Position numbers and translations under genes: made by a program. The notes beneath the pieces were generated by a model. It had not been told where the DNA came from, searched no databases, and saw nothing but the letters and a program-made list of their open reading frames with translations. Of a stretch of DNA of 64,000 bases, positions 1 through 64,000 are shown one piece after another. The first letter of the stretch is position 1. Every line of letters begins with the position of its first letter. The stretch comes from an uncultured Myxococcales bacterium. GTDB lineage: Bacteria > Myxococcota_A > UBA9042. The stretch spans positions 104,063 through 168,062 of the forward strand of contig CAJBNH010000072.1 of NCBI GenBank assembly GCA_903955385.1, given 5' to 3'.

Positions 1-866
1 AGGCCTACAACGCGGTCGCTGCGCTGCTGTACCGAACGACGGAGCTTGAGTTGGGGGTCTACGGCGTGGTGCGGACCCAGACCGATGCCCAGGGCTTGGA
101 CCTGAACGCCAACATCGCTGACCTGTACGGCGCATGGTCGACCGGCAAGGGCGCGTGGAAGCTGAAGGTTTCGGGCGAGGGCGCGCTCGTGTGGGGCACG
201 ACCACCTGGCTGCGCACGGCGAACTACCCGCTGCAGATGGACCTGCAGCAGTACGGCGGTGCCCTGCGACTGGACGTCTCGCGTCGTTGGCTGCAGGCAA
301 GGCTCGAGACGGGAATGGCCAGCGGCGACGGTCGGCCGCTGGACGGCACGCTGGGCACCTTCCGCTTTGCCGAGGATTACCGGGTCGGCTTGGTGCTGTT
401 CCCGCACTACCTGCGCCGTCAGACCCAAGCGACCGCGCAGAACCTGACCGACCCGCGCTTTGCCGCGCAGCCGCCCGCCGGCGTCGCTCACGTGGAGAGC
501 GAAGGTGCTGTTTCGCAAGCGATCTACGTCAACCCGGTGGTCCGCCTGCAGCCGCATCCGCGCGTCGCGATCCTGGTGGGCGGGGTGATGGCCAGCGCGC
601 CGACGGTGGTGGCGGACCCGTTTCAGACGTTCCTCACTGGAGGCAAGCCGATCGGGCCTCGCGGGGCGGCGGATGCCCGCGCGCTGGGGCTGGAACTCGA
701 TGGCGGCGTCGAGGGCAACCTGCCCTTGGGCGCCGGCTTTGCCGTGGTGGCACGTCTGCAGGGCGGCTGGCTGCTGCCGGGCGAGGCTTTCGCGGACGCA
801 AGCGGCGCTTCGGCCGATGCGGTCGGTGTCGCGGAAGGATCCGTGGCGTTGTCGGGCCAGTGGTAG
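1..866 (+). CDS. Outer-membrane beta-barrel protein, C-terminal part (5' truncated)
   Basis: The reading frame (codons from base 3) is already open at the left edge and ends with TAG at 864-866, so only the last 287 residues are present. The sequence is a run of alternating polar/hydrophobic segments rich in Gly, Leu, Val and aromatics, separated by loops rich in Gly, Asp and Pro, and it ends in Trp. A C-terminal aromatic residue is the usual signature of a barrel inserted by the BAM complex. Style and length fit a porin or alginate-export-like barrel, but I cannot name the family. The next gene starts 14 bases later, which suggests co-transcription with the lipoprotein that follows. Confidence 0.6.
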   Translation, partial: AYNAVAALLYRTTELELGVYGVVRTQTDAQGLDLNANIADLYGAWSTGKGAWKLKVSGEGALVWGTTTWLRTANYPLQMDLQQYGGALRLDVSRRWLQARLETGMASGDGRPLDGTLGTFRFAEDYRVGLVLFPHYLRRQTQATAQNLTDPRFAAQPPAGVAHVESEGAVSQAIYVNPVVRLQPHPRVAILVGGVMASAPTVVADPFQTFLTGGKPIGPRGAADARALGLELDGGVEGNLPLGAGFAVVARLQGGWLLPGEAFADASGASADAVGVAEGSVALSGQW

Positions 867-880
867 GGGAGAGGGTGACC

Positions 881-3868
881 ATGCGGAACTTCGCGAACGT
901 ACTGATCTTCTCCCTGCTTGTCGGCCTGTGGAGCTGTGCCGATCTTGACCTGACCGAGCGGGGGCTGCACGCGACCTTCGTGGCCGGTCAGGCGCGCGGG
1001 CCAAACATCGTGTTCCAGCCGCTGCACCAGCCGGAGCCGCTGATTCCCTTCCCGAATGATCTGGCGCTGCGCGTGGATCCCGACGGATCGACCCATGCCA
1101 ACATCTCGATGCAGGCGCCGGCCAAGACCGAGCAGCGCAACCGCAAGCACTTCAACGAGGTCGACGGCTTCTCGGGCCTGACGCCGATCACGCTTGCATT
1201 TGACGGGCCGCTGGACCTGACGACGGTGAACGACGACACGGTGTTCGTGGTGAACGTGACGCCGGGGTCCAAGCGCTTCGGCGAGCGCCTGCCGCTGGAC
1301 CTGGGCCGTGGCTGGTTTCCGCACGACGCTGAGCCGCACGCCTACGAGCCCTTCGATCCGTATGCAGATTTCAACAGTTATGTGATGCCGCCCGACAACA
1401 AGATCGACACCGACGGCGACGGCACGCCGGACAAGTGGGTGTACCACTACGAGGTCAAGACCCACACGCTGGACATTCGGCCGTTACTGCCGCTCGAGTC
1501 GGGGGCTCGCTACGGCGTGTTTCTGACGCGCGGCGTCAAGGGCTGGTCGAAGGACGGCAAGTACGGTGCGGTGGTCAGCCCGTTTGACGTCGTCAACCAT
1601 GACAGCCAGACCGAGGCGCTGAAACTGGCGCTGCCGTCGCTGAATCAGGTGGGCGTGCAGGCGGAAGACATCGCCTTTGCGTGGACGCTGTCGACGGGAG
1701 ACCTGGCGCGCACCTTCCGCAAGCTGCGCGACGGCTTGTACGGGTCGGGGCCGTTCGCGTGGCTGAATGCACAATTCTCCGCGAAAATCGCGGATGTGTA
1801 CGACACCGAGATCGCATTCGACGGCGACAAGTCCTACAAGGACTATCCCGTCGTGCCTCGGGACCACACCTACATCGTGCAGGGCGCCTTCATGAAGGAG
1901 GTGTTCGCGCTGATCAACCTGTTCCAGCCCGGTGTCGCCGATAGCTTCACCAACGTCGCGCACGTCGTGTTCGGCGAGTTCACGACGCCGAACCTCCGCG
2001 CAACGAGCGACAACGTGTGGCAGCTCGACACCGTGGCAGGCACGGCCGTCGTGGCCAAGGAGCAGGTTCCGTTCCTGCTGGTCGTGCCCAAGACCACCGC
2101 CAACCACAAGCCCCCGTTCCCGGTCACGATCTACGCCCACGCAACGGGGACCAGCCGCGTCGAGTGCCTGTTGCTGGCCGACCGGCTGGCCCAAGCGGGC
2201 ATCGCCACCTTCGCCATCGATGCAGTCGGCCACGGCCCCGTGCTGACCGAGCCGCGCAAGATGATCGAAGAGCAGGCCGCCAAGACCGGCATGGACGTGG
2301 GCATCTTGATCAAGGCGATCCTCGCGCCCCTGATCTTCACGGACACCGAGAAGCGCTTTCCGGAGGGGACGTCGGTCGACAAGATGCTGGACGTACTGCT
2401 GAATCAGGGCTTCGTTCAGCAGCTGGCCGTCAAGGGCCGCGCAGTCGATGACAACGGCGACTGCTACAAGAAGGGCGGCGAGGCCTATTACGCGCCCGAC
2501 GCCTTCCGCCTGCGCGACGCCATGCGCCAGACGACCTTCGACTTCATCGTGGCCGTGCGCATGCTGCGCGCTCTGTCGAACAGCCATGTCCCCACGCCGC
2601 CAGCGGACCCGCGCACGGCGACCAAGGCGCAGCTGATGCCCAACCTGTTGGCGGGCGACTTCGACATGGACGGCCAGATCGACGTCGGCGGCGACAAGGT
2701 CCCGTATTTCATGATGGGCGTGTCGCTCGGCGGCATCCACACCGCGCTGACGGCCCCGCTGGAGCCCGCGATCACGCACGCCGCCGCCGTGGTGCCGGGC
2801 GCCGGCCTTGCCGACATCTTCATGCGCACGGCGCTGCAGTCGGTGGTCACCCCGCTGATGCACTCGATCCTGGGGCCGATGGTCGTCGGGTGCCCGCGTG
2901 GCGAGGGCAAGGTAGACCTGACCTGGGACGACGACGCCGACAACTGCAACCGGACCGAGACGTTGAGCTATGTCGACGAGGCAAGCGGCCTTTGCCTGGC
3001 TGCTGGCGTCCTGAAGCCCACGGCGCGCGGTCAGCTGCAGATCCCGGCAGGCGCCACGATCAAGGTGCGGAATTTGGAGAATGGCGAGTCGCGTGAGCAG
3101 GTTGCGGCGGCCGACGGGCACTTTGCCGTGGCCGTGTCCAGCGACAAGGGCGATCGCGTCGGCGTCGAGGTTCACGACGCGCAGGGCAAGCTGCTGGCTT
3201 CGGCTGAGCTGACGGCGCCTCACGATGGTCTGGCGAGACAGCGCAACACGCCAGAGTTCCGCCGGTTCGTGCAACTGGCCGCCAACGCTCTGGAAGGCGC
3301 CGACGCGATCACGGTGGCCGACCGCGCGATGCTCGACCCCAGCCCTGGCACCTTGCCAACCAACCTGCTGATGATGCTGTCTGTCGGGGATCGCACCGTG
3401 CCGTTTACGACCGGCGTGTCACTGGCCCGCGCCGTGGGCCTGTTCGGCCGTCCCACCGCTCAGGACGCTGAGCCGTGGCGTGCCTGGACGGAAGAAGCGA
3501 TCGCGCGCGGTCTGCTGACCAGCGGAACCGGAGAAGTGCCGTTGCTGGACCCGACCAAGCCTGAGGGCGGTCCGGGCCTGTGTCGCAAGGTGCCGACCGT
3601 CCCGGGTCAGGCGGCGTTCTCTGCGCTGTGTCTGGCGGACGTCAAGGGCCACCACGAGTACATCGCGCAGCCCAAGAACACAGACGGATTCCCGACTTTC
3701 CAGGGCTACAAGGGGACGTTCACCGAGTACCATCGCAACCAGATCGTCACGTGGTTTCACTCACTTGGAAAGCATCTCGGCGAAGACCCCTGCTGGGCGA
3801 ACAAGGACTGCGTTGCCGCCCGCAACCTGCGCGCCGAGTGGGACTTGCCCATCGGGCAGACGCCTTGA
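881..3868 (+). CDS. Large lipase/esterase-like lipoprotein (alpha/beta hydrolase)
   Basis: Start ATG 881 is chosen because GGGGAG at 867-872 gives a good ribosome-binding site; an in-frame GTG at 875 is too close to it. The 995-residue product has a signal peptide ending in the lipobox L-W-S-C with lipidated Cys19. Residues around 60-130 resemble the N-terminal domain of VolA-type 'virulence factor' lipases. The nucleophile elbow GVSLGG puts Ser615 as the likely nucleophile; GDRTVP supplies Asp837 and the HH pair at 924-925 a His, in the order expected for a Ser-Asp-His triad. Asp/Gly-rich stretches (DTDGDGTPD, DFDMDGQID) look like Ca2+ sites. A surface or outer-membrane-anchored esterase is the likely role; the substrate is unknown. 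Confidence 0.72.
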   Translation: MRNFANVLIFSLLVGLWSCADLDLTERGLHATFVAGQARGPNIVFQPLHQPEPLIPFPNDLALRVDPDGSTHANISMQAPAKTEQRNRKHFNEVDGFSGLTPITLAFDGPLDLTTVNDDTVFVVNVTPGSKRFGERLPLDLGRGWFPHDAEPHAYEPFDPYADFNSYVMPPDNKIDTDGDGTPDKWVYHYEVKTHTLDIRPLLPLESGARYGVFLTRGVKGWSKDGKYGAVVSPFDVVNHDSQTEALKLALPSLNQVGVQAEDIAFAWTLSTGDLARTFRKLRDGLYGSGPFAWLNAQFSAKIADVYDTEIAFDGDKSYKDYPVVPRDHTYIVQGAFMKEVFALINLFQPGVADSFTNVAHVVFGEFTTPNLRATSDNVWQLDTVAGTAVVAKEQVPFLLVVPKTTANHKPPFPVTIYAHATGTSRVECLLLADRLAQAGIATFAIDAVGHGPVLTEPRKMIEEQAAKTGMDVGILIKAILAPLIFTDTEKRFPEGTSVDKMLDVLLNQGFVQQLAVKGRAVDDNGDCYKKGGEAYYAPDAFRLRDAMRQTTFDFIVAVRMLRALSNSHVPTPPADPRTATKAQLMPNLLAGDFDMDGQIDVGGDKVPYFMMGVSLGGIHTALTAPLEPAITHAAAVVPGAGLADIFMRTALQSVVTPLMHSILGPMVVGCPRGEGKVDLTWDDDADNCNRTETLSYVDEASGLCLAAGVLKPTARGQLQIPAGATIKVRNLENGESREQVAAADGHFAVAVSSDKGDRVGVEVHDAQGKLLASAELTAPHDGLARQRNTPEFRRFVQLAANALEGADAITVADRAMLDPSPGTLPTNLLMMLSVGDRTVPFTTGVSLARAVGLFGRPTAQDAEPWRAWTEEAIARGLLTSGTGEVPLLDPTKPEGGPGLCRKVPTVPGQAAFSALCLADVKGHHEYIAQPKNTDGFPTFQGYKGTFTEYHRNQIVTWFHSLGKHLGEDPCWANKDCVAARNLRAEWDLPIGQTP

Positions 3869-3909
3869 CGCCCCAGCTCGGGCCGTCCACGTTCCCGGAC
3901 CGGGTGGCC

Positions 3910-3939
3910 TTGCCGCTGCTGGCCAACGTGGGCTAACCT
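3910..3939 (+). promoter_or_regulatory. Putative sigma70-type promoter for the TPR envelope gene
   Basis: TTGCCG at 3910-3915 and TAACCT at 3934-3939 are 18 bases apart, 37 bases upstream of the ATG at 3977. The same TTGCCG-18-TAnnnT arrangement recurs before other genes here. Not a strong consensus match. Confidence 0.4.
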
Positions 3940-3976
3940 GCCCACCCGTCGACTCATCGTGCAGGGGGAGAGCTCC

Positions 3977-5104
3977 ATGGCCCACCGATGCTCACAGACT
4001 GAAATGCCTGCCTCCATCCGCCTCGTCGCCGTCCTGCTGGCGGGGATGCTGATCGGTCAGGTCAGCTCACCCGCGACCGCGCTTGCAGTTCCGGCGACAG
4101 ACAAGCCGACCGCTGTCCCCGCCCCCGCAACAGCGCCTGCCGCTGAGGTTGCGAAGCCAGAGCCCGCCAAGGCGGAACCCGCACCGACGGACCCGGATCT
4201 GGCGGCACCGGCTGCCGAACCCGCGGCCCCGGCGCCTGACAAGAAGGACGCCGCGAAGAAAGAGCCCGCGAAGAAGGAGGCAGGCAAGGCTGAGGCCGCC
4301 AAGCCCGCCAAGCCCGCCAAGGTCGTCGCCGTTAGCGCCAAGGCCAAAGCCGACGCCGAAGCATTGTCGAAGCAGGCCGGAGAGTACCTGCGCACCGGGA
4401 CCCACAGTCTGGCGGCCGACACGTACCTGAAGGCCTACTCGATGAACCCGCTGCCTGAGTATCTCTACGGTGCTGCTCGCGCGGAGCACCTCGCCGGCCA
4501 ACTGGAGTCCGCGATCGCGACGTACGCGCAGGCGTTGGCCGCCCTGACGCCCAAGCTGCCCCTGTACAAGAAGGTCAAGGCGGCGATGGACATGGCCAAG
4601 GAAGAGCTGGCTGCCCGTCCGGCACCGACCGTGGTCGAGGTTCAGGTCGAGGCTCCGGAGCCCGAGAACGCCAAGCCGGTGCCGATTCCTCAGGATCCGA
4701 CCCCGGTTGTCGTTCAGGCACCGCCGCCGCCCGCACCGTTTGCTTGGGAGAAACCCGTTGGCTACGGCGCACTTGGACTGGGGGCCGTGGCGCTGGTCTC
4801 GGGCATCGTCGTGTACGCGACCGCTTCGGCCGACCAATCAGCGCTGGACGATCTGTACGCCCAGAAGAGCGATCAGGGCATCACCGGCATCACCCGGGAG
4901 GATGCGATCGTGCGTCAGGACAGCATCAACAGCCGCGTCGTCACCACCTGGGCCCTGATCGGCACCGGCGTCGTGTCGGCTGGAGCCGGCGCCTATCTGC
5001 TGTGGTTCCACAAGCCTGCCGCGTCGACCAGCCCCGCCGCCCCCGCCGTTGTCGCCGTGCCTGTTCGCGACGGTGGCCTGCTGCAGCTGGCTTGGCGCTT
5101 CTGA
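3977..5104 (+). CDS. TPR-containing envelope protein with Ala/Pro/Lys linker and two C-terminal membrane segments
   Basis: Start ATG 3977 follows GGGGGAG at 3963-3969; GTG 3959 would place that site inside the gene. The product is 375 residues. A hydrophobic N-terminal segment (about residues 12-30) looks like a signal sequence or anchor. A low-complexity Ala/Pro/Lys/Glu linker follows (about 35-125), then a short TPR-like helical region containing [17 protein letters not shown] (about 135-210). A Pro/Val-rich spacer precedes two hydrophobic helices near 260-280 and 320-340 and a short tail. Such proteins are common in Myxococcota, usually as periplasmic scaffolds, but no specific function can be given. 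mreB follows on the same strand after 133 bases. Confidence 0.6.
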
Positions 5105-5140
5105 TCGCTTCTCGCGATTATCGGTAACTCTTGGGCCACC

Positions 5141-5170
5141 TTGCCGAACTGCGGAGTCTGCTGCTACCCT
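5141..5170 (+). promoter_or_regulatory. Putative promoter for mreB
   Basis: TTGGGC at 5141-5146 and TACCCT at 5165-5170, spacing 18, lie about 70 bases before the GTG start at 5238. The match is weak but is the best in this 133-base gap. Confidence 0.3.
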
Positions 5171-5237
5171 CGCCGACCGGCGCGCGGACCGTCGTGGGCA
5201 ACTGCGATCGCCACACCCGCGTCCTGGCGACGATCAC

Positions 5238-6269
<1,032 letters not shown>

Positions 6270-6303
6270 GCGAATTCATGTAAAGCACTGCGCCGAAACT
6301 GAC

Positions 6304-6747
6304 TTACGCGGGTGAGCGCGTCTCGAACAGCTCTGCGTGCTGGTGCAGGCGCTCGTCCATCGTCAGCAGGGGCGCGGGGACGACGGTCTGCAGTTTGTCC
6401 AAGCGACGGGCCAGCGCGCGAACCGCCAAGATGTGATCGCGAGGTGTGTCGGTGGTGCCGGTGCCCTGATTGGCCAGGAACAGGTCGAACTGGCGGCTGG
6501 CGGCGACCGGCGCGCGCGACCCACCGCGGCGGCACACCTCGACCACCAAGGATTCGTCATTCGTCAGGCTCTGCAGCGTGATCGGGACTGCACCCCGGCG
6601 CGGAGCACCGACGGAAGCCACGCGCCAGCCGTCCGCAGCCGAACGGCGCGCCTTCCGTGGGGCTGCGGATGCCGTCACACCGACAAGCGCGGCACCGGCA
6701 AGCGACATGCCTAGGAGGGCCAGGAACTCGCGTCGAGATACGGACAT
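6304..6747 (-). CDS. Small Tat-exported protein of unknown function
   Basis: ATG at 6747 is preceded by GAGGAG, giving a 147-residue product. The N-terminus has a textbook twin-arginine signal, S-R-R-E-F-L, followed by a hydrophobic stretch and an Ala-x-Ala cleavage site near residue 30. The mature part is about 115 residues with one Cys and a short domain (ITLQSLTNDESLVVEV...) that I do not recognise; an immunoglobulin-like or cupredoxin-size fold is possible. Tat export implies folding, perhaps with a cofactor, before transport. It is transcribed divergently from the methyltransferase next door and converges with mreB. Confidence 0.6.
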   Translation of the reverse strand: MSVSRREFLALLGMSLAGAALVGVTASAAPRKARRSAADGWRVASVGAPRRGAVPITLQSLTNDESLVVEVCRRGGSRAPVAASRQFDLFLANQGTGTTDTPRDHILAVRALARRLDKLQTVVPAPLLTMDERLHQHAELFETRSPA

Positions 6748-6785
6748 GGGCCACTCCTCGCAACGTTGAAACACCGGACAGAAGG

Positions 6786-6815
6786 AGTCTAGGGAGCAGC
6801 AAGCGGGGAAGTCAA
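6786..6815 (-). promoter_or_regulatory. Sigma70-type promoter for the Tat-exported protein
   Basis: On the minus strand TTGACT (6815-6810) and TAGACT (6791-6786) are separated by 18 bases, and the predicted transcript starts about 30 bases before the ATG at 6747. This is one of the best consensus matches in the window. Confidence 0.6.
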
Positions 6816-6869
6816 ACGCTTGCCGGAAGCGCGGTTCAGGCCGATCCTCCGGAGCCAGGAGAGCGACGG

Positions 6870-7805
6870 ATGACGCAACGGCCACAGCAGACCGCGGTTT
6901 CGAACCAGTTCGATCTGGTCGCCACTTCGCTTGCGCACGTTTGCGGTCGCCCACACCTGCACCTCAAGACACCCACCGGAACGCGTACTTACGCCCTGCC
7001 TCCGGGCGACACCGTGCCCGTAGAGCTGCCCAGCACCTTGGCCCGCGGCCAGCTCTATCTGGACGTGTCGTCCAAGGTCCGGTTGGACGATTTCGCAAGC
7101 GATCTGCGGCGGATCGAGCCGGTCGGCCCCCCCGTCCGCTGTCGGCCTTGGACGGCGTCCTGTCTGGGCATCTGGCGCAGCGTGGAACCATCCGGGTTTG
7201 CAGAGGAAGAGGCGCGGCTGCGGGCGGTGCTGTCCGGGCTGACGGGCGTGGTCGTCGACGTGGGCGCGGGCTGGCCGCAGTCGCTGGACGCGCTGGCGCC
7301 GGCACTGGCGGACCGCCGGGTTTGCTACCTGGCGTTGGATCCTCAGCTTCGGTTGGACGAGTGGCGTGATCGTGTACCGGCGGCGATCGTGCTGCGGGCC
7401 GCGGGCGAGCAGCTTCCGCTGCGCGACGAAAGCGCTGACACCGTACTGATGCTGAGGTCATTCAACCACTTGCGCGATCCGCTTCGGGCGCTTGGCGAGG
7501 CGGCGCGGGTGCTTCGTGAGGGCGGGCGGCTGGTGGTCGTCGACAACACCGCGTTCGGCCTGTTGAGGTCGCCCGGTCAACTGGTCCGCGCCCGCGCCGT
7601 CACCGTCGAAGCCACACCTTTCGAACACCTGCGCAACGCGGCGGCAAGCGATGCCGTCGCCTTGCTTCGTGCCGTGGCAGGGGCGCCGTTTGTCGTGGAG
7701 ACGGTGCGCGAGGTTGCACAAGGTACAGCAAACCAATGGCTGGTGATTGCGCGACGGGACCGGCTCGGGCCCAACGGAGTTGAAGTCTTGCGGGCGGCAC
7801 GGTAA
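6870..7805 (+). CDS. Class I SAM-dependent methyltransferase
   Basis: ATG 6870 is preceded by GGAG/AGGAGAG; the product is 311 residues. The Rossmann-type SAM-binding core starts near residue 128 with VVVDVGAGW (motif I), then an acidic residue after the second strand (LALDPQ). The motif IV region is DTVLMLRSFNHLRDP and the post-motif is EAARVLREGGRLVVVD, all as in the Methyltransf_11 group. The first 120 residues form an unassigned domain with a segment (RPWTASCLGIW) that might bind the substrate. The substrate cannot be inferred. It is divergent from the Tat protein and precedes the MopE-like gene by 131 bases. Confidence 0.75.
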   Translation: MTQRPQQTAVSNQFDLVATSLAHVCGRPHLHLKTPTGTRTYALPPGDTVPVELPSTLARGQLYLDVSSKVRLDDFASDLRRIEPVGPPVRCRPWTASCLGIWRSVEPSGFAEEEARLRAVLSGLTGVVVDVGAGWPQSLDALAPALADRRVCYLALDPQLRLDEWRDRVPAAIVLRAAGEQLPLRDESADTVLMLRSFNHLRDPLRALGEAARVLREGGRLVVVDNTAFGLLRSPGQLVRARAVTVEATPFEHLRNAAASDAVALLRAVAGAPFVVETVREVAQGTANQWLVIARRDRLGPNGVEVLRAAR

Positions 7806-7818
7806 CCTGTGCTATTCT
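7788..7818 (+). promoter_or_regulatory. Putative promoter for the MopE-like lipoprotein
   Basis: TTGCGG at 7788-7793 and TATTCT at 7813-7818 have a 19-base spacer, one or two longer than ideal. The GTG start is at 7937. Confidence 0.3.
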
Positions 7819-7936
7819 GGGAGTTGGCGCGTCAGTTCTCGTTCTTCGGCGCGTGCGGCTTCCCGATCGATCGACCGCAGAATCCCTGCGAGCCACCGGG
7901 CTTCGCAGGACGCCCGTTGCATCGGGGGGAGCTACG

Positions 7937-13786
<5,850 letters not shown>

Positions 13787-13830
13787 CGGACGAGGCGAGC
13801 TGTGGCGTGAAGCCTGGTTCGGCAGAGTGG

Positions 13831-14769
13831 CTACTTGCGCCCTTCCACAAGACTTCTGAGGTAGTACTCGCCGGCGCGATAGCTGGACCGCACCAGCGGG
13901 CCTGAAGCGCAGTACTTGAACCCCAACGCCATCGCGCGGTCGTGCCAGCGCTGGAACTCGTCGGGTTCGGCGAACCGGACGACGTCGTGGTGCCAGGGCG
14001 ACGGCCGCAGGTACTGGCCAAAGGTCACGGCGTCGACGTCATGGGCTCGCAGGTCGGCAAGGGTCTGCTCCACCTGCTCGGCGGTCTCGCCAATGCCCAG
14101 CATGATCGAAGACTTGGTGACCATCGTCGGGTGCCTGCGCCGCACCACCGACAGCACGTCGAGGCTTTGTCGATACGATGCACGGCGGTCGCGAAGCTGC
14201 GGCGTCAGGGCCTCGACCGTCTCTACGTTGTGCGCGAATACGTGGGGCAGGGCATCCGCGACGGTCTCGATGTCGGCCGCAACGCCTTCGAAGTCGGGCG
14301 TCAGCACCTCGACCAGTGTGCGGGGGCTGTGCTCGCGGATGGCGCGAATGGTCGCCGCGAAGTGGGCCGCGCCGCCATCGGGCAGGTCGTCACGGTTCAC
14401 GCTGGTCAGCACCACATAGTCCAGTTCCATCAACGCGACTTGTTCCGCGGCCTTCTCGGGCTCGTCGGGGTCCAGCGGCGCGGGGCGCGGGTGGGTGGTG
14501 ACGGCGCAGAACCGACAGGACCGCGTGCACGTGTCGCCCATCAGCATCAGGGTCGCAGTCCCCTGATTCCAGCACTCGCCGATGTTGGGACACTGAGCTT
14601 CTTCGCAGACCGTGTGCAAGCCGCGCTCGCGCAGGCGGTTCTTGATGCCGGCATAGCGCTCACCGCCGGGCAGCGGCGCCCGGATCCACTCGGGCAGTCG
14701 CCGGGGCAAGGTCGCTCCCTCGCGTTCGCGTTGCCGCAAAAGCGCCGTCTTCTCAGGGGAAATTCGCAA
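13831..14769 (-). CDS. lipA: Lipoyl synthase
   Basis: Radical SAM enzyme that inserts two sulfur atoms into protein-bound octanoyl groups to make the lipoyl cofactor of 2-oxoacid dehydrogenases and the glycine cleavage system. The 312 residues are the normal length. The auxiliary [4Fe-4S] cluster motif is CEEAQCPNIGEC (Cys55, 60, 66), the radical SAM cluster is CTRSCRFC (Cys81, 85, 88), and the C-terminal RSSYRAGEYY supplies the conserved Ser ligand. The start is TTG 14769, with CAGGA five bases upstream. It lies 27 bases downstream of the kelch lipoprotein on the same strand, so they are probably co-transcribed. No lipB is seen nearby. Confidence 0.97.
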   Translation of the reverse strand: MRISPEKTALLRQREREGATLPRRLPEWIRAPLPGGERYAGIKNRLRERGLHTVCEEAQCPNIGECWNQGTATLMLMGDTCTRSCRFCAVTTHPRPAPLDPDEPEKAAEQVALMELDYVVLTSVNRDDLPDGGAAHFAATIRAIREHSPRTLVEVLTPDFEGVAADIETVADALPHVFAHNVETVEALTPQLRDRRASYRQSLDVLSVVRRRHPTMVTKSSIMLGIGETAEQVEQTLADLRAHDVDAVTFGQYLRPSPWHHDVVRFAEPDEFQRWHDRAMALGFKYCASGPLVRSSYRAGEYYLRSLVEGRK

Positions 14770-14796
14770 GGGTTCCTGCCTTGTGGCGCATTGGGG

Positions 14797-16575
14797 CTAG
14801 GGCCCGCAGAGCACCGCTTGCCGCTCCGCCGACGGACCGGTCACGAACACCTGACCCACCGCGTCGAGCACATCATCCTCCGTGCTGACGCTGAGTTGTC
14901 CACCAGCCAGCAGCGCACCCGTCGGCAGGGGCGCGGCCGCCATGCCAAAGCTGGGTTGACCCAAGCTGCCGGTGGTAACGGTCAGCACGACGGTGGCGGC
15001 GGTCACGTCCACCGACGGTTCGATGAGGGTGAACGTGTCGAGGATGCACTCGCCGACGGTCGAGCAAACGTCCGGGACGTCCATCGGCGCGACCAAACCG
15101 CCCGCGAACAGGATGTGACCGCTGGGTAGCCGGATGGCGACCGTGCCCAGACCTGCCCGCAAGACCGAGCCACCCAGATCGACCGGCTTGATTTCGGCCG
15201 ACTTGGAGGCGCGGCTGACGACGACGACGTAGGTGGGGGCATTCTCGCTGCGGATCGGCTGGGCGTACGGCAGGCCACCGGCGACAAGGAATGCGAGGGT
15301 ATCTGCAGAGCTGGCGAGGACCACGGCGACCGGACCGATGGTGGCCAAGTTGGCATCCGTCAGGATCGCTGCGTCTCCCGTGATCGTCAGGGCCTTGCCG
15401 GTCGTGCCGGCGGGCTCCAGCACCTCGCCCAAGTCGGCGACGGCCTTCGACGCGTTACCGCCCCAGACCACGACCGTGCCGTCGGGGAACTTGAGCAGCG
15501 CCGGGCGCGCGCGCGCGGCCGCGAGGGTCACGCCCACGCTCTGCACGGCGATGCCCGCAGCCACGTCGGTCAGGTTGGGCAGTCGGCTCGCTTGCGCCAG
15601 CGGCGCCCCCGCATCGTCGACGCCGCCTGCGAACAGGATCTCCGACCCCAGATGAATCGACGAACTGAGCGGTCGCGCGCCGACGCCGATGTCCGCCGTC
15701 GATTGCGTGGACTGGCCCGCATCGCTCAACTCGACCACCTCCGCAGCAAACGGCGGCAGCGCTTCGTCAACCTTGCCGGGAGCCATGAGCGGCGAGGGCA
15801 GCGCCGTAGAGCCGAACAGCTTGACCGAGGTCACGCCGCCAGCCACGAGCACGCGGCGGATCGTGGGGTCGGCGGTCAGCGGTGGCAGGGCATGGACGTG
15901 TGGCTGGATGCGGCCAACGAGCAAGCTGGGAGCCGGGCGGAACGCGCCCAAGCGATAGTCGTAGACGTCGACGTCGCTCGACGCGGTGCCGCTCTTGTCG
16001 GCAGAGGACCACTCCTTGATCCCGCCCGCGACGACGGCCTGACCGTCGAACAACGCCGCAGCTCCGGCCAGGCTGCGAGCGCCCTTCAGCGTCGCGGAGC
16101 CGCCGGGTCCGCCGGTGCACGCCAGCTGCGCAACGGGAGCCAGAAAGACGCGCGCCACGGTCTCGGCCTGGTCAACGACGGCGACGTCATTGGTCCGCCC
16201 CGAGTAGACGACCTTGTGGGACGCGTCGCAGCCGAACAGCTCGAGGTCGATGTCCTGGCCAATGGGAAGGCCGGTCAGCAGCCACGAGCCCTTGCCTTGC
16301 ACGGTGCTCTTGGACACCTTGAATGTCTCTTGGGTCTGGTCTGGTCGGGTCAGCACGGCGGCAAGGGTCGTCACGGTCGCGGGGACCACCCCTTGGCCGT
16401 TGGTGGTGGCAGCACAGCCTTGTGACGTCAGGCTGGCGAACCACAGCTCCAAGCCGCTGTTGGCCACCGCGGCCGGCTCGGACTCCGCACAGCCGACAAG
16501 CAGCATCGCGGCGGTCAGGCACGCGGCCGGAAACAGGTGACGCGCGAGGACGTTCGACTTGGCTTGGCCGTTCAT
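14797..16575 (-). CDS. Kelch-type beta-propeller lipoprotein
   Basis: ATG 16575 is preceded by GGGAGG; the product is 592 residues. The signal peptide ends LLVGC (lipid Cys29). At least six segments carry a hydrophobic strand followed by Gly-Gly (RVLVAGG, EILFAGG, TVVVWGG, AFLVAGG, HILFAGG, ALLAGG), the hallmark of kelch/galactose-oxidase blades. A lipid-anchored beta-propeller facing the periplasm or the surface is the reasonable reading. Propellers of this sort bind sugars or proteins; no catalytic residues are evident. It is divergent from rseP and upstream of lipA. Confidence 0.75.
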   Translation of the reverse strand: MNGQAKSNVLARHLFPAACLTAAMLLVGCAESEPAAVANSGLELWFASLTSQGCAATTNGQGVVPATVTTLAAVLTRPDQTQETFKVSKSTVQGKGSWLLTGLPIGQDIDLELFGCDASHKVVYSGRTNDVAVVDQAETVARVFLAPVAQLACTGGPGGSATLKGARSLAGAAALFDGQAVVAGGIKEWSSADKSGTASSDVDVYDYRLGAFRPAPSLLVGRIQPHVHALPPLTADPTIRRVLVAGGVTSVKLFGSTALPSPLMAPGKVDEALPPFAAEVVELSDAGQSTQSTADIGVGARPLSSSIHLGSEILFAGGVDDAGAPLAQASRLPNLTDVAAGIAVQSVGVTLAAARARPALLKFPDGTVVVWGGNASKAVADLGEVLEPAGTTGKALTITGDAAILTDANLATIGPVAVVLASSADTLAFLVAGGLPYAQPIRSENAPTYVVVVSRASKSAEIKPVDLGGSVLRAGLGTVAIRLPSGHILFAGGLVAPMDVPDVCSTVGECILDTFTLIEPSVDVTAATVVLTVTTGSLGQPSFGMAAAPLPTGALLAGGQLSVSTEDDVLDAVGQVFVTGPSAERQAVLCGP

Positions 16576-16584
16576 GTGCCTCCC

Positions 16585-16626
16585 GTGCAGGTCAGGTGGA
16601 ATCCAGTGCAGGTCAGGTGGAATCCA
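16585..16626. repeat. Perfect 21-base tandem duplication
   Basis: Positions 16585-16605 and 16606-16626 are identical; each contains GGTCAGGTGG. The repeat lies 10 bases upstream of the kelch lipoprotein start codon, inside its untranslated leader, and overlaps its upstream ribosome-binding region. Slippage could vary its copy number. Confidence 0.9.
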
Positions 16627-16819
16627 GAGCTTTGCGCCTCGCTTGGGCGTGCGCAGAGTCTGGCGGTGTCTACTCCTTCCCTCACCCGCCTGCAACGCGC
16701 GCTATTGTGGACCGAGGACGGCGCGAGCGACAAGCGTCCGGTTGTGTTGGACCGCAGGTCGGTCGGCCGGTTGCCGGTGCAGACGGGCTGGCCGGGAATG
16801 CGCCCGCCACCAAATACGC

Positions 16820-16825
16820 TATACT
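16820..16825 (+). promoter_or_regulatory. Minus-10-like element upstream of rseP
   Basis: TATACT followed by GTG matches the minus-10 consensus in 5 of 6 positions and sits 55 bases before the rseP ATG. No acceptable minus-35 hexamer is found at 16-18 bases, so recognition by another sigma factor or an activator is possible. Confidence 0.3.
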
Positions 16826-16880
16826 GTGCCCGACCCCTACAGGCCCCCGCTTCAGGGTGCCCACGCCCCGACGGAGAGGC

Positions 16881-18740
16881 ATGTTCCTGCTCTACTTTCT
16901 GGCCCTGCTGGTTCCTCTGGTCCTGTTCCACGAGTTCGGGCACTACCTGGCTGCCCGGCTGATGGGCGTCAAAGTGCTTGCGTTCGCTGTGGGCTTTGGT
17001 CCCGTGGTGTGGAAGTGGCAGCGCGGCCCGACCGAGTTCTCCGTGCGCCTTCTGCCGCTGGGCGGATTTGTGCGCATGCAGGGCGACGACTCGATGGCGC
17101 CCACCGACGCCTCGGTGGCAGCTGACCCCGCGTCATTCCACAACAAGCCGGTGTGGCGCCGCGCGGTAATCGTGGCCGCAGGTCCCATTGCCAACATCCT
17201 GTTGCCACTACCTATTCTGTTCATCGGCGCCCTAGCGCTCGACGGTCAGGTGGTGTCCGCCCGGGTCGGCACCGTCGAGCCCGGGTTGCCTGCGGCTGAG
17301 GCGGGCCTGCAGACCGGAGACCGCATCGTCGAGATCGCCGGCGAGTCCGTGCTGACGTTTGACCGGCTGCAGCAGCTGGTGTCCGAGCGGCCCGGCCTGC
17401 CAACGCCAGTGGTCTACGAGCGCGAAGGTCAGCGGCACACGACGCAACTGACGCCCGTGGCGCACCGCGAAGTGCAAGTGGCGGAGCTTGGGCTGGTCGA
17501 CCAGGTCGGCCGGATCGGCGTGCGGCCCACGGCACAGTCGTCGGTCGTCACGGTCGAACCCGGCTCGCCGGCTTGGATGGTGGGTCTGCGCCCCGGCGAC
17601 CGAATTGCCGCCGTGAATGGTCAAGAGACCCCGCGGTACTACGAGATGCGCGCAGCGTTGGCGCAGGCCCTGCGAGCCGGCAAGTCCGTATCCCTGCGCG
17701 TGAATTCGTTGCGCAGCCGTGTCCCTGTAGTGCGCAAGGCCTTGGCGGAAGCCTACGATTCGCAGCATCAGGGCCCGCCGCACCTCTTGGCACTGCCTGC
17801 TGGACTCGATGCCGATCGCATCGGCCTGTCACCGGCGGACCTGGTGGTGGGGCCGGTCGAGAAGGGGACGCCCGCCGACACACAGGCAGGGCTGCGGCCC
17901 GGCGACCAGATCCTCAGCATCGGCGGGGCGCCGACCCGCAGTTTTCTCGACGTGTTGCAGCGACTCAGCAAGCCCTACGACGACGTGAGGATCGACCCTG
18001 AGAGTCGCGGGCTGTCCACGCCTGAACTGGTCGCCCGGATGCGCACGGCCCTGTCTCGGCCCCATCCCCTGCTCGTTCGCCACGTATTTGGACCCGAGGA
18101 TATGGACGGTCTGTCCGAGGTAGCGGCTGGTCGCAAAGTGCCTGCCAATCCGCTGGAAAAGGCGCTCCTGACCGCCCGGGACCCCCAAGCCGTGGTTGCT
18201 GCGGGTTACATCGACCTGCAGGTTCCGCTCACCTTGGGGGTGTCCGTGGACGCCGAGGACCGGCCGTCGCTGTCGTTTGGCGCCAACCCAGCCCAGTCCT
18301 ACGAGCTTCCGGAGCTGATCGACAACCCTGCGCCAGTCCTCAACGCCATCGACAAGACGGGCGCGGAGATGAAGCGGGCACTCAACGTCACGGTCCTGAC
18401 GGTGGCTGGACTGCTGCGGGGCCATGTGCCGGTCAAGGAGGTCGGCGGTCCGATCTTCATGGCCCAACTCGCGTCCAAGACGGCAGAGCTCGGCGCGGGC
18501 TTCTTCTTCCACCTGATGGTTTGGATCAGCATCAACCTCGCGATCCTGAACTTGTTTCCGATTCCGCTGGTGGACGGCGGCCACCTGCTCTTCCTTGCCA
18601 TCGAGGCCGTCAAGCGCAAGCCGGTCAGCCTGCGTACGCGCCAGATCGCCGCCTACGTCGGCATGAGTCTGCTGGGGCTCTTGTTCGTGGTCGTGATGAA
18701 GAACGATGTGCAGCGGTTGATTGCGACGCTGACCCAATAG
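16881..18740 (+). CDS. rseP: Site-2 intramembrane metalloprotease RseP with three PDZ domains
   Basis: Membrane zinc protease (M50) that cleaves anti-sigma factors and leftover signal peptides within the inner membrane. ATG 16881 follows GGAGAGG. The first membrane segment holds the zinc motif H17-E-F-G-H21; the second active-site motif, NLFPIPLVDGG with its Asp ligand, is near residue 560. Between them are three PDZ-like segments, each with a GLxxGDRI-type core, near residues 130-165, 220-250 and 325-360. At 619 residues it is well above the roughly 450 of E. coli RseP, which has two PDZ domains; part of the excess, near 370-480, is unassigned. tsaB starts 44 bases downstream. Confidence 0.93.
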   Translation: MFLLYFLALLVPLVLFHEFGHYLAARLMGVKVLAFAVGFGPVVWKWQRGPTEFSVRLLPLGGFVRMQGDDSMAPTDASVAADPASFHNKPVWRRAVIVAAGPIANILLPLPILFIGALALDGQVVSARVGTVEPGLPAAEAGLQTGDRIVEIAGESVLTFDRLQQLVSERPGLPTPVVYEREGQRHTTQLTPVAHREVQVAELGLVDQVGRIGVRPTAQSSVVTVEPGSPAWMVGLRPGDRIAAVNGQETPRYYEMRAALAQALRAGKSVSLRVNSLRSRVPVVRKALAEAYDSQHQGPPHLLALPAGLDADRIGLSPADLVVGPVEKGTPADTQAGLRPGDQILSIGGAPTRSFLDVLQRLSKPYDDVRIDPESRGLSTPELVARMRTALSRPHPLLVRHVFGPEDMDGLSEVAAGRKVPANPLEKALLTARDPQAVVAAGYIDLQVPLTLGVSVDAEDRPSLSFGANPAQSYELPELIDNPAPVLNAIDKTGAEMKRALNVTVLTVAGLLRGHVPVKEVGGPIFMAQLASKTAELGAGFFFHLMVWISINLAILNLFPIPLVDGGHLLFLAIEAVKRKPVSLRTRQIAAYVGMSLLGLLFVVVMKNDVQRLIATLTQ

Positions 18741-18784
18741 GCGGAGTCTTCCCCAGACGGCCCCCCGGCAAAGAGGCAAACCTC

Positions 18785-19531
18785 TTGAAACTGCTAGCCT
18801 TGACCACATCGACGCCTTGGCACGGTGCGGCGCTCTTCGTCGATGGTCAGCCCGTCGCCCACACCCTGCAGCACGCTGGTCGCGGCGAGCCACGACAGCT
18901 CACGGCGTTGGTGTGGCAGCTGCTGGCGGACGCCGGCTTGCAGTCGTCGGACCTCGAGGCGATTGCATGTGACGTAGGGCCCGGCTCTTTCACTGGCCTG
19001 CGTCAGGGCATCGCCACCGCGCGGGCCCTGGCCTGGGCGCACAAGATTCCGACGATCGCGGTCGGTTCGTTAGAGGCGATGGCCGCTCAAGCCCGCGAGC
19101 AGGGTTGGTCGGGTCCGCTCTGTGTGGCGCTTCCGGCGCGATCCGGGCTCTCGTTTGTCGGCTGGTCGCCGCGGCCTGGCGATCTCCACGAGCGGTTGTT
19201 GCCGGATGACGAGGCGGAGGCCTTCTGGCGCACGTGTGCAACGGCAGCCCGCGCGGCCGCCGGCCCGGTCGCTGTTGTCGGATCGCCGCTCACAGGAGGC
19301 AGTCCCGGGCGGGTCGCGATGGAGCGCGTTTGGACTGCTGGCGGTATCCGCGACCTCGAGGACCCGCCACATCCCTTGGCGCAGCGGGTCGGCGCGATCG
19401 CGCTGGCACGCTCGTCAGACGCCTTTCGGACAGCTCTGGAACTCATTCCCAGCTACCTGTCTGCAAGTGAGGCAGAGGTCGCCGCGGGGCACCTCGTCGC
19501 CGATCTGCCCATGCCTTCCCTGCCCGGCTGA
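18785..19531 (+). CDS. tsaB: tRNA threonylcarbamoyladenosine biosynthesis protein TsaB
   Basis: TsaB is the inactive Kae1-family partner of TsaD in forming t6A37 of ANN-decoding tRNAs. The product starts KLLALTTSTPW, matching the family's LaiDTST opening, and has the signature DVGPGSFTGLRQGIATARALA near residue 65-85. TTG 18785 is chosen because the family begins a few residues before this motif and AGAGG lies at 18771-18775. The 248 residues are close to the usual 220-235. The usual partner genes tsaD, tsaE and rimI are not in the window. It is the last gene of an rseP-tsaB unit. Confidence 0.92.
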   Translation: MKLLALTTSTPWHGAALFVDGQPVAHTLQHAGRGEPRQLTALVWQLLADAGLQSSDLEAIACDVGPGSFTGLRQGIATARALAWAHKIPTIAVGSLEAMAAQAREQGWSGPLCVALPARSGLSFVGWSPRPGDLHERLLPDDEAEAFWRTCATAARAAAGPVAVVGSPLTGGSPGRVAMERVWTAGGIRDLEDPPHPLAQRVGAIALARSSDAFRTALELIPSYLSASEAEVAAGHLVADLPMPSLPG

Positions 19532-19743
19532 TCAACGTCGGCGAGGCTGCTGCCGACCGATCTGCGGCGGTCCAGCCTTGCCTTGCCTGAGCCCATCCGG
19601 CAGAATCCAGCATTCCTTGCGCGTTGCATCACACCGAATCGTCCATTGGCGCGACGGGTCAGACGCAGCGCTTCGCCAGGAGAGTCTTCCGACGCGGGAA
19701 CACAACCGTGCCGGGGTTCTGTACGCTGTTCTGGAGGTCGTCC

Positions 19744-20034
19744 TTGATCGGTCGGGACCCGCGAGTTCGTTACGCACTGCACCCGCAGCTGGCGCACCGC
19801 GCTGTCGGACCCGAAGTGTTTCTGGTCACGGATGACCGTGCATTTCATCGGCTCTCGTCGACCACAGCGGTGGAATTGTTCGAGAAGCTGAAGCAAGGGG
19901 AGTGCCGCCGCGATGAGTTCGTGGCGACGCTAACCGAACGGTACGAAGTCTCGCCCGAGCGGGCCGCTGAGGATGTCGACGCCTTCCTGCAATCGCTGTT
20001 GGAACGCCTCGTCATCGTCAGCTTGGCCGATTAG
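19744..20034 (+). CDS. PqqD-family peptide-recognition protein (RRE)
   Basis: TTG 19744 has a strong GGAGG at 19733-19737 with a 6-base gap and gives 96 residues, the usual PqqD size; the upstream open frame is unlikely to be translated. The product has the PqqD/RRE layout: an N-terminal strand pair (RVRYALHPQ, EVFLVTDD), a segment equivalent to the family's 'hrLnetaa.lwel..g' (FHRLSSTTAVELFEKLKQG), then helices ending in LLERLVIVS. PqqD proteins bind the leader of a ribosomal peptide and present it to a radical SAM enzyme. It opens the run of same-strand genes leading to the precursor-like peptide, kinase, radical SAM/SPASM and peptidase genes, and is separated from the giant lipoprotein by 37 bases. 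Confidence 0.78.
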   Translation: MIGRDPRVRYALHPQLAHRAVGPEVFLVTDDRAFHRLSSTTAVELFEKLKQGECRRDEFVATLTERYEVSPERAAEDVDAFLQSLLERLVIVSLAD

Positions 20035-20071
20035 AGCAGTGGCTCCGCTACGGGATTTGGGAGGAAGGCAA

Positions 20072-23000
20072 ATGGCTATCGCTCGTGGGCTCCGACCCGT
20101 CCTGATGATCGCAGCTGTCGTCACCTTTGCGGTGGGCTGCTCAGACCAGAGAGTATCGGGCCCCCCGACGTGGGACGGCTGCACGGGGGACGCTTGCCTC
20201 CCCGGCGACGTTACCGACACCGACCTCCCCGGCGACGTTACCGACACCGACCTCGCTGGCGACGCTACCGACACGACGCCTGCGCCGACGATCGCCTTGT
20301 CGATCGAGACCGGCAAGGGCATGGCGCTTGAGGGTTCGGTCTCGACCGTCGTCCTGACGTTCGAGGACGACAAGTACCCGGGCCTCGATGCCATCGGTGT
20401 GCAGGTCGACGTCATCGCCACGACCACCAACGTTCCCGACGGCACCATGGTCGAGCTTTTGGTCGACGGCAAGAAGAGCGGCCTGTCCGCGCCCGTCGCA
20501 TCCAATGAAGCGCGCTTCCTCAAGCTGGACGTGCCGTGTCAGGACGCGCTGAGCGTCGGCGTGCGCGTCACCGTCGGCGAAGTCGCTGCCGAAGAGGCCA
20601 AGAGCATCGGTCTGGTCTGCGCGAACGGCTGCAAGGCCGCGCTGCAGCTCGAGCCGGGCTGCCTGACGGTCGACGGCGACCCGGTCACGCCCGGATTCCA
20701 GGCTTCTTTCGTCGTCACGACCGAGACGCCCGACTGCACCCACGCCTACATCGGGTACCTCGACGCGGACGGCAACGTGGGCCAGTCGGCCAAGGTCGCG
20801 TTGTTTCAAGGGCAGTCGGCGCCGATTCAAGTCACGCTGGCTGCCGAAGCTACGGGGCTGGTCGCGCAGACCGTCGAGCTTGTCGCGAACGTGATCGATG
20901 AATCCCAGCCGCAACGACCCGCCGGTCAGTCCGCCAAGGCGACGCTGACCCTGACGACCGAGGCTCCGGTCATCGACATCAGCCAGCCCACGCCCGGCCA
21001 GTTGACCCTTGCGGACGACACGAATCCCGCGCAGCCCGGCATTCAGGCCGATCTTGTCGGTACGGCCACCACGATGACGCCTTTTGACGCCAACGCGATC
21101 GCCCTCTCGATCGATGGCACCCAGGTCGCGGCCGCCACGCTTCAGATCGACGGCGCGTTCACGTTCCCGCTTTCGTTTGACACCACCAAGACTTACAGCG
21201 TTTCCATCACCGCGACCAATGGTTGCGGGCTGAAGTCCACCAAGGACGTCGCCTACACCGTGTTCACCGGCCAGTCGGCGATCGTCATTCAGGACCCCGC
21301 TCCGGGCCAGACCCTCCTGGCGAAGAATGACCAGGACCTGGCGACGCCATCGCTGTACGACACCTCGGTTGTCGTCGGCCTCCAGAAGGGCGCAGCGAAC
21401 AGCAAGATCTCCGTGTTTTGCCGAAAGTTCGGCGAGGGCTTCCCTTACGGCAACGACCCGGTCGGCTCTTTGGTCTACACGGACACGCAAGCCAGCACAG
21501 TCACCATTCCCGTCTCCCTCGACTTCGACCTTATGGGCAGCCAGGTCACTTGTCTGGCCAAGGATGACGCGCCGAATCCGTCTGCCTCGCCAGAGGTTTC
21601 GTTCGTCCTCGCCTTGCCGCCCCCTTGCCTGACCGTCCTGTCGCCGGCCGGAGCGAGCATCGCCACCAAGCCCCAGATCGACATCGCCGCGTCGACCGAG
21701 AACCTCGACGGCGCTGTCGTGTCGGCCACGCTCGCCGCTCAGGATGGCAGCGCGACCTACGGGCCGTTCCCGCTCGGCACGGCCAAGGCCGGCTTGCTTG
21801 TCTCCCCGCTGTCGCTGATCGTCGGCAATCCGCCGCAGACGCTGCCGGACGGGATCTACGTTCTGCAGCTCAACGCGACCGACGAGTTTGGCAACGTCGC
21901 GACCGATTCTGCGTGCAGCGACACGAGTCGCGTCGTGCAGGTCGACACGCAAGGTCCCACGATCGCGATTCTCGAGCCGTCCAAGGCGGTTCTCAACGTA
22001 GCGACCGATGCCGACAGCGCACCCGCGGTGCCGGGTTTCCAGGTCGACGTCAAGGTCGGTGTCGGTGACGCCATCGATGTGTGCCTCGAGGCCAACGGCA
22101 TCGCCATCGGGTGCCAGGACGTCGCCCCCGGCCAGACCGAGGTCACCTTCCTCGGCGTAACCCTGCAGCCCGGCCAGAACACCCTGCGCCCGACCGGTGC
22201 GGATAGCTCTGGCAACCCCAGCTTGCCGAACGACATGGTGGTCACGCTGCTGTCGGACCTGCCCAACGTCGTGTTCATCCTGCCCACGCAGCCCGCGTTC
22301 ACCGCGTTCGACGAGATGACGTTCGTCGCCAAGGTGACGACCGGCGTTGAGGCCGTTCCGGTCACCGGCGCGCAAACCGAAGTGTGGGTCAACGGCGCCT
22401 TGGCTCAGGTCTCGGTGCAGGAGACCGCTCCGGGCGAGTACAGGTTCAAGGTCACGGGTCTGGCGGCTGGCGACACCACCGTCCAGTTCGGCGCGGCCGT
22501 CAGTTCCGCCCCAGCCAAGAAGGGTTACACGGCGCCGTTGGTCGTCACGCGAAAGACCGACCAGCCCGGCATCGCCTTTGTGTTCCCCGCCACCGGCCAG
22601 TTGTTCAACCTGAACAGCGTCGCGTGCACTCCCTTCTTGCCGAACTGCCTGATGTCCACCGATCTGGCGTTGACGAACGTCGAGGATGGCCGCGACGTCA
22701 AGGTGACGGTCACCTGCGCCGGCAAGGCGAAGGACTATTTCGGCAAGTCCAAGGCCAACGCAGCCAAGGTCGCCAGCATCTCGCTGACGGACCGCACGAC
22801 CTGCATCCTTGACGCGACGGTGACCGATGCGGCTGGCCAGAAGGCGCAGGCCCAGCCGGTGACGGTCACGGTCGACCGCACGGCACCGGTGTTTCTGGCT
22901 CTGGCATCACCTGTGAAGGTCGGCGACTCAGCGACCTTGTTGCTGGCCATGGATGACTTGCTGCCGGACGTTGAAGGGATGCAGATTGACCTTCAGATCA

Positions 23001-26000
23001 AGGCCGCTGGCCTGCCGAAGGATGCGCCGGTCGTTGTGGACGTGTTCAAGGACGATGGGACCAAGTACGCCTCGTATCCCGCGACGGCCGTTCCCAGCAT
23101 TTCTGACGACCAAGTGGGGGTGGTCGCGTTCGGCATCTTGACGCTGCCTGACGGCTACAAGGTCAAGCTTGTCTTCTCAGGCTCCGACACTGCCGGCAAT
23201 CCGGCGACGAAGACGTTTGTGATGCAGGTCCTGAGCGCCGGCGCGGAGATCCGCGTGACCTTGCCCTCGCCCCTCGCTGCGGCGACGTGCACGGTCAAGG
23301 CGGACTGTGGCGCCAACGCCGTCTGCGTGAACGGAACTTGTGCAGTGGCGTGGAACAAGCTCACCGCGAAGTCGATTGGTGTGTTCACCTTCGGCTTGCC
23401 CAATGGCTCGGCCCTGCGCATTTGCAGCAACTCGCCCGGCGTGACGGGCGAGGCGTGCGCGACCGCCGGCTACAAGGTCATCGCGACGGGCAAGATCGAA
23501 GCCTCGACGGCCATCGTGAATCTCAGTTCGCTGCCCGACGGACTGTATCACGTCATCGCAGAGGGCAGCTTCCTGCCTACCGTTCCCTGGACGCCGTCAC
23601 TCGTGGCGACGCTGCCTGCCGGACGGGACCGGACGATCTTGATCGACACGGTCGCGCCGTCCATCGAGCTGCTGGCGCCCCCTACCGACGCGGCAGTCCC
23701 CGCACTGTGCCTGTCCAACGCCTTGCAGAGCGCACCCGATTTGGGACTGGCCGGCGGCAAGTTCACCTTCCAGGTCACCACCACGGGTGAAGCATCGGTC
23801 ACGGTGCTGGCCGGCTCGGTCAAGGGCACCGCCGACACGGTCGGAGGAAAGGCCTCCGTCGTCGTTACGGTCCCTGCCGAAGGCGAGATTGCGATCTCGG
23901 CAGCGGCGGTCGATGCGGTCGGCAACGTCGGCGAGATGAAGACCCTTCCCAACATGATGGTGAACACCATCAGTCCGAATGGCGCGTTTGCGTGGCCGTC
24001 GAAGGCCAAGGTGCTGGTCGGCGACCCGCTCGACGTCTTGGTGACCAGCAGTGCCAACGACGTAGAGGGTCAGGACGTGACCATTCGCGACGGCGGTGTC
24101 TTCAAGGCGACCGAGAAGTTTGTCGGTAGCCAGGCCCAGTTCCCGGACGCCAAGGATGCCCTGCTCGTCCAAGGCCAACGCGAACTGCAAGCGGACCTGC
24201 GCGACGTCTGCGGCAATATCTCGACCATCGCCACCAGTCCGGCAAAGATCACGGTCGATACTGAACCGCCGCAGCTCGGCATTCAGACCCCGACCCCGGG
24301 AGCGACGTTCACCGACAATGACGACGCCGCGCCCGCCGTTTCCGGCTATCAGGTCTCCGTCCTGTTTGGCACGGTCGACACCGACTCGTGGACGCTTGAA
24401 TTGGGCGACGACTGCGATTCCAGCTTCCTCAACTGCGCCGGTTACGAGAAGGTCGGCAGCGGCAAGGCACTGAATCCGAATGGCGTCGAGCCCAAGGTGG
24501 ATGTCACGATCCCATTTGGCGCCACGACGCACTACGTGCTGCGCTTGACCGGCGTGGACATCAACGGCAACAAGACGGTGGCCACTCGAGGCTTCGACGT
24601 TCAACTCAGCGGCTGCCTTGTGTTGGTCAAGGGGCTGCCGATCGGCGGCCTGAACACGCAGGCGTGCCCGACTCCTGGACAGAACTGTGCCAGCGTGACC
24701 CCGACCGTGACCGCGGAGTTTGTCGGTCCGTGCGGCAACCCTGACAAGATCGAACTGCGCAAGAATGGCAGCGCGGTTGCGTCGGCCGCTCCGGTGAACG
24801 CCAAGGCGTCCTTTGCCTTGGAGGTCAAGGATGGTGATTCGTTCTCGGCCGAGGTCGTCGCGCTGGAAGGTGCGGCGGTCAAGGGTTCCAGCGGTGCGGT
24901 GACCGTCAAGGCCGACCTGACCAATCCCACGGTGTCGTTCATCGCGGGCCAAGTGCTCGGCTTCGACACGCCGGCGGGACCGACCGCGCTGTATGGTCAG
25001 CCTGACGACCAGTCGGTTGCTGCGCCCAACCACCAGGTGCATCTGCTGATTGAGGCCAAGGATGCCGGCTTGGCCGGTGGGCAGCTGCTCGAGCTCAAGC
25101 GCAAGGTGGGCATCAGCACCGGTGATCTGCCGCAGGCACTGGTGAAGCTGCCGCTCACGCTCGACGCTGCGGCCGATCAAGTCCAGGTTCAGTTCGCAAC
25201 GCTTACCGAGGATGCCAGCAACACGATCACGGCGAAGGTTGCGGATGCCTTGGGCAATACGGCCGTCGCCACGGTCACCATCAAGGTCGACTGGAAGGCC
25301 CCGGCCAAGGTCGTTCTGGACCCGTTCGCTAGCGGCGACCTGAACCCGCGGCGTCCGCTCGCTCGCGTTTCTTTCACCGCTGTCGGCGACGACGGGATGA
25401 CGGGGACGGCAGCCGCCTACGATGTGCGGTACTCGCGCAAAGCCATCACCACCATTGCCGAGTTCGAAGCTGCTTGCGAGGCCAAGGCCATTTCTGGCGT
25501 GCAGCTGCCCGTTCCGGCTGAGGCGGGCGTCACGCAGCAAGTCGAGATCTCTGGCCCGGACCCGCGCTCTGCCAGCGACCTCTGCAAGTTCGCCTCGCTG
25601 ACCGACGGAGGGATCTCCAAGTATTACTTCTCGATTCGCGCGGTGGATGCTGCGGGCAATCACTCGGACGTCTCGACGGCCCTTTCGACCGACGCGCTGC
25701 GTCTGCACTACGTCAAGGTCACGACGGCAGACCCGAAGTACCAGACCGCTGAGTATCGCAACCGCGTGTATGCGGCAGGCGACCTGAACGGTGACGGTCT
25801 GTCCGACTTTGTCGTGGGCGGCGGCATCGACCTCGACGCCTGCGTTGTCTACGGCCGACCCTCAGCGGCCGACGGTTCACTCGCTGACGTGACGTTCGAC
25901 AGCCAAGTTGGTACGCATCACGTCTGCCTGCCGGGTACGGGGCTCGGCCTTGCCGGCAACACGGCGCTGCAGCCGGGAGACGTCAACGGTGACGGCATCG

Positions 26001-27196
26001 ACGACTTGGTCATTGGAGCTGGTCAGGGTGCCGGGTTCACACGCGAGGTGCGCGTGTACTTGGGCCGTGACAAGCAGCTGATCTCGGCTCAACCGCAAGT
26101 CATCTTCAAGGGCATCGCATCTGTGCCGGCTTGGGGTGTCCGCGCAGTGACCACGATTCGCAGCTTCAACGGAGACTTGCACCCCGTTACAGGCCTGCCG
26201 ACCGCTGAGATCGTCGTCACATCAGCACCGTACGGAAGCGTGCTGTATGACCGGGTGTTCGTGATCCCGGGCAACGCTGCTTGGACCGCGGACAAGCAGG
26301 TCATCATCGACGGCAACGTCCCGGCCGACCGCGCCGCTAACAACATCATGACGATCCACCTGGCAGATAGCGTCGGCAACGTGCTGTTTGGCTACTCATT
26401 GGTAGGACTCAGCAACGTGCTCCCGGACAACGGCGGCCTGGGCCCGCAGTTTGACGACCTCGCCATCTCGCAGTACGCCACGCCTCAGCAGGTTCACATC
26501 GTGCCCGGCCGGACGTTCAGCGGCGACGTCGAAGTGCTGCTGACGCGCGACCAACTCGGCACCGCGCCCGACGACGCGTCCACGGTTCGGGTTCTGTGCG
26601 ACTCCAATGTGGGCATCAACGCGTGCGGCACGGTGATGGACGCGGTCAACGTCGATGGCGACGCCCTCAGCGACTTGGTCGTCCGCCATCAGGTCTCCGG
26701 GACCGTCGGTGCGATCTACTGGATCAGCGGGTCAAAGCTTGCCTCCTACGTGGGAAAGCGCGTTTCCATGGCGCTGACGCCGGTTGCCAACGCCCCGGCG
26801 CTTGGCACCCATCCTCTGGGCGGAGCCGTGCGGGCGTGGGTTCAGGGCCTGTCCTCGCTAGGCACGTTTGGTGACCATCCCGACGGATTGACCGATATCG
26901 TGAACGGGTCGCCGGCCTACGGACCCACCAACACGGCGCTGTTGACCGTCCGGTATGGCATGCCGGTCCCCGCGCTTCAGGGAGCCGGCGGCTACGCATT
27001 TGACGACATCGTCTTCGGCAACCCGTTTGCTCCGGGCTCGCTGGGCTGGGGAGTCGGCACGAAGGCCATGGTCAGCACCTCCGTCGTCGGCATCGGCGAC
27101 TTCAACGGCGACGGTCGTCCTGACATGCTCGTGGGTTCGGCCGACACCACGGTGGGCAGCGTCACGACGCCAGGTGTCTTGGTTCTGGTGTACTGA
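20072..27196 (+). CDS. Giant lipoprotein with Ig-like repeats and C-terminal FG-GAP propeller
   Basis: ATG 20072 follows GGGAGGAAGG; 2374 residues. The signal peptide ends FAVGC (lipid Cys23). A short acidic linker, GDVTDTDLP repeated three times, is followed by about 1850 residues of beta-rich Ig-like units. Several units open with a motif of the type P-x-P-G-x-x...D-D-x-x-P-A-x-P-G-x-Q, and a small Cys-rich patch (CTVKADCGANAVC) lies near residue 1075. From about residue 1900 to the end are FG-GAP/integrin-like blades: DLNGDGLSDFVVG, DVNGDGIDDLVIG, NVDGDALSDLVV and DFNGDGRPDMLVG, which bind Ca2+ in known examples. A long surface adhesin or scaffold is likely. Its position between a PqqD-like gene and the precursor-like peptide is unusual. 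Confidence 0.82.
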   Translation: MAIARGLRPVLMIAAVVTFAVGCSDQRVSGPPTWDGCTGDACLPGDVTDTDLPGDVTDTDLAGDATDTTPAPTIALSIETGKGMALEGSVSTVVLTFEDDKYPGLDAIGVQVDVIATTTNVPDGTMVELLVDGKKSGLSAPVASNEARFLKLDVPCQDALSVGVRVTVGEVAAEEAKSIGLVCANGCKAALQLEPGCLTVDGDPVTPGFQASFVVTTETPDCTHAYIGYLDADGNVGQSAKVALFQGQSAPIQVTLAAEATGLVAQTVELVANVIDESQPQRPAGQSAKATLTLTTEAPVIDISQPTPGQLTLADDTNPAQPGIQADLVGTATTMTPFDANAIALSIDGTQVAAATLQIDGAFTFPLSFDTTKTYSVSITATNGCGLKSTKDVAYTVFTGQSAIVIQDPAPGQTLLAKNDQDLATPSLYDTSVVVGLQKGAANSKISVFCRKFGEGFPYGNDPVGSLVYTDTQASTVTIPVSLDFDLMGSQVTCLAKDDAPNPSASPEVSFVLALPPPCLTVLSPAGASIATKPQIDIAASTENLDGAVVSATLAAQDGSATYGPFPLGTAKAGLLVSPLSLIVGNPPQTLPDGIYVLQLNATDEFGNVATDSACSDTSRVVQVDTQGPTIAILEPSKAVLNVATDADSAPAVPGFQVDVKVGVGDAIDVCLEANGIAIGCQDVAPGQTEVTFLGVTLQPGQNTLRPTGADSSGNPSLPNDMVVTLLSDLPNVVFILPTQPAFTAFDEMTFVAKVTTGVEAVPVTGAQTEVWVNGALAQVSVQETAPGEYRFKVTGLAAGDTTVQFGAAVSSAPAKKGYTAPLVVTRKTDQPGIAFVFPATGQLFNLNSVACTPFLPNCLMSTDLALTNVEDGRDVKVTVTCAGKAKDYFGKSKANAAKVASISLTDRTTCILDATVTDAAGQKAQAQPVTVTVDRTAPVFLALASPVKVGDSATLLLAMDDLLPDVEGMQIDLQIKAAGLPKDAPVVVDVFKDDGTKYASYPATAVPSISDDQVGVVAFGILTLPDGYKVKLVFSGSDTAGNPATKTFVMQVLSAGAEIRVTLPSPLAAATCTVKADCGANAVCVNGTCAVAWNKLTAKSIGVFTFGLPNGSALRICSNSPGVTGEACATAGYKVIATGKIEASTAIVNLSSLPDGLYHVIAEGSFLPTVPWTPSLVATLPAGRDRTILIDTVAPSIELLAPPTDAAVPALCLSNALQSAPDLGLAGGKFTFQVTTTGEASVTVLAGSVKGTADTVGGKASVVVTVPAEGEIAISAAAVDAVGNVGEMKTLPNMMVNTISPNGAFAWPSKAKVLVGDPLDVLVTSSANDVEGQDVTIRDGGVFKATEKFVGSQAQFPDAKDALLVQGQRELQADLRDVCGNISTIATSPAKITVDTEPPQLGIQTPTPGATFTDNDDAAPAVSGYQVSVLFGTVDTDSWTLELGDDCDSSFLNCAGYEKVGSGKALNPNGVEPKVDVTIPFGATTHYVLRLTGVDINGNKTVATRGFDVQLSGCLVLVKGLPIGGLNTQACPTPGQNCASVTPTVTAEFVGPCGNPDKIELRKNGSAVASAAPVNAKASFALEVKDGDSFSAEVVALEGAAVKGSSGAVTVKADLTNPTVSFIAGQVLGFDTPAGPTALYGQPDDQSVAAPNHQVHLLIEAKDAGLAGGQLLELKRKVGISTGDLPQALVKLPLTLDAAADQVQVQFATLTEDASNTITAKVADALGNTAVATVTIKVDWKAPAKVVLDPFASGDLNPRRPLARVSFTAVGDDGMTGTAAAYDVRYSRKAITTIAEFEAACEAKAISGVQLPVPAEAGVTQQVEISGPDPRSASDLCKFASLTDGGISKYYFSIRAVDAAGNHSDVSTALSTDALRLHYVKVTTADPKYQTAEYRNRVYAAGDLNGDGLSDFVVGGGIDLDACVVYGRPSAADGSLADVTFDSQVGTHHVCLPGTGLGLAGNTALQPGDVNGDGIDDLVIGAGQGAGFTREVRVYLGRDKQLISAQPQVIFKGIASVPAWGVRAVTTIRSFNGDLHPVTGLPTAEIVVTSAPYGSVLYDRVFVIPGNAAWTADKQVIIDGNVPADRAANNIMTIHLADSVGNVLFGYSLVGLSNVLPDNGGLGPQFDDLAISQYATPQQVHIVPGRTFSGDVEVLLTRDQLGTAPDDASTVRVLCDSNVGINACGTVMDAVNVDGDALSDLVVRHQVSGTVGAIYWISGSKLASYVGKRVSMALTPVANAPALGTHPLGGAVRAWVQGLSSLGTFGDHPDGLTDIVNGSPAYGPTNTALLTVRYGMPVPALQGAGGYAFDDIVFGNPFAPGSLGWGVGTKAMVSTSVVGIGDFNGDGRPDMLVGSADTTVGSVTTPGVLVLVY
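20198..20278 (+). repeat. 27-base tandem repeat in the post-lipobox linker
   Basis: 20198-20224 and 20225-20251 are identical; 20252-20278 is a diverged third copy. Each encodes nine residues of the Gly-Asp-Val-Thr-Asp-Thr-Asp type just after the lipidated Cys. Recent slippage is suggested by the perfect identity of the first two copies. Confidence 0.85.
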
Positions 27197-27209
27197 GCCC
27201 GACGGATGC

Positions 27210-27237
27210 TTGTGCCGGATCGGTCTTCGGATACACT
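27210..27237 (+). promoter_or_regulatory. Possible internal promoter for the precursor-kinase-rSAM-peptidase genes
   Basis: TTGTGC at 27210-27215 and TACACT at 27232-27237 with a 16-base spacer lie in the 69-base gap after the giant lipoprotein, 28 bases before the precursor start. It would let the small peptide be made without the 7-kb gene upstream. Confidence 0.35.
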
Positions 27238-27265
27238 GTGGGCCCACAAGGTGGAAGGAGTAGCG

Positions 27266-27427
27266 ATGGAGAACGAACGCGAATTGAATACAGGTGAGGC
27301 GGAGAAGAACGCCCTCATGCCCTATGTTGCGCCCGCGATCGAGACTCTGGGGGAATCCTTGTCAGCACTGCTTTCCAGCGCGGTTGTGTGCAAGGACCCT
27401 GAAGGTGTTCCTCCCGACCTGACATGA
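27266..27427 (+). CDS. Putative RiPP precursor peptide (53 residues)
   Basis: ATG 27266 is preceded by GGAAGGAG with ideal spacing. The 53-residue product has no signal peptide. Its leader-like half is charged (residues 1-15) and contains Y20-V-A-P23-A-I-E-T-L28-G29. This is the YxxPxxxxLG pattern that leader peptides of lasso and other PqqD/RRE-dependent pathways use for binding. The C-terminal part (30-53) is Ser/Ala/Leu-rich, has a single Cys42, then a Pro/Asp-rich end finishing DLT. The stop codon overlaps the kinase start (ATGA). Size, motif and overlap with three modification-type genes make a modified peptide likely. The product chemistry is unknown; one Cys would permit at most one thioether. 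Confidence 0.7.
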   Translation: MENERELNTGEAEKNALMPYVAPAIETLGESLSALLSSAVVCKDPEGVPPDLT

Positions 27428-28266
27428 CGTTTCCGACTCGGCGCAGTGGCGGACCTTCGATGGACTGCCCGACGGCTGCCTTTGGCCCCTTCCGGGTAGC
27501 CGTCATTTTTCCGCCGGGCCGCGATTCCGGCCGAACCAGCTGGTTGGACCCCCCCGGCGTTCCTGCCGACATCAAGCTGAACGCCACACTCGACGGCACT
27601 CCCCGCAGCGACGCCGGACTTCGCTTCACCCGGTTCGACGACGACGGCTTTGCCTTCCTTTCGGCGCACGCCTTGGTCCAGGTCGATTGGCGGACAGGGA
27701 CCGGCACCGCCACCCTTGCGACCGACGACGACGACCCGCGCAGTCGACCCACGGCCACGATGGAGGCGATGTTTGGAGTCGCCTACGCGAAAGTCTTGCG
27801 CGCCGGAGGGGTGGTCCTGCACGCCGCCACGCTGGCCTACGAGGGTCGGGTGTGGGTGGTGGCAGGGTACAGCGGCGCAGGAAAGACCACACTCTCCGGA
27901 CGGTTTCCCGACCAAGCCCTTCACGACGAGCACGCCTTTCTGGTGCCTGGAGACGACGGCTGGGTCGTGTGGCGCCACGTGGAGCTGCGGCGGCCCCGCG
28001 CCATCGCGCCTTGGGTGGTGCCGGTCGGGGGGCTGAGCATCCTCTCGTCCAACCGTTCCGTGACGGGCTTGCGCCCCGTCGTTCAAGCAGAGCAGTTCGC
28101 CTCTCTGGTCCCGCACGCCGTTTTTGCCGGCGGCGCGACCCGGAATCTGATGCTGGAACACCTGTTGAACCTGACGCAAGATTGTCCGCCGGCTTGGCTT
28201 GACCATTGTCTGAAAGACTCGCCAGAGGTCGTTGCGTCCACCGTTCAGGGTCTCTCCGATGGCTGA
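27424..28266 (+). CDS. HPr-kinase-like (HprK-related) ATP-binding protein
   Basis: The ATG overlaps the precursor stop by four bases; 280 residues. The C-terminal half has the HprK-type P-loop V-x-A-G-Y-S-G-A-G-K-T-T (Lys154), preceded by the typical VVLHAATL strand and followed by LHDEHAFL, which matches the acidic pair after the P-loop in HprK. The HPr-recognition domain of true HprK/P is absent; the first 110 residues are a different, unassigned domain. Related proteins occur in peptide-modification loci: the lasso-peptide kinase of paeninodin-type clusters, SynChlorMet cassette protein ScmC, and the HprK-related kinase A and B families. It may phosphorylate the precursor or only bind ATP; this is inference. 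Confidence 0.75.
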   Translation: MTFPTRRSGGPSMDCPTAAFGPFRVAVIFPPGRDSGRTSWLDPPGVPADIKLNATLDGTPRSDAGLRFTRFDDDGFAFLSAHALVQVDWRTGTGTATLATDDDDPRSRPTATMEAMFGVAYAKVLRAGGVVLHAATLAYEGRVWVVAGYSGAGKTTLSGRFPDQALHDEHAFLVPGDDGWVVWRHVELRRPRAIAPWVVPVGGLSILSSNRSVTGLRPVVQAEQFASLVPHAVFAGGATRNLMLEHLLNLTQDCPPAWLDHCLKDSPEVVASTVQGLSDG

Positions 28267-29458
28267 TCTGCTCGACGACACAGGGGGCGCGGACCAAGCG
28301 TTGGTGAGGGCCTATCGGCGTGCCGACATGCCGCTGCACGCCCACTTGGACGTCACGTATCGTTGCGACCTCGACTGCGTGCACTGCTATCTGGACGACA
28401 AGCACTGGCCCGAGATGACGCCTGACGAGCTTCGGGACCTGCTGCATCAGCTTCGCGATGCCGGAGTCCTGATCCTCACTTGGAGCGGCGGGGAGTTGTT
28501 TCTCCGTCCGGATGTGGATGAGGCCTTGGCGCTCGCGGCCAGTCTCGGGTTTGTCAATCGGATCAAGACGCACGCGGGCAACCTGACGCAGGAGCGGGTG
28601 GCTCTGCTGGCCCGCTCTCGCGTGTCGCGTGTCGACGTCAGCGTCTACTCGCTGCGGCCGGAGATTCACGACGCCTTTGTGCGACGCCCGGGGGCGCTGC
28701 TGCGAACGCTGGACGGAATCAGTCTGCTGCGTCAGGCCGGACTGCCGGTGCGCGTCTCCATGACCGTGCAGGCGAACACCTTGGACGAGATGGAGGAACT
28801 GTACGCGCGGTTCGCCGCGGACGGGTGTGAGGTGACGCTCAACGGAACGATCCGTCGCGACCATTCGGCCACAAGCACCCTGGACGCACTTCAGTTGAGC
28901 GAGGCGGACCTCGTGAGGGTGAGGACGTCGATGAGGCAGTTGCTCGGCCTCACCGGGCTGCAGTCTCCACCGCGGATGCAGGACCTTGAGGACCAAACCA
29001 CCTGTGGGGCGGGGCGGACGGCTGCCTACATCGCTCCGGACGGCAGCGTGTGGCCCTGCGTGACCTGGCCCATGGCGCTGGGCAACGTGCGCGAGCAGAC
29101 GTTCGGCGACATCTGGCGCAACTCGCCGCTCCGTCGCGAGATCCTCGCGTGGACGAACAAGGACCGTACCGGTTGTCTCTCCTGCGTCGGCAATTCCGTA
29201 TGCTTCTATTGCCCCGGTGAAGCCTTCAAGCGCAGTGGGGACTTCCGCAAGGCCCCGGACTCCTTTCACGCTGAGACGCGCGCCCGACTTTTGGCTTTCG
29301 AAGCGACCGGAAGCCCCCCGTTCACCGCAGAAGAATGGGCAACCGTTCCCGACGGCGGCGCGGACGGCCGCCCCCCCGACCACTTCGTCTTTCCCATCCA
29401 CCGCGCACAGCGAGGCGGCGGGCGTCGCGTCAAGGAACCGTCGGGAGGGTCGAAGTGA
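28259..29458 (+). CDS. Radical SAM/SPASM-domain peptide-modifying enzyme
   Basis: ATG 28259 overlaps the kinase gene by eight bases; 399 residues. The radical SAM cluster motif is C36-D-L-D-C40-V-H-C43, followed by the glycine-rich SAM-binding strand WSGGEL near residue 78. The C-terminal SPASM region has Cys249, Cys267 (VWPC) and a tight set C306-x2-C309-x5-C315-x2-C318, enough for auxiliary Fe-S clusters. SPASM radical SAM enzymes of this layout (PqqE, AlbA, MftC and relatives) crosslink or cleave ribosomal peptides bound through an RRE. With the adjacent small peptide and PqqD-like protein, a RiPP maturase is the best reading. The last 50 residues are an Arg/Gly/Pro-rich tail. The peptidase gene overlaps its stop. 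Confidence 0.88.
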   Translation: MADLLDDTGGADQALVRAYRRADMPLHAHLDVTYRCDLDCVHCYLDDKHWPEMTPDELRDLLHQLRDAGVLILTWSGGELFLRPDVDEALALAASLGFVNRIKTHAGNLTQERVALLARSRVSRVDVSVYSLRPEIHDAFVRRPGALLRTLDGISLLRQAGLPVRVSMTVQANTLDEMEELYARFAADGCEVTLNGTIRRDHSATSTLDALQLSEADLVRVRTSMRQLLGLTGLQSPPRMQDLEDQTTCGAGRTAAYIAPDGSVWPCVTWPMALGNVREQTFGDIWRNSPLRREILAWTNKDRTGCLSCVGNSVCFYCPGEAFKRSGDFRKAPDSFHAETRARLLAFEATGSPPFTAEEWATVPDGGADGRPPDHFVFPIHRAQRGGGRRVKEPSGGSK

Positions 29459-29865
29459 CCCGCGTCGACTGGTACACCCTGTCGGGACGGTCGATGTGGC
29501 CGCTGGCCGCGCCGTGGCAGGCGGGGGTTGTGCGCGTGCCGTTTGAGGACCTGCGGCGCGGGGACCTCGTGGCCACGCTGGGGGTTCGGCCGGGCGAGGT
29601 GTGGATCCATCGGGTCGCGTCGCTAGGGCAGGACGAGCTTCAGACCCGAGGCGACACGCGTGCGACGGCCGACACGCCGATCGCCGCTTCGGCCGTGCTG
29701 GGGCGAGTCGCGCAATTGCGCTTGGGCGCCGTCACGTTGCCGGTGCCCGCGTCAGGACTCTCCGGGGCTGCGGTGCGATCGGCCGGTCTGGCATGGGCCC
29801 GCGTCGCACCCGCGCTCAGAGTCGGCTGGGGGCGATTGCGACGCGGCGTGTCGCGGAATTCTTGA
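29455..29865 (+). CDS. S24/S26-type (signal-peptidase-like) peptidase, soluble
   Basis: GTG 29455 overlaps the radical SAM stop by four bases; 136 residues. The start of the catalytic domain is immediate: L-S-G-R-S13-M-W-P, the GxSMxP box with nucleophile Ser13. Then comes W-I-H52-R-V and later TRGD67, matching the 'HRv...TkGD' boxes of SipW/ER-type signal peptidases, which use Ser-His in place of the Ser-Lys of type I leader peptidase. There is no N-terminal membrane anchor. The natural role in this operon is removal of the precursor's leader; this is inferred from position. About 55 C-terminal residues are Arg/Ala-rich and unassigned. Confidence 0.78.
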   Translation: MTRVDWYTLSGRSMWPLAAPWQAGVVRVPFEDLRRGDLVATLGVRPGEVWIHRVASLGQDELQTRGDTRATADTPIAASAVLGRVAQLRLGAVTLPVPASGLSGAAVRSAGLAWARVAPALRVGWGRLRRGVSRNS

Positions 29866-29910
29866 CGGTTTCTGTGCGAGGGCTAGCGTCGCTGCTGCGG
29901 GAGTCCGGCC

Positions 29911-30747
29911 ATGGGTGGCCGAAGCCCGTCCTGCGAGGCGCGCGTGGACCGGTTCTCATCCAACCTCTCGATCCTGCTGGGGATCCTCGGAGCGGCCGCG
30001 GCGATGTCCGGTTGCTCGGGTGCCAGGGTCACGCAGCTGGAGACCGAGCTGGGTGAGGTGCGCGGCGAGATCGTGGAGATGAAGCGCAACCGCGCGGCGG
30101 AGCGGCTGCAGTTTGCTGAGGTCCGTGACCGTCTCGTGATGGTCGAGGAGCAGGTGGACGCAGAGCGCGTGGCGCTGGCCCGACGCGACGATGCTTGGAT
30201 GCCGGCCGTGCCGACCGTGCGCGTGCAGCCTGCCGGAAGATCCGGGCACCGCGGCAAGACTCGGGCGGTTGCGGCCGCCCCTGCCGTCGCCAAGCCGGTC
30301 GTGGTGGCATCGGGACCGGCGGGAGAGCCAGCTCCGCAGGAAGTCCGCAAGTCGCAAGCAGATCCCGCGGTCGCACTTTACGCAGAGGCCAAGGCGCTGC
30401 TGGACCAAGGGCAGCACGATGCCGCACGCGCGCTGTTCGACGAGATGGTGTTGCGGCATGGACGGCACGAGCTTGCCGACAACGCGTTGTACTGGGTCGG
30501 CGAGAGCTGGTACGCGCAGTCGCAGTGGCTGGCGGCGGCGCAGACCTTCCTGAGAGTCGCGCAGACGTATCCCAGAGGGAACAAGGTTCCCGACGCTCTA
30601 TACAAGCTGGGCCTGACGTACTTGCAGCTGGGCGACGACAAGGGCGCGGCGGAAGTGCTGGACCAGCTGGCGCGCACTTGGCCGGGGACAGAGCTGGGAC
30701 AGCGCGCGGCACAGCGGCTCAAGCTGTTGCGGCGCCCGGGGCGCTGA
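29911..30747 (+). CDS. cpoB: CpoB/YbgF-like TPR lipoprotein
   Basis: 278 residues from ATG 29911 (GGGAG at 29899-29903). An N-terminal hydrophobic segment ends AMSGC (Cys35), a fair lipobox. A coiled-coil stretch follows (about 40-90: LETELGEVRGEIVEMKRN...), then an Ala/Pro/Val linker, then TPR repeats from about residue 150 (LYAEAKALLDQGQHDAARALF..., ADNALYWVGESWYAQ..., PDALYKLGLTYLQLG). Coiled coil plus C-terminal TPRs is the CpoB (YbgF) design, which links the Tol-Pal system with peptidoglycan synthesis in E. coli. No tol or pal gene is visible. GTG 29944 is an alternative start giving a shorter signal peptide. It lies 45 bases after the peptidase gene and may be read with it. Confidence 0.72.
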   Translation: MGGRSPSCEARVDRFSSNLSILLGILGAAAAMSGCSGARVTQLETELGEVRGEIVEMKRNRAAERLQFAEVRDRLVMVEEQVDAERVALARRDDAWMPAVPTVRVQPAGRSGHRGKTRAVAAAPAVAKPVVVASGPAGEPAPQEVRKSQADPAVALYAEAKALLDQGQHDAARALFDEMVLRHGRHELADNALYWVGESWYAQSQWLAAAQTFLRVAQTYPRGNKVPDALYKLGLTYLQLGDDKGAAEVLDQLARTWPGTELGQRAAQRLKLLRRPGR

Positions 30748-30824
30748 CGCGATCTGGACGCAGCGCGATGGGGAAAAGTCACCGACTCCCCGCGCTTGGG
30801 CGGCTGTCCGGGGTCCTGTTCCCC

Positions 30825-30854
30825 TTGCCGCTACGCCTCTGCTCAGACTAGAAT
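30825..30854 (+). promoter_or_regulatory. Sigma70-type promoter for the FHA-Ycf46-DUF1257 operon
   Basis: TTGCCG at 30825-30830 and TAGAAT at 30849-30854 are 18 bases apart, 93 bases before the ATG at 30948, in the 200-base gap that separates this operon from the preceding lipoprotein gene. Confidence 0.5.
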
Positions 30855-30947
30855 CGACCCCCTGCGTCGTGGTCTGTCCGTGCCGAAGTGGCGCCACTTG
30901 CCGCCGTTTTGCGAGCCGGGTTGCCGTACGCTTGGAGGCGCGATCCC

Positions 30948-32885
30948 ATGTACCTCGAGTATCGCGACGTGACCGGCAATCTCGTGCAGTTGCCGCTGCG
31001 GCCCGACATCGAGCCGATCACCATCGGGCGCAACCCCGGGTCAAGCGTCTACTCCAAGGAAAGTACCGTCTCTCGCAACCACGGCCGCATCGGCTGGGAC
31101 GAAGAAGGCTACTACATCAAGGACTTGGGATCGTCGAACGGCACCTTCATCAACGGCGAGCGAACCCGCCGGGCGGTCATCCGCGAGGGCGACGTCGTCC
31201 GCTGCGGCGAGGTGCTGGAGATCCACGCCAAGCCAGGCGAGATCGGCGATTCCCGTAGCGCGAGCGAGGAACGGCCACGGCCTCCGGCTCAGAAAGCCAT
31301 GCCGACCAGCGGGTTGCGCCCTGACGACAGCGTTCGGCTCGCCGCTGCGGTGGCGGCGCGGCAGGCTCCGCAGTCCGCCTCGACCTCCGGGTCGTCGCCC
31401 GCGATCGTGTCGGCGCCGCCTCCGGTTCAAGCGGCCGGCGTTTCGACTGCCCGCCGCGCTCCCCCGGTGCCTGCAGAGCTGGTCGGCGGCGACTCGCGGC
31501 CCGCAGCGCCTCGGTCGACCGTGCAGACCGGCCAGCGCGACGCCGTCGTTCCCGCCCGCAATCCGACCGGACAAGGTGCTCCAGTCGCCGACGCCGCGGA
31601 GATGACCGAGCTGCGTCGCAAGGTCCGGGCGTTGGAACAGGCGCTGGTCGACGCCGAGGCCCGGGCGACTCGTGCAGAGAAGGAAGCCAAGGAGAGCGAA
31701 CCGCGAGCGATGCGCTATGCGGTTGAACTTGAAGGTATTTCCGACAAGTACGTCAAGCTGAAAGAGCAGAATCAGGTCATCACCCGGTCGCTGGAAGAGA
31801 CCCGCCGGGAGCTGCGGCAGCGCGAGGACGACGCCTTCGAGGCTGAGCGTCGCGTGACCGAGCTGGAGCAGCAGATTGGGTCAGCGCGCGAGAAGGCGAC
31901 CGAGGCCACCGAGCAGTTGAGCGGTCTGAAGGTGCGTCTGACGCAAAAAGATAGGCAGATCGAAGAGTTGCAACGGCAGCTGGACCTGCTGGAGTACGAA
32001 CTGCGGGCGGCACGTGACGAGAACGAGTCGCTGCAGACCTCGTTCAACCGCGAAGGCGGCGACGTCGACCGGTTGGAGCGCAAGATCAACCTGCTGCAAG
32101 AAGTGATTCAGGAAAAGGAATCGCTGATCGAGCAGCTGCGGATCGACCTGCGCGACAAGGACATCGAGATCCGTCAGGTCCGCATGGGCGTCGGCATCAG
32201 CGACCTCGAACACGAGAAGCGCCGCCTGCTCGAGGACTACCACGCCGCCACCCGTCGCGTGGACGAGCTGAACGACCGCTTGTTGCAGCAGAGCCGCCAG
32301 ATCGACGGCCTGCGGGCAGAGGTCGAGGCCAGCCGCGAGGCGACCGAGCGCAAGCCTGCGCCGTTGGTCGACGTGAGCGAGCACCCGGACTTCAAGGCCA
32401 AGGTCAGAGAGACGGAGCGCCTGCGCGAAGAGCTGAGCACGCTGCAGCGCGACCTGGCGAAGTCCGAGCTGAAGCTGGAAGCCGTTCAGGCGGACAGCAG
32501 CCACGGCAAGAAGCTGGAAGCTGAGCTGGCGTTGCATCTGAAGAAGATCGAGTCGTTGGAGGCGCAGCTGCGCGAGTCCGAGGACCAACTGAAGGTGCTG
32601 GCGACGACAGAGGTCAAGGCCAGCGTGTCGCCGCAGACGGTCGAGGCTTTCGAAGCGCTGGTCGACGCCGTGGCGGCATCGAAGTCGAACGCGATTCTGG
32701 TGCGCCGGTACGCCCAGCAGCTCGAGAAGTCGGGCGTGGGGCAGAAGTCCGAGACCGGTGAGGCGATCGACATGATGAACGACATCGCGATCGTGCTGGC
32801 GCAGGACCTGATCGAGCAGGAGCGCATGGTCGTCGGTCTCAGGCACGACCTGGGCGCTGATGGTCCTGGCGACGTTATCCCGTGA
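30948..32885 (+). CDS. FHA-domain protein with long coiled coil
   Basis: ATG 30948 has GGAGG nine bases upstream; 645 residues. An FHA domain at about residues 22-90 has the phosphothreonine-binding signature: ITIGRNPGSS, then VSRNHGRI (the SxxH box) and DLGSSNGTFINGE. A low-complexity Ala/Pro/Ser region (about 95-215) follows. From about residue 220 to 560 there is nearly unbroken heptad-like Glu/Lys/Arg/Leu sequence, a long coiled coil, then a short helical tail. No membrane segment or kinase domain is present. FHA proteins read Thr phosphorylation by Ser/Thr kinases; the coiled coil would make this a dimeric scaffold. It leads an apparent operon with the Ycf46-like ATPase. Confidence 0.85.
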   Translation: MYLEYRDVTGNLVQLPLRPDIEPITIGRNPGSSVYSKESTVSRNHGRIGWDEEGYYIKDLGSSNGTFINGERTRRAVIREGDVVRCGEVLEIHAKPGEIGDSRSASEERPRPPAQKAMPTSGLRPDDSVRLAAAVAARQAPQSASTSGSSPAIVSAPPPVQAAGVSTARRAPPVPAELVGGDSRPAAPRSTVQTGQRDAVVPARNPTGQGAPVADAAEMTELRRKVRALEQALVDAEARATRAEKEAKESEPRAMRYAVELEGISDKYVKLKEQNQVITRSLEETRRELRQREDDAFEAERRVTELEQQIGSAREKATEATEQLSGLKVRLTQKDRQIEELQRQLDLLEYELRAARDENESLQTSFNREGGDVDRLERKINLLQEVIQEKESLIEQLRIDLRDKDIEIRQVRMGVGISDLEHEKRRLLEDYHAATRRVDELNDRLLQQSRQIDGLRAEVEASREATERKPAPLVDVSEHPDFKAKVRETERLREELSTLQRDLAKSELKLEAVQADSSHGKKLEAELALHLKKIESLEAQLRESEDQLKVLATTEVKASVSPQTVEAFEALVDAVAASKSNAILVRRYAQQLEKSGVGQKSETGEAIDMMNDIAIVLAQDLIEQERMVVGLRHDLGADGPGDVIP

Positions 32886-32961
32886 CGTGGAACTGAACGG
32901 CGGTACGGACGGGCCGAACGCGCCCGACCGAGTCGCCATCGTGCCGCAGGAGAAGCCGGTC

Positions 32962-34623
<1,662 letters not shown>

Positions 34624-34638
34624 CGCGAGGAGCCCTGC

Positions 34639-35049
34639 ATGTCGCACTTCACGACAGTCCAGACCAAGATCCAGAACCTGATGCGCCTGGAGCTCGTGCT
34701 GAAAGAGCTGGGGTTCGCCTATACGCGCGCCCAAGCCGAGCAGCTGGTGCACGTCAAGGGCTATCTGGGGCAGAAGACGCAGGCACAGATGGTCATCCAC
34801 GCGTCGAAGACGTACGACATCGGTGTCAACGTCAACGCGGAGACCGGTCTGGTCACGTTCGTGGCCGACTGGGAATTCGTCGAGATGACGGCCGGTTTCA
34901 ATCAAGACGAGTTCACGCGTCGCATCAACCAGCGCTACGCCTACCACACCGTCAAGGAAGAGGTGCAGAAGCGCGGGTACACGCTCGAGGAAGAGAAGGT
35001 GGACGAAGAGAACCACATCCACCTGAAGGTGGCCTCTTGGAGCGAGTAG
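34639..35049 (+). CDS. DUF1257 (Ycf35) family protein
   Basis: 136 residues, starting SHFTTVQTKIQNL; the family typically opens with SHFS.i.T.i.d, and it continues with the charged mixed alpha/beta domain of DUF1257. The family includes plastid Ycf35 and cyanobacterial proteins of unknown function. AGGAG at 34628-34632 precedes the ATG. Together with the Ycf46-like ATPase and DUF2997 it forms a set found together in cyanobacteria, so a shared, non-photosynthetic function is implied. There are no Cys residues and no catalytic motif. Confidence 0.85.
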   Translation: MSHFTTVQTKIQNLMRLELVLKELGFAYTRAQAEQLVHVKGYLGQKTQAQMVIHASKTYDIGVNVNAETGLVTFVADWEFVEMTAGFNQDEFTRRINQRYAYHTVKEEVQKRGYTLEEEKVDEENHIHLKVASWSE

Positions 35050-35058
35050 GAGGCAAGA

Positions 35059-35271
35059 ATGGCCACGCGTCGTGAGATCGAATTCACCATCGATGACAAC
35101 GGGGAAGTCTCGATCAAGGTGGTGGGCCTCAAGGGGCCGGAGTGCGAGCGTCTGACCCGCGAGATCGAGCTGGCGCTGGGCGTCGTGTCGACCCGCCAGC
35201 ACACCAGCGAGTACTATCAGGAGTCGGTGGTGACCGAGAAGGTTGCGACTGGCGACGGCAGCGAAGGCTAG
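35059..35271 (+). CDS. DUF2997 family small protein
   Basis: 70 residues, starting ATRREIEFTIDDNGEVSIKVVGLKGPECERLT. The short beta-beta-alpha look, with E-F-T-I-D-D-x-G-x-V then G-x-x-C, matches DUF2997, a small family usually encoded next to DUF1257. A single conserved-type Cys lies near residue 33. The gene starts nine bases after the DUF1257 stop (AGGAGG site at 35047-35052) and ends three bases before the next start. It is probably a partner subunit for the Ycf46/DUF1257 proteins. Confidence 0.8.
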   Translation: MATRREIEFTIDDNGEVSIKVVGLKGPECERLTREIELALGVVSTRQHTSEYYQESVVTEKVATGDGSEG

Positions 35272-35274
35272 GCG

Positions 35275-36003
35275 ATGGACGAGGCGTGCGGCCGAGACCT
35301 GCTGCAAGTGCCGATGGCGTGGCCGCTTTCTGGCCGGATTGTCGGGCGGCAGCGGTTCTCGACCCGGCGCCTGCCTCTGCACGACCAGCTGAGCCGCATC
35401 GACGCCTTCGCCGTATTCGTCCCCCACGACTTTCGCGCCGACCGGCTGAGCGAGACGGTACAAGGGCGCTCCAAGTTCGAAGAGACGTACGCTCGCCCGA
35501 TTCGCCCCAAGACTGACAACGAGTTGCCCGGCGACGTCTTGGAAGCCATCCAGCACGAGCACATGCCGCAGTACACCCTGCGCAACATCGGTCGCTACGA
35601 GATGGCGGTGGACTTGCAGGACCCGCTGCCGTTTCGGCGTGAGGCGGGTCTGGGCGGCAGCTTCGGTGTCGAGCTGGACGAGGTCCGCAACGCCCACATC
35701 CCGGAGCCCCAGCTGGCCGAGATCTGGTCGGTGGCGTATGTGCGCCGTCTGCGCGAGAGCACGCGCCGGTTGGTGTTGGAAGACCCTTGGGAATACCGCT
35801 TTGGTCAAGAGGCGACGTCGGTGTTCGATGGTCCGCGCCAGAAGTTCATCGTCGACGGCACCCACCCCGACGACCTGCCTGGTGCCGACTGGGCGCCGAC
35901 ACCGATTCCCATGCCGGCGCAGTGGCTGTCACCGCCTCCGGGTGAAGCGCCGATGGAGCGCCCGACCAATCTGGTCGAGGAAGTCGCCAAGCTGAACAAG
36001 TAG
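35275..36003 (+). CDS. Unknown protein in the Ycf46-DUF1257-DUF2997 operon
   Basis: 242 residues from ATG 35275, three bases after DUF2997. I do not recognise the family. It is a soluble-looking protein rich in Arg, Pro, Asp and aromatics, without signal peptide, membrane segment or Cys cluster (one Cys near the start). It has a Pro-rich C-terminal third (TPIPMPAQWLSPPPGEAP). ATG 35311 is an alternative start. Tight spacing implies translation coupled to DUF2997 and a role with that set. ppk1 follows 34 bases later and may be in the same transcript. Confidence 0.6.
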   Translation: MDEACGRDLLQVPMAWPLSGRIVGRQRFSTRRLPLHDQLSRIDAFAVFVPHDFRADRLSETVQGRSKFEETYARPIRPKTDNELPGDVLEAIQHEHMPQYTLRNIGRYEMAVDLQDPLPFRREAGLGGSFGVELDEVRNAHIPEPQLAEIWSVAYVRRLRESTRRLVLEDPWEYRFGQEATSVFDGPRQKFIVDGTHPDDLPGADWAPTPIPMPAQWLSPPPGEAPMERPTNLVEEVAKLNK

Positions 36004-36037
36004 CGCGACGAAAGTCTGCTTCGCTGCAAGGAATTCG

Positions 36038-38092
36038 ATGGCCCGTTCTGCGCCGTTGCTCGCGCCCGGCACCTACCTGAACCGCGAGTCCGCCCTGATC
36101 GCGTTTCAGCATCGGGTGTTGGCGCTGGCTCGTGACCCCTCGGTGCCGCTGCTGGAGCGCTTGCGGTTTCTGACCATCAGCAGCTCCAATCTCGACGAAT
36201 TTTTCGAGGTTCGCGTCGCCCGACTGCGCCAGCGGGTCGCCTTCGGGCTGAAGGCACCGGGTCCGGACGGTCTGACGGCGGCCGAGAGTCTGGCGCGGAC
36301 GATGACGGAGGCCCACACGCTGGTCGCCGAACAACACCGCGTGCTTGTGCAGGAATTGCTGCCCGCGCTAGAGGTCGCCGGCGTACGGCTGCTGTCGCCC
36401 GCCCGCTGGACGACGCAACAGCAGGATGAGGTGCGCGCACTGTTCCGGTCGCTGGTGTTGCCGCTCTTGTCGCCAACCAGTGTAGACGCCGCAGGGACCT
36501 TTCCGCACGTGCAGAACAAGCATCTGGCGGTCTTGGTGTTGCTGCGGGAATCCGATCCGCGCACCGGCTCGCAGGGGCTTGCCGTCGTGCAGGTCCCGCG
36601 GTCGTTGCCTCGTGTGATGGCGCTGCCGTCGGATGCTTGCGCGTTCGTCTTGCTGTCCGACGTGGTCGTGGCGTGCATCGGTGAGGTCTTCCCCGGCCGG
36701 CACATCAAGGCTTGCGCGCCCTTCCGCGTCACCCGAGACAGCGAACTCTGGCTGATCGAGGAAGAGGCCGAGGACCTCCTGGAGGCACTGCAAGGCGAGC
36801 TGCACCACCGCAACGATGGCGACGCGGTGCGGCTGGAGGTTCCCGCAGACAGTCCCGAGGCCATCGAGCCGCTGCTGTTGGGGCAATTCGGCTTGGTGCA
36901 GGCGGACCTGTACCGCGTTCCAGGCCCCGTGAATCTGCATCGACTGGCCGCCCTGTGCGACCTTGCGGAACGGCCAGACCTGCGTCACCCGCCCCATGTT
37001 CCCCGCGCCGACCAAGGCAGACTGGACACGGCCGACGTCGATGTGTTCGAGACACTGCGGCGCGGCGACGTCCTGCTGCACCATCCGTACGATTCTGCGG
37101 GCATCGTGCTCGACTTCTTGCGCCGCGCCGTGGCTGACCCGCAGGTACGCGCAATCCACCAGACGCTGTACCGCACGGGGGCGACCTCACCCTACGTCGA
37201 CGCGCTGTGCCAGGCGGCGCGGGCGGGCAAGGAGGTGACCGCGGTCGTCGAGCTGCGTGCCCGCTTTGACGAAGAGGCCAACATCGACCTGGCGCAGCGT
37301 ATGCACGATGCGGGCGTGCACGTGATCCACGGGGTCGTCGGCCACAAGGTCCACGCCAAGCTGTTGCTGGTCGCGCGGCAGGAGGGCGCGGAGCTGCGGC
37401 GGTATCTGCACCTGGGAACCGGCAACTACCACCCGCAGAACTCCAGACAGTACACGGACTTGGGCTTGCTGACGGCCGACCCGGCGCTGACTCGCGACGC
37501 GCACCACCTGCTGCAGCAGCTGACCGGTCTGGGCGCCCCGCGAGAGCTGAAGCGCCTTCTGCAGGCGCCGCTTGGTCTGCAGGACCAGATGATCACGCGC
37601 ATCGATGCTCAGGCGCAGCGGGCGCGCAAGGGAAAGCCGGCGCAGATCCGCGCCAAGATGAACGCGTTGACGGACCCGAAGGTCATCGCGGCACTGTATC
37701 GGGCGTCGCAAGCGGGCGTGGATGTGGAGCTGGTCGTGCGCGGCATTTGCTGCTTGCGGCCGGGCGTGCCCGGGCTGTCCGAGCGGATTCGCGTGCGCTC
37801 GCTGGTGGGCCGCTTTCTGGAGCACGCGCGGGTCTATGTCTTTGGCCCCGACGACGACCGTCAGGTGTGGGCGGGCAGCGCCGACTGGATGGAGCGCAAC
37901 TTCACCCGCCGCGTCGAGGTCTGCTTTCCCTTGCACGACCCCCACTTGGCCGACCGGGCGGTGCGCGAGTGTCTCACCTTGCCGTGGCAGGACGACACGC
38001 AGGCGTGGGACATGCAGCCCGACGGGGCCTATCTCCGTTCGCGAACGGGGAAATTTTCCGTGCAGGCGTTTCTGGCAACGGCGGGCGAGTAG
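36038..38092 (+). CDS. ppk: Polyphosphate kinase 1
   Basis: Reversibly transfers the terminal phosphate of ATP to polyphosphate chains. 684 residues, normal for PPK1. The N-terminal domain opens YLNRESALIAFQHRVLALA and has ISSSNLDEFFEVR. The two conserved catalytic histidines are His439 in V-H-K-V-H-A-K (E. coli His435, the phosphohistidine) and His596 in E-H-A-R-V (E. coli His592). LGTGNYHPQNSRQYTD and AGSADWMERNFTRRVEV are further family signatures. It converges with ppx: the stop codons are only three bases apart, an arrangement that could produce overlapping transcripts. Confidence 0.97.
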   Translation: MARSAPLLAPGTYLNRESALIAFQHRVLALARDPSVPLLERLRFLTISSSNLDEFFEVRVARLRQRVAFGLKAPGPDGLTAAESLARTMTEAHTLVAEQHRVLVQELLPALEVAGVRLLSPARWTTQQQDEVRALFRSLVLPLLSPTSVDAAGTFPHVQNKHLAVLVLLRESDPRTGSQGLAVVQVPRSLPRVMALPSDACAFVLLSDVVVACIGEVFPGRHIKACAPFRVTRDSELWLIEEEAEDLLEALQGELHHRNDGDAVRLEVPADSPEAIEPLLLGQFGLVQADLYRVPGPVNLHRLAALCDLAERPDLRHPPHVPRADQGRLDTADVDVFETLRRGDVLLHHPYDSAGIVLDFLRRAVADPQVRAIHQTLYRTGATSPYVDALCQAARAGKEVTAVVELRARFDEEANIDLAQRMHDAGVHVIHGVVGHKVHAKLLLVARQEGAELRRYLHLGTGNYHPQNSRQYTDLGLLTADPALTRDAHHLLQQLTGLGAPRELKRLLQAPLGLQDQMITRIDAQAQRARKGKPAQIRAKMNALTDPKVIAALYRASQAGVDVELVVRGICCLRPGVPGLSERIRVRSLVGRFLEHARVYVFGPDDDRQVWAGSADWMERNFTRRVEVCFPLHDPHLADRAVRECLTLPWQDDTQAWDMQPDGAYLRSRTGKFSVQAFLATAGE

Positions 38093-38095
38093 GAG

Positions 38096-39700
38096 TTACC
38101 CGGCGGCAGGTCGGGTGCGCGACCGGGTGACTTCGAGCGCGATGCCCGCGTCCTTCAGATCCAGCGCCTCTTGCGCCAGATCCGCGGCTGTCAGCGGTTG
38201 GTCCGCCAACCAGTCGGCCGGGAACGATAGCACCACTTTGTCGCCTACGGCCTCGATCCCGAACGGCGGCAGGGGCTTGTGGCTGCGGGCGCGGTTCAGC
38301 AGCACCGCCAGTCGCAGCAGCACGGCCATGCGGATCACGGTCTCGCCCGGCTTGGCCGCTTCCTTGCCGAGAGCCAGCTTGCGACGGTGCATGCGGATCA
38401 AGCTGGCCACAAGCTCTTGGTCATCGCGTGAGAAGCCCGGCATGTCGGCATTGGCGACCAGATACGCGCCGTGGCGGTGGTAGCCCGAGAACGCCACCAT
38501 CAGGCCGATTTCGTGCAGCCGTGCCGCCCACGTCAGCGCCTGCCGTGCGGCCACGTCGTCGATCTTCCAGGAATCCGCGACCTTCCTTTGCAGCACGCGA
38601 ACCGTCCGCTCGACGCGCGCAGCCTGCTCTGCGTCGACGTGGTACCGCTCTGCCAGCCGCGAGACCGTGCGGTCGCGGACGTCGTCGTGGCGAATACGCC
38701 CCAGCAGGTCGTGCAGCACGCCTTCGCGCAGTGCGCCGGACGCCGCCTCCATCTGCTCGATGCCGAACGCGTCGAACACGGCCGTCAGGATGGCGACACC
38801 GGCAGGCAGGACCTCGGCTCGATCAGCACGTAAATCAGGCAGTTGGATGTGCTTGATGTGGCCGAACGCCAGCAATTCCTTCTTCAGCCGCTCCAGACCA
38901 TCGCGGGTGATGCCGCCTCGGTGGCCCTCCAGCGCCCGCAGGATCGCTTGCGTGGCCCCAATCGTCCCTGAGCCGCCCGCGCACGCATCCCACCCAAGCG
39001 TCGTGTAGCCGCGGCGCAGGGGCTCCAGCTGCCGACTGGCCGCCAACTCTGCGTGCTTGAAGCCGTCCTTGCGGATCTCTCCCTTGGGAAAGTGGCGCAT
39101 CCAGGTCACGCAGCCCATGTCCAAGCTGTCGGCCAGCAGCGGCTCGAAGCGCTCGCCCAGAATGCACTCGGTACTGGCGCCGCCGATGTCGATCACCAGA
39201 CGCCGCCCCGGCACGCTGGCCACGCTGTGGGTCAGGCCCAAATAGATCAGCCGGGCCTCCTCGCGTCCGGACACGATCTCGATGGGGTGCCCCAGGGCGT
39301 TGCGGGCCTTGGCCAGGAAGTCCGCAGAGTTGGTCGCCCTTCGCAACGTGCTCGTTCCAACCGCACGCACCCCCCGTCGCGGCATCTCGCGCACCAACTG
39401 ACCAAATCGCTCCAGACAGGCAAGCGCCCTCGCCTCGCTGTCGCCGTGCAACCGATCGTGGTCGTCCAGCCCTGCGGCAAGTCGCACCGTATCGCGCATC
39501 TTGTCGATGACGAGCAGTCCGCCCTGAACAACCCGCGCGGTCACGAGGTGGAAGCTGTTCGACCCGAGATCGATGGCGGCGATGATTTCCGGTGGCTCAA
39601 GCGACTCGGCAAGCCCTTCGATCGGCAGCAGCGGCGCGGACAAATTCGCCAGACCACGGGGGCGGCGGCGGGCGCTGGGCGGGTCGGTGCGGGGGGGCAT
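38096..39700 (-). CDS. ppx: Exopolyphosphatase / pppGpp phosphohydrolase (Ppx/GppA family)
   Basis: 534 residues. After a 37-residue N-terminal extension comes the sugar-kinase/Hsp70-fold Ppx/GppA domain: AAIDLGSNSFHLV (phosphate loop 1), VSGREEARLIYLG, then DIGGASTECI (loop 2) and AGGSGTIGATQAI near 265. The C-terminal third resembles the HD-like helical domain of long Ppx proteins (TWAARLHEIGLMVAFSGYHRHGAYLV). It hydrolyses polyphosphate from chain ends, or pppGpp; the two functions cannot be separated by sequence reading. It sits tail-to-tail with ppk, so synthesis and breakdown of polyphosphate are encoded together. Confidence 0.93.
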   Translation of the reverse strand: MPPRTDPPSARRRPRGLANLSAPLLPIEGLAESLEPPEIIAAIDLGSNSFHLVTARVVQGGLLVIDKMRDTVRLAAGLDDHDRLHGDSEARALACLERFGQLVREMPRRGVRAVGTSTLRRATNSADFLAKARNALGHPIEIVSGREEARLIYLGLTHSVASVPGRRLVIDIGGASTECILGERFEPLLADSLDMGCVTWMRHFPKGEIRKDGFKHAELAASRQLEPLRRGYTTLGWDACAGGSGTIGATQAILRALEGHRGGITRDGLERLKKELLAFGHIKHIQLPDLRADRAEVLPAGVAILTAVFDAFGIEQMEAASGALREGVLHDLLGRIRHDDVRDRTVSRLAERYHVDAEQAARVERTVRVLQRKVADSWKIDDVAARQALTWAARLHEIGLMVAFSGYHRHGAYLVANADMPGFSRDDQELVASLIRMHRRKLALGKEAAKPGETVIRMAVLLRLAVLLNRARSHKPLPPFGIEAVGDKVVLSFPADWLADQPLTAADLAQEALDLKDAGIALEVTRSRTRPAAG

Positions 39701-39857
39701 GGGCTGCTCTCACGACGAAGGGGTCAAGGGCGCGCCCGCTGCGGCCGTTTTCTCGCGCACTGGCCGTCCCGGTGCGAGGATCGCGATGCTACACGGTTGC
39801 AGCGCGGTCGAGAACGCGCCGACCACAGCGCTGGCATGGAAAAGGCAGGGGTTCATC

Positions 39858-40652
39858 GTGGCGATCTGGGCGATCGGTGACGTGCAGGGGTGTGCAGACG
39901 AGCTCGAGCGCTTGCTCGACCGGATCCGCTTCGACCCGGCCGCAGACCAGGTGTGGTTTGTGGGCGACCTGGTCAACCGCGGACCGCGATCCTTGGAAGT
40001 GCTCAGGCGGATCAAGGCGTTGGGAGACGCCGCGCGCACCGTGCTGGGCAACCACGATCTGCACCTGTTGTCCGCGGCATACGGGCTGGTGCCCCTGAAG
40101 CCGGGCGACACGCTGGACGAGGTCCTTGCGGCACCCGACCGCGACGAGCTGCTCGACTGGCTGGTGCAGCGTCCGCTGCTGCACCGCGACGGCGACCGGC
40201 TGCTGGTGCACGCCGGGCTGCTGCCGCAGTGGACCGTGACGGTGGCGGAAACCCGCGCGCGTGCGGCGGAGGCTTGGCTGCAGGGCCCGCGCCGCACCGA
40301 GCTGCTGGCCATTCACAAGCGCAAGGAACCCCTGACGGACGAGGCGTTGCGCGAGGCCGGCGCGACGGTGGCGGCACTGACCCGGCTGCGCGGTTGTACG
40401 GCGCAGGGCGAGGCGATTTCGTCGTTCAGCGGTGCTCCGGACAAGGCTCCGCGCGGCTGCCTGCCCTGGTTCGCGGTGCCAGGTCGCCGCAACCGGGACG
40501 TGACGGTGGTGTTCGGCCACTGGGCCGCCTTGGGACTGCTGATACAGCCCGGACTGGTGGCGGTGGACACCGGGTGCGTGTGGGGGCGAGAGCTGACTGC
40601 CGTGCGCTTGGACGATCTGGCGGTGGTGCAGGTGGTCCGCGACCAGGACTAG
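39858..40652 (+). CDS. apaH: Symmetrical bis(5'-nucleosyl)-tetraphosphatase (ApaH)
   Basis: Splits diadenosine tetraphosphate into two ADP. GTG 39858 with AGGGG at 39847-39851 makes the protein start right before the first metal motif: A-I-G-D-V-Q-G-C, then GDLVNRGP and GNHD, the three metallophosphatase boxes that hold two metal ions, with later HAG and FGHW. The 264 residues are near the E. coli length (280). It starts 157 bases beyond ppx on the opposite strand and converges with sixA. Confidence 0.93.
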   Translation: MAIWAIGDVQGCADELERLLDRIRFDPAADQVWFVGDLVNRGPRSLEVLRRIKALGDAARTVLGNHDLHLLSAAYGLVPLKPGDTLDEVLAAPDRDELLDWLVQRPLLHRDGDRLLVHAGLLPQWTVTVAETRARAAEAWLQGPRRTELLAIHKRKEPLTDEALREAGATVAALTRLRGCTAQGEAISSFSGAPDKAPRGCLPWFAVPGRRNRDVTVVFGHWAALGLLIQPGLVAVDTGCVWGRELTAVRLDDLAVVQVVRDQD

Positions 40653-40677
40653 TCAAGACCCTGTACATCAAGCGAAA

Positions 40678-41175
40678 TCAGGCCGTCCACCCGATCCGGC
40701 GAAGGACCTTGGGTTCGTACAGCGCGACCAAGCGGCCGGTCGGGTCGTCATCGATCGAGATCACGGCAATGCCCGCCTTCTTCAGCGAGGTCAGCCGCTG
40801 CGGGGCACCGACCGCGTGGGCGATCCAGTCGTCGACCTCGGGCGAGTGGCCGATGCACAACACGTCATCGACCTTGAGGGCTCGGCAGGTCTCGAGCCAC
40901 TTTGTGGCGTTGCCTGCAGCCGGGGCGAACTCGGGGCGAATCGCCAAGTCAGCCGTCAGTCCAAACACTTCCGATGCAATTTCAGAAGTTTGCACGGACC
41001 GCCGCAGGGGGCTGGTTGCAATTCTGTCGATGCCGACGCCCATGTCGGCCAGCCCCTGCAGGGCTCGCCGGGTGCGCTGCGCACCTTCGACGGTCAGCGG
41101 ACGGTCGGCGTCTTCAGGGTATTCCGCGTCGTCGCGATCCACTGCGATGCCATGGCGCATGATGTAGACGCGCAT
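40678..41175 (-). CDS. sixA: Phosphohistidine phosphatase SixA
   Basis: 165 residues. It begins with the phosphoglycerate-mutase-type motif M-R-x-x-I-M-R-H-G (Arg7, His8, Gly9); the catalytic His8 is followed by SPLRRSVQTSEIA and GHSPEVDDW, where the second His lies. SixA removes phosphate from histidine phosphotransfer proteins, in E. coli the phosphotransferase protein NPr. ATG 41175 is preceded by GGAGGAG. It is divergent from the CHAD gene; sixA and CHAD genes are often neighbours of ppk, suggesting a link to polyphosphate metabolism. Confidence 0.93.
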   Translation of the reverse strand: MRVYIMRHGIAVDRDDAEYPEDADRPLTVEGAQRTRRALQGLADMGVGIDRIATSPLRRSVQTSEIASEVFGLTADLAIRPEFAPAAGNATKWLETCRALKVDDVLCIGHSPEVDDWIAHAVGAPQRLTSLKKAGIAVISIDDDPTGRLVALYEPKVLRRIGWTA

Positions 41176-41289
41176 GGGTCTCCTCCTGTTGCGGGCGTAC
41201 CCGGCTTGGGGTCGGGCGGCGGAGGTTGGCAGATGCCCGTCCCTCACGCAACCGTTGCCAACCGGGGTCGCACGCCGCCGCGGTTGCCC

Positions 41290-41295
41290 TATACT
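41290..41295 (+). promoter_or_regulatory. Minus-10-like element upstream of the CHAD gene
   Basis: TATACT followed by GTG, 27 bases before the ATG at 41323. It is the same hexamer and context as upstream of rseP (16820). A TTGCCA lies 29 bases upstream, too far for a normal spacer. Confidence 0.3.
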
Positions 41296-41322
41296 GTGAC
41301 CGTTGTCTGCTGAGGAGCCCGC

Positions 41323-42420
41323 ATGCCGTCCGACCCGACCCCGCCCGAGGTGTCTCCGCGTCCGCGCACCCGGATCCGTGCCCCGCGAACTGCCCAAGCC
41401 CGCGGCAAAGCGACACTTCCCGGCTTGGAAGCGTCGGAAGCGCCCGTCGATGCGGTGGTAGAAGCGCAGACGGACTCGCCGGTGCCGACACCCGCGCCCG
41501 AAGTTGCCGCGCCGGCGGAAGCTGCGGAGCCATCGGCGCAGGACGGCCTGCGCGACACCTTGACGGACCACGTGACCGCGCAGGTCGCCCGGCTGCATCT
41601 TGCGGCCCGGAGCGCGACAGAAGACCCGGCCCACGCGATCCACGCCTTCCGCCGCTCCCTGCGCCGCATTCGCTCGACGCTGCACTTGGTTGAGCGGGCG
41701 CTGCCCCACGAGACTTGGCGCGATCTGGACCACGCGGTGCGCGACGTGGCGCGGCGCACGTCTGCCCTGCGCGATGCCGAGATCCTGCCCGACACGCTGA
41801 GCACGGTGGTGGTGGCGGACCGAGAAGCGCTCGACGTCTGGCGCATCGAGCTCGATCAGGGGCGGCTCAAGGCCCACGCCGCGGGCACCTCTGGCGGGCT
41901 GCTGCGCGCAGGCGCGGTCGATCTGCAGCCGGTAGCCGAGACGTTTGCGGTGCGGCTGGAGCCTGAGATTCGCTGGAGGCAGCTGGCCCGCGGGTTGCGC
42001 GACGCCTGGAAGCGGGCCAAGAAGGCGCGTCATGCGGCCGAGAAGCGTCCCAATCCCAAGCTGATCCATGAGTTTCGCAAGCGGGTCAAGGACGTGCGCT
42101 GGCAGCTCGAGCTGATCGCCTCGGCGGCGCCGCACGCACAGCGAGACGGCATCGACGCGTTGGCAGCCCTTGCGCGGGGGCTGGGCGGGGTGACCGACTT
42201 GATCGCACTGCGAACTTGGGTGCGCGCGCACTCAGGCGGAGGCGAGAGTCGGCAGCTGTTGCTGAGCGCGTTGGACGCGGCGATCGCCCAGGGCTTCGAG
42301 GAGGCGCTGCGGGTGAGTGAGGCAGCGTTTCAGGAGAAGTCGAAGAAGCTGTCCTCGCGGGTCAGGTCGTGGTTTGTCGAGGCTGGCATGGCCGACGATG
42401 CCGACCCCGAAGAGGACTGA
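41323..42420 (+). CDS. CHAD-domain protein (polyphosphate-binding)
   Basis: 365 residues. An Ala/Pro-rich N-terminal 75 residues lead into two CHAD helical repeats. The characteristic basic helices are HAIHAFRRSLRRIRSTLHLVE (about 105-125) and KLIHEFRKRVKDVRWQLELIA (about 245-265), each with the His/Arg/Lys pattern that binds phosphate chains. CHAD proteins attach to polyphosphate granules in characterised bacteria. GAGGAG at 41312-41317 precedes the ATG. It sits in the ppk-ppx-apaH-sixA neighbourhood, fitting that role. The stop is only six bases from that of the converging GT51 gene. Confidence 0.9.
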   Translation: MPSDPTPPEVSPRPRTRIRAPRTAQARGKATLPGLEASEAPVDAVVEAQTDSPVPTPAPEVAAPAEAAEPSAQDGLRDTLTDHVTAQVARLHLAARSATEDPAHAIHAFRRSLRRIRSTLHLVERALPHETWRDLDHAVRDVARRTSALRDAEILPDTLSTVVVADREALDVWRIELDQGRLKAHAAGTSGGLLRAGAVDLQPVAETFAVRLEPEIRWRQLARGLRDAWKRAKKARHAAEKRPNPKLIHEFRKRVKDVRWQLELIASAAPHAQRDGIDALAALARGLGGVTDLIALRTWVRAHSGGGESRQLLLSALDAAIAQGFEEALRVSEAAFQEKSKKLSSRVRSWFVEAGMADDADPEED

Positions 42421-42426
42421 CCCGCC

Positions 42427-45321
42427 TTACGGATTCTCGTCCTCGGCAGGAGGTTCTTCGGCCTGAATCGGCGGCGGCGGCGGTGCATCGGGCTCAGCCG
42501 ACTCGGTCGGAGCGATGGCCCCCTCGCCAGCAGGCAGCTCCCCTTCCGGCGTGGTGCCCGGGTCCTCTGCCGTTCCGGAAAAGACGCCGCTGCAATCACC
42601 CATCGCGTCAAACTGCTCTTGCGAGATCTTCTCTCGCGTCAGCATCGTTGAGCCGATCCAGCACAGGTAAGTGGCCCAAGCCTCACTGACGGCGCCATCG
42701 CGGAACTGGTGGTAGAAGGCCCGCGGGTTGGGGATGATCGAGCCCATCCAGATCGCCTGCAGCAGCGTCAGCTCTGACGGCGACTTCTCGAAGTAGTGCT
42801 GCACGGCCGGCCGGATGCCATAGATCTTCGGACCGTACTCGATGATGTTCAGGTAGAGCTCGAGGATCTGCTCCTTGGTCAGCGTCTTCTCGATCTGCCA
42901 GACGATCACCGCCTCTTGCACCTTGCGCGAGATGGTCTTCTCCCGCTCGACGAAGAACAGGTTCTTGACCAGCTGCATGGTGATGGTCGACCCGCCGCGC
43001 ACGAATCGGCCGCGCTTGAGGTTCTCGATCATCGAGCTGCGGATTGCGTCGAGCAGGAAGCCGTTGTGCCAGAAGAAGCCGCCGTCCTCAGTGGTCGTCA
43101 GCACCTGCACGAAGTAGGGAGAAATGCTGGTGATCGGCTCCCAGCGGTCGCTGCCCGGCCCGGTGACGAAGGTGAACAGCGTCCCGTCCTTCTGCCGCGC
43201 GTGGTGCTCGAACGGCGCTTGGAACACTTCGAAACGAATGTACTTTCCGGTATCGGTGATGCGGGTGTCGCCAAGAGCGGCGTCGAAATCGAACTTCAGC
43301 GAGTTCATGTTGGCGGTGTCGAGGGCGCTGTTGACCTCAAACGACACATGCCCGTCGCACTTCATGCCATCGAGCAGCGGCGCGAAGCCGACCGGCACAG
43401 ACGCGACAACGTCCTGACACGGCACCGAAGGGATGCGGATGCGCAGATCGAATGCGGGTGCGGTGCGGAAGCGCTTGATCGACGAGGTGATCAGCGCGTG
43501 CACCTTGCCAACCACGATCTCGCCGTCGGCCAGCTCGACCCGCTGCTCCTTCAAGCCCAGATCGAGGCGACCCTTGGCCTGCACCGTCACGTGTTGCAGC
43601 TTCTGCCGGGCAATGCGCCGCGACAGGATGCTGAAGTCGGCGGCCGTGCCGTCGCCGTCGATGGTGAAGCGCGACTGGGCGGCGTTGTAAAGCAGCGTCG
43701 CCGTTGCGTTTTGCACCGCGCTGGTCGCCTCGAAACCCAGCGAAGCGGGCAGCACAGCTGCGTAGGGAGCCAGGGGCAGGTACTCGAGATGGACCCGCAG
43801 CTCAGCATCGCCCGTCGCCACATCGATGCGGCCCGCTACGGAATTCGCGACCTTGCGTCCCGGCACGTTGAAGTCGACCTGCAGCGACACGATCTCGGAG
43901 CCCGGCTTGCGCTCGACCCGCGCGTTGAAGTCGGAAAGCTCGCTGCTGGACCCTGCCGTCCGCTCATCGCTGTAGCTGGCCCGGCCGTGACGGATGGTCA
44001 CCACCGGGATTGGAATTGCGGCGACCAGCTGGCGCAGCTCTGCGACCTTGCCGTCCAGACGGTCCGCGCCGGTCGCGAACAGCCGGGCCAGATTCTCACG
44101 CACGATGTGGCCGTCCCCGGCGTCGGCGTCGCGGCGGAAATTCGGCACGGTGCCTGCGTCTTTCGCCTTGTCGATCGCGCCCTTGGTCGACCCCACCGAT
44201 GCTCGGGTCTTGGGCTTTGCGGCAGGCTTGCGGCCCTTCGCCCCCTCGGCGTCGACCGGCGTCTCGTCGTCGTCCTCCAGCTCTGGAACCAGCGACGGCG
44301 TCTCGCGGTTGGACACGATGACCGGCTCGTCCAGCGTCAGCTCCGTCACGTGGCTCAGCGCGGACCGCACGGATGGCGGCAGGCGCAGCAGCAACGGCGA
44401 CGGCGTGGCGGAGGTGGCCGGGGCCGCAGTGGGCGAGAACGTTGCCGCAATTTCGCGCACCCGCAGCGCCAGACTGCCCGAGGCGCCTTGACGCGACACG
44501 TTGACCTGTCCCAACCGGAAGTGGCCGTCCGCACTGAGCGAAACCGACCCGACCTGCACGCGCCAACCGCCCAGTGTGACGGCAAGGTCGGCAGGCAGCC
44601 GCATCGTGACCGACCCGGTGCGCTTGGCCATCTGCAAGTCGCCGTCGATGCGAATGGGCTGAGCGATTCCCAGAACCGTCGTCGATCCGGAGACTTGCAG
44701 ACTTGGCGATTCCTCGACGTCCGACACGTTGCGCAGCTCGAAGGCGGCGCCCTGCAACCGAAGGTGCCGCAAGTCGATCCCAGCCAGCGACAGCGGTTCC
44801 GGTCCCGATGCGTCGTCGATGGCCAAGTGCAGGTCGCGCACGGACACGTCGGGCAGGTGGTTCGAGACGTACTTGCGCCAGCCGGTGGCCTCGCCCGCGT
44901 CGCCGCTGCCCTTGCGCTCGCGGTTCAGGCGCTTGAGCACCGGGTCCAGATTGGTGCGGCCGTCTGCGAACCGGACGACGTGCCCGCGTGGCGACACCAA
45001 CTCGATGCGGCGCAAGGAGATGCGCGGACGGAACAAGCCGTTGATCTCATAGTCGACGTGGACGCGCGGTAGCTGAGCGAACGGCGGCGACGTGGGCGCA
45101 CCCTTGTCCCGCAGCACCACGCCGTCCAGCGTCACGCCGTCCAGCAACTGCACGTAAACACCGGACAATTGCAGGTCGATGCCCTCGCGCGCCGACCGCT
45201 CGACGAGGGCGGTGCGCAGCTGGGCCGCGATGCGAGCCGGCAACGTGAAGACCGCAAAACCGCACGCGAATCCCAGCAGGATGGCGACGGCCAGGATCAG
45301 GTGGCGGCGGTTGGGGCGCAT
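42427..45321 (-). CDS. GT51 peptidoglycan glycosyltransferase with large AsmA-like N-terminal region
   Basis: 964 residues from ATG 45321 (an upstream TTG, 45330, adds three residues). One N-terminal membrane helix (about 10-30) is followed by about 690 residues of repeating beta-strand sequence of AsmA/DUF-type (LSGVYVQLLDGVTLDGVVLRD...). The GT51 domain lies at about 730-900: catalytic Glu745 in T-T-E-D-G-G-F-F-W-H, RGGSTITMQLVKN, and RKVQEAVIVWQIEKTLTKEQILELYLN. It polymerises lipid II into glycan strands outside the inner membrane. There is no transpeptidase domain; the tail is Pro/Glu-rich. Ordinary monofunctional enzymes have about 240 residues, so the N-terminal region is the novelty. 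Confidence 0.85.
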   Translation of the reverse strand: MRPNRRHLILAVAILLGFACGFAVFTLPARIAAQLRTALVERSAREGIDLQLSGVYVQLLDGVTLDGVVLRDKGAPTSPPFAQLPRVHVDYEINGLFRPRISLRRIELVSPRGHVVRFADGRTNLDPVLKRLNRERKGSGDAGEATGWRKYVSNHLPDVSVRDLHLAIDDASGPEPLSLAGIDLRHLRLQGAAFELRNVSDVEESPSLQVSGSTTVLGIAQPIRIDGDLQMAKRTGSVTMRLPADLAVTLGGWRVQVGSVSLSADGHFRLGQVNVSRQGASGSLALRVREIAATFSPTAAPATSATPSPLLLRLPPSVRSALSHVTELTLDEPVIVSNRETPSLVPELEDDDETPVDAEGAKGRKPAAKPKTRASVGSTKGAIDKAKDAGTVPNFRRDADAGDGHIVRENLARLFATGADRLDGKVAELRQLVAAIPIPVVTIRHGRASYSDERTAGSSSELSDFNARVERKPGSEIVSLQVDFNVPGRKVANSVAGRIDVATGDAELRVHLEYLPLAPYAAVLPASLGFEATSAVQNATATLLYNAAQSRFTIDGDGTAADFSILSRRIARQKLQHVTVQAKGRLDLGLKEQRVELADGEIVVGKVHALITSSIKRFRTAPAFDLRIRIPSVPCQDVVASVPVGFAPLLDGMKCDGHVSFEVNSALDTANMNSLKFDFDAALGDTRITDTGKYIRFEVFQAPFEHHARQKDGTLFTFVTGPGSDRWEPITSISPYFVQVLTTTEDGGFFWHNGFLLDAIRSSMIENLKRGRFVRGGSTITMQLVKNLFFVEREKTISRKVQEAVIVWQIEKTLTKEQILELYLNIIEYGPKIYGIRPAVQHYFEKSPSELTLLQAIWMGSIIPNPRAFYHQFRDGAVSEAWATYLCWIGSTMLTREKISQEQFDAMGDCSGVFSGTAEDPGTTPEGELPAGEGAIAPTESAEPDAPPPPPIQAEEPPAEDENP

Positions 45322-45346
45322 GGATGGCAACGGGGCGGGCGTCTGA

Positions 45347-45847
45347 CTACTCGCTCTGCGACTTCGAGCCCGACACGGCGAAGATGACGGCGATGACGCT
45401 TGCAGCGCCCACGACGGCCAGCGAGATCATGGCGACGGTCTTGGGGGTGGACAGGTGGTCGATCTCGAACGAGGCGAGGTCGGACAGGGGCACCAGCGTG
45501 TCGCGGTCAGAGGCCACCAACTGGCTGGACACCATCGAGAAGTTGAACGGCGTCACTTCGTAGCGACGACCACCCTGCGAGCGCACGAACAGCTTGGTGT
45601 CGCGGTTGACGCCCACCTTCTCGTTCTCGGTGCTGTTGACCGTGACGGTGTCCTGCTCGCCCAAGCTGGTCAGGGCGGTCAGTTCCTCTGGCGTGATCTT
45701 GTCGGCCAGACGGGAGTCCTCGCGAAGTGCGGTGCGGGACTGCAGCTTGCGAAACTCGTCCGGAGCGACCTGATACGTGTTGTAGCAGCCCGTCAACGAG
45801 CCCAGCAGAGCGACCAGCACGGTCCAGGCGGCGGCGCGCATCTTCAT
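45347..45847 (-). CDS. Small lipoprotein with C-terminal membrane helix
   Basis: 166 residues from ATG 45847 (GAGGG upstream). The signal peptide ends GSLTGC (lipid Cys21). The centre is a charged mixed beta region (VTVNSTENEKVGVNRDTKLFV) without known motif. It ends with a clear hydrophobic helix (VAMISLAVVGAASVIAVIFAV) and a short polar tail. Both a lipid anchor and a transmembrane helix are predicted. Function unknown. It shares the strand with the GT51 gene, 25 bases upstream of it, and may be co-transcribed. Confidence 0.6.
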   Translation of the reverse strand: MKMRAAAWTVLVALLGSLTGCYNTYQVAPDEFRKLQSRTALREDSRLADKITPEELTALTSLGEQDTVTVNSTENEKVGVNRDTKLFVRSQGGRRYEVTPFNFSMVSSQLVASDRDTLVPLSDLASFEIDHLSTPKTVAMISLAVVGAASVIAVIFAVSGSKSQSE

Positions 45848-45915
45848 GTCGTTTCCCTCGTTCGTGGAGCAGTCAGGCTTTCGTGGAGCGGACGGACTCT
45901 CGGGGCGTCGCCGGT

Positions 45916-46668
45916 TCAGCGGGCTCCCGCGGCCTGCCACGCCTGATTCAGGTCGTCCTGGTAGATGTAGTAGAACGCCATCGGGAAGCACAGCAGCGTG
46001 ATCAGCAGGAGCGTCGTGCGGTCCTGAGGCTGCAGGCCGGCGCGACGACCGACGTCGGGCAGCGCCTGGATCATGTTCCAGATCAGCACGATGTTGAGAA
46101 TCGGCAGCAGCATCCACCACCAGGTCAGCCGTTGCTCGCCCAGGAAGGTGTTGATCTCGCTGATCCGCTTGAGGTTCCAGATCAGGCCGTAGATGCCGCA
46201 CGTGAACATGATCAGCAGCACGGCGACGATCGGGCTGACGACCGCACCGGTCTGGCCACGGTAGCCACCACCAGCAGGCGGCAGCGGGCGCTCCTGAGCG
46301 ACAGGGCGCATGGGCTCCACAGGGCGCATGGGCTCGACCGGGCGCATGGGCTCCACAGGGCGCATGGGCTCGACGGGCCGCATCGGCTCAGGGGCGGGCG
46401 CAAGTGCGGGGACTGCGGCGTCGGCCTTGCGCTGCTCATCCAGCTGGGCAAGAAAGTCGGCCGGCAGCTCCATCGCGACGGTGCGCTCGTCTTCACCGAT
46501 GTTCCAAGCGCCATTCATCTCAGGGACTTGGGCGGCCCCAATCCACTCGCTCTTGCTGTCGTCGTAGATGTACTCGTCCTGCGCAAGATCGCCGCGGCGG
46601 GCCATCTCGCGAAGAACCGAGAGCTCGTAAGGGGTCGATTCGCCGTTGCGGTGCAGATGGAAGCCCAT
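45916..46668 (-). CDS. GYF_2-domain and DUF4234-type membrane protein with PMRPVE repeats
   Basis: 250 residues. Residues 1-55 look like the GYF_2 protein-interaction domain (G...LSVLREMARRGDLAQDEYIYDD...EWIGAAQ). Then comes a spacer with five perfect or near-perfect Pro-Met-Arg-Pro-Val-Glu repeats. The C-terminal half has three to four hydrophobic helices resembling DUF4234 (SPIVAVLLIMFTCGIYGLIWNLKRI, WWWMLLPILNIVLIWNMI). The Pro repeats may bind SH3-like or GYF-type partners or act as a stiff spacer. It lies 68 bases upstream of the small lipoprotein on the same strand. Confidence 0.7.
   Translation of the reverse strand: MGFHLHRNGESTPYELSVLREMARRGDLAQDEYIYDDSKSEWIGAAQVPEMNGAWNIGEDERTVAMELPADFLAQLDEQRKADAAVPALAPAPEPMRPVEPMRPVEPMRPVEPMRPVEPMRPVAQERPLPPAGGGYRGQTGAVVSPIVAVLLIMFTCGIYGLIWNLKRISEINTFLGEQRLTWWWMLLPILNIVLIWNMIQALPDVGRRAGLQPQDRTTLLLITLLCFPMAFYYIYQDDLNQAWQAAGAR
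46297..46386 (-). repeat. Five 18-base tandem repeats encoding PMRPVE
   Basis: Five contiguous 18-base units (46297-46314 through 46369-46386) alternate two near-identical variants (ctccac/ctcgac), consistent with a two-unit duplication. Slippage would change the spacer by six residues without a frameshift. Confidence 0.85.
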
Positions 46669-46789
46669 GGCGTGTGTTTCCTCTTGGCGGGTGGGCGGCT
46701 CAGGCGGGGCCTTGCGTCAGCCGAGGGGGGAGGTTATCCGCGGACGTGGGGGCGCCGTCAATGATGCAACGACGCGACACTCCTACAGA

Positions 46790-47311
46790 CTAGGCGTCCA
46801 AGCCCTTGAGGCGACGCAGGTCCGACATGACCTTGTGGTACTCGACTTCCCAGGTAGACGTGCCTTCCTGCAGGTTCTTGATGCGCTTGCGCACTTCCTG
46901 ATCCAGATCGTCATCGACGTTGAGATGGCGGTTCAGCACGTCGCGCATGGTGCGTCGCAGCGTGTGATCTTCTGCGAAGACCTCTTCGACATGGCGGCTG
47001 TGGAACAGGGCCTCGATCACTTGACGGGTCAGGTACTCGACGGCGCGATCGCCGATGCCGAAGCCGCGATCCTCCGCCAGCTTGTTCTTGATCTTGTTGA
47101 CCTGATTGAACTCGAGTCCGTCACGCGAGATCTGGTCGCGCGCGCGGTCGGTGATCTCGCGCTCGGCGCGGATGTACTCGCGCAGCACGCTCTCGACGTC
47201 CAGCACGACCTCATGCACCAGATCGGCAGAGACCTCGATGTCGCCGTTGGCCACCAGCGCCTCCACCATGTCGTTGGCGATGGGCGAGATCTTTCCTGCG
47301 TACAGCCTCAT
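46790..47311 (-). CDS. DUF507 family protein
   Basis: 173 residues, starting MRLYAGKISPIANDMVEALV, a characteristic DUF507 opening. It is an all-helical, highly charged protein with the repeated element EVVLDVESVLREYIRAEREI and a second similar copy. DUF507 is found mainly in Deltaproteobacteria/Myxococcota and Aquificota and has no assigned function. GAGGTG precedes the ATG. It appears to be its own unit, with plsB ending 144 bases upstream on the same strand. Confidence 0.85.
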   Translation of the reverse strand: MRLYAGKISPIANDMVEALVANGDIEVSADLVHEVVLDVESVLREYIRAEREITDRARDQISRDGLEFNQVNKIKNKLAEDRGFGIGDRAVEYLTRQVIEALFHSRHVEEVFAEDHTLRRTMRDVLNRHLNVDDDLDQEVRKRIKNLQEGTSTWEVEYHKVMSDLRRLKGLDA

Positions 47312-47455
47312 GGGTTCACCTCGTAGCTTGCGCCGACGCTGGGGCGGAATCCCTGTGGACGGCGGCGATGGTGTAGCACACTCGAACCCCCCCGTACAGA
47401 CGGCGATGGGCGGTGCGGGTGCAATGATCGCGTCAGGGAAGGCTTATTGCGTCGG

Positions 47456-50383
47456 CTATTTGTCGATGCGCCAAGGCGACTGGAACGCACGGACTCGCTT
47501 GACGTAGAGGTCTACGTCTTCGTGGGCGTCGTCGGCCGCCTTCAGTCTCAGCATCTTCGCTCGCTTCTTGCCAACGCCCTCAGTCGTCTGGGTCACGAAC
47601 CCAAGCTCGACGAAGATCTTCAGCGCGTTGGACAAGTTGACCTTGCTGACCGACTCCCAGCACTGCACGTCGCCCAGCTCGAACGCCTTGGACGCCTCGA
47701 CCTGCACGTAGTCGAGAAAGGCCTTGTCGGTCATGGGGCCTGAAGCCAGCGCCCGCAGTCCGCGCGCCATCAGCGCGTACGACTCGATGAAGTTCTGCAG
47801 CAGCTTGGCGTACAGACGCAGCACCGGCAGGACCGTGGGAGTGACGTGCAGCCTGCCTTGCGGGTCGGGCACTACCCAAGCCTCAGCGAGCATCCGGTCC
47901 AGCGTCTGGTCGTAGCGCGCTTGGAACGAGTCGGGGGGGTAGATGAACTCGAACTTCAGCAAGCGCGACAGGAACTTGGTCGTGTCGGCCAGATCGTCGG
48001 GGGCCACGCCGTCGGTCTGCTCCATCAGGGCGAGCAGACTCGCCGACAGCAGCGCGTCTGGCACGAACAGGTGGATCACGTTGTTCTTGTAGTAGTCGAG
48101 GTGCAGTCGCCCGGCCCGCTTGACGACGAACACGTCCTCGCCCTCGAAGGCGCGGCGCACAACCCAGCGCGGCTTCTCGAACATCGTCAGGACTTTATCG
48201 ACGATCTCGGCGACGGCCTCTCCCTTCAGCCTTGCGCGGGAAGGGTGCTCGCCCAGCGGGTCCAGAACCGCGCCCGTGCGGGCCTGATCGAGCATGTCGG
48301 CGGTCACCAGCAGCTGCCGTCGCGTGCTGAGGGCGGTCTGCAGCGGCCCCGAGAGCACCGCATGGCGTTGGCTTGCCTCGTCGAGCAGATAACCCACCCG
48401 GGTCAGCAGGTCGCCGCGAGAGATGCCGCGCTGGACCTTGGTCAGCAGCACGGCGGCAACCAGTGCGGTCGGGGTGATCACGGCGGCGTCGTTGATGGCG
48501 CCCAGGATCTTGTAGCCGCAGACCTTGACCGCGCGCTCGAATGCCTTGGCGTCGCGCTCGCCGAGCTTGCCCAGCGCACCGTGCTGCTCCAGGAAGTCGC
48601 GGGCGTGGATCGCCTTGCCGAACTGGATGCGGATGCGGCCGTACTTGTGCACCAGAACGCTGGTCGCCTTGAGCACGTTGCCGACGCTTTCCGTCTTCTT
48701 CTCGCCGCCTTCCAGCTCCTTGCGGTAGGCATCCCCCTCGATCAGCCGCTCGTAGCCGAAGTTGGCAGGCATCAGCGCGACGTCCTGGACCGTCCCATCG
48801 GCGACCGCTTCCAGCACGTGGTTCAGCAGGCCCAGCTTGGGGGGCAGCAGCTTGCCGGTGCGGGAGCGCCCGCCCTCCGGGAAGAACTCGAGCCAGTGGC
48901 CGTCGCGCAGCAACTTGCGGACGTAGTGGCGGAAGATCGCGGCGTATACCGGCAGCCCGGCGAACGACCGGCGCAGGAAAAACGCACCCCCGCGGCGGAA
49001 GATCGACCCGAGCGGAAAGAACGACAGGTTGGCGCCCGCGGCAATGTGCGGCGGAATCAGCCCGTTGCGATAGAACAGGTAGCTGAGCAACAGGTAGTCC
49101 GCGTGGCTTTTGTGACTGGGGACGAGCACCACGGGGTGCTTGCGGCCCTCTTCGCGGATCGACTCGAGGCCCTCCTCGTCGACCTCGATGCCGTCGTAGA
49201 TGCGCGCCCACAGCAGCGTGAGCACGAAGCAAAGCGTGCTGACGAGCCACATCTGGAAATTCGCGGCGATCTCGCGGATGTAGTCGAATGCCTCGGCCTG
49301 CAGCGCCTCGATCGGTCGCTGCTGCTGCTCTGCGAACTGCCGCAAGTCGGCGGCGACCTCAGCGTCCTCAAGCAGCTCGCGCGTGACCTGGTGCACCGGC
49401 TTGGTCGGCACGCCGCAGATGATCCGTTGCTCCGCCTTGAAGCTGGCGGTGATGCGGACGCGGAGGACTTCGGCCAGCAGGGCGTCGTCGGTGATGTGGT
49501 GCTCGTCCTCCAGGAACGCGCGCACGTCGACGGGCTGGCCACCCTGCACAAACGCGCGCCGGAAATTCAGCAAGAACGAGAACAGCTTGCGCAGTCGACC
49601 TGGCGCTTGAGGGTCGCCGAAGAATTCGTCGATGATGCTGGTGCGGCTCTTCTCGGGGTTGCGGTGCCACACGAGCACCTGCGGCAGCACGATGATCGGG
49701 AAGTCGACCTCGCGCTGGGCCTCGATCAACTCGCGCAGGTAGGGCACCTGAGGGCGCGGTGTCACGAAATCGAGCAGCGAAAAGCCCTGCCGCAGGAACA
49801 GCAGCACCGCGTTGCGACGGCGCAGGTGGGCGCGCATCACCGTGGGGTCGGGCAGGCTTGGGCGGCGCAGCACGAAGCGGCGCATGAAGTGCAGGAACAC
49901 CCGTCGCCACGGCTGGAAGAAGGTCGTGGACACCCCGTTCGCAAACTTGGCGATCGGCGCGTGGCCTCGCAGCAGCGCGTAGTTGAAGTACAGGTAGTCC
50001 AGCAGGCTGATGCTGTGCAGCGTGTAGACGATCGCCCCTTCCTTGGCGTGGGTCGCGATCTCGCTGGTCAGCCGGGGAGCGAACTGCACCGGCGAGAAGA
50101 AGATCTTCGCGAACAAACGCAGCCACATCCCCAGTCTGGGGACCATCGCCGACGGGTGGTTCAGCTGCGAAGGCGTCAGGCCGTCGTGCACCACCGGGGC
50201 GAGCTGCGAGGGCAGCAGGCGAAACTGGCCCGTGTCGGTGACGGTGCGAGGCGGCCGCGTCTGGACGGGCGCACTCGGCTCAGCATCGGCCGCGAGGGGG
50301 GCGGCGGTCGGCTCGGCAGGCGGCGGTTCTTGCGGCGGATTCGGACTGGCGCCCGGTTGCGCGGTGCCGGATGGCGTGGTCAT
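47456..50383 (-). CDS. plsB: Glycerol-3-phosphate 1-O-acyltransferase (PlsB-like)
   Basis: Transfers an acyl chain from acyl-CoA or acyl-ACP to glycerol-3-phosphate, the first step of phospholipid synthesis. 975 residues from ATG 50383 (GGGGAG site). A Pro/Ala-rich N-terminal 70 residues precede the domain. The acyltransferase block I is S-H424-K-S-H-A-D429, the HX4D motif, followed by blocks with GAFFLRRSFAG and FFPEGGRSRTGK, in the order expected for PlsB, and the usual long C-terminal region. It is longer than E. coli PlsB (807). A 3.6-kb open frame on the other strand is only its shadow. Confidence 0.9.
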   Translation of the reverse strand: MTTPSGTAQPGASPNPPQEPPPAEPTAAPLAADAEPSAPVQTRPPRTVTDTGQFRLLPSQLAPVVHDGLTPSQLNHPSAMVPRLGMWLRLFAKIFFSPVQFAPRLTSEIATHAKEGAIVYTLHSISLLDYLYFNYALLRGHAPIAKFANGVSTTFFQPWRRVFLHFMRRFVLRRPSLPDPTVMRAHLRRRNAVLLFLRQGFSLLDFVTPRPQVPYLRELIEAQREVDFPIIVLPQVLVWHRNPEKSRTSIIDEFFGDPQAPGRLRKLFSFLLNFRRAFVQGGQPVDVRAFLEDEHHITDDALLAEVLRVRITASFKAEQRIICGVPTKPVHQVTRELLEDAEVAADLRQFAEQQQRPIEALQAEAFDYIREIAANFQMWLVSTLCFVLTLLWARIYDGIEVDEEGLESIREEGRKHPVVLVPSHKSHADYLLLSYLFYRNGLIPPHIAAGANLSFFPLGSIFRRGGAFFLRRSFAGLPVYAAIFRHYVRKLLRDGHWLEFFPEGGRSRTGKLLPPKLGLLNHVLEAVADGTVQDVALMPANFGYERLIEGDAYRKELEGGEKKTESVGNVLKATSVLVHKYGRIRIQFGKAIHARDFLEQHGALGKLGERDAKAFERAVKVCGYKILGAINDAAVITPTALVAAVLLTKVQRGISRGDLLTRVGYLLDEASQRHAVLSGPLQTALSTRRQLLVTADMLDQARTGAVLDPLGEHPSRARLKGEAVAEIVDKVLTMFEKPRWVVRRAFEGEDVFVVKRAGRLHLDYYKNNVIHLFVPDALLSASLLALMEQTDGVAPDDLADTTKFLSRLLKFEFIYPPDSFQARYDQTLDRMLAEAWVVPDPQGRLHVTPTVLPVLRLYAKLLQNFIESYALMARGLRALASGPMTDKAFLDYVQVEASKAFELGDVQCWESVSKVNLSNALKIFVELGFVTQTTEGVGKKRAKMLRLKAADDAHEDVDLYVKRVRAFQSPWRIDK

Positions 50384-50539
50384 GTGCGTGGCTCCCCGGG
50401 GCGGCATGCTGGCCCGGCGTGGGGCAAAACGCAAGGCGCGACGGCGGGCTGCGGCCGATGTCTGGCGGGTGATGTGACGCAGGCGGCGGCTTCGGGTACA
50501 ACCCCGGCCACCGCGGAAGGTCGGCGGGAGGCTGGGGCG

Positions 50540-51496
50540 ATGGTCGAGGTTCGCAGCGAGGTCCACGGCATCCGGGCACGCGGCGGGGTCCACGTGCCGG
50601 CGGCCCGGCTGTGGCTCGACGGAGAAGCCTCCCACGGCCTGCGATTCTTGGCCGAGCTGGACGAGCGGTCGCGCGGCAGTCGTCGCCGAGTCTGCAGTGC
50701 GCCGCTGGCCGAGCTGCTGCCGTCGACGGCGACGCGGCCGCTCGCCGTCCCCTATGCGCGCCCCTTTCAGCTGGGGCGAATCGCCGTCGAGTTGCTGCCG
50801 GCCGGGTCGTCGCCGGGCTCTGCGATGTTGCGGGCGCATCTGGACGGTCGCGCGGTGCTGTTCGCTGGCCCTGCTCGTTTGGATGCCGCACCCACCGCCG
50901 AGCCCATCGCTTGGCGTGAAGCGGACATTCTGGTCCTCGACGCGACGCTGGCTGAGCGCGAGCTGCCAGGTCCGGTCGGTCTGGTCCCTGAGGTGGACGC
51001 GGCGGTTGCCCATGCGGCGGTCTTCGGACAGCTGGATTGGGTGTTCGACTCCGCGACCGTTGCGCTGGACGCGCTGACGCTGGTGGCCGGTCGGGTTCCC
51101 GTCACGCTCAGCACTCGGCTTGCGCGGCTGGCTAATCGGTACATCGCAGCGGGACGAAGGCTGCCGGCGGCGCGCAACCCAACGAAACGCAACGTGAATG
51201 CTGGACTGACGCTGCGCATGCAGTCCGATGTCGCCGCTGCCATGCCCTTGCTGGGGGACCGGTGGCTGGCGGCCGAGGACGCCGGACCGCAGGCTCTGGC
51301 GGCGGTCGGAGCCAGTCGCGGGTTCGCGGTGTCGCGGCGTGCGGCGGGAACGGACCTGGATGGGCTGGCGTTGGCCAGCGGCGCGACCCTTGTGGTCGCC
51401 ACCGGTGCGGGAGCGGCGGCGTTGTGCGCGAGGCTGCAGCAGCGAGGCGTGCGCTGCGTGCACCTGCTGGCGGACGGTCAATTGCCCTTGATGTGA
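50540..51496 (+). CDS. Metallo-beta-lactamase/SNM1-like protein lacking metal ligands
   Basis: ATG 50540 has GGGAGG eight bases upstream; 318 residues. The layout follows ligase-associated SNM1-type DNA exonucleases: LWLDGEASHGLRFLAELDE where family members carry the HxHxDH zinc motif, then VELLPAGSSPGSAMLR where they have AGH..GSA, and VLFAGPA where they have YTGD, then ADILVLDATL. Every recognisable metal ligand is replaced, so it is probably a catalytically inactive homologue with a structural or binding role. Family membership rests on the spacing of these boxes. The lipid kinase follows after 48 bases on the same strand. Confidence 0.5.
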   Translation: MVEVRSEVHGIRARGGVHVPAARLWLDGEASHGLRFLAELDERSRGSRRRVCSAPLAELLPSTATRPLAVPYARPFQLGRIAVELLPAGSSPGSAMLRAHLDGRAVLFAGPARLDAAPTAEPIAWREADILVLDATLAERELPGPVGLVPEVDAAVAHAAVFGQLDWVFDSATVALDALTLVAGRVPVTLSTRLARLANRYIAAGRRLPAARNPTKRNVNAGLTLRMQSDVAAAMPLLGDRWLAAEDAGPQALAAVGASRGFAVSRRAAGTDLDGLALASGATLVVATGAGAAALCARLQQRGVRCVHLLADGQLPLM

Positions 51497-51544
51497 TGCG
51501 ATGTGCGACGGGTCACCGGCGACGAAGGACCCAGGAGAGCGGCC

Positions 51545-52600
51545 GTGGCGAATCCTCCCCTGATCGGCGTGATCACCAATCCGAATTCCAAGAAAAACCG
51601 CATGAATCCAACGCGGTTTGACCGGATGCGGGAGATCGTTGACGGCCTGGGGCTGGTTCGCCGGACCCACCACACGGGCGAGATTGCCGACGTCGTGCGC
51701 GACTTTCTGGACCAGAAGATCCCGTACTGGGTCGCGGACGGCGGCGACGGGGCCTTCCACTGGCTGATCAACGTCGTCGTCCAGGTGCTGAACGAGCGCG
51801 GCGGCCGCGACGAGATGCCCGCGATCATGCCGACCAACGCCGGCACCATCGACTTTCTTGGGCGCAAGTGCGGCGTCATCGGCCACGCAGAGCCGCTGCT
51901 GGCGACCCTTTGCGAGCGTCTGCGTCGGGGCGGAGTGCCGGAGATCGTGACCATCGACAGCCTGCAGATCCGCGGCGTGCAGGGACCGGCCAGCGATTGG
52001 CCCGGTCGGCCGTTCGAGAAGATCGGTTTTGCCGTGGCAGCGGCGGGCGTAGGTCAGCGGTTCTTCGACAAATTCTATGCACACGAGAACCAAGGGCCCA
52101 CCGGGATCGTCGAGGTGGTCTCGCGCATCGTCGGCTCGATGGCGTCGCAGACGCCGGGGTTCGAGCGCGTCCCGATTCCGGCGGCCTGGCGCTACTACGC
52201 CGAGACGGTGTTCGAGCAGATCCCCTTGGACGTGTGGATCGACGACAGGAAGCTGCCGATGCGGACGTTTCGCGCCGTCAACGTCGGGTCGATCGACATC
52301 AACCTCAAGGGCGTGTTTCGCCTGTTCCCCTTCGCCGCCGACCCCGGCGTGCTGCACATGCAGGTCGGCAACCCGTCGTTTGCCGAGGTGCTGGTGAACC
52401 TGCCCAAGCTGGCTGTCGGTCGCAAGCTCTCGCTCGATTCGCTGTACGACGGCCCTGGCCGGCACCTGAGGGCCGTTGCGCGCGACGGGGCGCACATCGA
52501 CCCCGTGATCGACGGCGAGCTGTTCTACGGCCTGTCCGAGATCGACATCACGCGCGGGCCGGAGGTGCGGGTGGTGAAGATCGAAGCGGGAAAGCCTTGA
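51545..52600 (+). CDS. Diacylglycerol-kinase-type lipid kinase
   Basis: GTG 51545 has AGGAG at 51533-51537; 351 residues. The catalytic domain of the DAGK/sphingosine-kinase superfamily is seen in ITNPNSKKN (phosphate loop), ADGGDGAFHW (the GGDG nucleotide motif, about residue 65) and MPTNAGTIDFLG in place of the more usual PxGTxND. The C-terminal half has the beta-sandwich of YegS/DgkB proteins (FRAVNVGSIDINLKG...). It is expected to phosphorylate diacylglycerol or a related lipid at the membrane. It sits beside plsB and the SNM1-like gene, so a phospholipid link is plausible. Confidence 0.85.
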   Translation: MANPPLIGVITNPNSKKNRMNPTRFDRMREIVDGLGLVRRTHHTGEIADVVRDFLDQKIPYWVADGGDGAFHWLINVVVQVLNERGGRDEMPAIMPTNAGTIDFLGRKCGVIGHAEPLLATLCERLRRGGVPEIVTIDSLQIRGVQGPASDWPGRPFEKIGFAVAAAGVGQRFFDKFYAHENQGPTGIVEVVSRIVGSMASQTPGFERVPIPAAWRYYAETVFEQIPLDVWIDDRKLPMRTFRAVNVGSIDINLKGVFRLFPFAADPGVLHMQVGNPSFAEVLVNLPKLAVGRKLSLDSLYDGPGRHLRAVARDGAHIDPVIDGELFYGLSEIDITRGPEVRVVKIEAGKP

Positions 52601-52636
52601 TGGGAAAGGTGGTTGAGTCGTCTTGCGCGGATCGGC

Positions 52637-54154
52637 TCACTTCGCCTTGGGGTCCAGCAGGTCGCGCAGCCGGTCGCCCAGCAGGTTCCAGCTCCACGAT
52701 GTGACCGCCAGCGCGAGCGTTGGCGCCAGCAGCAACCATGGTCGCAGGGTCATCACCCGCGTGCCCTCCGCAATCAGCGTGCCCCAGCTGGCCTGCGGGG
52801 ACTGCACCCCAAGGCCCAGATAGCTCAGGAAGGCCTCCTCCAACACGATCGCCGGGATTCCCAGCAGCGCGAAGGCGAGGATCGGGCCCCACGCGTGCGG
52901 CAGGATGTGGCGCCACAGGATGCGGGCAGGACCAATCCCTGCGGCGACGGCGGCTTGCACGAACGGCTGCTCGCGCAGACTGCGGACCTGGGCGCGCACC
53001 AGCCGGGCCATGCTCAGCCAGGACAGTGCCCCCAGTGCCAGGAAGAGGTGCAGGGTCGATCGGCCGAACAGCACCAGCAGCAGTACGATCACGAACAGGA
53101 ACGGCAGACCGTACAGGACGTCCAGCACGCGCATCAGCAAGCCGTCCCACCGCCTGCCCGCGATGCCGGCCAAGGCGCCGTACGAGACCCCCAGCATCAG
53201 CGCCACCAGCGCGGCAAGCAGCCCCACGCCCAGCGACACACGGCTGCCGTGCAGCAGCCGCGCCAGCACGTCGCGGCCTTTCTGGTCCGCACCGAGCCAG
53301 TAGGTGCGCAGACGAGGGAGACCGGGGAATTCCGCAGGTGAAATCGACAGATCCCCATTGTCGTCGTGGCGATGCAGCAGGTCCGCGGCCTCGAACAGGG
53401 AGGCGCGCGTCGCCAACGCGATCTCGTCGCGGGTCGCCAGTCCATCGCCGTCGGCGTCGAGGCGGGCAAACGCCGCGGGACCCAGCAGCCGCAAGTCCTG
53501 CACCGCGCGGGCCGTGACGGGGTCCGTGAACGATTCGATCTTGTTGGGATACTCGTGGACGTTCAGGGCGCCGTCGGGAGCGGGCGCCGCCGGGTCCGGG
53601 GGCGTCCGGCCGGCACCGCGATCGAAGTCGTCCAGCAGAAAGGCGTAGAACCGTTCGGCCGGGACCAACCGGTCCAGCTCGGGACAGTGAACCTCACCGG
53701 CAAAGGCCGCCATCACCGCCTGCAGCGGAACTCGTGAGGCGACGGACCAAGTTGCGCCTTGTGGCCCGAGCACGCGTCCGAGCAGGTCGCGGGCCGCTTG
53801 CGGACTTGCCGACAGCGTGGGGTCCGGAACGACTCGACAGCGCAGCAGGCCGTCGCCGTCGAGGTCCACCTGCCGAAACGCAGTCGCATCGCCGTCGTAG
53901 GCCGGGTGATCGCGCCCCACCACACGCGTCCCGGGCGGCGCGAACGACGCCGACAGGTGCTGCTCGTTGGGAGAAAGTCCAAGCACGAATGCGGAGATCC
54001 AAGGCGCCGCCTGTGCCAACAGCGCCATCGTCACGCACACCGCCAACCCAATCCGCGCCGCCGGTCCGCGCAACAGCCGCGCAAGCGGACGTCCCCCGGG
54101 CAAGGTGCCGGGGCGGATCAGGGCGGCCAGCGTGGGGAGGCTCTGCAGACTCAA
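52637..54154 (-). CDS. oppC: OppC-type ABC permease with a paired EF-hand insertion
   Basis: Permease subunit for peptides or similar solutes. TTG 54154 with AAGGAA six bases upstream gives 505 residues; OppC proteins have about 300. The first membrane helix is at about 33-55. The normal loop leading to H-x-L-G-T-D-x-x-G-R-D is interrupted by about 205 residues (77-282), after which LGADQKGRDVLARLLHGSRVSLGVG resumes the family. The insertion contains DLDGDG at 97-102 and two canonical 12-residue EF-hand loops, 233-244 (Asp233, 235, 237, Glu244) and 264-275 (Asp264, Asn266, Asp268, Glu275). The five C-terminal helices and the EAA loop (VRAQVRSLREQPFVQAAVAAGI) are intact. It follows oppB. Confidence 0.88.
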   Translation of the reverse strand: MSLQSLPTLAALIRPGTLPGGRPLARLLRGPAARIGLAVCVTMALLAQAAPWISAFVLGLSPNEQHLSASFAPPGTRVVGRDHPAYDGDATAFRQVDLDGDGLLRCRVVPDPTLSASPQAARDLLGRVLGPQGATWSVASRVPLQAVMAAFAGEVHCPELDRLVPAERFYAFLLDDFDRGAGRTPPDPAAPAPDGALNVHEYPNKIESFTDPVTARAVQDLRLLGPAAFARLDADGDGLATRDEIALATRASLFEAADLLHRHDDNGDLSISPAEFPGLPRLRTYWLGADQKGRDVLARLLHGSRVSLGVGLLAALVALMLGVSYGALAGIAGRRWDGLLMRVLDVLYGLPFLFVIVLLLVLFGRSTLHLFLALGALSWLSMARLVRAQVRSLREQPFVQAAVAAGIGPARILWRHILPHAWGPILAFALLGIPAIVLEEAFLSYLGLGVQSPQASWGTLIAEGTRVMTLRPWLLLAPTLALAVTSWSWNLLGDRLRDLLDPKAK

Positions 54155-54188
54155 GCCAAGTTCCTTTGCAGCGGTGCGTTGTTGCAGG

Positions 54189-55343
54189 TCATGGTGCGCG
54201 TCGCAGTCGCGGGTCCAGCGCGGCACACGCCACGTCGACCGCAAGGTTGGCGAGGATGAGTCCCGCGGCGTACAGCAGCACGGCGCCCAGCACGAGCGGC
54301 AGATCCCGGTTCAGCGCCGCGGTGACGAACACGTCGCCCATGCCCGGCACGGCGAACACCCGCTCGACGACGACGGATCCCGCTGCCAGACCCGCCACAG
54401 CCGGACCCAGGAAGGCGACCACGGGCACCAAGGCGCCCCGCAAGGCGTGACGCAGGACCACCTGTCGCTCGGTCAGGCCACGCGCCCGCGCCGCGCGAAC
54501 CCAGGGCTCGCCCAGCACGTCCAGCAGCCCGGCACGGGTCAGTCGGGCGAACCAGGCGGCGTACACCAGCGCCAGTGTGGCGACGGGCAAGATCTTGGGC
54601 TGCAGGTGTTCCCACGAGAACGCAAACGGCTCCCAGCCGCCCCACGGCAGCCACTGCAGCCACACGCCGAACACGACCAGCAGCACGGGCGCCAACACCA
54701 GCGTCGACATCGACACGACGGCCAGCGCCGCCGCGGTCGTGACGTGGTCCAGCCAGGAACGCGGCCGCAGCGCCGTCCACGCCCCCAGGGGCACACCCAC
54801 CAGCAGCGCCAGACCAAGCGCCAGCAGTGCGAGCTCCAGCGACACCGGCGCCGCATCGCCCAGCTGCTCGACGACCGTACGCGACCCCTCTGACGCATAC
54901 GTCACGCCCAGATCGCCGCTTGCCCAGCTGGTCAGCGTGGTCAGGTACTGCTGCAGCCAAGAGGTCTCGCGCACCAGCAGCACGTCGCCCGCCCGCAGCA
55001 CGCGGCCCGGCTGGCCGACCAGCTGCACGATCGTCAGGTCCCGCGGCGCCCGCACCAAAGACTCGCTGCCGTCGGACAGCCGCAGCCGGGCCAGCACCGT
55101 CCCTTGGGAAACCGATTGACCGACGTGGACTTGGAAGTGATCGAGGGTGCCTGCGACGGGGCTCGGCACCGCTTCGGCCAGACCGAACGAGCGGCCCAGA
55201 TGGGCGCGCACCGCGTCGGGCAGGGGCTTGGCGCCGTCGAACGGGCCGCCGGGTGTCAGCCGCACCAGCACAAACGTCAGCGACGCCACCACCCACAGGG
55301 TCACGACGCCCTGCAACAGCCGCCGCAGCACAAAGGCGGTCAT
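54189..55343 (-). CDS. oppB: OppB-type ABC permease with a biotinyl/lipoyl-like insertion
   Basis: 384 residues from ATG 55343, overlapping the oppA stop by four bases. It opens like OppB/DppB: a first helix, then RLTPGGPFD and LPDAVRAHLGRSFGL. Here an extra segment of about 70 residues (58-126) is spliced in before the normal continuation WLQQYLTTLTSWASGDLG. The insertion has two facing halves, P-S-P-V-A-G-T-L...V-H-V-G-Q-S-V-S-Q-G and R-A-P-R-D-L...G-R-V-L-R-A-G-D. This is the pattern of biotinyl/lipoyl barrel-sandwich domains as in HlyD-type adaptors, without the lysine that carries biotin or lipoate. The rest, including the EAA loop (EPWVRAARARGLTERQVVLRHALR), is ordinary. Confidence 0.88.
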   Translation of the reverse strand: MTAFVLRRLLQGVVTLWVVASLTFVLVRLTPGGPFDGAKPLPDAVRAHLGRSFGLAEAVPSPVAGTLDHFQVHVGQSVSQGTVLARLRLSDGSESLVRAPRDLTIVQLVGQPGRVLRAGDVLLVRETSWLQQYLTTLTSWASGDLGVTYASEGSRTVVEQLGDAAPVSLELALLALGLALLVGVPLGAWTALRPRSWLDHVTTAAALAVVSMSTLVLAPVLLVVFGVWLQWLPWGGWEPFAFSWEHLQPKILPVATLALVYAAWFARLTRAGLLDVLGEPWVRAARARGLTERQVVLRHALRGALVPVVAFLGPAVAGLAAGSVVVERVFAVPGMGDVFVTAALNRDLPLVLGAVLLYAAGLILANLAVDVACAALDPRLRRAP

Positions 55344-57073
55344 GGCGGTCCCTCGAACTCCGCGGGTGCGGCGACGGCAAACGGAGGCAGGTGGATGCGC
55401 TCGCCGCTGCGGATTCGCAACCACTCGGCGCTCGTGGCCCAGCGCACGTATTTCAGCGGGTGCTTGTCTTCGCGGTGTGGCTCCAGCCCGATGACGTAGG
55501 GGCGCACCAGCGTCGTGTTGGTGTAGTGGAACATCGGCAGGTAGGGCAGGTCGCGGTCGAGGATCACTTCCGCCTTGCGAATCAAAGCATTGCGAGGGTC
55601 GCGTCGGGTCTCCGCACGAATCGCGTCGACCGTGGCGTCAAACTCCGGGCTGCGATACCCGGAGTAGTTGGCCTCGGCGTCGCTGCGGAACACCTCGAGA
55701 AAGGTCAACGGGTCCGGGTAGTCGGCGCACCAGGACGACCGCCCGATGGCGAAGTCGCCCGCCAGCAGCCGCTTGAGCATCGAGCCCCACTCCTGACTCG
55801 CAACCGTGACGCGCACCCCCAGATGGTCCCAAAGGTCGCGCTGGATCACTTCGGCGATCAGTCGCTGACCGTCGCCCGTGTTGTGCAGCAGTTCGATCGG
55901 CGGCAGTCCCACGCCTTTGGGATAGCCCGCTTCGGCCAACAGCTGCTGTGCCCGCTCGACGTCGTAAGACGGCACCTGCAGGGCGTGGTAACCATGCGAA
56001 GCGCCAAAGAGATCCGGCATCGCTGTGCCCGCCGCCGGTTGACCGCCGCGCAGGACGTGGCGCGACAACCGCTCGCGGTCGATCGCCAGCATCAGCGCCC
56101 GCCGCACCCGAGGGTCGTTCAGCGGCGGTCGGTCCACGCGCAGGCTGTAGTAGTACGTGCACAGCTTGGGGTCCGAGCGCAGGTCGACCCGGCGCGCCCC
56201 CAACAGCGACGGCACCTTGTCGATCGGCAGCGCGCGGTCGCCCAGCCACTGCGTCCGGCCGACCTCGTACCAGTCGAGCGCGGTCTGATCATCGTCCGAA
56301 AGCAGCACACGCACTTCGTCCAAGAACACCGAATACGCATCGAAATACCGATGGTTACGTCGCAAGGTGGCTCGCACCCGCGGCTGGTCCTCGACCAGCA
56401 GGAACGGGCCGTTCGACACCAGATGCTCAGGGCGGGTCCAGTCCAGTCCCCACCGCTCGACCACGTGCCGGGGCGTCGGGGCATAGGCCAGCTCGCACAC
56501 CAGCTCGTCAAAGAACGGCGTCGGGTGGTCGAGGGTGACTTGCAGCGTCCGATCATCCAGCGCGTGGACGGCGATCGTCTCCGGGTCGGTCGTCTCCCCC
56601 GCGTGGAAGGCCTTGGCCCCCTTGATGAACCACAGCAGCTGCGCCGACCGCGAGGCCGTCTTGGGGTCCAGCACGCGCCGCCAACTCCACACGAAATCCC
56701 GCGCGGTCAGCGCAGTCCCGTCGCTCCACACGAGGCCTTCGCGCAGGTGGAAGGTCCAGACCAGACCGTCGGGGCTTTGCTCGTGGTGGGTGGCCATCGC
56801 CGGGACAGGTGGGCCGTCGCCGCGGTTGTACGTATACAACCCCTCGAACACGTTCAGCATCAAGTGCTGCCCGGCGGTCTCGGCGATGCGCGCGGGATCC
56901 AGAAACTCGTGGGCACTGCTCGCCAGCGAGAACACCCGCGTTCGCGGAGCCGCCTGGTCCAGCAGCTGCGCGTTGCGCCGCGCCGCGACGTCCGGGTCGT
57001 GGCCGCAGCTGGCGATCAGCAAGCAGCCGACCGACGCAACGAACCACCAGCTAGACGGGAGAGCCCGGGGCAT
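55340..57073 (-). CDS. oppA: Oligopeptide ABC transporter substrate-binding lipoprotein (OppA family)
   Basis: 577 residues from ATG 57073. The signal peptide ends LIASC (lipid Cys23). The SBP_bac_5 fold is recognisable: EFLDPARIAETAG near 55, LNVFEGLYTYN, WTFHLREGLVWSDGTALTARDFVWSWRRVLDP, and the C-terminal RSSWCADYPDPLTFLEVF, which places it in the peptide-binding subgroup. First gene of the oppA-oppB-oppC unit; no ATPase gene (oppD, oppF) is adjacent. A promoter-like pair lies only nine bases before the ATG and no Shine-Dalgarno is visible, so the mRNA may be leaderless. Confidence 0.95.
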   Translation of the reverse strand: MPRALPSSWWFVASVGCLLIASCGHDPDVAARRNAQLLDQAAPRTRVFSLASSAHEFLDPARIAETAGQHLMLNVFEGLYTYNRGDGPPVPAMATHHEQSPDGLVWTFHLREGLVWSDGTALTARDFVWSWRRVLDPKTASRSAQLLWFIKGAKAFHAGETTDPETIAVHALDDRTLQVTLDHPTPFFDELVCELAYAPTPRHVVERWGLDWTRPEHLVSNGPFLLVEDQPRVRATLRRNHRYFDAYSVFLDEVRVLLSDDDQTALDWYEVGRTQWLGDRALPIDKVPSLLGARRVDLRSDPKLCTYYYSLRVDRPPLNDPRVRRALMLAIDRERLSRHVLRGGQPAAGTAMPDLFGASHGYHALQVPSYDVERAQQLLAEAGYPKGVGLPPIELLHNTGDGQRLIAEVIQRDLWDHLGVRVTVASQEWGSMLKRLLAGDFAIGRSSWCADYPDPLTFLEVFRSDAEANYSGYRSPEFDATVDAIRAETRRDPRNALIRKAEVILDRDLPYLPMFHYTNTTLVRPYVIGLEPHREDKHPLKYVRWATSAEWLRIRSGERIHLPPFAVAAPAEFEGPP

Positions 57074-57081
57074 GGTCAGGC

Positions 57082-57109
57082 ACTGTAAGGCATGCCCGAT
57101 CGGTTGCAA
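57082..57109 (-). promoter_or_regulatory. Sigma70-type promoter for oppABC
   Basis: On the minus strand TTGCAA (57109-57104) and TACAGT (57087-57082) have a 16-base spacer. The predicted start of transcription falls within about 2 bases of the oppA ATG (57073), consistent with a leaderless or near-leaderless mRNA. Confidence 0.45.
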
Positions 57110-57141
57110 GCGGTCAGGTGCCGGGCCGAACCGCGCTGCCG

Positions 57142-57170
57142 TTGACCACCCCCGGTGCCGGTGCAATCCT
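57142..57170 (+). promoter_or_regulatory. Putative promoter for the PIN-PhoH gene
   Basis: TTGACC at 57142-57147 and AATCCT at 57165-57170 with a 17-base spacer, 46 bases before the ATG. The minus-35 is good and the minus-10 weak. Confidence 0.35.
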
Positions 57171-57215
57171 GCGTGACCGCGCCCGTCACGTCTTTCGGGC
57201 CGACAGGACTTCCAC

Positions 57216-58529
57216 ATGCGCAAGAACTTCGTCCTGGACACCAACGTGCTCCTGCACGACAGCCACTGCCTGCAGGCCTTTGCCGACAACGTGGTCAACA
57301 TTCCGATCTACGTGATCGAGGAGCTGGACACCTTCAAGAAGGACCAGAGCGAGCTGGGGCGCAACGCCCGTCACGTCGCCCGCGAGATCGACGACTGTCG
57401 CGTAAACGGCAACTTGCGCGAGGGCGTTGCCATCGCGAATGGCGGCATCGTCCGCGTGGTTCTGGAGCGCGCCAAGCTGCCCACCGACTTCGCGTTGGGC
57501 CACGAAATGGACACCTCGATCCTGGCCGTCGCGCTGCACTTGAAGAAGACCGAGCCCGACGTGCCCGTGGTGTTCGTCTCGAAGGACACCAACCTGCGCA
57601 TTCGTGCCGACGCGCTGGGGCTGCACGCTGAGGACTACGACCGCGAAGGCAAGGACATCTCCGAGGTCTACAGCGGTACCGCTGAGGTCGAGGTGGACCC
57701 CGAGCTGATCGATCTGATCTACGCCGAGGGCGGTTTCGAGCGCACCCGGTTGGGCAACGTCGAGCTGTACGCCAATCAGTACCTGACGTTGCGAAGCTCG
57801 GTCGCGGCCAACAAGACAGCGCTGGCGCGGGTGGCGGGGGACCGCATCGAACCCGTGCTGCGGACGCGCGGGCCGGTGTGGGGCGTGCAGCCGCGCAACC
57901 GCGAGCAGACCTTCGCGTTGGACCTGCTGCTGCGCGACGACATCCAGATGTGCACGCTGCTGGGCAAGGCGGGCACCGGCAAGACGCTGCTGGCGCTGGC
58001 CGCCGGTCTGCACCAGGTCACCGATGGCGAGAAGTTCCGCAAGCTGCTGGTCAGTCGGCCGATCTTCCCGATGGGCAAGGATCTGGGGTTCCTGCCCGGC
58101 TCCGTCAGCGAGAAGCTGAGCCCGTGGATGCAGCCGATCCACGACAACATCGACTTCCTGACCGGGCTGAACAGCGGCAAGGGGCAGAAGGCGTTTTCGT
58201 ACAACGACTTCGTGCAGCAAGGTATGCTGGAGGTCGAGCCGCTGACCTACATCCGCGGCCGCTCGCTGCCGTCGGTCTACTTCATCGTCGACGAGGCGCA
58301 GAACCTGACGCCGCACGAGGTCAAGACCGTGCTGACCCGCGTCGGCCACGGCACCAAGATCATCTTCACCGGCGACCCCTACCAGATCGACCATGCCTAT
58401 CTGGACAGCGTGAACAACGGCCTGACGTACCTGGTCGAGAAGTTCAAGCACGAGCCGTTGGCCGGCCACGTCACGCTGACCAAGGGCGAACGGTCGCCGC
58501 TGGCTGAGCTCGCCGCCAACATCCTCTAG
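57216..58529 (+). CDS. PIN-domain/PhoH-type ATPase (PhoH2-like)
   Basis: 437 residues. The N-terminal PIN nuclease domain (about 1-145) has FVLDTNVLLHD, conserved acidic residues (EELD, MDTSI) and FVSKDTNLRIRA. The C-terminal PhoH ATPase has Walker A GKAGTGKT (250-257, Lys256) and FIVDEAQNL (Walker B), then TGDPYQID. The PIN-PhoH fusion is known as PhoH2; characterised members are RNA-unwinding and cleaving enzymes. AGGA precedes the ATG. It is divergent from oppA; no PhoAT-type small upstream gene is seen. Confidence 0.93.
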   Translation: MRKNFVLDTNVLLHDSHCLQAFADNVVNIPIYVIEELDTFKKDQSELGRNARHVAREIDDCRVNGNLREGVAIANGGIVRVVLERAKLPTDFALGHEMDTSILAVALHLKKTEPDVPVVFVSKDTNLRIRADALGLHAEDYDREGKDISEVYSGTAEVEVDPELIDLIYAEGGFERTRLGNVELYANQYLTLRSSVAANKTALARVAGDRIEPVLRTRGPVWGVQPRNREQTFALDLLLRDDIQMCTLLGKAGTGKTLLALAAGLHQVTDGEKFRKLLVSRPIFPMGKDLGFLPGSVSEKLSPWMQPIHDNIDFLTGLNSGKGQKAFSYNDFVQQGMLEVEPLTYIRGRSLPSVYFIVDEAQNLTPHEVKTVLTRVGHGTKIIFTGDPYQIDHAYLDSVNNGLTYLVEKFKHEPLAGHVTLTKGERSPLAELAANIL

Positions 58530-58676
58530 GTCCCGCTCCGCCGTTTCACGGCCGTCACGTTTCGGGTGCGTTCGCGCTGGCCGAGGCGTGGGACGTTGGG
58601 TAAGCTCCGCCGGCTCCGCGTGTTCCGGGCAGGGGACGCGGGACGACCCTCTTCTCCAGACAAAGGTAAGAAAGAC

Positions 58677-59387
58677 ATGGGTTTCAGGGGATTTCTGTGT
58701 GTGGGTGCGGCCGCTCTGGTGTCGGTTGCAGGGTTCTCGGCGACGGCGGCTGCGGCCCCCAAGTCCGGCGCTGCGGCTCTGTCCGCGGCGTATCTCGGCG
58801 CCTCGGCGCGCGACGTTGCGGTGTTGGCGACGGCGGTGCCGCAGTCGCGGGAAGGCATGGCTGGCTCAGCGGCGCTGGTAAGGGTCGACGACGGGTCCGA
58901 TGGCGGCAACCCGGCCTGTCACGTGGTCGCGTTCGCGGGCCGTCCGTCGGCTCCCATCAAGGTCGAGGCAGCGACGCGGCTGTCGACTTGCCCCCGGTTC
59001 GAGAAGGATAAGAGCAAGGGCGTTCGATTCGAGCGCATCGCCTTGGGAGCCCGTCGGGGAGCGTGGCTGGTTCGACTGGAGACCGCCCGCGTCGACAGCA
59101 TTGCCAAGGGCATCGAAACCCAGACGCTGTGGGCACTTCTGGCGTCCAACGCCCAAGACCCGACGCCGCAGCAGGTGTGGGAGCGGGCTTCGACCACCTT
59201 CAAGAGTCGCGAGGATCCCCGCCTGAATCAGGCCGAACAGTGCGAGGCTCCGGTCGTGCGCGGCGGCAGCGCCCCGGAGGTGCTTGAGCTGCCCTGCGAG
59301 ACCGAGACCATGCTCGGCACGCTGCCCAAGCGCCAGCGCCAGGTGTTTCGTTACTTGTGGGAAGGCGACCGGTTCCGCGCAGAATAG
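58677..59387 (+). CDS. Secreted protein of unknown function
   Basis: ATG 58677 with AAGG about ten bases upstream; 236 residues. The signal peptide of about 25 residues (GFRGFLCVGAAALVSVAGFSATAAAA) ends in an Ala-rich cleavage site, without a lipobox. The mature protein has Cys at about residues 80, 104, 186 and 204, possibly two disulphides, a central beta-type region (KVEAATRLSTC, GAWLVRLETARV) and a short basic C-terminus. No family recognised. It is convergent with the HAD gene, with only ten bases between stops. Confidence 0.6.
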   Translation: MGFRGFLCVGAAALVSVAGFSATAAAAPKSGAAALSAAYLGASARDVAVLATAVPQSREGMAGSAALVRVDDGSDGGNPACHVVAFAGRPSAPIKVEAATRLSTCPRFEKDKSKGVRFERIALGARRGAWLVRLETARVDSIAKGIETQTLWALLASNAQDPTPQQVWERASTTFKSREDPRLNQAEQCEAPVVRGGSAPEVLELPCETETMLGTLPKRQRQVFRYLWEGDRFRAE

Positions 59388-59397
59388 CCGGCGGCCG

Positions 59398-60087
59398 TCA
59401 CTGCAAGGGGTGCGCGGGCGAGACCTCGGCGCCACGAGTCAGCGACACCAGCATCTCGAACCGATCCAGCGCGAAATCTGCTCCCATGCCGCGGACATAC
59501 AGGCCGCTCTGGGCGTGGTCGACCAGCGCGCATCGGATGCCTGCGTGGCGTGCCGTCTCGAGATCGATACGCGTACTGCCGACCATCAGCGTGGCATCCG
59601 GTCGCGCCTGCATCCACTCGATCAACTGCAGCAGCCCCGACGGGTCCGGCTTGCGGCGCAGCTTGTCCTCGCCCGCGACCATGTAGTCGAAAAAGCGGGC
59701 AATGCCGAACTGTTCCAGCAGCTTCAGGGACGGAGCTTGCGGCTTGTTGGTCAGCAGGCTCATGTGCACGCCGCTGTCGGCGAGGGTCACCAGCGTCGCC
59801 AGTACACCGGGATACAGATACGCCTTGGTTCCCAGGTGGCGCGCGTAGCGGTCGCGGAACGACAGCAGCACTTCCGACAACTCCAGATCCGTCAACGTCG
59901 GGCCTGTGCTGCAGAACGCGGACCGCAGCAACCCGCGCAGCCCCAGCCCGGACCACTGACGGACCAGCTCGACCTCCAGCGGATGGCGGCCGTGTTCGTC
60001 CAGCGTCTCATTGAGCGCGACGGTCAGGTCTTCGAACGTGTCGACCAGCGTGCCGTTCAAGTCGAGGATCAAGTGGGGATAGCGCAT
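59398..60087 (-). CDS. HAD-family phosphatase (phosphoglycolate-phosphatase-like) with DxN motif
   Basis: 229 residues from ATG 60087. The haloacid-dehalogenase fold is clear: motif I L-D9-L-N11-G-T-L-V-D, a helical cap (about 20-90), motif II SLLTNKP, motif III Lys in RRKPDPSGLLQL, and motif IV MVGSTRIDLETARHAG. The domain order matches Gph. The second Asp of the usual DxDGT motif, the general acid/base, is Asn here. Motif IV has S-T-R in place of G-D/D-x-x-D at the first positions but keeps a later Asp. Activity may be reduced, altered or absent. Confidence 0.82.
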   Translation of the reverse strand: MRYPHLILDLNGTLVDTFEDLTVALNETLDEHGRHPLEVELVRQWSGLGLRGLLRSAFCSTGPTLTDLELSEVLLSFRDRYARHLGTKAYLYPGVLATLVTLADSGVHMSLLTNKPQAPSLKLLEQFGIARFFDYMVAGEDKLRRKPDPSGLLQLIEWMQARPDATLMVGSTRIDLETARHAGIRCALVDHAQSGLYVRGMGADFALDRFEMLVSLTRGAEVSPAHPLQ

Positions 60088-60295
60088 GAATCTGCTCGTA
60101 ACCCGTCGTGGGGGGGCGGTGCGGGCGGGCGCCTGTGCGTCCATGCGGTTGGCCTCGCGGAAGGCCTGAGCCGCAGCCGCGGAATGGCAGGTTTCGCCCC
60201 GATGCGCAACAGCATTTTCGCCTGAAGAGGCCGCTCTTCACCGCGAAGAACGCCTCGGCCAGGCCGAGCGCGGACCGCCCTCCTCGCCAACGCCG

Positions 60296-60324
60296 TTGCC
60301 AACCGCGGTGTTGCGGGGTACGGT
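60296..60324 (+). promoter_or_regulatory. Putative promoter for the barrel-protein gene
   Basis: TTGCCA at 60296-60301 and TACGGT at 60319-60324, 17 apart, 36 bases before the TTG start. The flanking GTTGCCAACCG recurs upstream of the CHAD gene (41254-41264). Confidence 0.38.
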
Positions 60325-60360
60325 CACGCCACCGGCCAACGCCGGGACCCGGAGGGTGGC

Positions 60361-61302
60361 TTGGCAGCGCGGTTTTCCGGTCCACGTGGCCTTGATCACG
60401 CCGACGCGTTGCGGCTCGCTTGGCGTTTGCTGGAAAGCGCCGCCTTCGTCCTGTTGGTCGGCTTGGCCCCTGCACGGCTGGCTGCGGCCGCCCCGGCTCC
60501 TCCGCTGACCCCCCTCGAGACTCCTGAAGCGGGAGGTCGCCCGCGCGTCCCCGGCGAAGCGTCGCCAGCGCCCGGAGCGCGACTGACCGATCCGCAGGCA
60601 CCAGCTGCACTTCCGCCCCCGGCCCCGCGGTCGGCTCCCGCCACTTCCGCCCCCGCCACACCCGTCGCTGCGGCTCCCGTCCCCGCCTTGCCCACCGTGC
60701 GGCGCGTCGCTCCAGTGGACCCGGCGTTCGACCGCATCGAGGTGCAGGTGGGCGGCGCGTGGGTACCCGACGCGGTTTGGGGTTGGCTGTCGGCGCGTGA
60801 CCAACACCCGCTGCTGGCGGGGCTTGCCGTGGATGCGAGCTGGTTGCACCCGTTGTCGCCGACGGGCGCACTGGCGGTTCGCGTCGGCGTGATCGTGCCC
60901 AACATCCCGGACGCCAACTGGTCTGCATCGGATGCTTCGGTGGACCCGATGTACACGCAGGTGGGCTTGACCGTCATCGATCTGACCGCAGGCTACGCTT
61001 GGCGCAAGTCGCTGACGGGGCCGCTTGCTTGGACAGCGCGGGGCGAGGTCGGCGTGATGTACCTCGCGGGCAGCGTAGACCAGACCGAGACGCTGCCGTC
61101 CTGCCCCGCCGACGAGGCCGAGACCTGCGCGCACTGGCGGGTGGTGGGGCGCGGCGCGCTTGCGTTGCCCAGTCCGGTGCTGCCGACGCTGCGGGCGACC
61201 ACGGGGCTGGAGTACCGTTTCGCCGACCGCGCGACGCTCTCGCTGGAGGCCGGTCTGCGCGGAACGCCGTGGTTGGGCGCGGGAGCCTCGGTCGGATTCT
61301 AG
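60361..61302 (+). CDS. Probable small outer-membrane beta-barrel protein
   Basis: TTG 60361 with GGAGGG four to five bases upstream; 313 residues. A hydrophobic segment (about 27-43) looks like a signal peptide with an Ala-x-Ala site. An Ala/Pro-rich spacer of about 70 residues follows. The remaining 190 residues form strands with alternating hydrophobic side chains and end in Gly-Phe (GAGASVGF). A final Phe is the C-terminal mark of outer-membrane barrels. Two Cys in DETLPSC...ETCAHW may form a loop disulphide. The TTG start is uncertain. bamD begins 178 bases downstream. Confidence 0.55.
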   Translation: MAARFSGPRGLDHADALRLAWRLLESAAFVLLVGLAPARLAAAAPAPPLTPLETPEAGGRPRVPGEASPAPGARLTDPQAPAALPPPAPRSAPATSAPATPVAAAPVPALPTVRRVAPVDPAFDRIEVQVGGAWVPDAVWGWLSARDQHPLLAGLAVDASWLHPLSPTGALAVRVGVIVPNIPDANWSASDASVDPMYTQVGLTVIDLTAGYAWRKSLTGPLAWTARGEVGVMYLAGSVDQTETLPSCPADEAETCAHWRVVGRGALALPSPVLPTLRATTGLEYRFADRATLSLEAGLRGTPWLGAGASVGF

Positions 61303-61480
61303 ACCGTCGACGTCCGGCGACCCTCCAGAACCGAACGAACAAGCGGACCTGCGAGGCTTGGTGGGTGGGCGACAGGCTTCCCCACGCTTGACGCCGGACC
61401 CCGGATCCCGCACGCTCTTGCGTCCTTTGGCGACCCAGAGCCGACGTGCGTCGGACTGGAACCGGGACAACCGAGGCGAC

Positions 61481-62395
61481 GTGAACGCTCAGCACCCCCA
61501 CGGCAAGCTCGCGGCGAGAGGCATGTTCCTCTTTCTGATCGCTGGGTTGACGGCGTGCGGTGGCGCGGGTCCGCAGACGACGGAGTCTGCCGTAGCCGAG
61601 GCGGAGCAGGTCTACGTCGATGGCATGGAGCACCTGTCGGGCGGTTCCATGATCGAGGCGGAGCAGGAGTTCCAGAAGCTCCTGACGATGCCGTCGTACC
61701 TGACGGTGACGTCGCTTGCGCTCTTGCGTTTGGGTGACGCGCAGTTCTACCAGGCCAAACACCAAGAGGCGATCGAGACTTACCAGTCGTTCGCCCAGCG
61801 CCACGACGGGTCTGAGAACGTGCCGTACGCGGTGTTCATGTCGGCCAAGGCGCAGGTCGAGCTGGCTCCCGGCGATCTGTGGTTCATGCCGCCGGCGGAA
61901 GAGCTGGACCTGTCGGCTGTGGCACAGGCGCGATCGCAGCTGGAACGCTTCATTCGGCAGTACCCGAAGTCCCGCTACACCACGGAGGCGCTGGTCCTGC
62001 GCGACCGCTGCATCGACCTCGAGTGGCAGCACCACAGCTACGTGGTTGGCTTCTACGTCGAGCGCGGCAAGTGGATGGGCGTCGTGTTTCGGCTGCATCA
62101 GGCAATGCAGCTGTTTCCCGCGCGCGCGCACACGTTGGAGAATTACGCACTGCTCGCGCGTGCTTACACCGAGCTGGGGTGGCGCACGCGGGCGATCGAA
62201 GTCTGGCAGGCGATCGCGACGCGCTGGCCGGCCACCGCCGAAGGGCAGCGGGCAACCGCGGAAATGAACGAGATTCGCGCGAAGATCGAAGCGGCACGCG
62301 CCAAGGGCGAGCCAGCCGAGATGCCTGCGGACCTGCCACCGACCGCGGCCTTCAAGCCCGAGATGCAGGACCGACAAGGGCGCGACATCGATTGA
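61481..62395 (+). CDS. bamD: Outer-membrane assembly lipoprotein BamD
   Basis: Lipoprotein subunit of the BAM complex that binds BamA and helps insert barrels. GTG 61481 with GAGG four bases upstream; 304 residues. The signal peptide ends L-T-A-C26. The TPR-type sequence matches the family: QVYVDGMEHLSGGSMIEAEQ, GDAQFYQAKHQEAIETYQSF, PYAVFMSAKA, LERFIRQYPKSRYTTEALVLRDRC, VVGFYVERGKWMGVVFRLHQ. It is slightly longer than E. coli BamD (245). An alternative start is ATG 61523. Its position suggests envelope-biogenesis grouping with the barrel gene upstream. Confidence 0.9.
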   Translation: MNAQHPHGKLAARGMFLFLIAGLTACGGAGPQTTESAVAEAEQVYVDGMEHLSGGSMIEAEQEFQKLLTMPSYLTVTSLALLRLGDAQFYQAKHQEAIETYQSFAQRHDGSENVPYAVFMSAKAQVELAPGDLWFMPPAEELDLSAVAQARSQLERFIRQYPKSRYTTEALVLRDRCIDLEWQHHSYVVGFYVERGKWMGVVFRLHQAMQLFPARAHTLENYALLARAYTELGWRTRAIEVWQAIATRWPATAEGQRATAEMNEIRAKIEAARAKGEPAEMPADLPPTAAFKPEMQDRQGRDID

Positions 62396-62545
62396 GGCGA
62401 TGGGGAGGGTTCCCCTTCGTCCCTACGGGCCGACATGTGCGGCCCAACCACGGCTCGAACGGCACCGCACACGGCGGGCACGAACGGGCCACCGAACGTC
62501 GGCAGAAGGCCAAGGCCACCTGACCGGCGATGCGAGGAAGACACC

Positions 62546-62989
62546 ATGGCAAACAGCAAGAAGGGCACCAAGCAGCAGGCTGCCATCACCCCCAAGCAGA
62601 AGGTCGCGAAGGCGTTTGGCAGCAAGGCCGCGCTGGTCGACAAGATCATCGCCCTGATCGGCGACGCCCCCGAGGGCAGCCGCAGCGCACTGAACCAGGT
62701 CTCGAACAGCCGCCTGATCTCGCACCACCGCGCCACCGCGCGCATGGTCGAGCTCTTCGGGTCCCGCGATGGCGCGATCACGGCCGTCCTGGCCGTCCGC
62801 TTCCCCAAGGGCGCCCCTGAGGGCGAGCGCGCGCGTCTCGAGGGCCTGAGCCCCTGGCGCCTGATGGACACGCACCGTCAGGCCGTCGACGGGCAGAAGG
62901 CTGCCGCCGTCGCCGCCGTGAAGGCCGAGCGCGCCGCCAAGCTGCGCGCCGTCCGCCGCGCCAAGCAGCTCGCGGGCCGCAAGGCGTAA
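62546..62989 (+). CDS. Small basic Lys/Ala-rich protein
   Basis: ATG 62546 has GAGGAAG nearby; 147 residues. There is no signal peptide. The N-terminal 25 residues and the C-terminal 40 are very rich in Lys/Arg and Ala, including a run AAAVAAVKAERAAKLRAVRR. The middle (about 30-105) is a mixed helical region with Arg/His-rich patches (SRLISHHRATARMVELFG). Overall it resembles a nucleic-acid-binding or histone-H1-like tail protein, but I do not recognise the family. A clear terminator lies 32 bases after the stop. Confidence 0.55.
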   Translation: MANSKKGTKQQAAITPKQKVAKAFGSKAALVDKIIALIGDAPEGSRSALNQVSNSRLISHHRATARMVELFGSRDGAITAVLAVRFPKGAPEGERARLEGLSPWRLMDTHRQAVDGQKAAAVAAVKAERAAKLRAVRRAKQLAGRKA

Positions 62990-63020
62990 CGCGGTCGGCT
63001 TGCGAATTTGACGCAAGGAA

Positions 63021-63064
63021 ATCGAGGGCTTCGGTTGGCAACGACCGAGGCCCTTGGTCGTTTT
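63021..63064 (+). terminator. Rho-independent terminator
   Basis: Stem 63026-63036 pairs with 63043-63053 (ten Watson-Crick or G-U pairs plus flanking pairs), loop of about 6 bases, followed by a TTTT run at 63061-63064. It ends transcription of the small basic protein before the next lipoprotein gene. Confidence 0.7.
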
Positions 63065-63163
63065 GACGCGGTGCGTCATTTTGTCGTGGCGGATTGCCCG
63101 GAAGGGGAGTAGACTTCTTCACCTTCCACGGGTTCCGGACAGCCCGCGGCTGGAGGTCACAGC

Positions 63164-64000
63164 ATGTCGGTTCGCGCACTCCCCCCCGCTCGGCTCCCCA
63201 GCACTCGCTTCCTCCCTCTGCTTGGCTTCGCAGCGGCCGTCTGGCTCAGCGCCTGTTCGGATGGCACGCCCCAGACGATCTACGTCTACCTGGACAGCCA
63301 GCCCGGCGAGACGCTGGACGCGACGGGGGACACGACGCCTTCGGACACCAGCGCCGACACCAGTGAGGACACCCAGCTCATCGACTTCGGCCCCACGGTG
63401 GACGTCGAGGACACGGGCGATGCCGACTGGAGCGACCTGCTGGACCCGCCCGACATGGGCCAGGACACGCCGGACGTCATCTACACAGCGCCCGTCGGCA
63501 ACCTGTTTGCGCACACCAAAGACACGCTCTACAAGCTCGACCCCGACAAGAAGGCGTTCGTGCTGGTCGGCAAGTTCAAGTTCGACAAGAACGAGGGCTT
63601 GATGACCGACATGGCGATCGACCAGTACGGCATCATCTTTGCCGTCACGCACGACCACCTGTTCACCTGCGACATCGCGACGGCTGCGTGCAAGTGGAAG
63701 GCGTCGCTGCCCAGCCCCTTCAACGCGATGACGTTCGTGCCCAAGGGCGTGCTCGACCCCGCCGAAGACGTGCTGGTCGGCATCGCAGACGAGGGCGACT
63801 GGTGCCGCATCGATGTCACGGGCACCACCACCAAGATCACCAAGCTGGGCACCTACGGCGGCACGTGGCTGTCGAGCGGCGACGCGTTTTCTGTCGACGG
63901 CATCGGCACCTACGCGACCCTGAAGAAGTCGAACAGCACCGAAGACACGCTGGTGCGCGTCGACCCCAAGACCGGCAAGATCCTGCAGTTCGTCGGCGGC
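63164..64000 (+). CDS. Lipoprotein with acidic linker and propeller-like domain (3' truncated)
   Basis: ATG 63164 has GGAGG seven bases upstream. The frame is open to the right edge: 279 codons seen. The signal peptide ends W-L-S-A-C31. A strongly acidic linker rich in Asp, Thr and Ser follows (about 45-105: GDTTPSDTSADTSEDT...), like those of the giant lipoproteins at 7.9 and 20 kb. The rest resembles a WD/NHL-type propeller (GNLFAHTKDTLYKLDPDKKAFVLVGKF, MTDMAIDQYGIIFAV, DTLVRVDPKTGKILQFVGG). The gene continues outside the window, so its full domain content is unknown. Confidence 0.75.
   Translation, partial: MSVRALPPARLPSTRFLPLLGFAAAVWLSACSDGTPQTIYVYLDSQPGETLDATGDTTPSDTSADTSEDTQLIDFGPTVDVEDTGDADWSDLLDPPDMGQDTPDVIYTAPVGNLFAHTKDTLYKLDPDKKAFVLVGKFKFDKNEGLMTDMAIDQYGIIFAVTHDHLFTCDIATAACKWKASLPSPFNAMTFVPKGVLDPAEDVLVGIADEGDWCRIDVTGTTTKITKLGTYGGTWLSSGDAFSVDGIGTYATLKKSNSTEDTLVRVDPKTGKILQFVGG

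Follow-up and report, generated by a model that had tools for sequence, protein, structure and literature searches.

A predicted LPP-like, radical SAM-modified peptide cassette paired with a giant surface lipoprotein in an uncultured Myxococcales bacterium

The LPP (linear polyphosphorylated peptide) family of ribosomal peptides is encoded by lppAKBSDN gene clusters, which specify a precursor, an HprK-like kinase, an RRE, a SipW-like leader peptidase, an exporter and an NTP transferase (Popov et al. 2026, PMC13381572). The precursors share the motif YxxPxVLxHQxIxFET|xxS, in which the Tyr is followed 18 residues later by the phosphorylated Ser. LppB binds YxxP, LppK phosphorylates core Ser3 and did not accept Thr, and cleavage two residues upstream of the phosphorylated Ser is carried out by LppS (S29/H68/D93) (PMC13381572). 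LPP was described as restricted to Bacillota, and in Bacilli both LPP and paeninodin clusters are mobile and conflict-like (PMC13381572).

The window analysed here is a stretch of 64,000 nucleotides from an uncultured Myxococcales bacterium, in which a cassette of six genes on one strand had been predicted. All six were found on the forward strand in the predicted order and positions, and they encode a discrete PqqD-family RRE, a giant secreted lipoprotein, a precursor peptide, an HprK-like kinase, a radical SAM/SPASM enzyme (rSAM) and an S26 signal-peptidase-like serine protease. The PqqD and giant genes are separated by 37 nt and the giant and precursor genes by 69 nt; from the precursor to the peptidase the starts chosen reproduce the predicted overlaps of 4, 8 and 4 bases. 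Neither a strong terminator nor a sigma-70 promoter was found inside the six-gene unit. Gene content, order, co-occurrence and motifs are established here at the level of sequence, and from these the cassette is called a putative LPP-like, radical-SAM-modified RiPP system paired with a surface protein.

The PqqD-giant-precursor-HprK-like-rSAM/SPASM-S26 arrangement is carried by 21 of the 22 genomes of the window's family, and in the 22nd the contig breaks inside the giant gene. A single-sequence search detected the kinase in 20 of the 21 other genomes of this family, in 5 of 30 other genomes of the class and in none of the 38 genomes searched from other classes. In 20 family genomes, kinase, rSAM and S26 genes follow in the same order with the giant upstream of them; PqqD lies upstream of the giant in 19 of these 20, the exception being a contig that ends inside the giant. 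Nearly all family genomes with the flanks present have the cassette between tsaB and ybgF. Many of them also keep the position of a lipoprotein-like gene upstream of rseP (14797-16599 of the window, reverse strand).

Using profile searches, the giant was found in 43 of the 52 class genomes, as a single copy each time, the kinase in 41/52 and the rSAM (E < 1e-60) in 39/52. Wherever contigs continue, the giant never occurs without the cassette and rSAM/SPASM is present with every giant; giants with no kinase or rSAM match on their contig (G018, G031, G034, G038, G042) all lie at the end of a contig or close to it. Only 3 further giants, in two other families, came from a search of 379 genomes of the phylum; two of these giants (L084 and L085) have the cassette neighbourhood, and the third contig ends. 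The association of precursor, rSAM, kinase and giant holds throughout the class and in two distant genomes outside it but within the phylum. In L084, 1.9 kb separate kinase and rSAM; an exporter was considered for this stretch and rejected, as it reads as genes on the opposite strand, judged by eye to encode a glycosyltransferase and a MiaE-like protein.

Further contigs were searched with the rSAM alignment as seed. The named records of the relatives are MAGs labelled uncultured Myxococcales or Deltaproteobacteria, and several of the names refer to lakes or groundwater. A public MAG titled Klebsiella pneumoniae (L104, CAMDBH010000004.1) has the cassette, with an rSAM identity of 56%, and its label is almost certainly wrong. 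Another MAG, titled Acidobacteriia (L127), has a related HprK-PqqD-rSAM-NTP_transf_5 cassette without the giant, near which no YxxP precursor ORF was recognised. Genus g14 of family f5 (L097, L051) has a two-rSAM version, with a second radical SAM-like domain upstream of the giant, preceding PqqD in L097; here PF14907 follows the rSAM gene, and S26 was not detected beside it.

Tree distances among giant, rSAM, kinase and PqqD correlate at 0.63-0.84, in agreement with vertical inheritance; these values fit both co-evolution and shared species history and do not separate the two. Conservation in 40+ genomes confirms that the order and content of the cassette are not due to chance. The cassette is single-copy, vertically inherited and mostly at one syntenic site, and it is far more conserved than expected.

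The predicted small precursor is encoded by a 53 aa ORF (27266-27427, +) which starts with ATG after the Shine-Dalgarno sequence GGAAGGAG, contains the leader YVAPAIETLGESLSAL and has Cys42 in place. A precursor ORF lies between giant and kinase in 41/41 readable class loci, and in 43 loci when the outgroups are included. The scored motif, aromatic-xxP-x-hydrophobic-x-[STEV] followed by a later Cys, was present in 41 of 43 giant-to-kinase intervals, where shuffled sequences would give 3.2 and the opposite strand gave 1; the two intervals missing it (L050 and L085) have variant motifs. An alignment of 45 precursors anchored on the leader Tyr as position 1 gave the leader consensus [KR]-x-Y-x-x-P-x-[VIL]-x-[ST], with Pro4 in 44, a hydrophobic residue at position 6 in all 45, Ser/Thr8 in 42 and Leu17 in 37. 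The Tyr is replaced by Trp in 6/45 and by Phe in 1/45. Ser/Thr occurs at position 19 in 32/45 precursors and at 19 or 20 in 43/45, and by analogy with LPP the phospho-acceptor of the window precursor is predicted to be Ser38. Cys never occurs in positions 1-17, and 1-4 Cys come afterwards. The tails are variable and extend for 11-25 residues beyond position 16; Gly, Pro, Cys, Ser, Ala and Asp abound in them, and Lys, Arg, His and Trp are almost absent. They are alike only among relatives, as in KDPEGVPPDLT (window) and QDPSGSPPDLT (L042). An NCBIfam search assigned the precursors to no family, and no further precursor copy was present in the window genome. The LLxSGC segment was examined as a lipobox, which was ruled out as there is no hydrophobic signal region. 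The original prediction of a modified ribosomal peptide could be judged by comparing precursor and rSAM across genomes, as it had proposed: wherever rSAM and PqqD are retained, so is the precursor, whose leader is conserved and whose tail varies and bears Cys. Comparative genomics thus argues strongly for a ribosomally made peptide of the RiPP kind.

The first gene (19744-20034, +; TTG start after GGAGG) encodes a 96 aa protein that matches Pfam PqqD (E 1.8e-10, 41.5 bits against a cut-off of 23.4), a candidate leader-binding chaperone whose position is conserved in 20+ genomes. Its profile gave as best PDB matches TbiB1 (3e-4), TfuB1 (5e-4), PbaB1 (9x90, 6e-4) and LppB (9x8z, 0.014), and is closest to RREs of the lasso/LPP type. 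The rSAM (28259-29458, +; ATG start) matches Radical_SAM (8e-21) and SPASM (1.8e-12), and has the CxxxCxxC motif (C37, C41, C44) and six invariant downstream Cys (C250, C268, C307, C310, C316, C319). The best PDB matches of its profile were SkfB (6e-38), PqqE (5e-30) and 5v1q, annotated 'Radical SAM' (4e-23). It has no RRE of its own, which is consistent with a discrete PqqD protein.

The kinase (27424-28266, +; ATG start) scored below cut-off with the NCBIfam models ScmC (5e-6) and HprK_rel_B (2.5e-4). It has the P-loop GYSGAGKTTL, a catalytic His and the acidic pair LHDE, with H133, G153, K154 and T156 invariant, and its AlphaFold model (pLDDT 91.7) gave ATP-dependent PEPCK as the best Foldseek match (3.5e-7) and HprK/P as a weaker one (0.03), so that motifs and predicted fold point to the HprK/PEPCK type of kinase. 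The last gene (29455-29865, +; GTG start) encodes a 136 aa protein that fell below the cut-offs in the sequence searches. In an alignment of the ORF starting at 29335, Ser53, His92 and Asp107 are invariant and Asp113 is conserved in >=90% of sequences; its profile matches SPase I/SEC11 at 0.005-0.015. The protein is a signal-peptidase-like protease of the archaeal/ER (Ser/His/Asp) type, and as no transmembrane peak was detected, it is most likely cytosolic.

These features bring the cassette close to LPP, with which it shares a discrete RRE, the YxxPx[VIL] leader, an HprK-like kinase and a leader protease resembling archaeal-type signal peptidases. The precursors have Ser/Thr at the offset of the LPP phospho-Ser or one residue later, and in the window's S26 protein Ser and His are 39 residues apart, as are S29 and H68 in LppS. 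A relationship to LPP explains the presence of the HprK-like and S26 genes. LPP peptides are defined as linear phosphopeptides with no further primary modification enzyme, whereas the cassette has a universal SPASM rSAM and its tails carry Cys. Furthermore, an MsbA-like exporter, present in LPP clusters, does not occur among the six genes, the FET cleavage motif is not conserved, the giant lipoprotein is obligate, and the cassette is class-wide and syntenic where LPP is patchy and limited to Bacillota. What is new with respect to LPP is thus the SkfB/PqqE-like rSAM, the lack of an exporter, the vertical fixation and the inseparable, disulfide-rich Ig/FG-GAP lipoprotein. It had been stated that no named class matches this locus; this holds for the exact combination, for which the literature searched contained no paper, but LPP is a near relative (PMC13381572).

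PF14907, the NTP transferase that counts as the fourth core enzyme of LPP, was found in 43/52 class genomes, adjoining the cassette in family f5 and unlinked elsewhere. It accompanies the cassette in 41 of 45 genomes against 2 of 7 (Fisher p 0.0009, in related genomes that are not independent). The unlinked copy neighbours a Glycos_transf_4 gene in three families. In the window genome PF14907 (G000:C166:3541-4257, L143) adjoins Glycos_transf_4 and heparinase II/III-like genes, recalling LPP clusters embedded in capsule loci.

Two other affiliations did not hold. SynChlorMet (ScmA-F) also combines a ScmC-like kinase and PqqD-like genes with a SPASM rSAM, but the cassette lies far below the cut-offs for ScmC, ScmD and ScmE (13.8, 26.1 and 75.4 bits against 100, 125 and 400; TIGR04248/04249/04250), and nearly all cassette genomes have one rSAM rather than two. 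Paeninodin-type lasso clusters share the PqqD/B1-type RRE, the HprK-like kinase and a [Y/W]xxP leader, but the cassette encodes neither the B2 transglutaminase-like peptidase nor the asparagine-synthetase-like C cyclase. Sactipeptide and ranthipeptide systems (SkfB, AlbA) resemble it in the SPASM-type rSAM, closest to SkfB, and in Cys in the core; they differ in having the RRE fused rather than discrete, the kinase and S26 protease are features of the cassette, and the thioether is here a prediction.

The giant (20072-27196, +; ATG start) has 2,374 aa and matches Pfam FG-GAP (9e-12) and Big_13 (6e-9). It has the lipobox ..VTFAVGC, which is kept in practically all homologs, a stack of Ig-like domains and FG-GAP repeats near the C end. 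In 25 aligned genomes it is collinear over ~2,350 residues, with 37 near-invariant Cys including that of the lipobox. The invariance of length and Cys pattern speaks for a specific structure and against a variable adhesin. Residues 1390-2374 (C-terminal 985) were modelled by AlphaFold as beta-rich (pLDDT 89.5), and a PDB fold search with these residues returned generic Ig/FN3/A2M-type matches only, without a functional hint. In L090 (family f8) the giant is split in two adjacent ORFs (2181-8348 and 8352-9248).

The giant, described in the original prediction as lying in the middle of the cassette, proved to be no bystander but its most tightly linked member. Two genomes (G046 and G051) lack it but retain kinase, PqqD, rSAM, precursor and S26, so the peptide genes can be maintained in its absence. 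These loci (L138, G046:C71; L139, G051:C105) have the order HprK-PqqD-rSAM-precursor-S26, followed by a Peptidase_C25 gene whose product is secreted and has a C-terminal membrane tail. Their precursors read WETPR[VI].. AYQCSSGPAPVSGS.TEGCPP, with two almost identical tails. Just downstream, the other strand carries a second rSAM gene. Both versions of the cassette have a large exported protein alongside.

Taken together, the cassette probably produces a short ribosomal peptide that undergoes modification in the cytosol and acts together with the surface lipoprotein. Thioether formation, phosphorylation and cleavage are transferred from homologs, and leader binding, kinase site and cleavage follow the LPP model. 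The PqqD-like RRE would bind the YxxPx[VIL] leader and present the precursor to the SPASM rSAM, which would modify the Cys-bearing tail, a thioether-type Cys crosslink being the most likely outcome. The conserved Ser/Thr, which follows the leader Tyr by 18-19 residues, would be phosphorylated by the HprK/PEPCK-fold kinase, and the soluble S26 protease would cut about 2 residues before this Ser, giving a product of ~11-25 residues. The giant may be the dedicated surface partner of the product, as receptor, anchor or scaffold, a functional partnership suggested by the obligate linkage. Some observations count against this explanation. Thr in some precursors fits poorly with the kinase analogy, given that LppK refuses Thr; Trp or Phe replaces Tyr in 7/45 precursors; and S26 matches known structures only weakly in sequence. 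Apart from the lipobox Cys, the Cys of the giant are even in number, which would leave no spare thiol for a covalent link. Finally, there is no exporter among the six genes, and a C39 exporter was rejected, as C39 exporters are absent from carrier genomes; the route of the peptide to the surface is therefore not accounted for. In a more specific and tentative form of the explanation, somewhat doubtful as it stands, the rSAM-modified phosphopeptide would be an obligate ligand or subunit of the 2,350-residue surface lipoprotein, RiPP maturation serving the assembly of a class-fixed surface machine and not a secreted product.

The product could instead be an ordinary secreted RiPP, a signal or antimicrobial, with the giant as receptor, self-protection or mere neighbour. 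Peptides of this kind usually combine a fixed leader with a variable tail, and the mobile, conflict-like clusters of Bacilli would set a precedent; but this reading is unlikely, considering that the cassette is single-copy, vertical and mostly at one site, that neither a cassette exporter nor C39 exporters occur in the carriers and that the giant is never separated from the cassette where contigs continue.

Less probable still is an assembly like that of quinohemoprotein amine dehydrogenase, in which the rSAM-crosslinked peptide would be a structural or cofactor-bearing subunit of the giant. In that system (QhpC/QhpD) a small rSAM-modified, Cys/Asp-rich peptide works inside a larger extracytoplasmic protein, and the invariant, collinear giant and its obligate linkage would fit such a pairing. 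However, the tails share no catalytic residue beyond Cys, and neither heme CxxCH nor quinone, subtilisin or in-cis exporter partners were recognised, the large protein being an FG-GAP/Ig giant instead. That the rSAM modifies the giant itself, with the small ORF as a regulatory or chaperone peptide, is very improbable: some rSAM/SPASM enzymes do modify large proteins (anSME), and giant and rSAM co-occur wherever contigs continue, but the small ORF has a Cys tail and a YxxP motif that by analogy would bind the RRE, cytosolic modification would compete with export directed by the Sec lipobox, and rSAM and precursor are still found together where the giant is missing.

RiPP clusters tend to be mobile and patchily distributed. 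In the present case, a RiPP cassette belongs to the core genome throughout a class of mostly uncultured Myxococcota-type bacteria and is tied to one giant with an invariant disulfide pattern, which suggests that the peptide is an integral component of the cell surface and not a dispensable antibiotic. The LPP-like logic of RRE, HprK-like kinase and signal-peptidase-like leader protease would thereby extend to another phylum, with radical SAM chemistry added. The precursor, its leader and the predicted phosphorylation and cleavage sites are defined well enough for direct testing. Should the peptide act on the giant or within it, the cassette would offer a rare example of a modified peptide that forms a constant element of the bacterial surface.
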